Part shown: positions 1-48,596 of the stretch, piece by piece
Layout of the letters: every line of letters starts with the position of its first letter
Position numbering within the stretch: position 1 is the stretch's first letter
Source: Acidobacteriota bacterium
GTDB taxonomy: Bacteria; Acidobacteriota; Vicinamibacteria; Vicinamibacterales; 2-12-FULL-66-21
Direction: 5' to 3'
Assembly (NCBI GenBank): GCA_016184105.1
Contig: JACPDI010000051.1
Span: 1 to 48,596, forward strand
DNA: 48,596 nucleotides
The notes under the pieces: model-generated
The model's database searches: none
What the model was told of the DNA's origin: nothing
The model's input: only the letters and a program-made list of their open reading frames with translations
Translations under genes and position numbers: made by a program

Positions 1-878
1 GCGAGCTCCAACGCCTGCTCAGCCAGCATGCGCCTGGTCACGTTTGTGATGGTGGATAGCGCACCGCTGAATCGGCCTCCCGGCTCAACCAGCGGCGTTG
101 AGTTCACGATCGTCCACACCAGGCTGCCGTCCCGGCTTCGGAGCCTCAGATCGTACTCGACGACGAGTCCGTGCTCTCGTCGATACATCTGCTCCAGGAC
201 AACGGCCTGATCTTCCTTGTCAACGAACTCCGCGACGAAGCTGAGCATGTGCCGCCCGATGATTTCACGCGACGTGCACCCGACGAGCTTCGCCATTGCG
301 GCATTGACGAAGGCGTAGCGCCACTGTTCGTCGATGACGCAGATCCCTTCTTGAGCCGCATCCACCATCTGGCTCCAACGCCGCTCGTTTGCCGCCCATT
401 TCATGTCGACCGGATCTGGATTCCAGTCCCCCTCTGCCATGGCGACGGTCCGGTAGATTTCACCCGCGCGCCCCTTGATCGAGAACACGCGCATGTGGAC
501 GACATGCGTCATCCCGGCGGGCGTTCTGATGTGGAACTGCTCGTCGAGCGGTTCCACCGTGGATCGCTGCCACGCCGCGGCAACTCGTTCGTGCTCCTCC
601 GGGATCACCGCATCCAGCCAGGAGTCGGGATGCTCATAGAAGGACTTACGCGTCCGGCCCCAGATCTTCTCGTAGGCTCGGTTCACGTACCAAGATGTGG
701 AAGCACCGTCGCAGCCCACATCGCTGACGAAGATCACTTCGCCAGCGTCCTCCGCGAGCTGCCGAATAAAATAGCGCTGGTCGAACTCTCCTGCGCCTTG
801 TGGGGGGGCGAACAGATCTAATGAGGCGTGACCGGACCCTGCCCGCGGAGCCGATGAGGCGTCCGTCGTGAGATCCAA
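1..878 (-). CDS. PAS-domain sensory protein, C-terminus cut by window edge
   Basis: The minus-strand frame is open from here to the window edge, at least 292 residues. Two PAS folds can be read. The first spans about residues 25-125 (AGEVIFVSDVG..., YVNRAYEKIWGR, then a W/H-rich PAC part). The second spans about 150-270 (MVDAAQEGICVIDEQWRYAF, FVNAAMAKLVGC, ending DGSLVWTIVNSTP and TNVTRR). PAS domains bind small ligands or cofactors and normally feed an output domain such as HisKA, GGDEF or a transcription factor domain, which lies outside the window. I chose the TTG at 878 because a GAGGAGG ribosome site lies 7 nt before it; no ATG or GTG sits upstream in this open frame, which is closed by a TAG near 1003. 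The family is clear; the start and the output domain are not. Confidence 0.72.
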   Translation of the reverse strand, partial: MDLTTDASSAPRAGSGHASLDLFAPPQGAGEFDQRYFIRQLAEDAGEVIFVSDVGCDGASTSWYVNRAYEKIWGRTRKSFYEHPDSWLDAVIPEEHERVAAAWQRSTVEPLDEQFHIRTPAGMTHVVHMRVFSIKGRAGEIYRTVAMAEGDWNPDPVDMKWAANERRWSQMVDAAQEGICVIDEQWRYAFVNAAMAKLVGCTSREIIGRHMLSFVAEFVDKEDQAVVLEQMYRREHGLVVEYDLRLRSRDGSLVWTIVNSTPLVEPGGRFSGALSTITNVTRRMLAEQALEL

Positions 879-1197
879 GGCAACTCCTCCTCGACGTCCG
901 CGCTGCTCAAACCGAGTGCATGTATCACGCAGCGGGATGTCGCAGCCGGCTTTCGGCGTTCCCGACGTCGTCGCGGCAACTTCGATCGGGCTTCCGGGGC
1001 GACGCTACCAACCGAATCGGACGACCTGAGCCGGTGCTCTCGACAGCGTTCCTGAAGGACGCCGTCCTGCTCCCGGCAGCGGGCCAACTATGCCGTCAGC
1101 TGCCGCAGTTTGCAAGAGGTTATGACAAGGCCGCCAAGTGCTTCGACGAATCCCACCGAAACAGCCCTGCTGCGGCCCCGTGCCTTGTGCCTCGTGC
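879..1197. other. 319-bp intergenic stretch
   Basis: No coding frame on either strand shows a recognisable protein. Only the ribosome site of the PAS gene (885-893) and the heptamer repeat at its right end stand out. I see no clear promoter or terminator. Confidence 0.4.
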
Positions 1198-1200
1198 CTA
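1180..1200. repeat. three tandem heptamers, GTGCCTN
   Basis: GTGCCTT, GTGCCTC and GTGCCTA follow one another without gap. On the minus strand the last unit reads TAGGCAC, and its TAG is the stop codon of the membrane-protein gene at 1198, so the array starts exactly where that gene ends. It is one of several 7-bp arrays in this window. Confidence 0.75.
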
Positions 1201-1962
1201 ATCGGAGACCGCCAGCTCGCCGGGTCTCACCTTCCGGGTGCGCGGGAGCATGCCGCGCGACGAGAGCCACGCCACCCACGCGCAGATGCCCAGGAACACC
1301 GCGAGGTTGAGCACGTCGGCCGCGCGGCGGCGCGGCAGGAAGACCCACATCTGCCAGAGGACCGGCTGCGCGAGGCACGCCGCCCAGACGCTGCCGTAGA
1401 AGAACCGCCGCTCGTGCCCTTCGTTCTTCGTGGACGGCTTGACGCGCGGCAGCCATCCAGCGGCCCCCAGGAGCCAGATCGTCCCGGCGATTGGAAAGTA
1501 CCCGACGTCGTACATCTGGCGCAGCCGCCACTGCCCCGTCGCGATCGCCCACACGAGGCCCGAGACGTTCAGCACGGCGAACGTGATCACGGCGCTCCAC
1601 GCGAACGTGTAGCAGATGCGCCGGTACGGCGGGTTCGGCTTGTCCTCGGTGAAGCGAATGATGTACGGCGCGCGCTCGACGCCCGGGAGCCGTCCGCGCA
1701 GCGCCGCGATACCGGTGAAGAGCAGCACCGCGCCCAGCCAGAGCGCCATCCGCCGGTCGAACCCTCGCTCGAACAGATCGAAGGTCAGCGGACCTGGCGT
1801 GATGAAGAACACCCAGATCCAGATCGGCCAGTGAAGCACACGATAGGTCGCGGTGTTGCGGTCGCGGATGCGCCCGAGTTCGGCGAGCTCCCGCAAATCG
1901 CGGAATCTGCCACGCGGTGCTGGGTTCAGGGCGCTAGGTTCTGCGTTCTGGGTTCGGTTCAC
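1198..1962 (-). CDS. six-helix membrane protein of unknown function
   Basis: The protein has up to 254 residues and six clear hydrophobic segments: WPIWIWVFFITPGPLTFDLF, MALWLGAVLLFTGIAAL, the ICYTFAWSAVITFAVL region, the GYFPIAGTIWLLGAAGWL region, VWAACLAQPVLWQMWVFL and LNLAVFLGICAWVAWL. I do not recognise the family and see no catalytic motif. The first ~13 residues from the GTG at 1962 (NRTQNAEPSALNP) are encoded by a degenerate 7-bp repeat array, so the true start may lie further in; no good ribosome site settles it. The gene stands alone on the minus strand. Confidence 0.65.
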   Translation of the reverse strand: MNRTQNAEPSALNPAPRGRFRDLRELAELGRIRDRNTATYRVLHWPIWIWVFFITPGPLTFDLFERGFDRRMALWLGAVLLFTGIAALRGRLPGVERAPYIIRFTEDKPNPPYRRICYTFAWSAVITFAVLNVSGLVWAIATGQWRLRQMYDVGYFPIAGTIWLLGAAGWLPRVKPSTKNEGHERRFFYGSVWAACLAQPVLWQMWVFLPRRRAADVLNLAVFLGICAWVAWLSSRGMLPRTRKVRPGELAVSD

Positions 1963-1971
1963 GGTTCCGGG
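1923..1971. repeat. degenerate heptamer array (GGTTCNG-like, 7 units)
   Basis: Seven consecutive 7-bp units can be read: GGTTCAG, GGCGCTA, GGTTCTG, CGTTCTG, GGTTCGG, TTCACGG, TTCCGGG. The GGTTC core recurs in four of them. The array overlaps the possible N-terminus of the membrane-protein gene. Confidence 0.6.
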
Positions 1972-2002
1972 TGCCCGGCATGCGCCGTGCTCAGCAGGCG
2001 GT

Positions 2003-2100
2003 ATGGTACACCACTACACCGACCTGGACACCTGGAAGCTCGCCGATGAATTGCGCGCGCCACTGCCGCGCTGCTGGCGCACCTCCGGACCCAGAACCCG
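2003..2100 (+). pseudogene. remnant of a four-helix-bundle (23S rRNA IVP-type) gene
   Basis: From the ATG at 2003 the frame reads MVHHYTDLDTWKLADELR, which closely resembles the usual N-terminus of the small four-helix-bundle proteins of the 23S rRNA intervening-sequence family (pattern F/Y-x-D-L-x-x-W-K-x-A-x-E-L). After about 18 residues the similarity stops and the frame runs into the CoA-binding gene region. The rest of the normal ~120-residue protein is missing. This is based on memory of the family pattern; the right end of the remnant is approximate. Confidence 0.45.
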
Positions 2101-2144
2101 CGCCCGCAGTATCATGGCGTGCGGGGGGACCACGAGGTCGTTCT

Positions 2145-2615
2145 ATGCACCCCCGTCTGCGCCACGCCTCCGCCGCTGCCATCCGCGACTTCGTCTCCCA
2201 GCGCACCCTCGCCGTCGTTGGCGTCTCGCGCAGCGGAAAGAAGTTCGCGAACTTCGCGTATCGCGAACTGCGAACGAAGGGGTACACCCTGGTACCGGTG
2301 AATCCCGGCGCCGAGACCGTCGAGGGGGAACGCTGCTACCGCAGCCTGCTCAACCTGCCCGGGCCGGTGGACGGCGCGGTGATCATCGCACCGCGGGAGC
2401 AGTCGCTGCAGGTCGTGCGCGAGGCGGCCGCGGCTGGCATTCGCCGGGTCTGGCTGCAGCAGGGGGCCGAATCGCAGCCGGCGATTGACGCCTGCGAGGA
2501 CGCCGGCATCAACGTTGTCGCCGGCGAGTGCATCCTGATGTTTGCCGGGACGGAGCACTGGATCCATCGCGGTCACAGGTTCGTGCGGCGCCTGTTCGGC
2601 ACGCTGCCGCGATAG
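2145..2615 (+). CDS. CoA-binding domain protein (YccU-like)
   Basis: A 156-residue single-domain protein. It shows the Rossmann-type CoA_binding fold: strand and glycine/serine loop AVVGVSRSGKKFANFAYREL, then LVPVNPGAETVEGERCYRSL, VDGAVIIAPREQ, IRRVWLQQGAES and NVVAGECILMF. This matches the family related to the N-terminal part of succinyl-CoA ligase alpha; members bind CoA or nucleotides, but their role is mostly unknown. The ATG at 2145 is chosen because the longer frame upstream has no similarity and crosses the four-helix-bundle remnant. A TATCAT -10-like hexamer lies near 2110. Confidence 0.85.
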   Translation: MHPRLRHASAAAIRDFVSQRTLAVVGVSRSGKKFANFAYRELRTKGYTLVPVNPGAETVEGERCYRSLLNLPGPVDGAVIIAPREQSLQVVREAAAAGIRRVWLQQGAESQPAIDACEDAGINVVAGECILMFAGTEHWIHRGHRFVRRLFGTLPR

Positions 2616-2651
2616 CGCACGAGCGCCGACCGCAGGTGGCAGCCTCTGAAC

Positions 2652-2876
2652 ATGACCCGCGCGCCCGCACGCATCACCGTGAGCCGCACATCGAAGGAAG
2701 ACTTCGGCGAGCGGCACCTCGTCGTCTCCGTGGACGGCACGAAGCTCGCCGACCTCCTCTTTGGGCACACGATGACCTGGGAGCTCGAGCCCGGACGGCA
2801 CCGGCTGAAGGTGCACAACACGCTGGTGTGGAAGACGCTGGAGTTCGATCTGCCAAAGCCTGTTCGCTCGCAATGA
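2652..2876 (+). CDS. small hypothetical protein (beta-rich)
   Basis: A 74-residue protein, ITVSRTSKEDFGERHLVVSV then DGTKLADLLFGHTMTWELEP and GRHRLKVHNTLVWKTLEF. The alternating pattern suggests a small beta-sandwich, and the P-G-x-H-R-L-x-x-H-N turn resembles PEGA-like surface domains. It ends abruptly at PVRSQ and no membrane segment follows, so it may be a truncated member of a longer family. The ATG at 2652 lies 36 nt after the CoA-binding gene, in the same direction. Function unknown. Confidence 0.55.
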   Translation: MTRAPARITVSRTSKEDFGERHLVVSVDGTKLADLLFGHTMTWELEPGRHRLKVHNTLVWKTLEFDLPKPVRSQ

Positions 2877-2970
2877 CCTGCGCACCGGCGTGCGCTGCGC
2901 TCGCACCCGCGAAGACCACGACGACACCCATTCTGACCAAGGCTTCGAACACTGGACTCCTCCTTCCAGT

Positions 2971-3672
2971 TTACGCGGCCGTGTCTCCCGGCTTGAGGTC
3001 CAGCACCTCGATCCCCATGGGCCCCACCAGCTCGCGGAGCCGGGCCGGTGTGCCGGTGAGCAGCGGGAAGGTGCCCCAATGCATGGGCACCACCTGCTTG
3101 ACGCCGAGCAATTCGCAGGCGCGCGCGGCCGCATCCGGGCCCATGGTGAAATGGTCGCCAATCGGGAGGAACGCGATCGCCGGCGCGTAGAGGTCCTTCA
3201 CGAATTTCATGTCGCCGAAGAGCGCCGTGTCCCCCGCGAAGTACGCGCGCAGGCCGTCCTCGAACGTGATCACGAAGCCCGCCGGCTCGCCAAGGTAGAT
3301 GGGCTTGCCGTCTTCGACGGCGCCGCTGCTGTGCAGCGCGGTGGTCATCGAGATGGCGATGTCGCCGATGCGCTGCGTGCCGCCGATATTCATCGGGCTC
3401 GTGTGCTTCACGCCCTTCGCCTCGAGCCACGCGCACAGCTCGAAGATGCCCACAACGGTCGCACCGGTCGCGCGCGCGACAGGCACCACGTCACCCACGT
3501 GGTCGAAATGCCCGTGTGACAGGAGAATGAGGTCGGCCTTGTCGATCTTCTTCATCGACGCGGGGCACGCGGGGTTTCCGTCGAGCCACGGGTCGGTGAC
3601 GATGCGTTTGCCCCCGGGGGAGGTGAGGATGAACGTCGAATGCCCGAGCCAGGTGATGGAAAGGGACTTCAT
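2971..3672 (-). CDS. UPF0173 metal-dependent hydrolase (metallo-beta-lactamase fold)
   Basis: A 233-residue protein of the metallo-beta-lactamase superfamily, usual length for UPF0173. It starts MKSLSITWLGHSTFIL and has the metal-binding H-x-H-x-D-H motif in LLSHGHFDHVGD (about residue 56), the later ligands in FAGDTALFGD and the terminal PMHWGTFPLL motif. Members hydrolyse ester or phosphoester bonds with two bound metal ions; the substrate is not known. The start at 3672 is supported by a TACAAT hexamer exactly 6 nt upstream and the lack of a ribosome site. It is transcribed divergently from lipA, with 24 bp between start codons. Confidence 0.88.
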   Translation of the reverse strand: MKSLSITWLGHSTFILTSPGGKRIVTDPWLDGNPACPASMKKIDKADLILLSHGHFDHVGDVVPVARATGATVVGIFELCAWLEAKGVKHTSPMNIGGTQRIGDIAISMTTALHSSGAVEDGKPIYLGEPAGFVITFEDGLRAYFAGDTALFGDMKFVKDLYAPAIAFLPIGDHFTMGPDAAARACELLGVKQVVPMHWGTFPLLTGTPARLRELVGPMGIEVLDLKPGDTAA

Positions 3673-3678
3673 CGGCGC

Positions 3679-3688
3679 ATTGTATAAT
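3679..3688. promoter_or_regulatory. back-to-back -10 boxes of the hydrolase and lipA
   Basis: The 10 bases ATTGTATAAT contain TATAAT on the plus strand (3683-3688, 8 nt before the lipA ATG) and TACAAT on the minus strand (3684-3679, 6 nt before the hydrolase ATG). Transcription from either would begin at or very near the start codon, so both messages would be leaderless or nearly so. No good -35 box is seen for either side. Confidence 0.6.
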
Positions 3689-3696
3689 TTCCACGG

Positions 3697-4629
3697 ATGT
3701 CCGACAGCGCTCCGGTGACCTTCATCCGCGGGCGGCACGCGCGCCGCCGTCTCGAGGAAGCGGCGCGGCAGCCCAAGCCCGAATGGCTGAAGGTGCGCGC
3801 CCCCGGCTCGCAGAACTACATGCGGCTCAAGGGACTCATGCGCGACCTCGGGCTGCATACGGTCTGCGAAGAGGCGAACTGCCCGAACATCGGCGAGTGC
3901 TGGCACCACGGCACCGCCACGTTCATGATCCTCGGAGACGTCTGCACGCGCTCGTGCGGGTACTGCAACGTGGTGCACGGCAAGCCGGGCCCGGCGGACC
4001 CCCGCGAGCCGGTGAAGGTCGCGGAGGCGGTCGCCTCCATGGCGCTCGAGTACGTCGTCATCACGTCGGTGGATCGCGATGACCTGCCGGATTTCGGCGC
4101 GTCGATCTTCGCCGGGGTCATCCGCGAGATCCGCGCGCGGCGGCCCGAGTGCCGCGTCGAAGTGCTGATCCCTGATTTCCAGGGGAACGACACATCGCTC
4201 CAGACGGTTCTCGACGCGCGCCCTGACGTGCTCAACCACAACATCGAAACGGTCCCGCGCCTGTACCGGACGGCGCGGCCGGGCGGGCGGTACGATCGCG
4301 CGCTGCAACTGCTCGATCGCGCGCGGCGGTTTGCGCCCGGGGTGCCGACCAAGTCGGGCGTCATGGTGGGGCTCGGCGAGGAGTTCGACGAGGTGGTGGC
4401 CACGATTGCCGACCTGGCGCACATCGGCTGCGGCATCCTGACGATCGGGCAGTATCTGCGCCCCTCGCTGGCGCACCTCCCGATGGCGCGCTACTACCAT
4501 CCCAGCGAGTTCGCCGATCTGAAACGGATCGCGCTCGATCTCGGCTTCGGTCATGTCGAATCCGGTCCGCTCGTCCGCAGCTCGTATCACGCGCACGAAC
4601 AGGCGCAATCGTACGAGCAGCGTTCCTGA
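3697..4629 (+). CDS. lipA: lipoyl synthase
   Basis: A 310-residue radical-SAM enzyme that inserts two sulfur atoms into protein-bound octanoyl groups to make lipoyl cofactors. Both cluster motifs are present: the auxiliary cluster C-x4-C-x5-C in CEEANCPNIGEC (about residues 52-63) and the radical-SAM C-x3-C-x2-C in CTRSCGYC (about 83-90). The C-terminal R-S-S-Y-H-A motif, whose serine binds the auxiliary cluster, is also present (GPLVRSSYHAHEQA). The AceF protein encoded at 9216-10589 needs this cofactor. The gene begins 8 nt after a TATAAT box and is followed by a uracil-DNA glycosylase in the same direction. Confidence 0.96.
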   Translation: MSDSAPVTFIRGRHARRRLEEAARQPKPEWLKVRAPGSQNYMRLKGLMRDLGLHTVCEEANCPNIGECWHHGTATFMILGDVCTRSCGYCNVVHGKPGPADPREPVKVAEAVASMALEYVVITSVDRDDLPDFGASIFAGVIREIRARRPECRVEVLIPDFQGNDTSLQTVLDARPDVLNHNIETVPRLYRTARPGGRYDRALQLLDRARRFAPGVPTKSGVMVGLGEEFDEVVATIADLAHIGCGILTIGQYLRPSLAHLPMARYYHPSEFADLKRIALDLGFGHVESGPLVRSSYHAHEQAQSYEQRS

Positions 4630-4648
4630 CCGTCGCCGGCCCGTCGGG

Positions 4649-5353
4649 TTGACATCGCCGCAGTCGGCGCTCGCGCGGGCCCATGCCGCGATCGTCGCCT
4701 GCAACGACTGCGCGCGCCTGCGCGAGTACTGCATCACCATCGGGCGCGTCAAGAACGCTGCGCACAGGAACGACGACTACTGGGCGCGCCCCGTCCCCGG
4801 GTTCGGCGACCCGGGGGCGCGGCTGCTCATCATCGGCCTGGCGCCCGCCGCGCACGGCGCAAACCGCACGGGGCGCATGTTCACCGGTGATGCGCCGGGG
4901 GGCTCCGGCGACTTCCTGATGGAGGCGATGCACGCCCACGGCTTCGCCAACCAACCGACCACGCGTCACAAAGACGACGGGCTGCGGCTGCAGGACGCCT
5001 TCATCGCCGCCACCGTGCGCTGCGCGCCGCCGGACAACAGGCCCACGCCGCGGGAGATCGGCCGCTGCGAGCGCCACCTGGACGCGGAGTTCGACGCGCT
5101 GCCCAACGTCGAAGTGATCGTCGCGCTGGGCAGGATTGCGTGGGATGCGACCTTCCGCCTCCTCGCGCGCCGGCGTGGCATCATCCTCCGCCCGCGCCCC
5201 GCGTTCGCCCACGGCGCACTCGTGCGGGTGCCGCAGCAGCTCGCGGTGATCGGCTCGTTCCACCCGAGCCGGCAGAACACGAATACGGGACGGTTGACGC
5301 AGCGCATGCTGCGCGAGGTGTTTGCGAGGGCGCGGCGGCAACTGGGGAGCTAG
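4649..5353 (+). CDS. uracil-DNA glycosylase, family 5 (UDGb type)
   Basis: Removes uracil (and in this family other deaminated bases) from DNA. The family 5 active-site motif is clear, GLAPAAHGANRTGRMFTGD, as is motif 2, GSFHPSRQNTNTGRLT. Four cysteines for the 4Fe-4S cluster are present: ACNDC near the start and RCAPPDNRPTPREIGRC in the middle. I start it at the TTG at 4649 (LTSPQSALARAHAAIVACNDC), which fits family N-termini. The ATG at 4553 would add 32 arginine-rich residues and overlap lipA by 77 bp. The protein has about 234 residues. Its stop codon lies in a heptamer repeat shared with the end of the convergent DoxX gene. Confidence 0.88.
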   Translation: MTSPQSALARAHAAIVACNDCARLREYCITIGRVKNAAHRNDDYWARPVPGFGDPGARLLIIGLAPAAHGANRTGRMFTGDAPGGSGDFLMEAMHAHGFANQPTTRHKDDGLRLQDAFIAATVRCAPPDNRPTPREIGRCERHLDAEFDALPNVEVIVALGRIAWDATFRLLARRRGIILRPRPAFAHGALVRVPQQLAVIGSFHPSRQNTNTGRLTQRMLREVFARARRQLGS

Positions 5354-5371
5354 GGTTCAGGGTTCAGGCAC
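5351..5371. repeat. heptamer repeat holding two stop codons
   Basis: TAGGGTTCAGGGTTCAGG contains two AGGGTTC units and part of a third. Its TAG (5351-5353) ends the glycosylase on the plus strand, and on the minus strand its TGA (5359-5357) ends the DoxX gene, so two convergent genes both stop inside the same 20 bp. Similar TTCAGGG units occur at 9157-9205. Confidence 0.65.
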
Positions 5372-5809
5372 GTGCGCCGCGAGCGCCCCGTCCGCCGACG
5401 CCGTCCCGCCGCCGCGGATCATCAGCGCCAGCGCAATGCCGATGGCGAGCAGGTGGTACTCGAACCCCTCGCCTTTCGCGGTGCCGTTCCAGTTCATAAA
5501 GAACCCGGCGGAGCCGTGATAGAGCGCCACCGCGACAACCATGACGCTCGCAATCCCAAATGCGGCGACGCGCGTCAGCAGGCCGGCAATCAACCCGAGG
5601 CTGCCGAGGAACTCGGCGGCAATGGCGAGCACGCCGAAGACGTATGGAATGCCCTGGCTCTGGAAATAACCCATGGTCCCGGCAAACCCATATCCCCCGA
5701 ACCAGCCGAGCACCTTCTGGGCCCCGTGCGGGAATATCACGATCCCGAGCGTGAGCCGGAGCACCAGCGCGACCAGGTCTTCGCGCGTCGCGATGAGCTT
5801 CTGAAACAT
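5357..5809 (-). CDS. DoxX family membrane protein
   Basis: A 150-residue inner-membrane protein with four hydrophobic segments: LVLRLTLGIVIFPHGAQKVL, the PYVFGVLAIAAEFLGSLGLI region, RVAAFGIASVMVVAVALYH and EYHLLAIGIALALMIRGGG. The FPHGAQKVLGWFGG loop is typical of the DoxX family. Relatives include a thiosulfate:quinone oxidoreductase subunit and redox-stress membrane proteins; the exact job here is unknown. A strong ribosome site (GAGGAGG) precedes the start. It is divergent from a MarR regulator, which probably controls it. The C-terminal residues are encoded by a heptamer repeat. Confidence 0.88.
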   Translation of the reverse strand: MFQKLIATREDLVALVLRLTLGIVIFPHGAQKVLGWFGGYGFAGTMGYFQSQGIPYVFGVLAIAAEFLGSLGLIAGLLTRVAAFGIASVMVVAVALYHGSAGFFMNWNGTAKGEGFEYHLLAIGIALALMIRGGGTASADGALAAHVPEP

Positions 5810-5836
5810 CTGCGCACCTCCTCGAAGAAAATGAGC

Positions 5837-5876
5837 TATAATAATTTCATATTTAATAATTAGATGTCAAACTAAT
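5837..5876. promoter_or_regulatory. AT-rich divergent promoter with palindromic operator
   Basis: This AT-rich island between doxX and the MarR gene holds a TATAAT hexamer (5837-5842) and a dyad ATTAG-N8-CTAAT at 5859-5876 (18 bp). A dyad of this size next to a divergent MarR gene is the usual place for its binding site. The arms are perfect over 5 bp; binding is inferred. Confidence 0.55.
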
Positions 5877-5893
5877 CACCGCATCACATTTCC

Positions 5894-6361
5894 ATGGGAA
5901 CACATCACAAAGGGACGCCGCCGGAAGTGAGCGCGCTGAACGCCTACATCAAGCTGCGGCGTGCCGCCGGGGCAATTGACGCGCGGCTGGTCAGGGATAT
6001 CGCCGATCGCGGTCTCACCGAGGCGCAGTTCGGCGTCCTCGAGGTCCTCTATCACCTCGGGCCGATGTGCCAGCGCGCCGTCGCGGCGAAGCAATTCACC
6101 AGCGGCGCCAACATGACGATGGTCTTGAATAACCTGGAGAAGCGCGGCCTGGTGAGGCGCGTGCGCAGCACGGAAGATCGGCGGCAGTACTTTGCCGAGC
6201 TGACGCCGGACGGACGGGCCCTGATCCGCAGGATCTTCCCCGGCCACGTCCAGCGGATCGTGGACGCGTTCGCCGCGCTGACGCGCGACGAGCAGGCGGA
6301 GCTCGGCGCGCTCTGCCGGAAGCTAGGCCTCGCGAACGCGGCGAATCGCGGCAAGGATTGA
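5894..6361 (+). CDS. MarR family transcriptional regulator
   Basis: A 155-residue protein with a central winged helix-turn-helix: TEAQFGVLEVLYHLGP, then QRAVAAKQFTSGANMTMVLNNLEKRG, and the wing VRRVRSTEDRRQYFAELTPDG with the conserved D-R-R of MarR wings. MarR proteins are dimeric repressors released by phenolic, oxidant or thiol-reactive ligands. DoxX lies immediately divergent, and a palindrome lies between the two, so control of doxX and of itself is likely. Its 3' end overlaps the convergent PLP-decarboxylase gene by 39 bp. Confidence 0.9.
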   Translation: MGTHHKGTPPEVSALNAYIKLRRAAGAIDARLVRDIADRGLTEAQFGVLEVLYHLGPMCQRAVAAKQFTSGANMTMVLNNLEKRGLVRRVRSTEDRRQYFAELTPDGRALIRRIFPGHVQRIVDAFAALTRDEQAELGALCRKLGLANAANRGKD

Positions 6362-7741
6362 GTCCACCGACCGTTCCATGTCCCGGGCGGTCGTCGCCCA
6401 CCCCGATACCGAGATGCGCATGGCCGGCTCGCCTGCCCACTGCGTGCCGCCGAGCCAGCACACGCCATCCTGCTGCACGGCGGCAATCACGGCGGGCGTC
6501 ACGTTCGCGCCCGCGCGATCGGCCACGCGCAGCAGCACCTGGTTCAGCACCACATCATTCAGAACGGTGGCGCCCGGCTCGGGGCGCAGCCGGTCCGCCG
6601 CGAAACGGGCGTGCGCGCAGCACCGGGTCACAAGCTCCTGCACGCCGCGCCGCCCCAGCGCCCTGAGCGTCGCATAGACGGTAATCCCGCGTCCCCTGCG
6701 CGACAGCTCGGGCACCCAGTCCAGCGGATCCCGCTGCTGCCCTTCCGCAGAAACCAGATACGCGGCCGTGTGGCTCATCGCGGCGCCGTGCGCCTTCGGG
6801 TGCGCGGTCATGACGATGCCGCAGTCGTAGGGGACGTTCAGCCACTTGTGCGCGTCGGTGGCCCAGGAATCTGCGCGCTCGAGCCCGGACACCTGGTGGC
6901 GCAGCGCCGGCACGGCCGCCGCCCACAGGCCGAACGCGCCGTCCACGTGGAGCCATCCGCCGCGCTCGTGCGTCGCCTGCGCGATCGGCTCGAGCGGGTC
7001 GAACGCGCCGGTGTTGACGTTGCCCGCCTGCGCGCAGACGATTACGGGGCCATCGACGCGCGCCAGCGCCTCCACCAGCGCGCCGGCTCGCATGCGTCCC
7101 TGGTCGTCTGAATCCACTCGCACGAGGGTGGACGCGCCCAGCCCGAGCAACCTGCAGGCAGCGGGAATCGAGGAGTGCGCCTCCGCTCCCGCAACGACCG
7201 TCACGCGCGGCGCTCCCTGCAGCCCGTCCGCCTCCACGTCCCACCCTGCGCGGCCGAGCACGTCGTGCCGCGCGGCGGCGAGCGCGGTGGTGTTCGCCAT
7301 GTGCCCGCCCGTCACGAACCCGATGCTCGCGTGCGCCGGCACGCCGAGGAGATCGATCAGCCACTGCCGTGCGACTTCCTCGATGGCTGACGCGGCAGGC
7401 GAGGCGATATGCAGGCCGGAGTTCTGATCCCACGCCGACGTCAGCCAGTCGGCTGCCACCGCCACGGGATAGCTGCCACCGATGACGAACCCGAAGTAGC
7501 GCGGCCCGGCGGTGGCGACGAGCCCCGGCTCAGCGTCGCGCGCCAGGGCCTCGATCACGCCCGCCGGATCCTGCGAGCGTTCAGGCAGCGGGCCGCCAAG
7601 GCGGGCGATGAGCGCGTCGGCGCTCTCGCGCGCGCGAACGGGCCGTCCGGCCAACGAGGAGATGTAGGCGGACGCGAGTTCGTGCGCCCGCGTGAGGAGG
7701 GCCGCGTACGGGTCAGGGCTTGCGCTTCGGCCGGTAGACAT
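6323..7741 (-). CDS. PLP-dependent group II (aromatic-L-amino-acid type) decarboxylase
   Basis: A 472-residue fold-type I PLP enzyme of the pyridoxal-dependent decarboxylase family. Visible motifs are GFVTGGHMANTTALAAAR (cofactor phosphate loop), AEAHSS (stacking histidine), HVDGAFGLWAA (aspartate contacting the pyridine nitrogen) and TDAHKWLNVPYDCG, with the Schiff-base lysine near residue 300. Length and motifs suit amino-acid decarboxylases acting on aromatic or acidic substrates; the substrate cannot be told. It is the last gene of the minus-strand aceE-aceF-lpdA cluster, and its start overlaps the lpdA end by 29 bp, so the two are probably translated together. Confidence 0.9.
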   Translation of the reverse strand: MSTGRSASPDPYAALLTRAHELASAYISSLAGRPVRARESADALIARLGGPLPERSQDPAGVIEALARDAEPGLVATAGPRYFGFVIGGSYPVAVAADWLTSAWDQNSGLHIASPAASAIEEVARQWLIDLLGVPAHASIGFVTGGHMANTTALAAARHDVLGRAGWDVEADGLQGAPRVTVVAGAEAHSSIPAACRLLGLGASTLVRVDSDDQGRMRAGALVEALARVDGPVIVCAQAGNVNTGAFDPLEPIAQATHERGGWLHVDGAFGLWAAAVPALRHQVSGLERADSWATDAHKWLNVPYDCGIVMTAHPKAHGAAMSHTAAYLVSAEGQQRDPLDWVPELSRRGRGITVYATLRALGRRGVQELVTRCCAHARFAADRLRPEPGATVLNDVVLNQVLLRVADRAGANVTPAVIAAVQQDGVCWLGGTQWAGEPAMRISVSGWATTARDMERSVDSILAAIRRVREA

Positions 7742-9140
7742 GGGTGCTGTGGCCGAAGAATACCTCGGCGGCCTCCATCACGGTCTCGGACAGCGTGGGG
7801 TGCGGGTGAATCGTCATCGCGACATCATCGACGAGCGCGCCCATCTCGATCGCGAGCACCCCTTCGGAGATCAGCTCGCCCGCGCCGGCGCCGACGATCC
7901 CGACGCCGAGCACGCGGCGCGTGTCGGGATCGACCACGAGCTTCGTCGAGCCGTCGGGGCGGTCGAGCGTGATGGCGCGGCCGATGGCGGCCCACGGGAA
8001 GCGGGCCACGTCCACCTTGATGCCGCGCTTCTGTGCCTCGGTCTCCGTCAGGCCACACCACGCGATCTCCGGGTCGGTGAAGACGACCGCGGGAATCGCG
8101 TTCGGCTCGAAGGCCGCATTCTTCCCCGCAATCGCGTCAACGGCCGTGCGCGCCTCGTGCGAGGCCTTGTGGGCGAGCATCGGCTCCCCCGCGACGTCGC
8201 CGATGGCGAAGATCGACGGCTCCGCGGTCCGCCGCGCGCCATCCGTCTCGATGAACCCGCGATCGGTGACCTTCACGCGCGTGCGATCGAGCCCCTCGAT
8301 CTTCGCGTTCGGCCGGCGGCCGACCGAGATCAGCACCTTGTCGAACACCTGCGGCGTGCCGGTCACGCCTTCGCCTTCCAGGGTGACCCTGATCCCCTTC
8401 TTGTCGTCGGTGAGCGATGTGACCTTCGTGTTGAGCATCACCGCCTTGAACGTCTTCTCCGCCCGGCGCGCCAGCACGCCCACGAGGTCGCGGTCCGCGC
8501 CCGGCAGCAGGCCGTCGGTCATTTCAACGACCGATACGTCGGAACCGAGCGCGGCGTAGACCGTGCCCAGCTCGAGGCCGATGTAGCCGCCGCCGATCAC
8601 GAGCAGCTTCCCGGGGACGTCGGCCAGCTCCAGCGCCGTGGTGGAGTCCATGACCCGCGGGCTGTCGGTCGAAAGGCCCGGGATCTTCGACGGAAGCGAT
8701 CCTGTGGCGATGATCGCGTGCTCGAACACGAGCTTCTGCGCGCCCCCTGCGGCCAGCTTCACGTCGAGCGATCGCGCATCGGCAAATGCGGCCCACCCCC
8801 GCACGTACGTGATCTTCCGCATCTTCGTCATCTGGCCGAGCCCGCCGGTGAGCTTGCCCACGACCGCGTCTTTCCAGGAGCGGAGCTTGTCGAGATCGAT
8901 TTTCGGTGCCGGGAACGTGACGCCGAACGCGCCGGCGTCGTGCGACTCGCTGATGACTTTCGCCGCGTGCAGCAGCGCCTTCGAGGGGATGCATCCCCGA
9001 TAGAGACAGACGCCGCCGGGGTTCGTATCCGGATCCACGAGCGCGACGCTCATCCCGAGGTCCGCCGCGTAGAACGCCGCGGCGTACCCGCCGGGGCCAG
9101 CGCCGATGACAACGGCTTGGACTGAGATATCAGAAGGCAT
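7713..9140 (-). CDS. lpdA: dihydrolipoyl dehydrogenase (E3)
   Basis: A 475-residue FAD-dependent disulfide oxidoreductase that reoxidises dihydrolipoamide of the pyruvate dehydrogenase complex with NAD+. The N-terminal FAD motif AVVIGAGPGGYAAAFYAADLG, the redox pair in GGVCLYRGCIPSKALLHA (C-x4-C), the NAD site LLVIGGGYIGLELG, a second FAD motif IFAIGDVAGEPMLAHKA and the catalytic H-x4-E in HPHPTLSETVMEAAE are all present. ATG 9140 is preferred; a GTG at 9152 is in frame. No good ribosome site precedes either; a heptamer repeat array fills the space between this start and aceF. Confidence 0.95.
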   Translation of the reverse strand: MPSDISVQAVVIGAGPGGYAAAFYAADLGMSVALVDPDTNPGGVCLYRGCIPSKALLHAAKVISESHDAGAFGVTFPAPKIDLDKLRSWKDAVVGKLTGGLGQMTKMRKITYVRGWAAFADARSLDVKLAAGGAQKLVFEHAIIATGSLPSKIPGLSTDSPRVMDSTTALELADVPGKLLVIGGGYIGLELGTVYAALGSDVSVVEMTDGLLPGADRDLVGVLARRAEKTFKAVMLNTKVTSLTDDKKGIRVTLEGEGVTGTPQVFDKVLISVGRRPNAKIEGLDRTRVKVTDRGFIETDGARRTAEPSIFAIGDVAGEPMLAHKASHEARTAVDAIAGKNAAFEPNAIPAVVFTDPEIAWCGLTETEAQKRGIKVDVARFPWAAIGRAITLDRPDGSTKLVVDPDTRRVLGVGIVGAGAGELISEGVLAIEMGALVDDVAMTIHPHPTLSETVMEAAEVFFGHSTHVYRPKRKP

Positions 9141-9156
9141 GAGAGCATCCACAGGC

Positions 9157-9205
9157 TTCAGGGTTCAGGATTCAGGGCTCAGGACCAAACCCTCAACCCT
9201 GAATC
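9157..9205. repeat. heptamer array (TTCAGGG family), partly inverted
   Basis: Units TTCAGGG, TTCAGGA, TTCAGGG, CTCAGGA are followed by CCAAACC, CTCAACC, CTGAATC, which are roughly the reverse complement of the first half. The array can therefore fold as a hairpin. It fills nearly all of the aceF-lpdA gap, inside the operon. Confidence 0.7.
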
Positions 9206-9215
9206 CCGGCAAGCG

Positions 9216-10589
9216 TCAGAGCACGAGCAGCAGCGGCTGCTCGAGCGCCTCGCAGACCCAGCGCAGGAACCGCGCGGCGTCTGCGCCGTCGATGACGCGA
9301 TGGTCGTAGGACAGCGACAGCGGCAGCATCAGCCGCGGCTCGAACGAGCCGCCGGTCCCGCCGGCGCCCGCCGGGCGCCACACGGGCCGCATCTCGGCGC
9401 GCGACAGGCCGAGGATCGCCACTTCCGGCGCGTTGATGATGGGCGTGAACGACGTGCCGCCGATGCCCCCGAGGTTCGTGATGCTCATCCCGCCGCCCGC
9501 CATGTCGTCGGGCGCGAGCTTGCGGTCGCGCGCCTTCTTCGCGGCGGCGGCGACCTCCACGGACAGCTCCACGATCGTCTTCCGGTCCGCGTCGCGCACG
9601 ACCGGCACCAGCAACCCTCGCTCGGTGTCGACCGCCACGCCCACGTTGATGTACCTGCGGTACACGATCTGGTCGTTGGGCAGGTCAATCGACGCGTTGA
9701 ACTGCGGAAACCGCTTCATGGCTTCGGCGATCACCTTGACGGCGATGGCCGTGATGGTCAGCTTGCCGCCGGCGGCCTCGGCGCGCGGCGCGTACTGCTT
9801 CCGCAAGTCCTCCAACGCCGTGATGTCCGCCTGGTCGTGCTGCGTGACGTGCGGTGCGGCCCAGGCCGCGGTGAGGTGCTCCGCCGTCTTGCGACGAATA
9901 TTGCTCATCGGCTTGCGCTCGACCTCACCCCACTTCGCCAAATCGGGCAGCGGCGCCGGTTCGGCGCCGCCGGCTGCCGGGCGAGCGCGCACGAACGCCT
10001 TGACGTCCTGTTCGCTGATCCGCCCGGCGGGGCCGGATCCCTGGACGCGCCGGATGTCCACACCCAGCTCGCGCGCCATCCGCCGCACCGACGGCGCGGC
10101 CGGCACCGGCGCGATGTCCGCGGGAACGTCCACGGCGGCTGCCGCCGCCGCGGGCTGGCGCGCGCCGCGCGAGATGTCCACGACCTTGCGCGACGGCTCC
10201 CGCGCCCCCTCGGACTGTTGCGGCTGCGGCGTGGTGGCCCGGGGCGCTGCTTCTGCGCCTTCGGCGCCTTCTGCTGTGGAAACGGGCTGGGCCGCCGGCG
10301 CCGGCGCCGCGTCTGCCTTCGGCGCCGCTTCCTTTGCGGGGGGCTTCGGCGCGCCTTCCTCGACGCGCAGGATCAACTGCCCGACCTTCACCTTGTCCCC
10401 CTGCTTGACGGCGATCCCGGTGATCGTTCCCGCCACGGTGGACGGGACCTCAATGGTGGCCTTGTCCGTCTCCAGCTCCAGCACCGGCTGGTCTTTCGCG
10501 ATGGCGTCGCCGGCCTTCACGAGGAGGCGGACGACGTCGCCCGCCGTGATGTTTTCGCCAAGTTCAGGAACGTTGAAATCCGTCGCCAC
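9216..10589 (-). CDS. aceF: pyruvate dehydrogenase E2, dihydrolipoamide acetyltransferase
   Basis: A 457-residue core subunit of the pyruvate dehydrogenase complex that transfers acetyl groups from lipoamide to CoA. There is one N-terminal lipoyl domain (residues 1-80) with the lipoylated K43 in ELETDKATIEVPS, then an Ala/Pro-rich linker (about 80-160), a peripheral-subunit-binding domain (APSVRRMARELGVDIRRVQG, then GPAGRISEQDVKAF), and a catalytic domain ending in the active-site SYDHRVIDGADAARFL. Single-lipoyl E2 differs from the three-lipoyl form of enterobacteria. It lies 9 bp after aceE. Confidence 0.95.
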   Translation of the reverse strand: MATDFNVPELGENITAGDVVRLLVKAGDAIAKDQPVLELETDKATIEVPSTVAGTITGIAVKQGDKVKVGQLILRVEEGAPKPPAKEAAPKADAAPAPAAQPVSTAEGAEGAEAAPRATTPQPQQSEGAREPSRKVVDISRGARQPAAAAAAVDVPADIAPVPAAPSVRRMARELGVDIRRVQGSGPAGRISEQDVKAFVRARPAAGGAEPAPLPDLAKWGEVERKPMSNIRRKTAEHLTAAWAAPHVTQHDQADITALEDLRKQYAPRAEAAGGKLTITAIAVKVIAEAMKRFPQFNASIDLPNDQIVYRRYINVGVAVDTERGLLVPVVRDADRKTIVELSVEVAAAAKKARDRKLAPDDMAGGGMSITNLGGIGGTSFTPIINAPEVAILGLSRAEMRPVWRPAGAGGTGGSFEPRLMLPLSLSYDHRVIDGADAARFLRWVCEALEQPLLLVL

Positions 10590-10598
10590 TCGTCACAC

Positions 10599-13274
10599 CT
10601 ATGAGATCCGCGGGTTCTTCTTGCCGGGATCGATGCCGAGATCCTTGATCGCCTTCGCGACGACCTTCGCGTCCGCCTCGCCCCCCCGGGCGAGCGCCGA
10701 CAAGGCCGCGACCGCGACGTAGCGCGCATCCACTTCGAAGAAGTTCCGCAGCCCCGCGCGGTCCTCGCTCCGTCCGAACCCGTCGGTCCCGAGCGTCACC
10801 ATCGGCCTGCCGATCCAGCGGGCGAGAGCGTCGGGCAGGATCTTCATGTAGTCGGACGCCGCCACGACCACGCCGGGCGTGTCCGACAGGCACTCGGACA
10901 CGTACGGCCGGCGCGGCTTCTCGGCCGGATGGAGCATGTTCCAGCGCTCCACGTCGTGCGCCTCGCGCGACAGCTCGTTGTAGCTGGTCACGCTCCACAC
11001 GTCGGCGGCGACATCGTACTTCTCGAGCAGTTTCTGCGCCGCGATCACCTCGTTGAGGATGGCGCCGCTGCCGAGCAGTTGCGCGCGCAGCGTCGCGCCG
11101 CCGTTCTCGGCCGCGCGGAACTTGTACATCCCCTTCAGGATGCCCTCGCGCACGCCGTCCGGCATCCGCGGCATCTCGTACTGCTCGTTCATGACGGTGA
11201 TGTAGTAGAAGACGTTCTCGCCCTCCTTGTACATCCTCCGGATCCCGTCGCCGATAATCACGGCGATCTCGTAGGCGTAGGCCGGGTCGTACGAGAGGCA
11301 GTTGGGCACCGGCGACGACAGCACGTGGCTGTGACCGTCCTGGTGCTGCAGTCCTTCGCCCGCCAGCGTCGTGCGGCCGGCGGTGCCGCCGAGCAGGAAG
11401 CCCTTCGTGCGCGCGTCGCCGGCCGCCCAGATCAGATCGCCAATCCGCTGGAAGCCGAACATCGAGTAGTAGATGAAGAAGGGGATCGTGTTGATGCCGT
11501 AGGTCGCATAGGCGGTGCCCGCCGCGATGAACGACGACATCGACCCGGCCTCCGTGATGCCTTCCTCGAGGATCTGCCCGTCTTTCGCTTCCTTGTAGTA
11601 GAGCAGCGTGTCCATGTCGACCGGCTCGTAGGTCTGGCCGGCGTGCGAGTAAATGCCGACCGCGCGGAAGAGCGACTCCATGCCGAAGGTGCGCGCCTCG
11701 TCAGGAACGATCGGAACGATCAGGTCCCCGATCTCCTTGTCACGAAGGAGCTTCGACAACATCCGCACGAACACCATCGTGGTGGACGCCTTGCGCCCCT
11801 CGGTGCCCTTGTAGAACTCCTCGAAGAGCGGCTCGAGCGGCGTCGTCACCGGGACGAAGTGCGTCTGCCGGCACGGTACCGCGCCGCCGAGCGCCTTCCG
11901 GCGCTCCCGCATGTACTTCAGCTCGGGGCTGTCATCCGGCGGCCGGTAGAACGGCGCTTCGGCGATCTGCTCGTCTGAAATCGGAATGCCGAAGCGGCTG
12001 CGGAACGACCGCAGGTCCTCGTCGTTCATCTTCTTCTGCTGGTGGGTGATGTTCTTGCCCTCGCCCGCCTCGCCCAGGCCGTAGCCCTTGATGGTGCGCG
12101 CGAGGATCACCGTCGGCTGCCCCTTGTGGGTGACGGCCGCGCGATACGCGTTGTAGACCTTGAGCGGATCGTGGCCGCCGAGGCGCAGCCGCTTGATTTG
12201 ATCATCGGACATGCCTTTGACCAGCTCGGCGAGCCGCGGGTCCTTTCCGAAGAAATGTTCGCGGGTGTAGGCGCCGGACTCGACCGCGTACTTCTGGTAC
12301 TCGCCGTCCACGATCTCCCCCATCCGCCTGGCGAGGACGCCTTCCTTGTCCTTCGCGAACAGCGGGTCCCAGTCGCTGCCCCAGATCACCTTGATGACGT
12401 TCCAGCCCGCGCCGCGGAACGCGGCCTCGAGCTCCTGGATGATCTGGCCGTTGCCGCGCACGGGCCCGTCCAGCCGCTGCAGGTTGCAGTTGACGACGAA
12501 GATCAGGTTGTCGAGCTTCTCGCGCGACGCGAGCGTGATGGCGCCGAGCGTTTCCGGCTCGTCCGTCTCGCCGTCGCCGAGGAACGCCCACACCTTGTTG
12601 TCGGCCGGCCGCTTCAGGCCGCGATCCTCCAGGTAGCGCATGAAGCGCGCCTGGTAGATCGCCATGATCGGCCCGAGTCCCATCGACACCGTGGGGAACT
12701 GCCAGAAGTCCGGCATCAGCCACGGGTGCGGGTACGACGAGAGGCCGCCCCCCTCGGCCGTCTCGCGGCGGAAGTTCTGGAGCGGCTTCTGGTTGATCCG
12801 CCCCTCGAGGAACGCACGCGCGTAGATGCCGGGCGAGGCGTGCCCCTGGAAGAAGATGATGTCGCCGTCGTGATCCTTCGTGCGGCCGCGGAAAAAATGG
12901 TTGAACCCCACCTCGTAGAGCGTCGCCGCCGAGGCGTAGGTGGAAATGTGGCCGCCGATGCCGTCCGAGATCCGGTTCTGCCGGATGACCATCGCGAGCG
13001 CGTTCCACCGCACGAGGCTCTTGATGCGGCGCTCGATCTCCTGGCTGCCCGGGAGCGAGACCTGCTGGTCGGCCGGAATGGTGTTGATGTAGGGGGTCGT
13101 TGCCGAGAACGGCAGTCGGAAGCCGGACTGGCGGATGCGGATGCCGAGCGCTTCAAACAGGCGGATGACCCGATCGCGGTCCCCCTGGCGGAGCACATAA
13201 TCGAGCGACTCGAGCCATTCGCGCGTTTCCTGGGCCTCGAGCGCTGCATCGTCGTTCGGAGCAGTCTGCTTCAT
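10599..13274 (-). CDS. aceE: pyruvate dehydrogenase E1 component, homodimeric type
   Basis: An 891-residue thiamine-diphosphate enzyme, usual length for the AceE type, that decarboxylates pyruvate and acetylates the lipoyl group of AceF. The ThDP-binding motif is in AFLGDGETDEPETLG, ending near VVNCNLQRLDGPVRGNG. Other typical blocks are GGHISTYASAATLYEVGFNH, GYGLGEAGEGKNITHQ and FLLGGTAGRTTLAGEGLQH. It is the first gene of a minus-strand operon with aceF, lpdA and a PLP decarboxylase. A perfect palindrome just upstream probably controls it. Confidence 0.97.
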   Translation of the reverse strand: MKQTAPNDDAALEAQETREWLESLDYVLRQGDRDRVIRLFEALGIRIRQSGFRLPFSATTPYINTIPADQQVSLPGSQEIERRIKSLVRWNALAMVIRQNRISDGIGGHISTYASAATLYEVGFNHFFRGRTKDHDGDIIFFQGHASPGIYARAFLEGRINQKPLQNFRRETAEGGGLSSYPHPWLMPDFWQFPTVSMGLGPIMAIYQARFMRYLEDRGLKRPADNKVWAFLGDGETDEPETLGAITLASREKLDNLIFVVNCNLQRLDGPVRGNGQIIQELEAAFRGAGWNVIKVIWGSDWDPLFAKDKEGVLARRMGEIVDGEYQKYAVESGAYTREHFFGKDPRLAELVKGMSDDQIKRLRLGGHDPLKVYNAYRAAVTHKGQPTVILARTIKGYGLGEAGEGKNITHQQKKMNDEDLRSFRSRFGIPISDEQIAEAPFYRPPDDSPELKYMRERRKALGGAVPCRQTHFVPVTTPLEPLFEEFYKGTEGRKASTTMVFVRMLSKLLRDKEIGDLIVPIVPDEARTFGMESLFRAVGIYSHAGQTYEPVDMDTLLYYKEAKDGQILEEGITEAGSMSSFIAAGTAYATYGINTIPFFIYYSMFGFQRIGDLIWAAGDARTKGFLLGGTAGRTTLAGEGLQHQDGHSHVLSSPVPNCLSYDPAYAYEIAVIIGDGIRRMYKEGENVFYYITVMNEQYEMPRMPDGVREGILKGMYKFRAAENGGATLRAQLLGSGAILNEVIAAQKLLEKYDVAADVWSVTSYNELSREAHDVERWNMLHPAEKPRRPYVSECLSDTPGVVVAASDYMKILPDALARWIGRPMVTLGTDGFGRSEDRAGLRNFFEVDARYVAVAALSALARGGEADAKVVAKAIKDLGIDPGKKNPRIS

Positions 13275-13293
13275 TGCTGCGTGTCCCTGCGTA

Positions 13294-13325
13294 GTTATCC
13301 GCGGCTGGATAACCTTTCCATTCTA
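13294..13325 (-). promoter_or_regulatory. aceE promoter with palindromic operator
   Basis: A perfect dyad GTTATCC-N6-GGATAAC lies at 13294-13313, 20 nt before the aceE start. On the minus strand a TAGAAT -10 box lies at 13325-13320, so transcription would begin at about 13313, at the edge of the dyad. A repressor bound here would block initiation. The regulator is not in the window; the sequence is not the classical PdhR site. Confidence 0.55.
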
Positions 13326-13497
13326 TCGCCATCGGAGAGTGGTCGTCACGCGCGAGCCTGCGCGCGTGCACCTCCCCCGGCCATTCCCCATCCCCCCTGG
13401 GTCCCCTGCGTCCCCTGTGGTCGTTGATCCTGCGTCCTCCGCGGTCACAGGTGCTACACTGAGCCACACCGCGACATCGACCAGGGAGAGCTGCGAC

Positions 13498-15396
13498 GTG
13501 ACACCCGCGTGGTTCCCGAAGTTGGATCGTCTCACGGCGCGTCTCGCGGCAGGCATCTCGATCCTGGTCGTGGTGCCGCTGGCCGGCGGCCTGTACCTTC
13601 TCTCCCGCTATCAATACGATCAAACCATCGCGGCCCGGCGCGCAGCCGCTGAGCTCGAGAACCGCATCCTCGAAACCTCGCTCCGCCATCAGATGCTGAC
13701 CCGGGACAGCCGCCTGATGACGCGGATCCTGGAGGAAGTCGCGCGGCATCCAGAGGTGCGCCGGGCGATGGTCATCGACCACAACGGCGTCGTCCGGCTG
13801 TCGAGCCGCGACATGGACGTGGGCGTGCGGTTCTCGCGCGATTCCCCGACCTGCCTCGTGTGCCACTCGAAGAGCCCCGGTGAGCGGGCCCGGTGGGTGC
13901 TCCTTCACGATGACGGCATCGACGTGCTCCGCTCGGTCCAGCCGATTGAGAACCGCCCCGAGTGCCACCGGTGTCACAATGCCGCGGCCAAGTTGAACGG
14001 CATCCTCATCATGGATGTGTCCCTCGCGCCCATCCAGGCCAAGGCGCGGAAAGAGCTGCAGCAGATCACGACGGCCACTATCGCCTTGACCTTCGTCCTG
14101 CTCGCGGGCGTCGGACTGCATCTCCGCCGGGTCGTGCTCTCCCGCCTTGGCAGGCTGAGCCGCGCGGCCCGCGCCGTCGCGGCGGGCGCGTTCGGCCAGC
14201 GGATCGATCCCGGGGGCAACGATGTGATCGCCTCGCTGGCGACCGACTTCAACCACATGGCGGATGCCGCCTCGTCGCTCATCGAAGACGTCAAGGGGCG
14301 CGAGCAGCAGCTCGCCGGCGTGCTCAACAGCCTCGATGACGGCCTGGTGGTGCTGGACCGCAACTTCCAGGTGGTGGCGGCGAACCGTTCCATCGCGAGC
14401 CGGCTGTGCGCGTACCCCGAGACGCTCCGCGGCCGCAACTGTCGCGACGCCGTGGGGCACGCGCTGCCGTGCCGCGAGGATCCGGAGTGCCCGACCGCGC
14501 GGTGCCTGTCCACGGGCAAGCTGCAGCGCGCGACCTACGGGCTCCCGTCGGGCTCGAACGGCAAGGGGCGCGTCCACGAGGTGTACGCCTCGCCGGTGTT
14601 CGACGACAACGGCTCGGTGACCCAGGTGGTGGAGGTGTGGCGCGACATCACCGATCGGGTGCGCGAAGAGGAGCGCCTGGCGGAGATCGAGCGGATGTCG
14701 TCGCTCGGCGTGCTCGCCTCCGGCCTGTCGCACGAAGTGAACACGCCGCTCGCCTCGACGCTCACGTGCGCGGAGGCGATTCTCGATCAGCTCGAGGGGG
14801 CGGAGCTGGCCGCGTGCGAGCCGGTCACGATGGACGCGATTCGCGAGAGCGCGGCCACGATTCGCGACCAGGTGCTGCGCTGCCGCCGGATCACCGACCG
14901 CTTCCTCCGTTTCGCGCGCGGCATCCCTCCGGCCATCGAACCGATCGACCTCCTGGAGGCCGTGCGCAACGTCATGGAGCTGGCGCGTCCGACCGCCCGT
15001 GAAGCGGGCGTCGAGCTGGTGCTCGACGGCGACGGCCCGATCCCGGTCGTCACCGCCAACACCGAAGTCGTCCAGCACGTCGTGCTCAACCTGCTCGTCA
15101 ACGCGATCCAGTCTTTCGAGGCGGGAGGCGGGCGCGTGACCGCGCGGTTCGCCGTCGATGCTGATGCCATTCGCCTGCAGATCCGAGACAATGGCTGCGG
15201 CATCCCGATGGATATCCAGAAGCACCTGTTCGAGCCGTTCCGCACGCAGAAGCCGCGCGGCACGGGCATGGGGCTGTTCCTGTCGCGCACCTTCATGCGC
15301 CGGTTCAACGGCGAGGTGCGCCTCGTGGACAGCGCCCCGGGCCGCGGGTCGTGCATCGAGGTGGTGTTTCCGCGATCGAGCCGCGAAGCCGAATGA
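13498..15396 (+). CDS. sensor histidine kinase with two-haem c-type periplasmic domain
   Basis: A 632-residue membrane kinase. The GTG at 13498 follows a GGGAGAG ribosome site; the longer frame upstream lacks any. Order: TM1 (about 17-36), periplasmic domain (37-188) carrying two CXXCH motifs, C119-H123 and C156-H160, TM2 (190-209), HAMP (210-262), PAS (270-385), HisKA with H412 in GLSHEVNTPLAS, and HATPase ending in the G-x-G box KPRGTGMGLFLS. CXXCH motifs outside the membrane bind c-type haem covalently, so this is probably a redox or gas sensor. The PAS domain has a cysteine group (C304, C315, C325, C331, C336) that could hold an Fe-S cluster or zinc. It is followed 3 bp later by its sigma-54 response regulator and then the cytochrome operon it most likely controls. 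Confidence 0.92.
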   Translation: MTPAWFPKLDRLTARLAAGISILVVVPLAGGLYLLSRYQYDQTIAARRAAAELENRILETSLRHQMLTRDSRLMTRILEEVARHPEVRRAMVIDHNGVVRLSSRDMDVGVRFSRDSPTCLVCHSKSPGERARWVLLHDDGIDVLRSVQPIENRPECHRCHNAAAKLNGILIMDVSLAPIQAKARKELQQITTATIALTFVLLAGVGLHLRRVVLSRLGRLSRAARAVAAGAFGQRIDPGGNDVIASLATDFNHMADAASSLIEDVKGREQQLAGVLNSLDDGLVVLDRNFQVVAANRSIASRLCAYPETLRGRNCRDAVGHALPCREDPECPTARCLSTGKLQRATYGLPSGSNGKGRVHEVYASPVFDDNGSVTQVVEVWRDITDRVREEERLAEIERMSSLGVLASGLSHEVNTPLASTLTCAEAILDQLEGAELAACEPVTMDAIRESAATIRDQVLRCRRITDRFLRFARGIPPAIEPIDLLEAVRNVMELARPTAREAGVELVLDGDGPIPVVTANTEVVQHVVLNLLVNAIQSFEAGGGRVTARFAVDADAIRLQIRDNGCGIPMDIQKHLFEPFRTQKPRGTGMGLFLSRTFMRRFNGEVRLVDSAPGRGSCIEVVFPRSSREAE

Positions 15397-15399
15397 GCC

Positions 15400-16833
15400 A
15401 TGCCCAACAAGAACACCCGCATTCTGCTGGTCGATGACGACACGACCTTCCGTCGCGTGATGGACACGGAGCTGACGCGCCGGGGCTACAAGGTCGTGGC
15501 GGTGGCCTCCGGAGCCGAGGCGCTCGAACAGGCGCCGCGCGCCAACGCGGACGTCACGCTGCTGGACCTGCGGCTGCCGGACATGGACGGCATCGAGGTG
15601 CTGAAGCGGCTGCAGGAGCGCAACACCCCGAGTGCGGTCGTCGTGCTGACGGCGCACGGCACGATCGACACGGCCATCCAGGCGATCCGCCTCGGCGCGC
15701 ACGATTATCTCGAGAAGCCCTGCCCGATTGCGAAGCTCGAGATGGCCATCCAGAAGACCTGCGAGCACGAGCGGCTGGTCAAGCGGCAGCGCGTCCTCGA
15801 AGATGGCTACGCGGCGCCGAACGTCGCGCCAGGACTGGTCGGGGCCAGCCCCGCGTTCGTGAAGCTGATGGACAACGTCGCCCGGATTGCGAGGGCCGGT
15901 GCAACCACCCTCGTACTGGGGGAGACCGGCGTCGGCAAGGAGGTGGTCGCGGCGCTGCTGCACGCGCAGAGCCCCCGCGGCGACGCACCGTTTGTCGTCG
16001 TCGACTGCGCATCGCTGCACGAAGAACTGCTGCAGAGCGAGATTTTCGGCCACGAGCGCGGCGCATTCACCGGCGCCAACCGCCTGAAGCACGGGCTGTT
16101 CGAAGTGGCCAGCGGCGGCACGATCTTCCTCGATGAAGTCGGCGACATCAGCCCCGACGTCCAGGCCAAGCTTCTGCGCGTCCTCGAAACCGGCCGCTTC
16201 CGCCGGCTGGGGGGGACCGACGAAATCTCGGTGGACGTTCGCATCATCGCCGCCACCAACCGCGACCTCCGGTCGGCGATCTCACGCGGCCATTTCCGGG
16301 AGGACCTGTTCTACCGCCTCGCCACGTTCGTCGTGGAGATCCCGCCGCTGCGCGAGCGCCCGGAGGATATCCGGCTGCTCGTCGAGCACTACGCCGCGCA
16401 GCTCAACCAGCGGTTCTCGCTCGACAAGCGGGTGGGGCCCGAGGCCATGGACGCCCTCCTGCGCCATTCCTGGCCCGGCAACGTCCGTGAACTGATTCAC
16501 GTGCTGGAGCAGGCCGTGGTGCTCAGCGACGACGACGAGATCGGGCGTGAGGATCTCCCGCCGCCAATTCGCGGCGTGAGGGCCGAGGCCGCGGCCCCGC
16601 CGGAAGAAGGAAGGGAAGAAGGAAGGGAAGAAGAAAACCTGACGCTGCGCGAAGTGCAGCGCCGGCACGTGTTCCGGGTGCTGGAGAAGGCGGCGGGCAA
16701 TCGCGCCCAGGCCGCTCGCCTGCTCGGCACGAGCGAACGCACGTTCTACCGGCTGCTCGAACGCTATCGCGGTGCATCGAATCCGCCGCCGCGAGCGAAA
16801 GTCCCTTCGTCCTCGCCCAAGCGAGAGTCCTGA
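15400..16833 (+). CDS. sigma-54-dependent response regulator, NtrC family
   Basis: A 477-residue activator. The receiver domain (1-120) has acidic D12-D13, phospho-acceptor D56 in LLDLRLPDMDG, and K in YLEKPCP. The AAA+ domain (about 145-380) has Walker A LGETGVGKE, the sigma-54 contact loop GAFTGA, Walker B GGTIFLDEVGDI and the R-finger region DLFYRLATFVVEIPPLRERPEDI. A Fis-type helix-turn-helix closes the protein (AAGNRAQAARLLGTSERTFYRLL). The linker between the last two is Glu-rich and encoded by a 12-bp tandem repeat. It partners the haem kinase directly upstream. The -24/-12 promoter 150 bp downstream is its likely target. Confidence 0.95.
   Translation: MPNKNTRILLVDDDTTFRRVMDTELTRRGYKVVAVASGAEALEQAPRANADVTLLDLRLPDMDGIEVLKRLQERNTPSAVVVLTAHGTIDTAIQAIRLGAHDYLEKPCPIAKLEMAIQKTCEHERLVKRQRVLEDGYAAPNVAPGLVGASPAFVKLMDNVARIARAGATTLVLGETGVGKEVVAALLHAQSPRGDAPFVVVDCASLHEELLQSEIFGHERGAFTGANRLKHGLFEVASGGTIFLDEVGDISPDVQAKLLRVLETGRFRRLGGTDEISVDVRIIAATNRDLRSAISRGHFREDLFYRLATFVVEIPPLRERPEDIRLLVEHYAAQLNQRFSLDKRVGPEAMDALLRHSWPGNVRELIHVLEQAVVLSDDDEIGREDLPPPIRGVRAEAAAPPEEGREEGREEENLTLREVQRRHVFRVLEKAAGNRAQAARLLGTSERTFYRLLERYRGASNPPPRAKVPSSSPKRES
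16603..16635 (+). repeat. 12-bp tandem repeat in the regulator linker
   Basis: GAAGAAGGAAGG occurs twice in full and once in part (GAAGAAGAA), encoding EEGREEGREEE between the AAA+ and DNA-binding domains. The unit length is a multiple of three, so copy changes would only lengthen or shorten the flexible linker. Confidence 0.8.
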
Positions 16834-16878
16834 CAGTTCTGACAGGCTCGCGCCCCCTGCACCTGCCAGAACTAACAG
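16830..16878. promoter_or_regulatory. paired 16-bp sites, candidate enhancer (UAS) of the sigma-54 regulator
   Basis: Site 1, CTGACAGTTCTGACAG (16830-16845), and site 2, CTGCCAGAACTAACAG (16863-16878), each consist of two CTGNCAG-type half-sites 2 bp apart. Site 2 is close to the reverse complement of site 1 (13 of 16 bases). Their centres are 33 bp apart, about three helical turns, and they lie 100-150 bp before the -24/-12 promoter. This is the usual layout of NtrC-type enhancer sites. Site 1 overlaps the stop codon of the regulator gene. A rival reading is a dispersed short repeat or weak hairpin. Confidence 0.5.
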
Positions 16879-16975
16879 GCTGCGCGCGCGTCTCCGCCTC
16901 CAGGCAAACCCCGCCACTCGCCTCTCGCGCACGTTTTCGGCCTGATTCAACGGATCGGCACACCGGCCGGGCTTG

Positions 16976-16991
16976 CGGAACGGAGGTTGCT
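16976..16991 (+). promoter_or_regulatory. sigma-54 (-24/-12) promoter of the cytochrome operon
   Basis: CGGAACGGAGGTTGCT fits the sigma-54 consensus TGGCAC-N5-TTGCW: GG at 16977-16978, GC at 16989-16990, exactly 10 bases between, and a perfect TTGCT -12 element. Transcription would begin near 17002, just before the AAGGAGG ribosome site at 17007-17013 and the ATG at 17021. The gene upstream encodes a sigma-54 activator. Confidence 0.62.
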
Positions 16992-17020
16992 CATGCGCAC
17001 GTGCAAAAGGAGGCAGAGGG

Positions 17021-17365
17021 ATGGAAGGAATGGTGGCTCTCGTCCTGGTCCTCACACTTCTGTTCGGCGGCATGATGCTGGCCCTCGTCATGGGCTACCG
17101 CGACATCGAGGAGCGTCGCGGCCTTGACGCGGCGCGGGCGGCCGGCGCGTCGCGCGCGGCAAACGCCGCGATGGTCCCCGGGTTCTTCACCGGCGCGAAG
17201 AGCGGGGCCTACGCCGTCGGTCCGGCCATTTCGTTTGACGAGATGCTGCTCACGCGTCTCGAGCAGCACGTGCAGGCCGAGCACGAGCGAGTGGCGGAGT
17301 TCGTCCACTTCCCGTCGATGGATCGGCTGTATCGCGCGTCGGATTCGCAGCTTCACGTTCACTGA
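17021..17365 (+). CDS. small single-span membrane protein, first gene of the cytochrome operon
   Basis: A 114-residue protein with one N-terminal membrane helix (MVALVLVLTLLFGGMMLALVMG) and a soluble C-terminal part rich in charged helix (FDEMLLTRLEQHVQAEHERV). No family recognised. The ATG at 17021 has a strong ribosome site AAGGAGG 7 nt upstream; a frame extended to 16973 would run through the sigma-54 promoter. As the first operon gene it may be an assembly or anchoring protein for the redox complex, but nothing in its sequence proves this. Confidence 0.72.
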   Translation: MEGMVALVLVLTLLFGGMMLALVMGYRDIEERRGLDAARAAGASRAANAAMVPGFFTGAKSGAYAVGPAISFDEMLLTRLEQHVQAEHERVAEFVHFPSMDRLYRASDSQLHVH

Positions 17366-17376
17366 TCGGAGGGCAC

Positions 17377-17880
17377 GTGACGCTCACCGCGCAGATGCAC
17401 GAAGTGCTCAAGAACGCCGAGCTGTTCCGGGGATTCACCCTGGACGGCATCTGGCGGCTGACGGCGATCGGCCGGTCGCGCGCGCTGGCCGCCGGAGATT
17501 ATCTCTTTCTCCTCGGCGACCCGGCGGAGTGCATTTACGTCGTGGCGAACGGGGCGATGGAGCTGTGCCTCCCCATGACGGTTGCCGGTGCGGTCAGGGA
17601 CGTGCGCGTGGAATCGGCCGGAGCAGGCAAGGCGCTCGGCTGGTCCGCGCTCGTGCGCCCCTACCGCTTCACACTGTCCGCGCGCGCGGCTGAAGCGGCC
17701 GTGGTCATCGGCTTTCCGCGCGCAGACCTTCAGGTGCTGTTCGACGCAGCGCCCGACCTCGGAAAGTGCTTTCTTGGAAATCTGTCGGAGCTGGTCGGCG
17801 TCCGTCTGCTCACGTTCCAGACCTTGTGGGTCCGCGAGCTGCAGCATGCGGTGCTGAACGAAGCGAACCAGCGCAGGTGA
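17377..17880 (+). CDS. cyclic-nucleotide-binding-fold protein without DNA-binding domain
   Basis: A 167-residue protein that reads as a single Crp-type cNMP-binding beta-barrel: LKNAELFRGFTLDGIWRLTA, then ALAAGDYLFLLGDPAECIYVVANGAMELCL, GKALGWSAL and VVIGFPRADLQVLFDAAPDL. The normal phosphate-binding GE-R-x-x-L cassette is replaced by GKALGWSALVRPYRF, so cAMP binding is doubtful. There is no helix-turn-helix. GTG start at 17377 after GGAGGG. It lies inside the redox operon, so it may sense a ligand or regulate complex activity in the cytoplasm. Start, fold and lack of HTH are seen; the role is inference. Confidence 0.75.
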   Translation: MTLTAQMHEVLKNAELFRGFTLDGIWRLTAIGRSRALAAGDYLFLLGDPAECIYVVANGAMELCLPMTVAGAVRDVRVESAGAGKALGWSALVRPYRFTLSARAAEAAVVIGFPRADLQVLFDAAPDLGKCFLGNLSELVGVRLLTFQTLWVRELQHAVLNEANQRR

Positions 17881-17896
17881 CACAGGAGCCGACGCC

Positions 17897-18433
17897 GTGT
17901 CCATAGACGAAGGGCTCAATCCGAAACGGCGCCTGGTCCTCGGCGTCCTCGCGATCGCGGTGGCGACCGCCGGCTTCAACGCGGGCCGGTTCGTCCTGCG
18001 GCCGACCACCCGGATCGCGCAGCCGATCCAGTTCAATCACCAGAAGCACGTCAAGGACGTCGGCCTCGAGTGCTCGACGTGCCACGAGCACTACACCACG
18101 AGCGAGCACTCCGGCCTGCCGTCGCTGGCGGTGTGCCAGGGCTGCCACTCGGAGCCGCTCACCAAGTCCGCCGAAGAACAGAAGCTGCTGAAGCTGGCGG
18201 CGAGCGAGCGCCAGCCCGCGTTCCGCAAGCTGTTTCGCATGGCCGACCACGTGCGCTACTCGCACCGCCGGCACGTCGCGATCGGCGGCATCGCGTGCGA
18301 CACGTGCCACGGCGCCATCGCGGACACGACGACTCCTCCGCCCTCCCCGCTGGTGCGGATCACCATGGACACGTGCACGGGGTGCCACGCCGAGCGTGGC
18401 GTCAAGACCGATTGCACGCACTGTCATCGCTGA
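17897..18433 (+). CDS. pentahaem c-type cytochrome (QrcA/ActA-like)
   Basis: A 178-residue protein with an N-terminal membrane anchor (about 11-34) and five CXXCH motifs: CSTCH (59-63), CQGCH (80-84), CDTCH, CTGCH and CTHCH near the C-terminus. Distal histidines in FNHQKH and YSHRRHV are typical of cytochrome c7/c3-like domains. It precedes molybdopterin-type, Fe-S and NrfD-type genes in the same order as qrcABCD, where the cytochrome subunit exchanges electrons with periplasmic carriers. It is probably periplasmic, tethered to the inner membrane. Start GTG 17897, 16 bp after the cNMP-fold gene. Confidence 0.9.
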   Translation: MSIDEGLNPKRRLVLGVLAIAVATAGFNAGRFVLRPTTRIAQPIQFNHQKHVKDVGLECSTCHEHYTTSEHSGLPSLAVCQGCHSEPLTKSAEEQKLLKLAASERQPAFRKLFRMADHVRYSHRRHVAIGGIACDTCHGAIADTTTPPPSPLVRITMDTCTGCHAERGVKTDCTHCHR

Positions 18434-18446
18434 GGGAGGAACACCG

Positions 18447-20774
18447 ATGTCGATGACGCGACGAGGTTTTCTGTTCGGTACGGCGGGCGCGGGTGTCGGG
18501 CTCGGGCTCGGGGCATTGTCCCACGAGTTCCCTCTCCCATCGCCCCAGTTCGGGCCCGAGTGGCAACCTGGCGCTGAAACCTTCGTGGCGTCCACCTGCG
18601 TGCTGTGCCCCGCCCACTGCGGGATCAAGGCGAGGCTGGTGGACGGCGCGCTGACCCGGATCGACGGCAACCCGTTGCACCCCGTGAGCCAGGGGGGGCT
18701 GTGCCCCAAGGGGCGCGCGGGCATCCAGCTCGCCTATCACCCGGCGCGCCTGAAGGGACCGGTCGAACGCGTCGGGCCGCCCGGATCCGATCGATTCGTG
18801 CCGATCTCGTGGGATGCCGCGCTCGATCGCGTTGCCGCGGCGCTGCGCGCTGCCCAGGCGGCACACCAGGCAGGCTCGGTGGAATGGCTCGTCGGAGACG
18901 CACCGGGCGTCGTCGGTGAGCTGATCGCGGCGTTCTGCCATGCGTACGGCACCGATCGGATCACCGTGGACGATTACCGCGACGGCTCGGCCGACGTGAT
19001 GCGCCTCTGCCAGGGAATCGCGGCGCCGCCGGCGTTCGATCTGTTGTCGTCGGATCTCGTCGTCTCCTTCGGCGCGGCGCTGTCGGAGGCGTGGGCGGCG
19101 CTGCCGCTGGCCGCGAGAGCGCGCGAGGCCGCGGGGCGGCGCTGGGTGCAGGTTGACGTCCGTCTCTCGCGCACGGCGGTCAGCGCGGACGAATGGATCG
19201 CGGTTCGGCCCGGCACGTACGGCACGCTCGCGCTGGGGCTCGCCTACCTGCTCGCCAAGGAAGGACTCTACGACGCCGAATTCGTCTCGAGCCGGGTCTC
19301 CGGCTGGGAAGACTGGAGCGACCAGGGAGGGACGCACACGGGATTCCGATCGCTCGTCTTGAGGCACGGGGCGCCGGACAACGTCTCGCGCATCACCGGG
19401 GTGCCGGTGGCGCGACTCATCCAGCTCGCCAAAGCCTTCGGCACCGCCCAGCGGCCGGTGGCGATCTGGGACCACGCGGTCAGCTGGCGTCGCGGGGGCC
19501 TGTCGGACGCGCTCGCGATCCACGCGCTCAACGTGCTTCGCGGCGGCCTCAATCGCCCTGGAGGAGTGCTGGTCCAGGCGCCGGTCGCGCTGCCCGGCCC
19601 GCTTGACGGCTTCGACCGCGGCGCCGACCTGTCGCGCCGGCCACTCACCTCCGCCGCGTGGCCAGGCGAGCCCGGCGGCGACGCAGCGCGTGCGGCCCAG
19701 GTGCTGTTCCTCTACCAGTCGAACCCGGTCGCTTCGGCAGCGCGCGCAGACGAGGCCCGGCGCGCGCTCGAGCGCGTGCCGATGGTCGTGTCGTTCTCGC
19801 CGTTTCTCGACGAGAGCGCGCGCTACGCGCACCTCGTGCTCCCCGATCACACGTATCTCGAGCGCTGGCAGGATGCCCCGGCGCCGGCTGCGGTGGCGTT
19901 CCCCGTATGGGGAGTCGTGCGCCCGGTGATCGCGCCGCTGCAGGACACGCGCGCCAGCGGCGACGTCATTCTTGGCCTGGCCTCCCGCCTGGGCGGCAGT
20001 GTCAAGGCGCGTCTTCCCTGGGCATCGCTCGAGGAGATCGTGCGCCGGCGCGGCGTCGCGCTCGCGGGGGCGCAGCGTGGAAGCGCCTTCGTCGAGCCGT
20101 TCCGCCAGGGCGAGTTGCGCGAGCTGGAGAGCCGCGGCTGGTGGCTGCCCCACGGCGTGCCGGCCGAGGAGTACTGGCAGACGATCCTCGACTCCGGCGG
20201 CTGGTTCGATCCGATCTACGACTACCAGGATCGCAGCGCCGTCACGCAACACGCCGACGGCCGGGTGTGGATCTTCCCGCCCGAAGCAAGACGACGTCTT
20301 GCGAAGTCCGGCGAGCCCCTGACGGAGGGGTTCCTGCCGGCAACGGCCGAACCTTCCGAGATGCCGGCCGGGGACAAGACGTTCCCGCTACGGCTGGTTC
20401 CCTTCCGCGTCCTCACGCTCGCCTCGGGCGGAACGCCGCTGATGCCCTGGCTGCTCGAGCATATCGGGGTCCTGGCCGGCAACGCGTGGGAGACCTGGGC
20501 CGAGCTGAATCCGGAAACCGCCCGCGAGCTGGGGCTGCATTCCGGCCAGCGTGTGCGGGTCGAATCGGAACGCGGCGCGTTCGAGGCGACGGTGCGCGTC
20601 TTTGCCGGCGCGCAGCCCGGCGTCGTGAACGTGCCGTACGGACTCCACACGCGCGTGCGCGGATGGGGAGAGGCGCCGGCTGCCAACCCGCTCGTTGCGG
20701 TGGGTCCGGCGCAGGACATGGTCGCCGGTCTTCCCGACTGGTACTCGACACGCGTCCGGCTCACGCCGGCTTGA
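18447..20774 (+). CDS. molybdopterin-oxidoreductase-family catalytic-type subunit (QrcB/ActB-like)
   Basis: A 775-residue protein with a twin-arginine signal (MTRRGFLFGTAG, so exported folded) and an N-terminal 4Fe-4S site C-x2-C-x3-C-x26-C in CVLCPAHCG... to LCPKGRAG. The body carries the molybdopterin-binding folds (PISWDAALDRVAAAL, SSDLVVSFGAALSEAW, LFLYQSNPVASAA) and the C-terminal dinucleotide-binding domain (ETARELGLHSGQRVRVESE). A Cys in MRLCQGIAAPP lies near where a metal ligand would be, but the related QrcB subunits are reported to lack molybdenum, so catalysis is uncertain. ATG at 18447 after GGGAGGA. It is followed 8 bp later by the Fe-S subunit. Confidence 0.9.
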   Translation: MSMTRRGFLFGTAGAGVGLGLGALSHEFPLPSPQFGPEWQPGAETFVASTCVLCPAHCGIKARLVDGALTRIDGNPLHPVSQGGLCPKGRAGIQLAYHPARLKGPVERVGPPGSDRFVPISWDAALDRVAAALRAAQAAHQAGSVEWLVGDAPGVVGELIAAFCHAYGTDRITVDDYRDGSADVMRLCQGIAAPPAFDLLSSDLVVSFGAALSEAWAALPLAARAREAAGRRWVQVDVRLSRTAVSADEWIAVRPGTYGTLALGLAYLLAKEGLYDAEFVSSRVSGWEDWSDQGGTHTGFRSLVLRHGAPDNVSRITGVPVARLIQLAKAFGTAQRPVAIWDHAVSWRRGGLSDALAIHALNVLRGGLNRPGGVLVQAPVALPGPLDGFDRGADLSRRPLTSAAWPGEPGGDAARAAQVLFLYQSNPVASAARADEARRALERVPMVVSFSPFLDESARYAHLVLPDHTYLERWQDAPAPAAVAFPVWGVVRPVIAPLQDTRASGDVILGLASRLGGSVKARLPWASLEEIVRRRGVALAGAQRGSAFVEPFRQGELRELESRGWWLPHGVPAEEYWQTILDSGGWFDPIYDYQDRSAVTQHADGRVWIFPPEARRRLAKSGEPLTEGFLPATAEPSEMPAGDKTFPLRLVPFRVLTLASGGTPLMPWLLEHIGVLAGNAWETWAELNPETARELGLHSGQRVRVESERGAFEATVRVFAGAQPGVVNVPYGLHTRVRGWGEAPAANPLVAVGPAQDMVAGLPDWYSTRVRLTPA

Positions 20775-20782
20775 GGACAGCC

Positions 20783-21466
20783 ATGCCGCGATGGGGAATG
20801 GTGATCGACCTCGACAAGTGCAACGGCTGCCAGGCGTGCGAAGTGGCGTGCCGATCGGAAAACAACATCGCCGTCGGCGGGCCGCAGGCGGCCGGCGAGA
20901 GCCGCACCATTTCGTGGATGCGCGTGCAGACGGAGGTCGAGGGCGAGTGGCCGAACCTGCGGGCCCGGTTCGTGCCGCAGCCGTGCATGCACTGCGACCG
21001 CCCGCCGTGCACGCTGGTCTGCCCCGTGCAGGCGACCTCGCGCGATTCGGAAGGCATCATCAGTCAAATCTACGCGCGGTGCATCGGCTGCCGGTACTGC
21101 GCGAACGCCTGCCCGTACACGGTGAAGTACTTCAACTGGCGGCGGCCATCCTATCCGGGCTCCACCGTCGCGGGGCTGAACCCTGACGTGTCGCTGCGCC
21201 CGGTCGGCGTCATCGAGAAGTGCACGTTCTGCCACCACCGCCTGCAGAAGGCGCGTGACGTCGCGCGGGCCGAGAAACGCCCGTTGCGGGAGGCGGATTA
21301 CGTGCCGGCCTGCAGTGAGAGCTGCCCCACCGGCGCGATCGTCTTCGGGGATCTCGACGATCCGGATCACCGGGTGGCGCAGCTGGCGCGCGATCCGCGC
21401 GCGTTTCGTCTCCACGAAGACCTCGGGACTCAGCCCAAGGTCTATTACCTGGCGGAGCAGGACTGA
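20783..21466 (+). CDS. four-cluster ferredoxin-like subunit (PsrB/QrcC type)
   Basis: A 227-residue Fe-S protein with sixteen cysteines set for four 4Fe-4S clusters: CNGCQACEVAC, CMHCDRPPCTLVCP, CIGCRYCANACP, and CTFCHH plus CSESCP. This is the standard electron wire of PsrB/NrfC/DmsB subunits that links a catalytic-type subunit with an NrfD membrane subunit. No signal peptide of its own is seen, so it is probably co-exported with the Tat-targeted partner. ATG at 20783. The next gene starts 1 bp after its stop. Confidence 0.95.
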   Translation: MPRWGMVIDLDKCNGCQACEVACRSENNIAVGGPQAAGESRTISWMRVQTEVEGEWPNLRARFVPQPCMHCDRPPCTLVCPVQATSRDSEGIISQIYARCIGCRYCANACPYTVKYFNWRRPSYPGSTVAGLNPDVSLRPVGVIEKCTFCHHRLQKARDVARAEKRPLREADYVPACSESCPTGAIVFGDLDDPDHRVAQLARDPRAFRLHEDLGTQPKVYYLAEQD

Positions 21467-21467
21467 C

Positions 21468-22820
21468 GTGACTGATCTCGAGATCGTTTCCCGTCTGCCG
21501 CAGGACGAACGCGTGTTGCTCATGCCGCTCGTGCGCACGACGAAGACCTTCTGGCGATGGGCGGCCGTGATGGCGGCCATCTCGCTCTGGGGGCTCTTCG
21601 CCTACGCGTACCAGTTGAGGAACGGGCTGGGCGCAACCGGGTTGAACACGCCGGAGTACTGGGGCATCTACATCATCTGCTTCGTGTTCTTCATCGGCAT
21701 CTCGCACGCCGGCACGCTCATCTCCGCGATTCTTCGCGTCGCCAACGCGGAATGGCGCCGTTCGATCACCCGATCCGCCGAATTCATCACGGTGCTGGTG
21801 ATCGGCTTCGGCGCGATCCAGCCGGTGCTGGACCTGGGAAGGCCCGACCGCGTGCTGAACGTGATGCTGCACTCGCAGCCGTTCTCGCCGTTGCTCTGGG
21901 ACGTGATGAGCATCGGCCTCTACTTCACGGCGAGCAGCGTCTACCTCTACGTGCCGATGATCCCCGACCTCGCACGCATCCGCGACCTGGGCCTGCGCCC
22001 GCGGCTGCTCTACTGGTTCCTGGCGATCGGGTACCACGACACGCCGGCGGCCCGGCACACGCTCGAGCGCCTGATTTCCGTCCTCGCGGTGGCCGTGATC
22101 CCGATCGCCGTGTCGGTGCACACGGTGATCGGCTGGATCTTCGCCCTCACGCTCAGACCCATGTGGCACAGCGCGATCTTCGGGCCCTACTTCGTCATCG
22201 GGGCCATCTTCTCCGGCATCGCCGCCCTGATCATCGCGATGGCGATTCTCAGGCGCGTCTACCGGCTGGAGGCCTACTTCAAGGACATCCACTTCAATCA
22301 CATGGGGCTCCTGCTGCTCGTGATGTCGATCCTGTGGTTCTACTTCACGTTTGCCGAGCACCTGACGGTCTGGTACGGCGGCGAGGAGGCGGAGCTGGCC
22401 ACCCTGTACTCGAAGCTGTACGGCGCGTTCTGGTTTCCGTTCTGGCTGATGTTCGCGACCTGCTTCGTCATCCCGTTCGGGCTGATGGCGCGCGCGAAGA
22501 CCCGCAACGTCCCGGGAACCGTCATCGCGTCGGTGGCCGTGGTGATCGGCATGTGGCTGGAGCGCTTCAACATCGTCGTGCCCACTTCCCTGCACCCGCG
22601 CGGAGAGGTCGCCATCGCGCACTACTGGCCGTCGTGGGTCGAGCTGTCGATCATGGCCGGGACGTTTGCCGGGTTCGTGCTCGTCTACATGATCGCCACG
22701 AAGTTCTTCCCCATCGTGTCGATCTGGGAGATCAAGGAAGGCCGCGAGAAGTCCATCGAGGAAGTCACCGAACGCGTCTCCGAATATCTGCCGGACGATC
22801 TGGAGGCGGTGGCGTTATGA
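21468..22820 (+). CDS. NrfD/PsrC-family quinone-interacting membrane subunit (QrcD-like)
   Basis: A 450-residue polytopic inner-membrane protein with about ten helices, for example WWAAVMAAISLWGLFAYAY-like TM1, GIYIICFVFFIGISHAGTLI, AEFITVLVIGFGAIQPVLDL, ERLISVLAVAVIPIAVSVHT, FGPYFVIGAIFSGIAALIIA and LLLLVMSILWFYFTFAEHLT. The GISHAGTLISA helix is a hallmark of the family. NrfD-type subunits exchange electrons (and often protons) with menaquinone. GTG at 21468 is used, right after the Fe-S gene stop. It overlaps the next gene by ATGA. Confidence 0.93.
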   Translation: MTDLEIVSRLPQDERVLLMPLVRTTKTFWRWAAVMAAISLWGLFAYAYQLRNGLGATGLNTPEYWGIYIICFVFFIGISHAGTLISAILRVANAEWRRSITRSAEFITVLVIGFGAIQPVLDLGRPDRVLNVMLHSQPFSPLLWDVMSIGLYFTASSVYLYVPMIPDLARIRDLGLRPRLLYWFLAIGYHDTPAARHTLERLISVLAVAVIPIAVSVHTVIGWIFALTLRPMWHSAIFGPYFVIGAIFSGIAALIIAMAILRRVYRLEAYFKDIHFNHMGLLLLVMSILWFYFTFAEHLTVWYGGEEAELATLYSKLYGAFWFPFWLMFATCFVIPFGLMARAKTRNVPGTVIASVAVVIGMWLERFNIVVPTSLHPRGEVAIAHYWPSWVELSIMAGTFAGFVLVYMIATKFFPIVSIWEIKEGREKSIEEVTERVSEYLPDDLEAVAL

Positions 22821-24025
22821 ACAGGCGAGTGGCACTCATCGTCCTGGCGACGGCGGTGTGGGGCGCCGCGATGGCGGCGAGCGCGCGAGTGGCCGACGAC
22901 CCGATGAGCGACGGGAATCCGTTCAAGGGTCGCGACATCTTCGTGCGGAAGGGGTGTGTCAGTTGTCATTCGATCTGGGGCAACGGCGGATCGCTCGGGC
23001 CTGACATCACCGTCGCGGTCGCCGGCAAGACGTGGGACGAGCTGGTCGGCGATTTCTGGAATCACACGCCGCGGATGATCGATGAAGTCAGCGCGCGCGG
23101 GTATCCGTGGCCCTCGCTCGACGCGCAGGAGATGGCCGACGTCCTGAGCTATCTCTACTACCTGCGGCTGTTCGACGAGCCGGGAAACGCCGTCCGCGGC
23201 GCCGACACGTTCGCGCGGCTGGAGTGCGGCAGCTGCCACACGCTCGGCGGGCGCGGCGGGAACACCGCGGGTCCGCTGGACCGGTTTGGCGCGTATCCCT
23301 CTCCCACCCCGCTCGCCCAGGCCATGTGGAATGCCGGACCGCGGATGCAGCAGGAGCAGCTGCGCCGCGGGAGAGACATTCCGCAGTTCACCGGCCACGA
23401 GATGGCCGATCTCCAGGCCTACATTCGCTCGGAAGGGCGTCGCGCGGGACGCGAGGTGGACCTGCAGCCGTTGCCGAGCCCGGGCCGCGGCGCCGAGGTG
23501 TACCGGCGCAAGCAATGCGGCACGTGTCACGACAGCCGCGGCGGGCGCGCCCCGGACATCACGCGGGCGGCCCTGTCGAAGACCGCGTCGGAGATCACGG
23601 GACTGCTCTGGAACCACAGCTACGCGATGGGCGCGATGATGCGCGCGCGCGGCGTGCCGTTCCCCCACTTCAGCGGCAGCGACCTCTCGGATCTGGTCGC
23701 GTACCTGTACTTCCGCGGCTACCTCGGCGACGAAGGGGTCGCCACGAGGGGCGCGGCGGTGTTCAAGAACAAGGGGTGCGCCGGCTGTCACGGCGCCGGG
23801 ATCGCCGGAGCGCCTGACCTCGCCTCAGCGCTGAAGCGCGCGGACCGCCCCGGCCTTGCCGCCGCGATGTGGAATCACGCCCCGCAGATGCATCGCCTGA
23901 TGGCGGAGAAAGCGCCGTTCTGGCCCAAGTTCGAGCCAGGCGACATGCGTGATCTGGCCGCGTACCTCCGCCGCCTTGCAACCTCGCCGGAGAACGCGGC
24001 CCGAAGTGGAAAGTCGAAGTCGTAG
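22817..24025 (+). CDS. four-domain (tetrahaem) periplasmic cytochrome c
   Basis: A 402-residue exported protein (signal peptide within the first ~22 residues) built from four consecutive monohaem cytochrome c domains, each with one CXXCH: CVSCH, CGSCH, CGTCH and CAGCH. Each is followed by a pattern W-N-H/G-x-P-x-M (FWNHTPRM, MWNAGPRM, LWNHSYAM, MWNHAPQM), where the methionine is a candidate axial ligand; the repeat shows internal duplication. It starts at the ATGA overlapping the NrfD gene, so translation is coupled. It probably carries electrons across the periplasm between the membrane complex and the decahaem conduit. Confidence 0.9.
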   Translation: MNRRVALIVLATAVWGAAMAASARVADDPMSDGNPFKGRDIFVRKGCVSCHSIWGNGGSLGPDITVAVAGKTWDELVGDFWNHTPRMIDEVSARGYPWPSLDAQEMADVLSYLYYLRLFDEPGNAVRGADTFARLECGSCHTLGGRGGNTAGPLDRFGAYPSPTPLAQAMWNAGPRMQQEQLRRGRDIPQFTGHEMADLQAYIRSEGRRAGREVDLQPLPSPGRGAEVYRRKQCGTCHDSRGGRAPDITRAALSKTASEITGLLWNHSYAMGAMMRARGVPFPHFSGSDLSDLVAYLYFRGYLGDEGVATRGAAVFKNKGCAGCHGAGIAGAPDLASALKRADRPGLAAAMWNHAPQMHRLMAEKAPFWPKFEPGDMRDLAAYLRRLATSPENAARSGKSKS

Positions 24026-24047
24026 AGCACGTGTGAAGGAGGCCGAT

Positions 24048-24995
24048 ATGCGCCGTGCCATTCCCGGAGTGTTCCTGAGTGCGGTCGTGATCGCGTGGCT
24101 GGCCGCCTCGGGGTGGGTCCTCACGGCGTCCGCCACGCCCGCCCAGCAGGCGGCAGCGCCCGAAACGGCAGGAGGAACCTACGCCGGAACCGAGGTGTGC
24201 CTCACCTGCCATACCGAAAAAGCGGACAGCCTGAAGGGCACGCCGCACGGGCGCGCGTCGAATCCGCGCAGCCCGCTGGCCGGACAAGGATGCGAAGCGT
24301 GCCACGGCCCCGGCAAGGCCCACGCCGAGGCCGGAGACGCGACGCTCATCCGGCGGTTCGGCAACGGCGGCCTGGCGCCACGCGCCTCCGCCGAAGTCTG
24401 CACGGCCTGCCACGTCCGCGGCACCCATGCCCTCTGGACCGGGAGCCAGCACGAGCAGCGCAACGTCGGGTGCGTCACGTGCCACAGCGTGCACAGCCCC
24501 CGCGGTGACAAGCAGATCAAGGCGGCCACGCAGCCGGAGCTGTGCGGCGGCTGTCACCGGCAGATGGCGAACAAGTTTTATCGCTTCAATCACATGCCCG
24601 TGCGCGAGGGCAAGATGGTCTGCTCGTCGTGCCACAACCCGCACGGCTCGAGCAACGTCAAGCTGCTCAAGGCGGGGACGACGGTCGACCAGGCGTGCAC
24701 GAGCTGTCACGCGGAAAAGCGCGGCCCGTATCTCTGGGAGCACGCGCCGGTGACCAATTCCTGCGTGACGTGTCACGACCCGCACGGATCGAACAACGAG
24801 CGGCTGCTCGTGGCCAAGGTGCCCTTCCTGTGCCAGAGGTGCCACGTCACGGCCCGGCACCCGCCGACGGTCTACGAGGGCTTCGCCTTGAGGAACACCA
24901 CAAGCGCCAACCGGCTGATCGGCTCCGGCTGCGTCGTCTGCCACGTGCAAATCCACGGGTCGAACGCGCCGTCCGGGAAGTACTTCCATCGCTAG
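24048..24995 (+). CDS. decahaem c-type cytochrome, DmsE/MtrA family
   Basis: A 315-residue exported cytochrome with ten CXXCH motifs: CLTCH, CEACH, CTACH, CVTCH, CGGCH, CSSCH, CTSCH, CVTCH, CQRCH and CVVCH. The spacing and the repeated NPHGS/DPHGSNN and CHxxxH elements match the DmsE/MtrA/PioA family. These proteins fill the lumen of an MtrB-type barrel and carry electrons through the outer membrane. The N-terminus has a signal peptide (cleavage near ATPAQQ). A GAAGGAGG ribosome site supports ATG 24048. The barrel gene follows after 16 bp. Confidence 0.94.
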   Translation: MRRAIPGVFLSAVVIAWLAASGWVLTASATPAQQAAAPETAGGTYAGTEVCLTCHTEKADSLKGTPHGRASNPRSPLAGQGCEACHGPGKAHAEAGDATLIRRFGNGGLAPRASAEVCTACHVRGTHALWTGSQHEQRNVGCVTCHSVHSPRGDKQIKAATQPELCGGCHRQMANKFYRFNHMPVREGKMVCSSCHNPHGSSNVKLLKAGTTVDQACTSCHAEKRGPYLWEHAPVTNSCVTCHDPHGSNNERLLVAKVPFLCQRCHVTARHPPTVYEGFALRNTTSANRLIGSGCVVCHVQIHGSNAPSGKYFHR

Positions 24996-25011
24996 TGCGA
25001 GGAGGATTGCG

Positions 25012-27312
25012 ATGCGTAACACACTGACGATGGCCATTGCCGGATCCCTGCTGGCGTCCGTGGCGTCGGCGCAGCAGCCGCCGCCGCCGCCGGCGTTCAT
25101 CCCCACCGCAGGCTGGGCGGGCTCGATCGACTTCGGCGCGCGGCTGAACGCGGTGACGGGCGACCAGGCGCGCTTCGAACGGTTCGGCGACGTGCGCGAC
25201 GGCGCGTCCACCCGGATCACCCTCGGCAAGGAGACCGCGCAGTATGCCTTCAGCGCGGAGATTTCCAACATCGGGTACAGAGACCAGCGATACGAGGCGA
25301 GCTACGATCGCCAGGGGCGGGTGAAATTCACGTTCCTGTGGGACTCCACCCCGTTCAACTACGCCTACAACTCCTCGACGCCGTGGGTCGAGCAGTCTCC
25401 CGGCGTGTTCACGCTCGATCGAACGGCGCGGCTGCTGGTGCAGAACCGGGCGCCGGGGGTGGTTGGCGTCGCGGCCAGTGCGGCGCAGCTCGCGACCCCG
25501 TCGATTTTCCGGGACCTCGCCTCGCCGCTCGACATCCAGTCGCGGCGCGACACGGCGAGCTTCGCCGGGACGTTGATGGCCACCCGCGAGCTGGCCATCA
25601 ACTTCTCGTTCGCGTCGACCAACAGGACCGGGCACGAGCCGAAAGGGGCCTCGTTCGGGTTCAACGTGGCGAGCCAGGTGGCGGCCCCGATCGACACCCG
25701 CACCAACGACCTCTCGGCCGCCGCCGAGTGGCTTGGCCGGCAGGCGATGTTCCGCGTCGCGTGGGACGGCTCCTGGTTCAGGAACGGCATCCATGAACTG
25801 CTGGTCGACAACCCGGTGCGAGCCGATGACACCAGTCCTATCGACTACAGCGGGTATGCGAGCGGGCGAGGGGCGGCGCAGAGCCGCTTCGCGGCGGCTC
25901 CAGACAACAGCCTCAATACGATCAGCGCGACGGGACTCTACAAGCTGCCGGGACACAGCAACGTGAACGGCACGGTCTCGTTCGCGACCATGCGGCAGAA
26001 CGACACGCTGATCCCGTGGACGAGCAGCAAGGTGATCGACAGCCCGGCGGTGTTCGCGCTGTTCCCGGGGCTCGCGAGCCTGCCGCGGAGCACGGCGGAC
26101 GCCAAGGTGGAAGCGGTCAACGCCCTGCTCACCTACACCACGAGGCCGAACCGGTTCTTCGGCTTCACGACGCGCTACCGGTACAACGACCATCGGAACC
26201 TGACGCCCATGTTCGACGGCACCGACTACGTCCGCATGGACGCGGTCCCGGAGGAAACCGGCGGTCCGACCCGCCCGTTCAACGTCAGGCAGAGCACGTT
26301 CGACGTGAACGCCAGCTTCAACGTGGCGCCGCGCACGGACCTCCGGCTCGGCTACACGCTGGACGACGCCAAGCGGACGGGGCGGGAACTCAGCGACAGC
26401 ACGGACTACACGTTCCGCGCCACGCTCGACACGGTGGGCGGGCCGTACGTCATGGTGCGCCTGATTTACGAGAACTCGCATCGGGTCGGCACCGGCCTCT
26501 CGCTGGAGACGCTCGAGGAGGCCGGTTTCCAGCCGGGCCTGCGGACCTACGACGTCGCCGATCGCGACCGGGACCGTGGCTGGCTGGTGGTCACGCTCAC
26601 CCCGGCGTCCATCTTCGACGTCAGCTTCTCGCTCGCGGCCGCCCGGGATCGATACCGCGGCGACGGCCACCAGTTCGGGCTGCTGGACAACGACAACACC
26701 GTCTTCAACGTCACGGCCAACCTCCGGCCGGTCGAGAAGGTGCTGCTCGGCGCCAACTACGGCCGCGATTCGTACGACGCGCTGATGAAGGCGCGCAACG
26801 CGAGCCCGCTGGGCACCGACTACGGGAGCTGGATCGATCCGAACCGCGACTGGCTGCTGGACCAGGACGAGAAGGTCGACAACGTGAGCGTGTACCTCGA
26901 CCTGCTCCAGGCGATCGCGCGCACCGACATCCGCCTGAGTTACGACTACAGCGACTCGAACAACGCGTACATCCACAGCGGCCCGCGCATCCAGGAGCTG
27001 ATGACGTCCACGGCGTTCAGGCCGGGGGCGCCCAGGCCGTGCACGGCGCCGCTCACGTCCTGCTTCGAGCCGCTGCCGACCATTACCAACACGTGGCAGC
27101 GCCTGAAGGCGGACGTGACCTACATGTTCAGCCGCAGCGCGGGCCTCGGGTTCGGCTACTGGTTCGAGAAGTTCGACGTCAGCGATTACGCGACCGTCGA
27201 TTTGCAACCCGGCACACCCCGGATCGACTACCTCGGCGTCATCGGCACCGGATACGGGAACCGGCCCTACAAGGCGAACACGGGATTCTTCCGGATCCTC
27301 TATCTGTTCTGA
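25012..27312 (+). CDS. MtrB/PioB-family outer-membrane beta-barrel
   Basis: A 766-residue outer-membrane porin with a signal peptide (MRNTLTMAIAGSLLASVASA), many amphipathic beta strands with alternating aromatic residues, and a C-terminal aromatic strand ending in FFRILYLF. Its place directly after the decahaem gene and its length fit the decahaem-associated MtrB/PioB family, which sheathes the cytochrome wire. The N-terminal CXXC motif known from Shewanella-type MtrB is absent; the only close cysteine pair is late, in RPCTAPLTSC, probably in a surface loop. PioB-like barrels also work without an MtrC partner, and none is encoded here. Confidence 0.88.
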   Translation: MRNTLTMAIAGSLLASVASAQQPPPPPAFIPTAGWAGSIDFGARLNAVTGDQARFERFGDVRDGASTRITLGKETAQYAFSAEISNIGYRDQRYEASYDRQGRVKFTFLWDSTPFNYAYNSSTPWVEQSPGVFTLDRTARLLVQNRAPGVVGVAASAAQLATPSIFRDLASPLDIQSRRDTASFAGTLMATRELAINFSFASTNRTGHEPKGASFGFNVASQVAAPIDTRTNDLSAAAEWLGRQAMFRVAWDGSWFRNGIHELLVDNPVRADDTSPIDYSGYASGRGAAQSRFAAAPDNSLNTISATGLYKLPGHSNVNGTVSFATMRQNDTLIPWTSSKVIDSPAVFALFPGLASLPRSTADAKVEAVNALLTYTTRPNRFFGFTTRYRYNDHRNLTPMFDGTDYVRMDAVPEETGGPTRPFNVRQSTFDVNASFNVAPRTDLRLGYTLDDAKRTGRELSDSTDYTFRATLDTVGGPYVMVRLIYENSHRVGTGLSLETLEEAGFQPGLRTYDVADRDRDRGWLVVTLTPASIFDVSFSLAAARDRYRGDGHQFGLLDNDNTVFNVTANLRPVEKVLLGANYGRDSYDALMKARNASPLGTDYGSWIDPNRDWLLDQDEKVDNVSVYLDLLQAIARTDIRLSYDYSDSNNAYIHSGPRIQELMTSTAFRPGAPRPCTAPLTSCFEPLPTITNTWQRLKADVTYMFSRSAGLGFGYWFEKFDVSDYATVDLQPGTPRIDYLGVIGTGYGNRPYKANTGFFRILYLF

Positions 27313-27337
27313 TGACGCCGTCTGGAGGACACTCGCT

Positions 27338-27670
27338 ATGCGCCCGAACGTGTTGATGCTCGTCGTCGCGGGACTGCTGTGGCCCGCCGCCGCGTGGTCG
27401 CAGGATGCTCTGGTTCAAAAGGGACAGCAGCTCTACGCCGCCCAGAAGTGCACGATGTGTCATTCGGTGGCGGGCAAGGGAAACCCGAAGGGTTCTCTCG
27501 ATCACGTCGGCTCGAAGTGGAAGGCCGAGGAGCTGCGCGAGTGGATCGTGAACTGGAAGGAGATGGCGGCCAAGCACCAGGTGACCCGAAAGCCCCCGAT
27601 GCTTGACTACTCGAAGCTTCCAAAAGCGGACGTGGACGCGCTGATCGCGTACCTCCAGACGCTCAAGTGA
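27338..27670 (+). CDS. small monohaem cytochrome c
   Basis: A 110-residue exported protein: signal peptide (MRPNVLMLVVAGLLWPAAAWS), then one cytochrome c domain with CTMCH, a GNPKGSLDHVG loop, and a methionine in KPPMLDY that could be the distal ligand. It is the last gene of the operon, 25 bp after the barrel. It is probably a mobile periplasmic carrier serving the conduit. Its last 8 bp overlap the end of the convergent membrane-protein gene, and no terminator lies between. Confidence 0.9.
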   Translation: MRPNVLMLVVAGLLWPAAAWSQDALVQKGQQLYAAQKCTMCHSVAGKGNPKGSLDHVGSKWKAEELREWIVNWKEMAAKHQVTRKPPMLDYSKLPKADVDALIAYLQTLK

Positions 27671-28598
27671 CGTTCGCCGGCGACGGCGCAGAAGGCACGG
27701 GCTCAACGGTGGCCGGGCCTTCTGCCCGCGCGCCGGTCAGCGCCACGAGGCTCACGGTCGCGCCGGCCCGGGCGATCCGAATGGCGGCGCGCGCCATCAC
27801 GAACAGCTGCTGCAGCACGATTGCCGCCACGATGCCCGCCCAGGCGCGCGTCGGGATCGCGCCGGCAAGGGCCGCGTAGAGCGCGAGCACGGCGACCAAC
27901 AGGACGCCCAAGGCCAGATAGATCCCCGCGACCGCGCCGATGTGGCGCAGCACGACGCGCGCGGCGCCCAGCCAGGCGCGCAGCATGCCGCGCGTCTCGG
28001 TCGCAGCGGTCGCGACCCTCGCGCGCGCCACCTCCAGCACCGCCATCACAAACGCCACCAGCGCCCCGTACACGACGAAGCGGCCGAAGCCGAACGCGAT
28101 CGACGCGCGCTCCCAGCTCGACTCGGAAAGCGGCGTCGCGATCGGGCGCGTGATCGCCGCGGCCGCTACGACGAGCACCACGGCGGCCACCGCGCTGATG
28201 ACGAGCAGGCGGAGGAACCGGCCGAAGAAATGCCCGGCGCCGCGAAAGAATCGGTGCAGCAGCGGCCGGTCGTCGCGCGACACGATCACCTCCAGCACGC
28301 CCGCGGCCACCAGGGGATTGCTGATGAGGCCGACCGCGGCGAGGCCGAGCACCGCGCCGTTCAGCGCCAACATCGGCGAAAAGCGATCGTACTGCACCAG
28401 CTCCGCGGCCAGCCCGAGGAAAAACCGGTCGAGCAGACGATCGGCCCAGGGCGAGTCGTTGAACGCGGCGCCGAGCCAGCGCCAGGTCGCAGCGCCCGCC
28501 GCGAGCGCACCGAGCGTGCTCCACGCCCACAGCGTTGCCACCAGCTTGCCGTTGCCCGAGAGGGCGCGCGATCCGGAACGAAGGCAGGTCGTCATCAT
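27663..28598 (-). CDS. multi-span membrane protein of unknown function
   Basis: A 311-residue protein with about six hydrophobic helices, including VATLWAWSTLGALAAGAATW, LALNGAVLGLAAVGLISN, FLRLLVISAVAAVVLVVAAA, GRFVVYGALVAFVMAVLEVA, GAVAGIYLALGVLLVAVLAL and WAGIVAAIVLQQLFVMA. The C-terminal tail is Pro/Ala-rich. I recognise no enzyme motif. It sits 10 bp downstream of the M1 peptidase gene on the same strand, so the two are probably co-transcribed. Start at the first of two adjacent ATG codons (28598 or 28595). Confidence 0.75.
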   Translation of the reverse strand: MMTTCLRSGSRALSGNGKLVATLWAWSTLGALAAGAATWRWLGAAFNDSPWADRLLDRFFLGLAAELVQYDRFSPMLALNGAVLGLAAVGLISNPLVAAGVLEVIVSRDDRPLLHRFFRGAGHFFGRFLRLLVISAVAAVVLVVAAAAITRPIATPLSESSWERASIAFGFGRFVVYGALVAFVMAVLEVARARVATAATETRGMLRAWLGAARVVLRHIGAVAGIYLALGVLLVAVLALYAALAGAIPTRAWAGIVAAIVLQQLFVMARAAIRIARAGATVSLVALTGARAEGPATVEPVPSAPSPANVT

Positions 28599-28608
28599 GG
28601 CAGCCCCC

Positions 28609-30693
28609 TCAGAAACCCATCACGGTCGCGAGGACGTTCTGAACCCAGAACATGACCCGCGTCGACCACCGCGTGCTGACGCGGCTGTCGGAATCGACGC
28701 GCCGCGCGTTGTTCAGGTAGTCCACGTCGAGCGGGACCTTGCGGTCGGGATCGACGTCCGCCCACTCGAGCTTCTCCCGGGTGGTCGTCCGGATCTTCAG
28801 CCAGCGATCGCGCCCATCCCACGTTCGCCGATCGATCCGGCCGCCCGCGTAGTGCAACGCAATCTGCACCGGAAAGACGATGTCCCCCTTGCGCTGGACC
28901 AGCACTTCCGACTCCCACGGCAGGTTGCTGTCATTCCGCTCCCTGTCGCGCGCCTCGGCGGCCTTCGTCGTCGTCCTTCCCTTCGGTCCGTCGATGACGC
29001 CTGCCGGCACCGTCGCCGTGCGCGATCTGACCGCGGCGACCGCGTAGTCAAGGACGCCCGTGCCCTTCACCGTCTGGTCGAAGAACCAGCCGAGGTCCCT
29101 GCCGGACACCTCGTTGGCGACGCGGAAGAAGTCGTCGCTGGAGGGATGCTTGAACCGCCAGCGCTCGTGGTAGGTCCGCATCACGCGCGCCATGGTTTCC
29201 TCGCCGAGATGACCCTCGAGCGTGCGCAGCACCAGCTCCGTCTTCGCGTAGGACGAAAACGAGTACGCGCCGCCCGACTCGAACTTCCACGACGGCGTCA
29301 GGATCGGATCGGACTTGCGGTTCGGGCTGTTCTGCGCGCGTGCCATCTCGAGGCCGCCGATGCGAAGCAGGCCCGCGATGTTCGCGACCGACGCGTCGCG
29401 GCCGTGGACCTTCTCCCCGATCTTGCCGGTCGAATACGAGTTGAATCCCTCGTCCAGCCACGATTCTTCGAACTCGTTGCTCGCCACGAGCCCGTACCAG
29501 AACTGGTGCCCGAACTCGTGGACCGTCACTTCCTCGACCGCGTTCACCCCATTGAGCGGACCGCGGTTCAGCAGCGCGGAGGTTCCCGCGGTAATCAGCG
29601 TCGGATACTCCATGCCGCCCGCGCCGGCGGCGCCGAAGGCGGGGTCGACCACGGTGAGGGTCTTGTAGGGATAGCGGCCGTACCACAGGCCGAAGTACTT
29701 GATGGCGTCCATCGCGGCCTTGAAGTGGCGCTCGGCCTGCACCAGGCGGGGCCGATGAACGAGCAGGATGGTCTCGACGTCGGATAACCGGACTTCGTCG
29801 AGCGATCGTCCGAGCAGCCGCGCGGCGTCCTGGTACTCCTTCGGCGTGACGTCGCGCGCCGCGGAGAATGTTCGCCGCAGTTCGACGTACTCCGGATCGG
29901 CCGTCCACGCGAAATCGTGCACGTCGTCCTGTGCGTGGACGAACGTGACGGTCCCGTCCTTGTTCTCCGTCGTGGACACGCGAGCGCCGGTTGCGCCGAC
30001 CACAAAGCCGTTCGGCACGGTGATCGCGACGCGGTACGTGCCGAAGTCCGCGTAGAACTCGGAGTTGGCGTGGAACTGGTGGCAATTCCAGCCCCCCGTC
30101 GCCCGGCCCCGCATGCCCGCCGGCTCGTACACGCCGAGTTTCGGGAACCACTGCCCGACCATGTAGAAGTTGCGCTTGTACCCCGTGCGCGCGAACACCT
30201 CGGGCAGCTGCGCGCGGAACTCCACGTCCACCGCGACGCTTCCGCCGGGCGGCACCGCCGAGGGCAGCGGCACGCGCATCACCGTCTGATCCCCCGCGTT
30301 GTCATCGTCGGGGTGCTCGAAGGTTGCGCCGTGGAGCAGGTCGGCGCCGTTGGCGACGCGCATCGACGTGATGTCAATCCAGCCCCACGAGTCGCGCGTC
30401 ATCCGGTCGCCGCGGAGCTGGCCGCCGGATTCGCGCACGAAGGTCGTGCGCGTGTTCTTGAACGCGTTCAGGTACAGGTGGAACCAGAGGTCGTTGACGG
30501 CGTCGGTCGATGGATTCTTCCAGACGATGTGCTCGCGGCCGATCAACTGCTTGCTGCCGGCATCGAGCCTGACGTCGATTCGGTACTCGACGATTCTCTG
30601 CGCGCGATCGGGGAGCGGATCGGCCTCAAGCAGCGGCGGGCAGGCTGTCGCCGCCAGGAAAAACAGACAGGAAATGTGCCGCATGCGACGCAT
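28609..30693 (-). CDS. M1 family metallopeptidase, exported
   Basis: A 694-residue zinc aminopeptidase-like protein with an N-terminal signal (MRHISCLFFLAATACPP; possibly a lipoprotein-type cysteine) and the gluzincin site HEFGHQFWYGLVASNEFEE: H-E-x-x-H with the third zinc ligand in the following W-L-D-E-G-F-N block. The exopeptidase G-x-M-E-N motif is replaced by GGMEYP, so cleavage specificity may differ. Two ATG codons are possible, 30693 and 30684; a TTAAAT hexamer lies 7 nt before the second. It is probably co-transcribed with the membrane protein after it. Confidence 0.9.
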   Translation of the reverse strand: MRRMRHISCLFFLAATACPPLLEADPLPDRAQRIVEYRIDVRLDAGSKQLIGREHIVWKNPSTDAVNDLWFHLYLNAFKNTRTTFVRESGGQLRGDRMTRDSWGWIDITSMRVANGADLLHGATFEHPDDDNAGDQTVMRVPLPSAVPPGGSVAVDVEFRAQLPEVFARTGYKRNFYMVGQWFPKLGVYEPAGMRGRATGGWNCHQFHANSEFYADFGTYRVAITVPNGFVVGATGARVSTTENKDGTVTFVHAQDDVHDFAWTADPEYVELRRTFSAARDVTPKEYQDAARLLGRSLDEVRLSDVETILLVHRPRLVQAERHFKAAMDAIKYFGLWYGRYPYKTLTVVDPAFGAAGAGGMEYPTLITAGTSALLNRGPLNGVNAVEEVTVHEFGHQFWYGLVASNEFEESWLDEGFNSYSTGKIGEKVHGRDASVANIAGLLRIGGLEMARAQNSPNRKSDPILTPSWKFESGGAYSFSSYAKTELVLRTLEGHLGEETMARVMRTYHERWRFKHPSSDDFFRVANEVSGRDLGWFFDQTVKGTGVLDYAVAAVRSRTATVPAGVIDGPKGRTTTKAAEARDRERNDSNLPWESEVLVQRKGDIVFPVQIALHYAGGRIDRRTWDGRDRWLKIRTTTREKLEWADVDPDRKVPLDVDYLNNARRVDSDSRVSTRWSTRVMFWVQNVLATVMGF

Positions 30694-30708
30694 TTAACCA
30701 CAGGAGAG

Positions 30709-31149
30709 CTACCCGCGCAGCGCGAAGTTCACTTCGACGGTGAGAACCACTTTGACGGGCTGGTCGTCGAGGATCGACGGCGAGAACCGCCACTGCTTCA
30801 CGGCGTCGAGCGCGGCTTCGTCGAGGAGCGCCACGGAGCGGAGCACGCGGGCGTCCTGCACGCGCCCTCCTTCGTCAATCAGGATTTCCAGAATCACGAC
30901 CCCTTCGATCCGGGCCTGGCGGGCGGCTTCAGGATAGAGCGGATCGACGTGCCTCGTCTTGCGCGGTGACGGGATACCGGCACGCACGGCTTCGCGCCAC
31001 GGACGCGGCAGCGGCGCGGCCGAGGACGGGGGCGGCGGCGCGACCATCGACCGCCGCGGCGGAGAAGCCGGCTGCGGGCCGCCGATCAGCAGCACGGCGA
31101 CAAAGAGCGCGCCGCCAAAGAAGATCCGCGCCTGCCCCAGCCGGCTCAT
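30709..31149 (-). CDS. TonB family energy transducer
   Basis: A 146-residue protein: one N-terminal membrane helix (ARIFFGGALFVAVLLIGG), a Pro-rich linker, and a C-terminal TonB domain with the typical YPEAARQARIEGVVILEILI, then DEGGRVQDARVLRS and AVKQWRFSP. TonB couples the inner-membrane proton gradient to outer-membrane receptors such as the Oar-like receptor at 44552. It overlaps the glycerophosphodiesterase gene by ATGA, so the two are translationally coupled. Confidence 0.9.
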   Translation of the reverse strand: MSRLGQARIFFGGALFVAVLLIGGPQPASPPRRSMVAPPPPSSAAPLPRPWREAVRAGIPSPRKTRHVDPLYPEAARQARIEGVVILEILIDEGGRVQDARVLRSVALLDEAALDAVKQWRFSPSILDDQPVKVVLTVEVNFALRG

Positions 31150-31907
31150 GGCACGCCGGCGGACCAGTCACGTACGGCCCGCGCGGCCACCTCCGGGCAG
31201 TCGGAGATCACGGCGTCCACGCCCCATCCGAGCAGGCGCGCGACGTCGTGCGGCGTGTCCACGGTCCACACCTGGACGGCAAGCCCGGCGGCATGCGCCA
31301 TCTTGACGAACCGTTTCGACACGACCCGCTGGCCGGATGTCAGCTCCGGAACCTGGAAGGCCCTGTAGCCCGCCCAGAACGGGGCGATCCCCGCGTAGCT
31401 CGCGTACAACGCCAGGCGCGTCTCGTCGCGGGCCGATCCGGTGGGAATCCGCGGCTCGTACCGCCGCACGGCTTTGAGCGGCGTCGCGTGAAACGAACCC
31501 AGCGCGACGCGCTCGATGGCGCCCGCCTCCCGGACGAGATTCGCGACCCGAAGAGCGAGATCGGCGCTGGCGTCCTTCATCTCGATGATCAGGGCCGCGT
31601 CGCGGTATCGCTCCAGGACCGTGCGCAACCGGGGGACGCCGTCTCCCGATCCGAGGACGTTGAACCGCTCGAGCTCGGCGGCCGAATACGCGCTGACGGC
31701 CCCTCGGTGGTTTGTCGTGCGATCGACGGTGGGATCGTGGATGACGACGACCTCGCCGTCGCCCGACAGGCGCACGTCGAGCTCGAGCCCGTCCGCGCCG
31801 GCCGCCAAGCCGCCGTCGAACGCGGCGATTGTATTCTCGGGTCCGGCCTTCGCGCCACCCCGGTGCGCGAAGACCAGCGGGCGTGAGCCCCGCAGCGCTC
31901 GGTGCAT
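31146..31907 (-). CDS. glycerophosphodiester phosphodiesterase
   Basis: A 253-residue GDPD-family TIM-barrel enzyme that hydrolyses glycerophosphodiesters to glycerol-3-phosphate and an alcohol. The catalytic motif is plain: FAHRGGAKAGPENTIAAF (His-Arg and Glu-Asn), GADGLELDVRLS (Glu, Asp) and VVIHDPTVDRTTN (second His). No signal peptide is seen, so it acts in the cytoplasm. The start ATG at 31907 has TAGGAT 6 nt upstream and no ribosome site, which suggests a leaderless message. Confidence 0.93.
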   Translation of the reverse strand: MHRALRGSRPLVFAHRGGAKAGPENTIAAFDGGLAAGADGLELDVRLSGDGEVVVIHDPTVDRTTNHRGAVSAYSAAELERFNVLGSGDGVPRLRTVLERYRDAALIIEMKDASADLALRVANLVREAGAIERVALGSFHATPLKAVRRYEPRIPTGSARDETRLALYASYAGIAPFWAGYRAFQVPELTSGQRVVSKRFVKMAHAAGLAVQVWTVDTPHDVARLLGWGVDAVISDCPEVAARAVRDWSAGVP

Positions 31908-31913
31908 GCGCCC

Positions 31914-31954
31914 ATCCTACCTCCTACCTCCCACCTCCTACCTCCTGCTAAGAT
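31914..31954. promoter_or_regulatory. divergent promoter built on five heptamers
   Basis: Five 7-bp units, ATCCTAC, CTCCTAC, CTCCCAC, CTCCTAC, CTCCTGC, fill 31914-31948. At the left end the minus-strand TAGGAT (31919-31914) lies inside the first unit, 6 nt before the GDPD start. At the right end TAAGAT (31949-31954) abuts the last unit, 6 nt before the AAA+ ATG at 31961. Any -35 contacts for both genes must fall in the repeat. Confidence 0.6.
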
Positions 31955-31960
31955 GCATCC

Positions 31961-33493
31961 ATGGCCGCGAACACCCGGGGAGAACTCCGTCGTGCTGTCG
32001 ATTCGGGCAGCGTCCCGTCCCGAACCGTCAAGGACGAGCTACGCGAAAACCTGATCGAGAAGCTGCGGGCCGGCGCGCCGCTCTTCCCCGGGATCGTGGG
32101 TTACGACGAGTCGGTCGTGCCGCAGATCGTCAACGCCATCCTCTCGCGCCACAATTTCATCCTGCTTGGCCTGCGCGGCCAGGCGAAGACGCGCATGCTC
32201 CGCGCGCTCGTCGATCTCCTGGACCGCGAGATCGCGGTCGTCCCCGGGTGCGAGATCCACGACGATCCGCTTGCGCCGATCTGCGGCGCGTGCCGGGCTC
32301 GCGTCCAGGCGGAGGGTGACTCGATGCCGGTCGCGTGGCTGCCGCGCGCGCGCCGCTACGTGGAAAAACTCGCGACGCCGGACGTGACGATCGCCGACAT
32401 GATCGGCGACATCGATCCGATCAAGGCCGCGCGCGCCGGCCTCCAGCTCTCCGACGAGCTGACGATGCATTACGGGCTGCTGCCGCGGGCGAACCGCGGG
32501 ATCTTCGCCATCAACGAGCTGCCGGACCTGGCCGGCAAGATCCAGGTGGGTCTGTTCAACATCCTGCAGGAGGGTGACGTCCAGATAAAGGGGTATCCCG
32601 TGCGCCTGCCGCTCGACGTGATGATGGTGTTCACGGCGAACCCGGAAGACTACACGGCGCGCGGCAAGATCATCACGCCGCTCAAGGACCGCATCGGATC
32701 CGAGATCCGCACCCACTACCCCGCCACGCGGCACGAGGGCATGCGCATCACGTCGCAGGAATCCTGGACCAGCCGCACGGTGTCGCCGGGCGGACGGCCG
32801 CGGCCGAACGCGCTGCGGGTCGAGATCCCCGACTACGTGCGTGAAGTGGTGGAGGAGATCGCGTTCCAGGCGCGGATCGATCAGAAGGTGGACAAGCGAT
32901 CGGGCGTGAGCCAGCGGATGCCGATCACCTGCCTCGAGAACGCCGTGTCGAACGCCGAGCGGCGCGCGCTGCTGAACGGCGAGGCCATCGTCGTGCCCCG
33001 CGTGACGGACGTGTACAGCGCGATGCCGTCGATTACCGGCAAGTTCGAGCTGGAATACGAGGGGGAGCTGAAGGGAGCGGACCACGTCGCGCGCGAGCTG
33101 ATTCGATCGGCCGCCGCCAACGTGTTCACCGGGTGGGTCGGCGACGCGGACTGCCGCGGCGTCATCGAATGGTTCGAGCTTGGCGGCACGCTGCAGCTTG
33201 ACGATGCGGCGCCGGCCTCGCAGCTGGTCGAACGGGCGGCGCAGGTGCAGGGGCTTCGCCCCGTCGCCGAGCACCTGCTGGGCAAGGGCAGGCACTCCGA
33301 GCCGGCCGTCGCCTCAGCGATCGATTTCGTGCTCGAAGGGCTGTACGCCACCAAGAAGATCAGCCGCACCGAGGAGCGCACGTATTCGGCCGTGGAGGGG
33401 GCGCGCGCCCGGCCGCAGCAGGGGCGCAACGTCGAGGACCTGATGGAGCGCGAGCTGCCGCACCCGGCCGGCAAGAAGCGGTACTACAATTGA
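31961..33493 (+). CDS. magnesium-chelatase-I-like / MoxR-type AAA+ ATPase
   Basis: A 510-residue ATPase. Walker A is in [14 protein letters not shown], Walker B in [16 protein letters not shown], sensor 1 in [15 protein letters not shown], and a cysteine-containing insert ([17 protein letters not shown]) follows the first helix. The ChlI-like core works with a VWA protein, and the next gene (TTGA overlap) encodes exactly that. Such AAA+/VWA pairs act as chaperones that insert metals or remodel target complexes. The target here is unknown; this is not chlorophyll biosynthesis as far as the window shows. Confidence 0.88.
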
Positions 33494-34794
33494 AATACCG
33501 GTACTCGCGATTCACCGGCGACGGCCTGGACGGCCTGGACCTGGAGACCCTGCTCTCGCAGCTCTCCGATTTGATGCTGTCCAGCGGCTTCGGCAGCCCG
33601 TACGACTTCGACGAGACCGAGCAGACGCTGCAGGCGCTGCACGACGCCATCCTCGACGCGCTGCTGAACGGCCATCTCCTGTCGGACGCCCAGCTCGAGA
33701 AGCTGCTCGGGCAGGCTGGCGACCCCGAGACGCGCGACGCGCTGGAGGAGCTGATCGAGCAGATCATCGAGCGCCTGCAGACGCAGGGCTACATCACCGC
33801 GCCACCCGATACCCGCGCCGAGCGCGAGCACCGCGAGCGGGGCCAGGGTGCCAGCGGGCCCGACACCCAGGCGCGCTTCGAAGTCACCGACAAAGCACTC
33901 GATTTTCTCGGCTACCGCGCGCTGCGCGACCTGCTCGGTTCGCTCGGCCGCTCGAGCGCCGGGCGCCACGACACCCACGACCTCTCGGCAGGCATCGAGG
34001 CGGGCGCCGCGCCGAAGCCCTACGAGTACGGCGACACGCTCAACCTCGACCCGAGCGCGACGATCCTGAACGCCGTGCAGCGCACGAGCGCGGAAAAAGG
34101 GGTCGGGAGCCTTTTTCCCGGAAACGAACAGCGGGAAAAAGGCTCCCGACCCCTTTTTACGTTGGACGTAAGTTACGAGGACCTCATGGTGGCGCAGGGG
34201 GAATACCAGAGCTCCTGCGCGACGGTGCTGCTCCTCGACTGCAGCCACAGCATGATCCTCTACGGCGAGGACCGGTTCACGCCCGCCAAGCGCGTCGCCC
34301 TCGCGCTCGCCAACCTGATTCGGCACCAGTACCCGGGCGACAGCCTGAAGGCGGTGCTGTTCCACGACTCGGCTGAGGAAATCCCGATCCAGCAGCTGGC
34401 GCGCGTGCGCGTGGGGCCGTACTACACCAACACGCGCGAGGGGCTGCGGCTTGCGCGGCGGCTGCTGGAGCGCCAACGGAAAGACATGCGGCAGATCATC
34501 ATGATCACCGACGGCAAGCCGTCGGCGGTCACCCGCCCGGACGGGCGGATCTACCGCAACGCCTTCGGCCTCGATCCGTTCGTCATCACGGAAACGTTTG
34601 CCGAGGTCTCCGCGTGCCGCAAGGCGGGCATCATGATCAATACGTTCATGCTCGCGCGGGACTACGACCTGGTGAGCTTCGTCCGCAAGGTGGCGCAAAT
34701 CTGCCGCGGCAAGGCGTACTTCACGACGCCCTACACGCTCGGCCAGTACGTGCTGATGGACTACGTGAACCGGAAGACCAGGACGATTCACTAG
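33490..34794 (+). CDS. VWA-domain protein, partner of the AAA+ ATPase
   Basis: A 434-residue protein. The N-terminal half is helical and acidic (about 1-190). The C-terminal VWA domain (about 225-430) has the metal-ion site [18 protein letters not shown] (D-x-S-x-S type), the threonine loop YYTNTREGL and ITDGKPSAV. The TTG start overlaps the ATPase stop (TTGA), so the two are coupled. Residues about 202-224 ([13 protein letters not shown], then REKGSRPLF) come from a 65-bp palindromic DNA element inserted in frame between the two parts; this tract has no resemblance to the VWA family and shows the gene tolerates it. Close relatives without it should be shorter by about 22 residues. Confidence 0.88.
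34094..34158. repeat. 65-bp in-frame palindromic element
   Basis: Two perfect 27-bp inverted arms (34094-34120 and 34132-34158) flank an 11-base loop. The arms begin AAAAAGGGGTCGGGAG and end CCTTTTTCCCG, and each contains a smaller A5GG/CCT5 inverted pair, so a cross-like fold is possible. The reading frame stays open throughout the VWA gene. The layout resembles the in-frame palindromic elements known in Rickettsia genes, though the sequence is different. Only one copy is seen in this window. Confidence 0.85.
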
Positions 34795-34795
34795 C

Positions 34796-35425
34796 ATGCT
34801 CCCGCCGCTCATCCCGCTGTTCCCGCTGCCGTCGGTGGTGCTCTTCCCGAACGTGCTGCTGCCGCTGCACATCTTCGAGCCTCGCTATCAGCAGATGCTG
34901 GCCGACGCGCTCGCCGGCGACCGCGTCATCGGGATGGCGCTGCTGCAAGCGGGATGGGAGGACAGCGACGATGGACGCCCCGGCGTGTTCCCGATCGGCT
35001 GCGCCGGCGTCATCACGCACGTCGAAGCCCTCCCCGACGGCCGCTCGAACATCGTCCTGCGGGGACTGACGAAGTTCAGGATCCAGAGCGAGGACGGCTC
35101 CAAGCCGTACCGCGTGGCCCAGGTCGAGCCGATCGTCGAAGGGGTGTCGCGCGGGGACCGCGAGCGCCTGTTTGCCATCCGCAACCGGCTCGAGGAAGTC
35201 GTGCTGGCGGCAGCGTTGAAAGGGCGTCGCGAGCGGCAGTTCCCGCCCGACATCCCGGACGAAGACCTCGTCAACGCGCTCTCGCAGTACCTCGAGCTGG
35301 AGCCGCTGGAACGGCAGGCGCTCCTCGAATCGGAGGGGGTCGTCTCACGCGCGAAGCGGCTGCTCGAGCTGCTCGAGATGAAGGTGATCGCGTACCGGGC
35401 GCCGGGGGACGACCGGGTACACTGA
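34796..35425 (+). CDS. LON substrate-binding-domain protein
   Basis: A 209-residue protein consisting of the N-terminal (substrate-binding) domain of Lon protease without ATPase or protease parts: IPLFPLPSVVLFPNVLLPLH, then IFEPRYQQMLADALAGDRVIGMALL, GCAGVITHVEALPDGRSNIVLRG and FRIQSE. Stand-alone members are common, and their role is mostly unknown; they may bind unfolded peptides. It follows the VWA gene after 1 bp and is probably part of the same operon, which fits a protein-quality-control theme with the AAA+ partner. Confidence 0.9.
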   Translation: MLPPLIPLFPLPSVVLFPNVLLPLHIFEPRYQQMLADALAGDRVIGMALLQAGWEDSDDGRPGVFPIGCAGVITHVEALPDGRSNIVLRGLTKFRIQSEDGSKPYRVAQVEPIVEGVSRGDRERLFAIRNRLEEVVLAAALKGRRERQFPPDIPDEDLVNALSQYLELEPLERQALLESEGVVSRAKRLLELLEMKVIAYRAPGDDRVH

Positions 35426-35427
35426 AC

Positions 35428-35577
35428 CACGTGCGACGTGCGACGTGCCACGTGCCACGTGCCACGTGCGGCACGTGGTCGCACGTCGCACGTCGCACGT
35501 GGTCGCACGTGGTCGCACGTCGCACGTCGCACGTCGCACGTCGCACGTCGCACGTCGCACGTCGCACGTCGCACGTG
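35428..35577. repeat. 150-bp heptamer array with inverted halves
   Basis: The left part is made of GTGCGAC and GTGCCAC units (about 5), the right part of the reverse complement, with nine uninterrupted CGCACGT units at 35514-35576. The whole can fold as a long hairpin. It fills the gap between the convergent LON-domain and YpdA-like genes, and begins 3 bp after one stop codon and ends 2 bp before the other. There are no unique spacers, so it is not a CRISPR array. Confidence 0.9.
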
Positions 35578-35578
35578 A

Positions 35579-36586
35579 TTAGGTCGTCGGTGAAAGATGC
35601 CGCACGATCGACTTGACCACGACTTCCCCGTGGAGCCGGCCGTTCTCGATGAAGATGCGGCCGCTCTCGATGCCGGCGGTCACCGCACCCGCCACGAAGA
35701 GCCCCGGCACGTTGGTCTCGAAGGTCTCCGAATCGTGGACCGGGCCGCGCGTGTCCGGATCCAGGTCGACGCCGGCATTCCTGAGCAGCACGGGGTCGGA
35801 CCGGTATCCGATGAGCAGGAAGACGGCGTCGGCCGGAATCTTCTCCCGATGGCCCGCCGATTCGACGATGACCAGCGACGGCGTGATCTCGACGACGCGC
35901 GTGTTGAACCGCGCCGCGATCGAACCCTCCGCGATCCGGTTCTCGATGTCGGGCTTCACCCAGTACTTGATCGACTCGCCGAGCGCCGCCCGGCGGTGGA
36001 CGATCGTCACGCGCGCCCCCGATCGATGGAGGTCGAGCGCCGCCTCCGCCGCCGAATTCCTGCCGCCAACGACCACCACGTTCTTGCGGTAGTACGGGTG
36101 CGGCTCGGTGTAGTAGTGCGACACGTGCGGCAGGTCCTCGCCCGGGACGCCAAGCAGGTTCGGCACGTCGTACGCGCCGGTCGCGATCACGACCGCCCGC
36201 GCGTGGCTGACGCGACGCACGCCTCGCTCCGACCGTGTCTCGATCGCGAAGACCGGATGGGGCGTGGCATCCGGCGTGTGCCGCTCGATGCGGAGCACGG
36301 CCTCGTCGAAGCAGATGTCGAGCGCGAGCGCGTCGGCCGCGCGGCGGTAGTACCGCAGGGCCTCCAGCCGTGACGGCTTGTCGTTCGGGCTGACGAACGG
36401 CAGCCCGCCGACTTCCATCAACTCTGGCGTCGTGAAGAAGGTCATGTGCCGCGGGTAGTGCAGCAGCGAGTTGACCAGCGCCCCCTTCTCGATGATCTGG
36501 CAGCTCAGTCCGGCTTTCGTCGCGGCGATGGCGGTGGCCAGGCCGGCCGGCCCGGCGCCCACCACGATTACGTCCCGTAGCTCCAT
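35579..36586 (-). CDS. YpdA-like NAD(P)H-dependent disulfide reductase
   Basis: A 335-residue flavoprotein with two dinucleotide-binding folds: FAD site VIVVGAGPAGLATAIAATKA at the N-terminus and NAD(P)H site VVVVGGRNSAAEAALDLHRS near residue 165. There is no C-x-x-C pair between them, which separates it from thioredoxin reductase, and HYPRHMTFFTTPELMEVGG is characteristic of the YpdA family, known as bacillithiol disulfide reductases. Use of bacillithiol by this organism is inferred only. It overlaps the amidohydrolase gene by ATGA. Confidence 0.88.
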   Translation of the reverse strand: MELRDVIVVGAGPAGLATAIAATKAGLSCQIIEKGALVNSLLHYPRHMTFFTTPELMEVGGLPFVSPNDKPSRLEALRYYRRAADALALDICFDEAVLRIERHTPDATPHPVFAIETRSERGVRRVSHARAVVIATGAYDVPNLLGVPGEDLPHVSHYYTEPHPYYRKNVVVVGGRNSAAEAALDLHRSGARVTIVHRRAALGESIKYWVKPDIENRIAEGSIAARFNTRVVEITPSLVIVESAGHREKIPADAVFLLIGYRSDPVLLRNAGVDLDPDTRGPVHDSETFETNVPGLFVAGAVTAGIESGRIFIENGRLHGEVVVKSIVRHLSPTT

Positions 36587-37833
36587 CAGTTCGTTCCCGC
36601 CTTCTTCTCCATGTCGAGACGGTTCGCTCCAACGCGGCCGTTGCTGATGACGAGCAGGACGTCCTGCAGCGCGCGCGGATGCTCCAGCGGATTGGTCTCC
36701 ACCGCGATCGCGTCCGCCTCGAAGCCGGGCGCCAGCACGCCGACCCGCCCGTCGAGGCGCAGCAGCTCCGCCGCGGTGGTCGTCGCCGCCTGCAGCGCCT
36801 GCAACGGCGTCATGCCCAGCTCGACGAAGTTCGTGACCTCCTGCGAAATGCGCGTGAGGCTGTTCGGGCCGTAACCCGTATCGGCGCCGGTGACGATCTT
36901 CACCCCGATCCGATGCGCGCGCTGCACGGTGCCGGCAAGCCGCGGAAGCATGTGGCCGCCGCGGATCCGCAGCGCCGGGACGTCGTAGTCGCCGCCCGGC
37001 TCGGTGAGATCGACGACGGTGGTGTAGGTCGGCACCAGATAGGTGCCCTTCTCCTTCATCAACCGCAACGTCGCGTCGGACAGGTACGTGCCGTGCTCGA
37101 TGCTGCGCACCCCGGCACGCACCGCCGCCATCGCCCCCTCGTCGCCGTGCGCGTGCGCCTGGACCGGGACGTTCCTGGTCGCGGCCTCCTGCACGGCGGC
37201 GCGCAGCTCGGCTTCCAGGTACACCTGCTTGCGCGGATCCGTGTCGGCGGTTCCGGCGCGCTCGGTCGCGAGAATCTTGATCCAATCCACGCCGCGCGCC
37301 AGGTTCGCGCGCACGACGCGACGGATGCCCTCCTCCGTCGCGACCCCGGTCCGCATCAGCGTCGACAGATCGGGGGCGTCGAAAAACGCCTCTTCCGCCA
37401 GTTGCGGGCGCACGTGGTAGCCGGCCGCCACGACATCCGGCGCCGTGACCGCCCCGCGCCGCACCAGCTCGCGCATCCCCACGTCGACAAATCCAGACAC
37501 GCCGGAACTGCGGACGGTCGTGACGCCCGAATCCAGCGCGGCGCGCAGCGCCCGGAGATTCGCGATGTGGACGTGGGCGTCGATGAGACCGGGAACGAGG
37601 TACTTGCCGCCGAGGTCGATCACGCGGGCGCCCGCGGGCGCCGCGCCGGATCCAACCGACTCGATGCGTGCACCGCGGATCACGACGGTGGCGCGCGCCG
37701 CGATCCGCCCATCGCGCGGATCGACGAGGTTGGCGTTGACGAGAACAAGGGCCGCGTCTTCCTGCCGCGCGGAGACGATCCACGCGCATGCGAGAACAAC
37801 CGCGACGCACAACACGGCCACGTGACGCTTCAT
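36586..37833 (-). CDS. exported amidohydrolase-family protein
   Basis: A 415-residue protein with a signal peptide (MKRHVAVLCVAVVLACAWIVSA) and the amidohydrolase metal site: H-x-H in IDAHVHIAN (about residue 80), then QAHAHGDEGA and SIEHGTYL with two more histidines, and D in VTGADTGYG. It belongs to the imidazolonepropionase/prolidase-like group that cleaves amide or cyclic-amide bonds; substrate unknown. ATG 37833 is chosen, since it opens the signal peptide and follows GAGAGGGG. It is co-transcribed with the YpdA-like gene. Confidence 0.88.
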   Translation of the reverse strand: MKRHVAVLCVAVVLACAWIVSARQEDAALVLVNANLVDPRDGRIAARATVVIRGARIESVGSGAAPAGARVIDLGGKYLVPGLIDAHVHIANLRALRAALDSGVTTVRSSGVSGFVDVGMRELVRRGAVTAPDVVAAGYHVRPQLAEEAFFDAPDLSTLMRTGVATEEGIRRVVRANLARGVDWIKILATERAGTADTDPRKQVYLEAELRAAVQEAATRNVPVQAHAHGDEGAMAAVRAGVRSIEHGTYLSDATLRLMKEKGTYLVPTYTTVVDLTEPGGDYDVPALRIRGGHMLPRLAGTVQRAHRIGVKIVTGADTGYGPNSLTRISQEVTNFVELGMTPLQALQAATTTAAELLRLDGRVGVLAPGFEADAIAVETNPLEHPRALQDVLLVISNGRVGANRLDMEKKAGTN

Positions 37834-37853
37834 AGCCCCTCTCTCTCTCGTGG

Positions 37854-37874
37854 GATCTGCAATCCGCAATCTGC
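37854..37874. repeat. three heptamers (GATCTGC family)
   Basis: GATCTGC, AATCCGC and AATCTGC follow one another without gap. They occupy the 47-bp gap between the amidohydrolase start and the end of the next minus-strand gene (37881). Another 7-bp array with its own sequence. Confidence 0.7.
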
Positions 37875-37880
37875 CACGCC

Positions 37881-38549
37881 CTACCGGCGCCTGGCGGGGG
37901 CCCGCTTCGGCCGGTACTGCACCTGCACATCGCTCACCGTCGCGATCGGGGTGCCGGCGACGGTGTACGTCGCGGTCTGTTCGCGCCTCACGACGACGAG
38001 CTTCTCGCCGAGGAGGCTGGCCTGCTGGGTCGCCGCGTCCACCTGGAGGCGCACGTGCTCGGCGCCGATCGGCGCGACCGCTTTGAGGCCGCGCGGCCCA
38101 GCCCCCCCTTCAATCCGGTCGAACAGGTCGCGCTCGGCGAAAAACTCGGCCTGCACCGCCGCCCGTTCCACCAGCTCCGCGTCCATCGTGAGCAGCCCCA
38201 CGACGGCGGTGTAGCTCGCGTACGCGCGTTTTGCGCGGACCTCTTCGTCCGAGTACGTGTGCCGGTTGTGGAGGGAGAAAGTGACGAACGCCGGGCCCTC
38301 GTGCGGCGGGATGGTGATGAGCACGCCGTCGGCGGGCTGGCGGCTGATGAGGACGTCGCAGAACTCGAGGCGCGTCCGGACGCCGCGCCCGAGAAGCGCC
38401 GGACACGTCAGCTTTGCCGCTTCGGTTTTCAGCGCGACGGCCGCCGGCTTGCGTGGCGTCGCGCGCCGCGTGGACCGCCGTGCCTGCGCATCGAGGATGA
38501 CGCCGGCGCCGAGACCGCAGGCCAGCATGAGAGCCGCACATCGCCGCAC
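37881..38549 (-). CDS. exported protein of unknown function
   Basis: A 222-residue protein with a signal peptide (MRRCAALMLACGLGAGVILDA) and a mostly beta mature part, for example GVLITIPPHEGPAFVTFSLH, VRLQVDAATQQASLLGEKLV and TVAGTPIATVSDVQVQYRPK. No known motif. The GTG start at 38549 has TATACT 6 nt upstream and no ribosome site, so it is probably leaderless. It lies 28 bp after folE on the same strand but with its own promoter. Confidence 0.65.
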   Translation of the reverse strand: MRRCAALMLACGLGAGVILDAQARRSTRRATPRKPAAVALKTEAAKLTCPALLGRGVRTRLEFCDVLISRQPADGVLITIPPHEGPAFVTFSLHNRHTYSDEEVRAKRAYASYTAVVGLLTMDAELVERAAVQAEFFAERDLFDRIEGGAGPRGLKAVAPIGAEHVRLQVDAATQQASLLGEKLVVVRREQTATYTVAGTPIATVSDVQVQYRPKRAPARRR

Positions 38550-38555
38550 GGTCGA

Positions 38556-38581
38556 AGTATAACAGCCGCCGGGGGCGTCAA
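38556..38581 (-). promoter_or_regulatory. promoter of the exported-protein gene
   Basis: On the minus strand TTGACG (38581-38576) is followed 14 bp later by TATACT (38561-38556), which ends 6 nt before the GTG at 38549. The spacing between the boxes is shorter than usual. The -35 overlaps the folE stop codon. Confidence 0.45.
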
Positions 38582-39171
38582 TCGGCGACGAGCGACCGCT
38601 CGGGCGTCGACAGACGCCTGGCCGGCTCGGGGCGCTTGATCAGCTCCAGGAACTCCGAGCGCGTCCGCGCATCCTCGCGGAAGACGCCGAGCATCGCGCT
38701 GGTGACGGCGTACGAGTTCTGCTTCTCAACGCCGCGCATCGACATGCAGAGGTGCGTGGCCTCGATCACGACGGCGACGCCCATCGGGTTGATCTTGTCG
38801 CGGATGATGTCGGCGATCTGCTGCGTGAGCCGCTCCTGGATCTGCAGGCGCCGGCTGAAGACGTCGACGATCCGCGGAATCTTGCTCAGGCCGATCACCC
38901 TCCCCTGCGGGAGGTAGGCGATGTGGCACTTGCCGAAGAACGGCAGCATGTGGTGCTCGCACAGGCTGTAGAAGTCGATGTCCCGCACGATCACCATCTC
39001 GTTATAATCGACGGAAAACAGCGCCTCGTTGATGACGCCGTCCACGTCGGTCCGGTAGCCGCTCGTGAGGAAGCGCAGGGCCCGCTCCACCCGCGCGGGC
39101 GTGTCGAGCAGGCCTTCGCGGTCCGGGTCCTCGCCGAGCTGCTCGAGCAACTGACGGATGATCTCCTGCAT
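38578..39171 (-). CDS. folE: GTP cyclohydrolase I
   Basis: A 197-residue enzyme that converts GTP to dihydroneopterin triphosphate, the first step of folate (and pterin) synthesis. The zinc site is present in [20 protein letters not shown] and in [16 protein letters not shown], and the substrate loop [16 protein letters not shown] follows between them. I prefer the ATG at 39171 ([16 protein letters not shown]), because TACAAT lies exactly 6 nt before it; an ATG at 39186 (MYNTRM...) is also in frame. The gene starts head to head with the TatT-like gene, with a few bases of overlap. Confidence 0.95.
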
Positions 39172-39874
39172 CCTCGTATTGTACATGTCGTTGGCGCAGC
39201 CTCCGGCTGCGGATCCGGACGCCCTCTACGCGCGCCGGGAAGAGCTCGCCTCCGCACGGGCCGCGGCGCAGATCTGGGCGGGGCGCCTGGGCCGCCCGGG
39301 CGGAAGTCCCGACTTCGAAAGCGCGTGGAAGCTGGCGCGCGCGGCGTACTGGATTGGGACGCACGCCGAGTCGCGAGAGATCCGGCGCACGGCGCTCGAG
39401 GAAGGGATTGACGCCGCCGCGGCGGCCATCCGCGCGCGGCCGGGCCGGCCCGAGGGACATTTCTGGCGCGCCGCCAACATGGGCGCCCTTGCCGAGTCAT
39501 TCGGGCTGCGCATGGGGCTGAGGTACCGTGGCCAGATCAAGCGCGAGCTGGACACCGTGCTGACGATCGACCCCGGCTTTCAGCTCGGCTCCGCCGATCG
39601 CGCGCTGGGCCGCTGGTACTTCAGGGTGCCGGCGCTGTTCGGCGGCAGCCGGAAGAAATCGGAAGAGCACCTCCGCCGCTCGCTCGCGTACGATCCCACG
39701 TCGCACGCCTCGCTGTACTTCCTCGCCGAAACGCTGCTCGCGATGGATCGCCACGCGGAAGCGTGCGCCGCGCTCGAGAAGCTGATGGCGGCGCCCATCC
39801 ACGACGAATGGGCGCCGGAGGATCGCGAGTTCAAGGCCAGGGCGCGGCGACTGCTGAGGGAGCCGCCGGCCTGA
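39158..39874 (+). CDS. TatT-like (TRAP-associated) helical repeat protein
   Basis: Up to 238 residues of TPR-like helices: [60 protein letters not shown], and [20 protein letters not shown]. The [11 protein letters not shown] and [16 protein letters not shown] blocks are typical of the TRAP-transporter TatT component family. From the ATG at 39158 it begins with a short hydrophobic stretch ([13 protein letters not shown]) that could be an export signal; an ATG at 39185 would remove it. The stop codon lies in the loop of a hairpin. No TRAP transporter genes are nearby. Confidence 0.78.
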
Positions 39875-39952
39875 AGGCCGGCGGCTACACGGACGGCCGG
39901 CGGCGACACGGACTGCGGATACGCGTAGCCGCGGCCCTTCAGGGCCGCGGCT
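39861..39952. repeat. head-to-head pair of REP-like hairpins
   Basis: Hairpin 1 (39861-39884) has a perfect 10-bp stem around TGAA. Hairpin 2 (39927-39952) has a perfect 11-bp stem around TTCA. Read on opposite strands, both follow the same pattern: GAGCCGC, a GGCC-rich stem, TGAA, then GGCTAC. They are thus two inverted copies of one element, as in enterobacterial BIMEs. No T-run follows, so they are not classic terminators, though they lie between two convergent genes. Confidence 0.75.
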
Positions 39953-39953
39953 C

Positions 39954-40799
39954 TCAGTACTTGTAGAACCCCTGCCCGCTCTTCCGCCCGAGGCGCCCGG
40001 CGAGCACCATCCGCTTCAGCAGCGGCGGGGGCGCGTACGCCGGCTCGCGATACTCCTCGAACATGATGTTCGCGATGTAGTAGGTCGTGTCGAGCCCCAC
40101 GAAATCCAGCAGCGTGAACGGCCCCATGGGGTAGCCGGTTCCGAGCTTCATGCCCTTGTCGATGTCCTCGAGCGTGCCGAGGCCATGCTCGTAGGACCGG
40201 ATGGCATCGAGCAGGTACGGCACGAGCAGCCGGTTGACGATGAAGCCCGGCTTGTCGGGCGCGGTGATCGGCTCCTTCCCCAGCGACTGCGCGAACTGGA
40301 ACACCGCGCGATACGTGTCGTCGCTGGTCGTCAACCCGCGGATCACCTCGACGAGCTTCATCAGCGGCACGGGGTTGAAGAAATGCAGCCCGGCGAACCG
40401 GTCCGCCCGCTTCGTCTTCGCCGCCAGCTCCGTGATGCAGAGCGACGAGGTGTTCGAGCAGAAGATGGTCCGCGCCCCCACGACGGCCTCGAGCGCCGCG
40501 CAGGCGCGCGCTTTCTCGTCGATGTTCTCGATGATGGCCTCGATGACGATGTCGCAGTCCTTGAAATCGTCGAACGAGGTCGTGCCCTTGAGGTTGGCGA
40601 GCGTCTTCTCGCGCGCCTCCGGGCTCACCTTCCCCTTCTCGACGCCGTCGGAGAGGAACTTGTTGATGCGGCCGAGCCCCTTGTCGAGGAACGACTGCTC
40701 CACTTCGCGCACGATCGTTTTGTAGCCAGACTGCGCGGCCACCTGCGCGATCCCCGACCCCATCAAACCGCAACCGAGTACGCCCACTGTTCGAATCAT
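39954..40799 (-). CDS. hbd: 3-hydroxybutyryl-CoA dehydrogenase
   Basis: A 281-residue NAD-dependent enzyme that interconverts 3-hydroxyacyl-CoA and 3-oxoacyl-CoA. NAD site VGVLGCGLMGSGIAQVAAQS, catalytic region IFCSNTSSLCITELA and GLHFFNPVPLMKLVEVIRG (His-Asn of the active site), and the C-terminal domain with GYPMGPFTLLDFVGLDT. It forms a four-gene minus-strand operon with two thiolases and a 3-isopropylmalate-dehydrogenase-like gene; it starts 1 bp after the first thiolase ends. Together they suit fatty-acid or short-chain acyl-CoA metabolism. Confidence 0.93.
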   Translation of the reverse strand: MIRTVGVLGCGLMGSGIAQVAAQSGYKTIVREVEQSFLDKGLGRINKFLSDGVEKGKVSPEAREKTLANLKGTTSFDDFKDCDIVIEAIIENIDEKARACAALEAVVGARTIFCSNTSSLCITELAAKTKRADRFAGLHFFNPVPLMKLVEVIRGLTTSDDTYRAVFQFAQSLGKEPITAPDKPGFIVNRLLVPYLLDAIRSYEHGLGTLEDIDKGMKLGTGYPMGPFTLLDFVGLDTTYYIANIMFEEYREPAYAPPPLLKRMVLAGRLGRKSGQGFYKY

Positions 40800-41981
<1,182 letters not shown>

Positions 41982-41986
41982 GGGAG

Positions 41987-43048
41987 CTACCTGTCCTTGC
42001 CTGCTTCCAGGCGCTTCGCAACATAGTCCCCGGTCTGCGCCGTCCCGAGCCGGCCGCCCGCGTCGGTCGTCACGTTGAGCGTCTGCACCGCGTTGGCGAC
42101 GGCGGCTTCGATGGCCGCGGCTTCCGGCTTCGCGCCCAGGTGCTCCAGCATCAGCGCCGCCGACAGGATCGCGCCGACCGGGTTCGCGACGTTCTTGCCT
42201 TCGTACTTCGGCGCCGAGCCGTGCACCGGCTCGAACATCGACGTGCGCCCGGGATGGATGTTGCCGGAAGTCGCCATCCCGAGCCCGCCCTGGAGCTGCG
42301 CGCCGAGGTCCGTGATGATGTCGCCGAACAGGTTGTTTGTGACGATCACCTCGAACAGACCGGGGTTCTTCACCATCTGCATCGCGAGCGCGTCGATGAA
42401 GTAGTGATCGGCCTTGATCCCGGGATAGTCCACCGCCACCTCGCGGAACACCCTCTGCCACAACGCGTGCCCCTGCTGCATGGCGTTGCTCTTGTCGGCC
42501 ATCACGACGTTCGTCCGGCCCGAGGCTGCCGCGAACTCGAAGGCGTGGCGGATGATGCGATGGACGCCCTTGTACGTGTTCACTTCCTCCTGGATGGCGA
42601 TCTCGTCCGGCGTGCCGGCCTTGAAACGCCCGCCGACGCTCACGTACAGCCCCTCGGTGTTCTCCCGAAAGACGACGAAGTCCACGTCCTTCGGCGTGCG
42701 TCCCTTGAGCGGGCACAGGCGCTCGTCGAGGAGGCGAACGGGCCGGTAATTCACGTACAGATCCAGCTCGAAGCGGATGCCGAGCAGGATGTCGCGGGCG
42801 TGGCGCATATCCGGGATCCGCGGATCGCCAAGCGCTCCGATGAAGATCGCGTCGAACTCATCGCGCAGCGTCGCGTAGCCGTTGGCCGGCAGCGCGATGC
42901 CCGTCTGCAGGTAATAGTCCGCGCCGTACGGGAGCAGCTCGAGGTCGATCGTCCTCCCGAACACCTCCGCCGTCTTCCGGATCACCTTCACGGCTTCGGC
43001 CGTGACGTCTTTTCCGATGCCGTCTCCGGCAATAACCGCAATCCTCAA
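41987..43048 (-). CDS. isocitrate/isopropylmalate dehydrogenase family enzyme
   Basis: A 353-residue NAD(P)-dependent beta-decarboxylating dehydrogenase: RIAVIAGDGIGKDVTAEAV at the N-terminus, FVVFRENTEGLYVSVGGR in the middle, catalytic Lys in NVVMADKSNAMQ, metal ligands in YFIDALAMQMVKNP and NLFGDIITDLGAQLQGG, and FEPVHGSAPKYEGK for the nucleotide. Sequence alone does not separate 3-isopropylmalate from tartrate or other substrates, and no other leucine genes are here. The TTG start at 43048 lies inside an 8-bp tandem repeat whose units provide GGAGG/GAGG ribosome-like motifs. Confidence 0.9.
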   Translation of the reverse strand: MRIAVIAGDGIGKDVTAEAVKVIRKTAEVFGRTIDLELLPYGADYYLQTGIALPANGYATLRDEFDAIFIGALGDPRIPDMRHARDILLGIRFELDLYVNYRPVRLLDERLCPLKGRTPKDVDFVVFRENTEGLYVSVGGRFKAGTPDEIAIQEEVNTYKGVHRIIRHAFEFAAASGRTNVVMADKSNAMQQGHALWQRVFREVAVDYPGIKADHYFIDALAMQMVKNPGLFEVIVTNNLFGDIITDLGAQLQGGLGMATSGNIHPGRTSMFEPVHGSAPKYEGKNVANPVGAILSAALMLEHLGAKPEAAAIEAAVANAVQTLNVTTDAGGRLGTAQTGDYVAKRLEAGKDR

Positions 43049-43089
43049 ATCCTCAAATCCTCCAAATCCTCAAATCCTCAAATTCTCAA
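43041..43089. repeat. six tandem ATCCTCAA units across a gene junction
   Basis: Six consecutive units (ATCCTCAA four times, ATCCTCCAA once, ATTCTCAA once) cover the 21-bp gap between two minus-strand genes and parts of both. On the minus strand they read TTGAGGAT: one unit gives the stop codon of the upstream thiolase (43070), and another gives the TTG start (43048) of the dehydrogenase plus its GGAGG-like ribosome site. Confidence 0.88.
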
Positions 43090-44281
43090 ATGCAACCGCC
43101 ATCCCGAGCCCGCCGCTCACGCACAGCGTCGCCAGACCGCGCCGCGCGCCGCGCCGCTTCATCTCGTGCAGCAGCGTGACCACGAGGCGCGTGCCGGTGG
43201 CGCCGATCGGGTGGCCGAGTGCGATCGCGCCGCCGTTCACGTTCAGCCGATCGGGCGCGATCGGCACGTCCTTCAGCACCGCGAGCACCTGCGCCGCGAA
43301 CGCCTCGTTCAGCTCGACGAGGTCGTAGTCGTCAACCGTGGTGCCCGTCCGCTCGAAGAGCTTCTTCATCGCCGGCACTGGCCCAATCCCCATGACCCGC
43401 GGATCCACGCCCGCGCTGGCCCACCCGGTGATGCGCGCCAGCGGCGCCAGGCCGCGCGCGCGCGCCCGCTCCTCGCTCATCACGACGACCGCGGCGCCGC
43501 CGTCGGTGATGCCCGACGAGGAACCCGCGGTGATGATCCCCGGCTGCCCGTCAACCGCGCCGAAGACGGGCGGCAGCTTCTGAAGCGACTCCAGCGTCGC
43601 CCCGCAACGCGGGTGCTCGTCGCGCCCAACGACCGTCTCACGTCCCTTCGCGTCCGCGATCGTGACCGGCGCGATTTCATCGCCGAAGCGGCCGGCGGCG
43701 ATCGCCGCTTCCGCCTTGCGCTGGCTTTCGAGCGCGAACCGGTCCGAGGCGTCGCGCGTGATGCCGTACTGCCGCGCGAGGAGCTCGGCGGTCTCCCCCA
43801 TGATCATGCCGCAGACCGAGCAGGTGAACCCGTCGCGGTACATCGCGTCCACCAGCGTGAAGTGGCCCATGCGGTGGCCCCACCGCGCGTCCTCGGCGTC
43901 GATGAGATACGGCATCCGGCTCATCGACTCGACCCCGCCCGCCAGCGCGCACTCGATCTCGCCGAGCGCGATCTCCTGCGCGGCGCTCACGATCGCCTGC
44001 AGCCCGGAGGCGCACGCCTTGTTGATCGTCTGCGCCGGCGTCGTGTGGGGAAGGCCGGCTCGCTTGCCCACCTGGCGTGCGGTGTTCGGGCCGGAACCCG
44101 CCTGGCGGCCGTGGCCGATCCAGACGTCTTCGACGTCTTCGCCGGCCAGTCCGGCGGTGTCGATGACGCGGCGCGCGGCCACCGCGCCGCGTTCGGCCGG
44201 ATGGACGGTGCGAAACGAGCCGCCGTACTTTCCGATAGCGGTGCGCGCGGCGCTCACAATGACGACGGACCGGCCCGGCAT
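43070..44281 (-). CDS. thiolase family protein, second copy
   Basis: A 403-residue thiolase, first gene of the four-gene operon: catalytic Cys in NKACASGLQAIVSA, His in GGAIALGHPIGATGTR, second Cys in LATLCVSGGLGMA. Only moderately similar to the thiolase at 40800, so probably different in chain length or direction. Its last codons (ENLRI) and stop are made of tandem repeat DNA, so the natural C-terminus is likely a repeat-generated tail. A 270-bp divergent spacer separates it from the Oar-like receptor. Confidence 0.93.
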   Translation of the reverse strand: MPGRSVVIVSAARTAIGKYGGSFRTVHPAERGAVAARRVIDTAGLAGEDVEDVWIGHGRQAGSGPNTARQVGKRAGLPHTTPAQTINKACASGLQAIVSAAQEIALGEIECALAGGVESMSRMPYLIDAEDARWGHRMGHFTLVDAMYRDGFTCSVCGMIMGETAELLARQYGITRDASDRFALESQRKAEAAIAAGRFGDEIAPVTIADAKGRETVVGRDEHPRCGATLESLQKLPPVFGAVDGQPGIITAGSSSGITDGGAAVVVMSEERARARGLAPLARITGWASAGVDPRVMGIGPVPAMKKLFERTGTTVDDYDLVELNEAFAAQVLAVLKDVPIAPDRLNVNGGAIALGHPIGATGTRLVVTLLHEMKRRGARRGLATLCVSGGLGMAVAFENLRI

Positions 44282-44551
44282 AACCCACGAATGATATCAG
44301 TGGCCCGGCCGGAGATCTGGAGGGAGGGCCGCTGCCGGTCGCAACATAGTGCACCTTGTCATAGCCAATCCGGCCATTTGGATTCAATTCGGTGGACCCG
44401 CCGGCCCGACGCCGGGTCTGTTTAAACTAAGTTACTGCAAACAAGCGACTTAGCAAATTGTGATTTCAGGCACATCGTGTGCTAAAAACGTGGGTTGGCA
44501 GTGCTTCGTTCCTGCCATTTCGTTCCTAGACTCATTCGGAGGATTTGAAGA
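44282..44551 (+). promoter_or_regulatory. 270-bp divergent spacer and structured leader of the receptor gene
   Basis: The spacer is AT-richer than its surroundings. It holds a TAAACT -10-like box near 44422, a dyad CTAAGT-N15-ACTTAG (44427-44453), and two small hairpins in the probable leader, GCACA-TCG-TGTGC (44470-44482) and TGGCAG-N10-CTGCCA (44496-44517). A CGGAGG ribosome site lies at about 44537-44542. TTCGTTCCT occurs twice (44505-44513 and 44520-44528). Control by RNA structure is possible but not shown. Confidence 0.4.
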
Positions 44552-47545
44552 ATGCGTGCACGCACAGTAATAGCCTTCATGTGCGCACTGCTGCTTACCG
44601 GGACCGCGATGGCCCAGGAGCAGCGGGGCTCTATTGAAGGGGTCGTGAAAGACACGTCGGGAGCGGTGCTCCCGGGTGTCACGGTGGAGGCGAAGAGCCC
44701 CACAGGCGCGACCGTCAGCACCACCTCGGACAATACCGGCACTTACCGCTTCCCGTCGCTCGCGCCTGGCAGCTACACCGTCACGGCAAACCTGAGCGGC
44801 TTCTCACCGCGGACGACGGAAAACGTCCAGGTCAACCTCGGGCAGATCAAGAAGGTGGACTTCGCGCTCGCGGTCGCAGGGGTTGCGGAAAGCGTGCAGG
44901 TCACCGCGGAAAGCCCGCTGGTCGACGTCAAGCAGACGGCGCGACAGACCAGCATACGCGGCGAGCAGGTCGAACTGCTGCCGAAGGGACGTGATTTCAC
45001 CACGCTGGTCACGCAGGCCCCCGGCGCGAACAACGAGGCGAAACTCGGTGGTCTCTCGATTGACGGCGCGAGCGCCGGCGAGAACCGCTACATCGTGGAC
45101 GGCATCGAGACCACGAACCTGCGGACCGGCGCCTCCGGCAAGAATGTCATCGCGGACTTCGTCGAAGAGGTCCAGGTCAAGTCCTCCGGCTATACGGCGG
45201 AGTTCGGTGGCGCGATGGGCGGCGTGGTCAACGTCGTGACCAAGAGCGGCACGAACGACCTGCACGGCAACGGGCTTTTCTACTTCCAGGGCAGCGACCT
45301 GGAGAGTGCCCGTCGTCCCACGCTCCGGCAGAACCTCACGGACTCGAACGTGGCTGAGTACGTCAGCTACCCGAAGGACGACGAAACGCGCATCGAGCCG
45401 GGCTTCGCGCTCGGCGGCCCGATCATCAGGGATCGCGCGTGGTTCTTCGGCGCCTACCAGCCAGCCCTCACCAGCACCGAGCGTTCGGTGGACCCGAGCA
45501 CGGCGAGCAATCCGAGCGCAGCGACCACCTCTGCGACGCAGAAGGAACAGTTCCACTACGTCACGGCGAACACGACGGCGCAGTGGAGCGACAAGCTGCG
45601 CTCGCGCGTCGCGTTCAACAACAGCTGGCGGCGCCTGAAGGGGCTGCTGCCCGCGCTGTCGGGCCTCGATCCGGCGGGAACGAACTACGGCAAGACCTCG
45701 ACGTTCCCGAACTACAGCGTGTCGGGCAACCTGGACTACGTGGCCAACCCGAACCTGTTCTTCAGTGTCCGCGGCGGCTATTACATGGCCGACCAGCACG
45801 ACACCAACGTGACCGAAGAGCCCGTGATCCGCTGGACGACCACCAGCAACATCGGCATGGCTGGCGTGCCCGCGGAACTGCAGCGCGGCACGAACTTCCG
45901 GAGCATTCCGTCGAACACGAAGGTGGAGCGCGACCAGCAGACCCGCGCCTACTTCCAGGCGGACGCGACGGTGTACGGCCACTTCGGCGGTGAGCACCAG
46001 ATCAAGGGCGGCGTGCAGCTGGATCGCGTTGGCAACAATGTGCTCAGCGGCGAGTCGCGCAACCTCGTGACCATCCGCTGGGGAATCCCCCTGTCGAGCG
46101 GCCGGCCAGTGACGCGTGGACCTTTCGGGTACTACGAGGTCCGCAGCAACGCCATCGATCCGAAGAAGGGACTCATCACCGAGGGTGACATCCACACCAA
46201 CCTCGTGGGTCTGTTCATCCAGGACGCCTGGACGATCAGCAACCGCCTGACCGTCAACCTGGGCCTCAGGACCGAGCGTGAGCGCGTGCCCACCTACACG
46301 ACGGGCGAGGACATCCCCGAGTTTGGCCTGGAGTTCCCGTTCAGCGACAAGCTGGCACCGCGCGTCGGCTTCGCGTATGACGTCAATGGCGACGGCCGCA
46401 CGAAGGTGTTCGGTTCGTGGGGCATCTTCTACGACATCTTCAAGCTGGAACTGCCGCGCGGCTCGTTCGGCGGCGACAAGTGGCTGTCTTACTACTACAC
46501 GCTCGACACGCCGGACTGGCGGACGCTGGTCAACGGCGCGAACTGCCCGCCGGCCTGCTCCGGCACGCTAATCCGCGGACCGATCGACTTCCGTCACCCG
46601 TCGTTCGGGTCGGACGCGATCGACCCGGATCTCAAGCCGATGCGCCAGCAGGAGTTCACGCTGGGCGGCGACCACCAGCTGAACGACGTGATGGCGGTCA
46701 GCCTCCGGTACGTGCACAAGCAGCTCGATCGGGCGGTTGATGACACGGGCTTCCTGCTCCCGGATGGCAGCGAGGGCTACGTCATCGCGAACCCCGGCGA
46801 GGGGCTCACGGCGCTGGCGTTCACCAACCCGCAGGTGGAGCTGCCGAAGGCGAAGCGCGACTACGACGGCGTCGAGTTCGCGTTCGAAAAGCGGCTCGCA
46901 AACAGCTGGTATCTCCGGAGCAGCTATCTCTGGAGCCGTCTGCACGGCAACTACACCGGTCTGTCGCAGTCCGACGAGAACGGCCGTATGAGCCCGAACG
47001 TCGGCCGCGCGTATGACTACCCGATGATGATGTTCCAGGACGGCGGCGAAGCGGCGTTCGGGCCGCTCCCGACGGACCGGCCGCACCAGTTCAAGACGCA
47101 GTTCATCTACGTGATGCCGTTCGGCACCAGCGTAGGCTTGAACCAGTACATCGCCAGCGGGCTGCCCGTGACGCGCGAAATCGGGATCTTCCCGACGAGC
47201 AACTACCCGGTTCAGTACCTGGGCCGCGGCAGCGACGGCCGCACGCCGACGTACTCGCAGACTGACGTCAGCCTGCAGCACGATTTCCGGCTGGCCGGCG
47301 ACCGCCGCCTCCAGCTGCAGTTCAACGTGCTGAACCTGTTCAACCAGGACACCGCGATCAGCCAGTACTCGACGTACCACAAGGTCAACGGCGTCACCCC
47401 TGATGAAGCCCAGTTCTACGGCGGCCGTCAGACTCTGGCGCAGTTGATCGATGCGGAGCACATCGTGAAGGACCCGCGGTTCCTGATGGACAACGACTTC
47501 CAGATCCCGCTGCAGGCCCGGGTGGGCGTGAAGTTCATCTTCTAG
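44552..47545 (+). CDS. Oar-like TonB-dependent outer-membrane receptor
   Basis: A 997-residue protein: signal peptide (ending AMA-QEQ), a carboxypeptidase-regulatory-like beta domain (about 25-105: GSIEGVVKDTSGAVLPGVTV, then GTYRFPSLAPGSYTVTANLS), a plug with NRYIVDGIETTN and GAMGGVVNVVTKSGTN (about 120-230), then a long beta-barrel ending ARVGVKFIF. This is the abundant receptor type of Acidobacteriota; related Oar proteins take up large or oligomeric substrates. The substrate is not told by the sequence. It has its own leader and terminator and stands alone; TonB is encoded at 30709. Confidence 0.93.
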   Translation: MRARTVIAFMCALLLTGTAMAQEQRGSIEGVVKDTSGAVLPGVTVEAKSPTGATVSTTSDNTGTYRFPSLAPGSYTVTANLSGFSPRTTENVQVNLGQIKKVDFALAVAGVAESVQVTAESPLVDVKQTARQTSIRGEQVELLPKGRDFTTLVTQAPGANNEAKLGGLSIDGASAGENRYIVDGIETTNLRTGASGKNVIADFVEEVQVKSSGYTAEFGGAMGGVVNVVTKSGTNDLHGNGLFYFQGSDLESARRPTLRQNLTDSNVAEYVSYPKDDETRIEPGFALGGPIIRDRAWFFGAYQPALTSTERSVDPSTASNPSAATTSATQKEQFHYVTANTTAQWSDKLRSRVAFNNSWRRLKGLLPALSGLDPAGTNYGKTSTFPNYSVSGNLDYVANPNLFFSVRGGYYMADQHDTNVTEEPVIRWTTTSNIGMAGVPAELQRGTNFRSIPSNTKVERDQQTRAYFQADATVYGHFGGEHQIKGGVQLDRVGNNVLSGESRNLVTIRWGIPLSSGRPVTRGPFGYYEVRSNAIDPKKGLITEGDIHTNLVGLFIQDAWTISNRLTVNLGLRTERERVPTYTTGEDIPEFGLEFPFSDKLAPRVGFAYDVNGDGRTKVFGSWGIFYDIFKLELPRGSFGGDKWLSYYYTLDTPDWRTLVNGANCPPACSGTLIRGPIDFRHPSFGSDAIDPDLKPMRQQEFTLGGDHQLNDVMAVSLRYVHKQLDRAVDDTGFLLPDGSEGYVIANPGEGLTALAFTNPQVELPKAKRDYDGVEFAFEKRLANSWYLRSSYLWSRLHGNYTGLSQSDENGRMSPNVGRAYDYPMMMFQDGGEAAFGPLPTDRPHQFKTQFIYVMPFGTSVGLNQYIASGLPVTREIGIFPTSNYPVQYLGRGSDGRTPTYSQTDVSLQHDFRLAGDRRLQLQFNVLNLFNQDTAISQYSTYHKVNGVTPDEAQFYGGRQTLAQLIDAEHIVKDPRFLMDNDFQIPLQARVGVKFIF

Positions 47546-47593
47546 ATCTCGCGGGACGGCCCGCGGCAGCGGGTCGCCTCCGGGTGTACCATG

Positions 47594-47628
47594 ACGCCCT
47601 GCGATCCTCCGGGATCGCGGGGCGTTTT
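47594..47628 (+). terminator. Rho-independent terminator after the receptor gene
   Basis: A 14-bp stem (47594-47607 with 47612-47625, one T-G pair) with a 4-base loop is followed by TTTTCATTT. It lies 49 bp after the receptor stop codon. Confidence 0.8.
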
Positions 47629-47652
47629 CATTTGGACCCTGGAGAACATGTC

Positions 47653-48435
47653 ATGAGGATGACGTCGGCAGCCACGCTCGCATTCGTGCTTGCTTGCACG
47701 CCTCCCACCTTGCTGGCCGAACAGTTCCGGGCTGCACCGCGCGAGCTGGCGAACAATCGCGACCGCGCGCTCGTGCCGTACCGGCTCGGTTTTGAACACA
47801 TGCGGGCCGAAGACTTCGAGAAGGCTACCCGGGCGTTCCAGCAGGCGGTCGAGATCGATCCGCAATTCGAACTCGCATTCTACATGCTGGGGCGTTCGTA
47901 TATGGCGCAGAAGCGCTACGTGGAGGCGATCTCCGCGCTCACCCGCAGCCGTGACTTGTACCAGGCTCAGGCCGGGCAGCGGTTCAGCAACCAGCAGGAA
48001 GCGCAGCGCTACCGTCGCGATCGCGTCACGGAAATCGACGAGATAATTCGCCAGTACCAGACCGGTCCCCAGACGCAGCAGACAGCAGAGATCCTGCGGC
48101 AGCTGAACGAACGGCGTCGGCAGATGATGGAGGCCATCCAGCGCGGGAGCAACTTCTCGCTGAGCAACACGGTGCCGGCGTGGGTTTCCCTCTCGTTGGG
48201 CAGCGCGTATTTCCGGACGGAGAAATTCGAGGACGCGGAACGCGAGTACAAGGCGGCGATTGCGGCCGACGGACGATCCGGTGAGGCGCACAACAATCTG
48301 GCGGTCGTCTACCTGCTGACGGGAAGGGCCGACGAGGCGGAGAAGGAAGTGAAAGCGGCCGAAAAAGCTGGATTCAAGGTGCAGCCGCAGCTCAAAGAAG
48401 ACATCAAGGCGGCGAAGAAGAAGGCGACGAACTGA
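47653..48435 (+). CDS. exported TPR-repeat protein
   Basis: A 260-residue protein with a signal peptide (MRMTSAATLAFVLACTPPTLLA) and two groups of tetratricopeptide repeats, FEHMRAEDFEKATRAFQQAV and FELAFYMLGRSYMAQKRYVE in the first, and SLGSAYFRTEKFEDAEREYK and AHNNLAVVYLLTGRADEAEK in the second, separated by a charged coiled segment (QQTAEILRQLNERRRQMMEA). TPRs bind other proteins; this one likely acts in the periplasm. ATG 47653 follows TGGAGAA. The terminator before it makes it an independent unit. Confidence 0.85.
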   Translation: MRMTSAATLAFVLACTPPTLLAEQFRAAPRELANNRDRALVPYRLGFEHMRAEDFEKATRAFQQAVEIDPQFELAFYMLGRSYMAQKRYVEAISALTRSRDLYQAQAGQRFSNQQEAQRYRRDRVTEIDEIIRQYQTGPQTQQTAEILRQLNERRRQMMEAIQRGSNFSLSNTVPAWVSLSLGSAYFRTEKFEDAEREYKAAIAADGRSGEAHNNLAVVYLLTGRADEAEKEVKAAEKAGFKVQPQLKEDIKAAKKKATN

Positions 48436-48437
48436 AG

Positions 48438-48482
48438 GGTTCTACCGGCGGGTTCTGACGGGTGGTTCTGCCGAGAGGTTCG
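48438..48482. repeat. 13-bp tandem repeat (GGTTCT core, 4 units)
   Basis: GGTTCT recurs at 48438, 48451 and 48464, and GGTTCG at 48477: an exact 13-bp period. The units start 3 bp after the TPR gene stop codon and end just before the antitoxin promoter. Confidence 0.65.
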
Positions 48483-48491
48483 GACCCGGAC

Positions 48492-48521
48492 ATGGTAGTC
48501 TGTTGCCATGCGAACTACCAT
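48492..48521. promoter_or_regulatory. palindromic operator and promoter of the antitoxin gene
   Basis: A perfect 8-bp inverted pair, ATGGTAGT (48492-48499) and ACTACCAT (48514-48521), spans the start codon of the antitoxin. A TAGTCT hexamer (48496-48501) lies 6 nt before the ATG. AbrB-type antitoxins usually bind such dyads over their own promoter, so autoregulation is likely. Confidence 0.6.
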
Positions 48522-48596
48522 CGACAAGGCAGGGCGTGTGGTCATTCCGGCCGTCATCCGCGAGCGGGCCGGATTGAGACCAGGCACGCCGCTCGA
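48508..48596 (+). CDS. AbrB/MazE/VapB-type antitoxin, cut by window edge
   Basis: The visible 29 residues (MRTTIDKAGRVVIPAVIRER, then AGLRPGTPL) are the swapped-hairpin AbrB fold: T-I-D-x-x-G-R-V-x-I-P with the following helix. Members are DNA-binding antitoxins, typically with a PIN-domain toxin gene directly after, which would lie outside the window. The palindrome overlapping its start and the leaderless-type promoter support an autoregulated operon. Confidence 0.82.
   Translation, partial: MRTTIDKAGRVVIPAVIRERAGLRPGTPL

Follow-up and report, generated by a model that had tools for sequence, protein, structure and literature searches.

A two-haem-motif sensor kinase cassette joined to a Qrc/ACIII-like complex and a decahaem/MtrB conduit in an acidobacterium

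Gene content of the locus

The window analysed here, a stretch of 48,596 nucleotides from an Acidobacteriota genome (GenBank assembly GCA_016184105.1, contig JACPDI010000051.1), contains the genes and regulatory features collected in Table 1. Downstream of a sensor kinase, a response regulator and a predicted promoter, ten genes follow in tight series with gaps of at most 25 bp and, judged from their sequence, are packed as one operon. The preliminary description of this DNA had recognised the ten-gene operon, which stands, and had left undescribed its two leading genes, S and CNB. Because the operon opens with these two, the qrcABCD-like order that had been assigned to its first four genes is present but starts at gene three. 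No terminators exceeding those of shuffled sequences were found within the operon, and an Rfam search of the window gave zero matches.

Table 1. Position, strand and supporting evidence of the features of the locus
Feature	Position	Strand	Evidence
Sensor histidine kinase	13498..15396	+	TM, periplasmic Cache domain with two CXXCH, TM, HAMP, PAS, HisKA, HATPase
NtrC-type sigma-54 response regulator	15400..16833	+	Response_reg PF00072, Sigma54_activat PF00158, HTH_8 PF02954, all above cut-off
Candidate operator 1, 18-bp upstream activator dyad CCTGACAGTTCTGACAGG	16829..16846	.	overlaps regulator stop codon
Candidate operator 2, 18-bp dyad CCTGCCAGAACTAACAGG	16862..16879	.	33 bp past first dyad
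Predicted -24/-12 sigma-54-type promoter CGGAACGGAGGTTGCT	16976..16991	+	10/12 consensus positions
S, small one-TM protein	17021..17365	+	without Pfam or NCBIfam family
CNB, cyclic-nucleotide-binding-like protein	17377..17880	+	PF00027; GWSAL in phosphate-cassette region
Pentahaem cytochrome, QrcA-like	17897..18433	+	5 CXXCH
Molybdopterin-oxidoreductase-like subunit, QrcB-like	18447..20774	+	twin-arginine start; CX2CX3CX27C kept
Fe-S subunit, QrcC-like	20783..21466	+	motifs for four clusters
NrfD-family membrane subunit	21468..22820	+	profile match
Four-CXXCH cytochrome c (cyt4)	22817..24025	+	CXXCH count
Decahaem cytochrome, DmsE family	24048..24995	+	10 CXXCH; TIGR03508 264.3 bits, cut-off 192.2
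MtrB/PioB outer-membrane barrel	25012..27312	+	PF11854 295.6 bits, cut-off 23
Monohaem cytochrome c	27338..27670	+	profile match

Sensor kinase and response regulator

The kinase carries the two periplasmic CXXCH motifs that had been claimed for it, at residues 119 and 156, flanked by hydrophobic segments 11-38 and 187-214. A kinase reading frame with both motifs was present in 25 of 25 loci examined, a count for which, as for the kinase tree, only reading frames with two CXXCH were admitted; the tree holds the window and 31 of 34 listed loci, L196, L207 and L169 having been left out as lacking a kinase reading frame. The second motif is invariant across 41 aligned rows, namely the window and 40 of 79 loci chosen by the author (the other 39 comprise duplicates, short and distant sequences and some ordinary ones), and the extracytoplasmic haem-c motif in a Cache domain, the trait of sCache_heme sensors, is present. 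A profile of the sensor aligns, over the segment with the second CXXCH, to 3b47 (E 3.1e-6) and 3b42 (2.1e-4), both of them haem-c structures. The structure model of the sensor has a Cache fold (pLDDT 86.7) and matches Cache sensors and 3b42. The top Z values of the structure search belong to WalK-type Cache sensors; 3b42 and 3b47, reported to be swapped dimers (PMC3460858), are not among the best 50 rows ranked by Z and were recovered by Foldseek with a large rmsd. The kinase gave zero matches to PF11845 (DUF3365/Tll0287) at E 0.001 and scored 25.6 bits against PF21563, whose cut-off is 27. By prediction, the sensor belongs with the Cache domains represented by GSU0582 and GSU0935.

Such a sensor might detect nitric oxide, with the operon answering NO or denitrification intermediates and not extracellular acceptors. 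The fold and the CXXCH matches place it with the haem Cache domain, and the tested signalling member of this shared superfamily is reported to bind NO (PMC12889525), but that source describes the test for one signalling member, the sensors considered here have a second CXXCH, and the closest structures by sequence, GSU0582 and GSU0935, are reported to work over distinct redox-potential ranges (PMC8396549). No NO-handling family is found among the best matches of the operon genes either. We consider this explanation unlikely.

The regulator, which starts 3 bp past the kinase stop as previously noted, is by its predicted domains an NtrC-type sigma-54 activator, with a receiver, an AAA+ sigma-54 domain and a Fis-type helix-turn-helix.

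Candidate operators and predicted promoter

The paired sites described earlier as 16 bp long were recovered as two dyads of 18 bp, a pair that was matched in 0 of 300 shuffles of the intergenic region. Of 46 related loci, 40 have paired CCTGAC-N5/6-GTCAGG dyads 5′ of the target operon, as against none of the 28 control decahaem promoters. In a first set of 43 loci with the cassette (non-duplicate loci with CNB, picked by the author) the pairs passed p<=0.05 at 38, and then in two of three tested later, where L135 and L146 passed and L166 failed with p 0.067; among loci independent of motif discovery they occur in 30 of 34. The sole zero-mismatch operator site in the 4.24-Mb genome is that of the window. 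A genome-wide operator regulon was considered and rejected: CCTGNCAGNNCTGNCAGG with up to two mismatches occurs at 33 places against 39 for the control, so that sites outside the window pair are indistinguishable from chance.

The predicted -24/-12 promoter was found where it had been proposed, and CGGAACGGAGGTTGCT is the best of the 506 plus-strand and 577 minus-strand GG-N10-GC sites in the window; when GG and GC are left unfixed, three window sites score 10. Compared with shuffled versions of the surrounding intergenic sequence, the score is only marginal (p 0.043), and across relatives the -24/-12 element taken by itself is weakly conserved, passing p<=0.05 in no more than 16 of 43 loci. 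L069, L141 and L176 have CGGCATGAGAATTCCA or a near form in place of the usual -24/-12. The genome holds one sigma-54 (rpoN) match above the cut-off. A sigma-70-type start, named in the preliminary description as evidence that would speak against this control, did not appear in a simple scan of positions 16700-27800 (0 sites, 0.7 in shuffles). Because the paired operators are conserved and missing from the control promoters, and rpoN is present, the haem-motif kinase and the sigma-54 activator probably control the operon, in agreement with the link first proposed.

Predicted quinol complex and outer-membrane conduit

At positions 17897-22820 the genes for a cytochrome, a Mo-like subunit, an Fe-S subunit and an NrfD protein are arranged as in QrcABCD, and each of the first three has its Qrc counterpart as top NCBIfam hit. 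All four subunits score below the NCBIfam Qrc cut-offs (QrcA 81.7 against 180, QrcB 288.5 against 440, QrcC 301.8 against 400, QrcD 39.3 against 570), and the qrc label is therefore a matter of predicted resemblance, not of membership. The Mo-like subunit retains the cluster cysteines 51, 54, 58 and 86. A fused ActB, with Mo-like and Fe-S parts in one chain, is absent, the two being separate genes. CXXCH counts confirm the five haems given earlier for the first cytochrome and four for cyt4.

Further downstream, the decahaem count and the MtrB assignment both held, and by their profiles the decahaem cytochrome and the adjacent barrel are a predicted conduit of the MtrAB/DmsEF type; with TIGR03509 the MtrB gene scores 235.1, slightly below the cut-off of 240.05. 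No MtrC/OmcA-type surface cytochrome is encoded in the operon, and the 96% complete assembly has two weak OmcA/MtrC matches, neither above the TIGR03507 cut-off. The genome also encodes three haem-copper oxidases. A DmsE/MtrB-type pair lacking an MtrC-type surface cytochrome above cut-off, together with these oxidases, would suit the same wiring run in reverse, in which electrons enter through the conduit, as with Fe(II) in PioAB and MtoAB, and are handed on by the complex, either to quinone or, via cytochromes, to a terminal oxidase. The reports that Qrc reduces menaquinone (PMC13059093), that PioAB homologues occur in Acidobacteria and Rokubacteria (PMC10654088) and that CbcBA is predicted to run backwards in some syntrophs (PMC10553843) point the same way. 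Export, however, is also served by DmsE- and MtrA-type conduits, and direction is not readable from sequence; reverse flow is a tentative and somewhat unlikely alternative.

Cassette and conduit in relatives

The kinase, the regulator, S and CNB form a recurring cassette, which mostly adjoins other NrfD-type complexes. Among 193 genomes of the class, MtrB was found beside one of 26 kinase places (contig ends shorten at least eight of them), and at the 25 other mapped MtrB places there is no CNB and no kinase match above 114 bits. A conserved kinase-MtrB pair was thus rejected at the level of the locus, the two having been seen together only in the window, and the claim that they belong together is not supported. 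Kinase and MtrB are both held, anywhere in the genome, by 11 of the 193 genomes (expected 3.9; hypergeometric 1.9e-4, ignoring kinship and completeness). The junction of NrfD-type quinol genes with decahaem/MtrB, in turn, is supported: the series pentahaem-Mo-FeS-NrfD-cyt4 with decahaem-MtrB recurs in G043, G064 and G078 without the cassette, and in two of these a haem-less two-component system lies upstream of the unit.

In G070 the same cassette and complex stop after cyt4, with no CXXCH gene called in the 4 kb that remain of the contig, and in Polarisedimenticola (G193) they do likewise, with no CXXCH gene called in the next 14.6 kb. These two genomes and the single MtrB neighbour among 26 kinase places would fit a recent rearrangement in which the NrfD-type complex is the main output of the cassette and the decahaem, MtrB and monohaem genes are passengers little under its control. 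That is decidedly improbable, however, given that the conduit genes are open and unbroken with gaps of 7-25 bp, that three further genomes have the same complex linked to the conduit, and that in G070 a decahaem-like gene, truncated where the contig stops, is oriented divergently to the kinase.

As read from these sequences, the cassette and the electron-transfer unit each occur without the other in relatives, which suggests that switch and chain are independent modules brought together at this locus. Of the single dedicated unit proposed at first, the regulatory link is supported and the dedicated pairing of kinase and conduit is not, since the electron-transfer unit recurs without the cassette. 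The contrary case foreseen there, a kinase and regulator found apart from the cytochrome genes, is seen by half: they usually stand beside electron-transfer genes, of other types.

Proposed mechanism

With moderate confidence, we read the locus as a portable cassette (two-haem Cache kinase, NtrC-type regulator, S and CNB) fronting a Qrc/ACIII-like NrfD complex, cyt4 and a DmsE/MtrB conduit for outward respiration. Through its periplasmic haems the kinase would sense how reduced the pool of periplasmic cytochromes is, with NO as the main alternative signal, and the phosphorylated regulator would bind the two dyads and loop onto sigma-54 polymerase. Electron transfer between quinol and the cytochromes with five and four haems may run through the NrfD and Fe-S subunits, and these cytochromes would hand the electrons on to decahaem/MtrB and across the outer membrane; the direction is most likely outward, serving respiration with an acceptor outside the cell. 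Because the cassette mostly lies beside other complexes, it may respond to a signal unrelated to extracellular acceptors, and given the three oxidases electrons could go elsewhere or inward. There is an even chance that the cassette is a multi-phylum plug-in redox switch, made of a two-haem kinase, a sigma-54 regulator with a private operator, S and CNB, that has been re-plugged among NrfD-type complexes and here onto a conduit, with S and CNB as unrecognised accessory subunits linking complex to switch.

Relation to known systems

To our knowledge, most work on how bacteria regulate electron exchange with minerals or electrodes concerns Shewanella and Geobacter. At this locus an acidobacterium presents sensor, regulator, candidate operator and target as a defined set, with sites testable by footprinting, and the conserved operator suggests which operon this switch governs in each of the further uncultured genomes examined. 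The operator also draws attention to two families of small proteins encoded first in NrfD-complex operons, of which S is without a Pfam or NCBIfam model. In the openly licensed literature, searched by titles and abstract openings, no description was found of the kinase-regulator-S-CNB cassette or of the MtrB junction; the predicted modules are known, the cassette with its operator is without a description found in that search, and the junction is rare.

In Geobacter, the RpoN regulator BccR (GSU0598) controls cbcBA and lies near GSU0599; CbcBA is not known to be an NrfD complex or to be joined to MtrAB. CbcBA is an inner-membrane oxidoreductase reported to be expressed on Fe(III) at low potential (PMC10553843). 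GSU0599, a two-component protein, is reported to carry a pair of c-type haem motifs (PMC8396549, PMC3831638); in this it resembles the window kinase, and because of it two-motif haem sensors were already known. The sCache_heme sensors (DUF3365/Tll0287, GSU0582, GSU0935) share the Cache fold and align with the second CXXCH, whereas the window kinase has an extra CXXCH 37 residues earlier; a text search of PMC12889525 gave no mention of two-haem forms.

QrcABCD is alike in gene order, with all four window subunits below its cut-offs, and QrcB is reported to lack a redox cofactor (PMC13059093), whereas the Mo-like subunit here keeps four cluster cysteines. ACIII and ACIII-like clusters likewise combine a cytochrome, Mo-like, Fe-S and NrfD subunits and an extra c-type cytochrome, and the MBNT15 ACIII-like cluster is reported to include a four-haem ActE-like protein (PMC9386147), comparable with the four-haem cyt4; the window differs in its separate Fe-S and Mo-like genes and matches ACIII subunit B weakly (8k9e_B E 6.6e-12, 6lod_B 1.8e-9). 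A survey describes an Acidobacteriia group without an inner-membrane quinone enzyme near mtrCAB (PMC8805035). With MtrAB, PioAB, MtoAB and DmsEF the window has in common a DmsE-family decahaem cytochrome adjoining an MtrB/PioB barrel, but the inner-membrane partner encoded in its operon is an NrfD complex in place of CymA/NapC.

Gene layout and promoter region

The assembly to which the window belongs measures 4.24 Mb in 69 contigs and is 96% complete; the window is its contig C51. The ten genes that follow the kinase and the regulator encode, in this order, S (a small protein with one transmembrane segment), CNB (a cyclic-nucleotide-binding-like protein), a pentahaem cytochrome, Mo-like, Fe-S and NrfD subunits, a four-haem cytochrome, a decahaem cytochrome (DmsE family), MtrB and a monohaem cytochrome, with intergenic gaps of at most 25 bp.

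Coordinates of features in the window and at other loci
Feature	Position	Strand	Remark
Histidine kinase, NtrC-type regulator, ten more genes	13498-27670	+
Flanking neighbour genes	10599-13274 and 27663-28598	-	opposite strand
EEGREEGREE coding repeat	16605-16640		in the linker preceding the regulator's DNA-binding domain
Two 18-bp dyads	starts 16829 and 16862		33 bp apart, upstream of the -24/-12 site
-24/-12 site	16976		best-scoring such site in the window
S	17021-17365
CNB	17377-17880
Paralogous cassette region (L044, own genome, C27)	1319-12559
330-aa protein in L044	8408-9400		directly 3' of the paralogous regulator
Four more decahaem/MtrB-type pairs (own genome)	C65:44450, C7:102683, C22:93458, C22:129982
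Rokubacteria cassette operon (L176)	4647-9619
Polarisedimenticola gene group (L233)	5872-11859

The dyads, putative operators of the type CCTGAC-N5/6-GTCAGG, were first spotted by eye in 12 loci, and 43 loci were then tested with 300 shuffles apiece. A pair was found at p ≤ 0.05 in 38 of the 43 (10 of the 12 previously seen and 28 of the 31 others), the failures being L069, L141, L163, L169 and L193. With three loci initially omitted, two of which pass and one fails (L166, p 0.067), the totals become 40/46 overall and 30/34 among loci unseen when the motif was recognised; near relatives are included, and the tests are thus not independent. Among cassette-free control regions upstream of decahaem genes, 0/28 had a passing pair; a 29th control, upstream of a pentahaem gene in genome G043, had a single dyad (p 0.013), which may be a remnant. 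The spacing within the dyad is 6 in the window, L127, L124, L126 and L147; in most other loci it is 5. When the window's own genome was scanned, the first window dyad was the sole perfect site and the second was one of two sites with a single mismatch. This genome has one rpoN match. The -24/-12 score, weaker evidence than the dyads, reached p ≤ 0.05 in 16/43 loci. Comparison across loci gives good support to the proposed wiring of kinase and regulator to the operon.

No Pfam or NCBIfam family was found for the window S; a C-terminal pattern like LE.HvR.E....E.F...Ps...L, recognised by eye, is common to the genes in its position at 16 other loci. CNB matches PF00027, and [GA]WS[AT] stands in 18/18 aligned homologues where canonical cyclic-nucleotide-binding domains have FGE. 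CNB is perhaps not a cAMP binder.

A cassette with changing partners

Among 193 genomes from the class, 22 carry the kinase (E ≤ 1e-75), at 26 places in total. The neighbourhood of each place was mapped with the window proteins, and genes were called in 12, the window included. At 19/26 places CNB shares a stretch with the kinase and is no more than about 5 kb from it; at one (L146, G001:C86) the distance is about 8 kb, and in one genome (G106) CNB sits on another contig. Five places have no CNB; a contig end is near the kinase in four (L105, L132, L134, L137) and not in L139. In G106, kinase (L125) and target (L147) are on separate contigs, which are likely joined because both bear regulator fragments that fit.

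The commonest partners are DsrO/DsrP-type Fe-S and NrfD genes, with a tetrahaem gene wherever genes were called. Another set (L069, L141, L147) combines an SPFH protein with heptahaem, Mo-like, Fe-S and NrfD genes; L127 has the window-type set, stopping at the four-haem cytochrome. Past CNB in L124, neither a match to the window's electron-transfer proteins nor a CXXCH among the called genes was found. A paralogous two-haem kinase and regulator in the window's own genome lie between S/CNB-tetrahaem-DsrO-DsrP-like genes, with the DsrP profile above cut-off, and NiFe hydrogenase genes just past the regulators; the 330-aa protein there is 39% like part of the regulator. A constant association of the kinase with MtrB, raised in the preliminary description, was not supported: among the 26 places, MtrB was seen beside the kinase only in the window, although at eight or more of them (L105, L125, L126, L132, L134, L137, L069, L141) the contig stops early and limits the downstream view.

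The electron unit without the cassette

MtrB (E ≤ 1e-150) was found at 37 places in 34 of the 193 genomes. Of these, 26 were mapped, with a reach of at most 15-16 kb on the upstream side and just about 2 kb on the downstream side, some of the contigs being short; apart from the window, neither CNB nor a kinase match above 114 bits was seen among them. CNB was not seen beside four further decahaem/MtrB-type pairs of the window's own genome. Genome G078 has a regulator of 228 aa and a haem-less kinase (domains HAMP, HisKA and HATPase) directly ahead of decahaem, MtrB, two monohaem, pentahaem, Mo-like, Fe-S, NrfD and four-haem cytochrome genes. G064 has the same type of unit, with other small genes in its middle, about 6 kb past a similar haem-less pair; the interval holds a four-haem cytochrome gene and two genes on the opposite strand. 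G043 keeps the window's pentahaem-to-monohaem order (MtrB 30% identical), with a NapC-like five-haem gene upstream and kinase, regulator, S and CNB all missing. These arrangements indicate that quinol complex and conduit recur as a unit whose controller appears exchangeable.

Distribution beyond the class

The cassette was found in named genomes of Polarisedimenticola, Planctomycetota, Myxococcota and Rokubacteria, and without CNB in Zixibacteria. A search at E ≤ 1e-5 matched MtrB in three of eight genomes (G197, G199, G089), inside the cassette operon only in the Rokubacteria genome G197, where this operon has no decahaem ORF. CNB and MtrB are separated there by a 220-aa response-regulator-like gene. 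A tree of the kinases places the window in a starred clade of nine; its other members show three partner states, apart from one member that is truncated by a contig end. The Rokubacteria kinase is in a different clade, and the two MtrB links therefore look independent.

Polarisedimenticola-type genomes have a decahaem-like gene away from the cassette, adjoining an unnamed 698-aa protein. In L233 this gene has eight CXXCH, and its neighbours are the 698-aa protein, for which there is no family match, and one of 996 aa that has nine CXXCH. The 698-aa protein might, as a guess, be a barrel, and the group possibly an unnamed conduit.

Mechanism and comparison with known systems

Two CXXCH motifs, 37 residues apart, are present in the window kinase and in one kinase per related locus (n = 25 loci). 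Across 41 aligned sensors (the window and 40 of 79 related loci), the second motif never varies, and conservation of the first is 90% or more. The second motif is also where a 14-sensor profile matches GSU0582 (3b47, E 3.1e-6) and GSU0935 (3b42, E 2.1e-4). Kinase residues 36-195 were modelled as a Cache fold (mean pLDDT 86.7), for which Foldseek ranks 3b42 second and comparison by Z places WalK-type sensors on top (Z 13.5, rmsd 2.8, 133 aligned). Haem Cache domains were defined in a 2026 preprint, which shows that one signalling member binds NO (PMC12889525). Two-motif proteins, GSU0599 among them, are already named in the literature (PMC3831638, PMC8396549), and a sensor with two haems is thus no novelty by itself.

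Most likely, the kinase would sense the periplasmic redox state via its haems, and the regulator with sigma-54 would then turn on a path that probably runs from quinol to the outside. The window's own genome has three haem-copper oxidases and no MtrC/OmcA-type match over cut-off.

The window Mo-like subunit retains four cluster cysteines, the fourth of which is lost in the homologues of L069, L141, L147 and L154. Aligned with ArrA, it has Asp at the position of a cysteine that we take to be the Mo ligand; it could still hold a cofactor. For the complex, whose gene order the preliminary description had likened to qrcABCD, all four subunits score under the NCBIfam Qrc cut-offs. The cassette and its operator were not found described in the literature searched; the modules are known, and their junction with an MtrB conduit is rare.

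Follow-up and report, generated by a model that had tools for sequence, protein, structure and literature searches.

The site at positions 16976-16991 of the window (the whole stretch of DNA analyzed, 48,596 nucleotides) very likely represents a genuine sigma-54 promoter. The switch of which it forms part, consisting of a kinase with haem motifs, an activator, paired sites and the promoter itself, is kept beside an electron-transfer operon at related loci of two phyla (Table 1). Judging from the sequence comparisons described below, we are confident that this promoter is driven by the adjacent activator, an assessment that does not extend to the signal. The more specific scheme, in which a periplasmic dihaem kinase gates the sigma-54 promoter such that a quinone-linked electron-transfer chain would be produced only when the periplasm is at a set redox state, and in which these parts are kept as one cassette across Acidobacteriota and Planctomycetota, with an activator site written over the stop codon of the activator gene, has in our estimate about an even chance of being correct.

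Table 1. Features of the regulatory region and of the electron-transfer operon, in coordinates of the window
Feature	Position	Strand	Remarks
Sensor histidine kinase	13498-15396 (start codon approximate)	+	periplasmic Cache/PAS-like domain with CLVCH and CHRCH
NtrC-type response regulator	15400-16833	+	receiver, Sigma54_activat with GAFTGA, Fis-type HTH
Activator site 1 (predicted), palindrome CCTGACAGTTCTGACAGG	16829-16846	+	overlaps activator stop TGA 16831-16833
Activator site 2 (predicted), CCTGCCAGAACTAACAGG	16862-16879	+	33 bp from site 1
Sigma-54 promoter (predicted)	16976-16991	+	-24 CGGAACG, -12 TTGCT; extrapolated RNA start 17002; 10/12, GG/GC/TTGC invariant in 9 loci
Ribosome-binding site AAGGAGG, first operon gene	17007-17013	+	
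Small protein, 114 aa, no family match	17021-17365	+	
cNMP-binding-domain protein	17377-17880	+	
QrcA-like multihaem cytochrome, 5 CXXCH	17897-18433	+	
QrcB-like molybdopterin-family subunit	18447-20774	+	
4Fe-4S protein	20783-21466	+	
NrfD/ActC-like membrane subunit	21468-22820	+	
Cytochrome with four CXXCH	22817-24025	+	
Decahaem cytochrome, DmsE family	24048-24995	+	
MtrB/PioB-type outer-membrane barrel	25012-27312	+	

The letters of the promoter site, read on the plus strand, are CGGAACGGAGGTTGCT, with GG at 16977-16978 and GC at 16989-16990 enclosing ten nucleotides and TTGCT at 16987-16991. Agreement with TGGCACG-N4-TTGCW (equivalent to TGGCACGNNNNTTGCW) extends to 10 of the 12 positions, with GG and GC intact. 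The initial annotation, which had described a GG-N10-GC site with a perfect TTGCT -12 element, thus read the letters correctly and needs one amendment, namely that the perfect match is limited to the -12 element; the -24 element reads CGGAACG in place of TGGCACG. Sites were scored by a 12-position consensus with GG and GC obligatory, in place of a weight matrix, and genome-wide motif counts were obtained by pattern searches. Under this scheme, 16976-16991 is the sole site with a score of at least 10 on both strands of the window, the runner-up reaching 9, in line with the earlier prediction that it would rank first. Counting 12 nt from the C of the -12 element places the extrapolated RNA start at 17002, 5 nt ahead of AAGGAGG, in agreement with the position proposed previously; the ATG of the first operon gene is at 17021. 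The genome encodes an intact RpoN (479 aa, with the box ARRTIAKYREELKIP), which the annotation had named as a prerequisite, and the gene just upstream of the site indeed encodes a matching activator, as the domains of the response regulator indicate. Four typical attributes of sigma-54 promoters are present: the consensus, rpoN, an AAA+ activator with GAFTGA, and predicted upstream sites approximately 80-200 bp before the start. Taken alone, the promoter site is only suggestive, given that the chance of a score of at least 10 in the 187-bp leader is p=0.017 under a first-order Markov model and 0.002 against the native background. Similarly, the 4.24-Mb genome contains 6 copies of GGNACGNNNNTTGCW, compared to 13 of the reversed control pattern; the motif is rare yet shows no genome-wide enrichment and by itself proves little.

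Orthologs of the locus were sought in genomes of the same order and by a scan with the kinase alignment, which yielded nine readable leaders: those of the window, G013 (= L035), G015, G113 (= L032), L031, L033 and L037 from Acidobacteriota, and those of L034 and L036 from Planctomycetota. Because the leader spacing varies, MAFFT gave no leader alignment, and the motifs were anchored by position. A GG-N10-GC site scoring 9-11 of 12 (just 9/12 in L031) precedes the first operon gene in all nine loci, with GG, GC, TTGC and the C of ACG invariant throughout. The extrapolated leader RNA comprises 17-20 nt in the window and three relatives from the same order; in the five remaining loci it ranges from 15 to 55 nt. 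The combined p over the nine loci is 3e-14 or 4e-10, depending on the background model, when the loci are treated as independent; given that they are related, these values overstate independence and should be taken as an indication rather than an exact probability. The regulators L005-L019 of relatives look like paralogs that lack this arrangement. At a paralogous ActC/QrcB-like operon in the same genome (G000:C58:7029-11264, L053), examined as a possible additional target, we found neither activator sites nor a sigma-54 site scoring at least 10.

Transcription of the operon could have sources other than this promoter. The regulator gene and the operon lie on the same strand with a gap of 187 bp, and no terminator-like site or T-run was detected between them, so that basal read-through is possible. 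The earlier claim that the operon is strictly inducible accordingly holds as far as a sigma-54 promoter with its activator is concerned, whereas the word "strictly" goes too far. Expression of the operon might even result mainly from read-through of the kinase-regulator pair or from an unrecognized promoter of the sigma-70 family, with the sigma-54 site contributing only a part, the more so as many promoters of uncommon phyla escape simple consensus scans. However, such scans failed to reveal a sigma-70-like site either in the leader or inside the operon, and both the sigma-54 site and the activator sites are conserved in the nine loci. We consider this alternative unlikely, and it is in any case compatible with the main explanation, activation of the sigma-54 promoter by the adjacent regulator.

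Upstream of the promoter, we identified two predicted activator sites which, like the two c-type haem motifs of the kinase, had gone unmentioned in the initial annotation. Their centres are at -164.5 and -131.5 relative to the extrapolated start. Site 1 holds the only zero-mismatch CTGNCAGNNCTGNCAG of the genome, and site 2 is weak, matching the cross-species consensus at 9 of 12 positions. A near-match at G000:C65:19415 lies within an open frame and was attributed to chance. The palindromes are present in all nine loci, with the consensus CTGACA-N3/4-TGTCAG (16 bp in the window and the three relatives from its order, 15 bp elsewhere), which was derived from the same nine loci in which the palindromes were counted. 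Site 1 overlaps the regulator's own TGA stop in eight of them. The distance between the centres is 32-34 bp in seven loci; L034 has distances of 21 and 67 bp, and L036 one of 67 bp. These values approximate 3, 2 and 6 helical turns, which suggests that the sites face roughly one side of the DNA. The distances between the sites and the promoter vary widely and the spacers have no detectable similarity across the loci, as expected of sites that work through a DNA loop; given that the spacers cannot be aligned, the promoter and site motifs are islands of conservation in otherwise diverged DNA.

The inverted repeats at 16829-16879 could, in principle, represent an RNA hairpin (a terminator or attenuator) behind the regulator gene rather than protein-binding sites, given that the arms are 83% complementary and the predicted RNA fold has -23 kcal/mol. 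However, no T-run is present, any two copies of one palindrome pair with each other, and the near-whole helical turns that separate the copies in L034 and L036 (21 and 67 bp) are better suited to a protein on DNA; we regard the hairpin as very improbable. Conservation across phyla, combined with the paired activator sites and the intact RpoN, strongly supports the reading of 16976-16991 as the promoter of the operon. That the GG-N10-GC match is a mere coincidence in G+C-rich DNA, as the six genome-wide occurrences (no more than for the reversed control) and the p of up to 0.017 in the leader alone might suggest, is scarcely credible considering the presence of the site in 9/9 orthologous leaders, with the combined p given above, next to a pair of activator sites and an activator with GAFTGA.

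The sensor segment of the kinase (13588-14127) contains two CXXCH motifs, both of which are conserved among nine aligned kinases; this alignment includes L030, whose regulator gene is cut off by the contig end, and leaves out L031. The Mcp40H-20_sensor profile matches all nine kinases, and a profile search retrieved the Geobacter haem sensors 3b47 (E=2e-6) and 3b42. The AlphaFold model (mean pLDDT 79.5) is similar to sensor domains of the WalK type and, to a lesser degree, to 3b42. With CXXCH motifs in a periplasmic Cache/PAS domain, the kinase is a candidate member of the c-type haem Cache/PAS sensors (Mcp40H/sCache_heme), in which case haem would be covalently attached to these motifs and would respond to redox state or gas. 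Geobacter sensors of this type with solved structures carry one haem, compared to the two motifs found here. Redox sensing has been proposed for c-type haem domains of the Cache/PAS type (PMC8396549), and NO sensing for such domains fused to signalling modules (PMC12889525).

The elements that can be read from the sequences, namely the promoter motif, the paired sites, the protein domains, RpoN and the conservation in nine loci, suggest a tentative mechanism. The kinase would respond to a redox or gas signal in the periplasm, probably via c-type haem, and would phosphorylate the response regulator, which would then bind the palindromes and reach the promoter by looping approximately 100 bp of DNA. 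The GAFTGA loop of the regulator, together with ATP hydrolysis, would open the promoter kept closed by the RpoN polymerase, and transcription of the nine-gene unit (17021-27312) would start from 16976-16991; without the activator, the operon would be expected to stay silent.

All nine genes of the operon share one strand, no gap between them exceeds 22 nt, and they are probably co-transcribed. In several relatives, too, the gene for the 114-aa protein directly follows the promoter. The Qrc-like proteins fall short of the respective equivalog cut-offs (81.7 of 180 bits for QrcA, 288.5 of 440 for QrcB and 38.8 of 570 for QrcD). The adjoining decahaem cytochrome and MtrB/PioB barrel correspond to a porin-cytochrome conduit of the Mtr/Pio type, with scores of 263.9 for TIGR03508 (above 192.2), 235.1 for TIGR03509 (just below 240.05) and 295.6 for PF11854 (above 23). 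In this unit, an ActC/QrcAB-like membrane complex is combined with an MtrAB-like outer-membrane conduit, an organization that suggests a direct route from quinone to the outside. The conduit is not a constant part of the unit, since in G113, L036 and L037 the decahaem-barrel pair does not come after the four-CXXCH cytochrome (the contig continues past this point); a decahaem relative sits at the opposite end of the G113 contig. Nor is the tie of the switch to electron transfer absolute: G013 (L035, G013:C37) keeps the kinase, the regulator, the activator sites, the promoter, the small gene and the cNMP gene, the rest of the operon is missing, and no QrcB-like subunit was found anywhere in this 98%-complete genome. 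Elsewhere in the window, heptamer tandem repeats (CCACGTG and GTCGCAC) occupy 35427-35576, and frames of G000:C65 (L028) contain similar repeat-encoded peptides.

A single motif is thereby extended to a complete, testable circuit (sensor, activator, sites, promoter and targets) that would govern electron transfer in bacteria that are poorly cultured. The circuit suggests periplasmic redox state, NO and O2 as candidate signals, and the palindrome, as a predicted binding motif, allows further genomes to be screened. In the literature searched (open-access text, few terms), we found no description of the cassette of haem kinase, regulator and sites or of this locus.

Sigma-54 control of cytochrome-based electron transport is already described in Desulfovibrio (PMC4641369) and Geobacter (PMC2725144). 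In Desulfovibrio vulgaris, where sigma-54 promoters and activator sites were predicted by genome comparison, the gene for the sigma-54 activator DVU3142 likewise adjoins an operon for cytochrome-based membrane electron transport, ohc (PMC4641369). DVU3142 is, however, divergently transcribed and targets ohcBAC, whereas at the present locus the kinase and regulator genes precede, on the same strand, an ActC/QrcAB-like target unit equipped with a decahaem-barrel conduit; the likeness drawn here is one of gene arrangement. In Geobacter sulfurreducens, RpoN promoters, with the consensus TTGGCACGGTTTTTGCT, are similarly linked to cytochromes, in that case for extracellular electron transfer (PMC2725144), but they belong to a global regulon in a different phylum, in contrast to the one dedicated local switch predicted here. 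The sensor of the kinase shares a periplasmic Cache/PAS-like domain with CXXCH with GSU0582, GSU0935, Mcp40H and sCache_heme (PMC8396549, PMC12889525); GSU0582 and GSU0935, however, are chemotaxis receptors with one haem, whereas the protein encoded here is a histidine kinase with a second CXXCH. Finally, the operon has an ActC-like NrfD subunit in common with Alternative complex III and, below the equivalog cut-offs, QrcA- and QrcB-like subunits in common with Qrc, and differs from both in that a decahaem cytochrome and an MtrB/PioB barrel belong to the same unit as these components.
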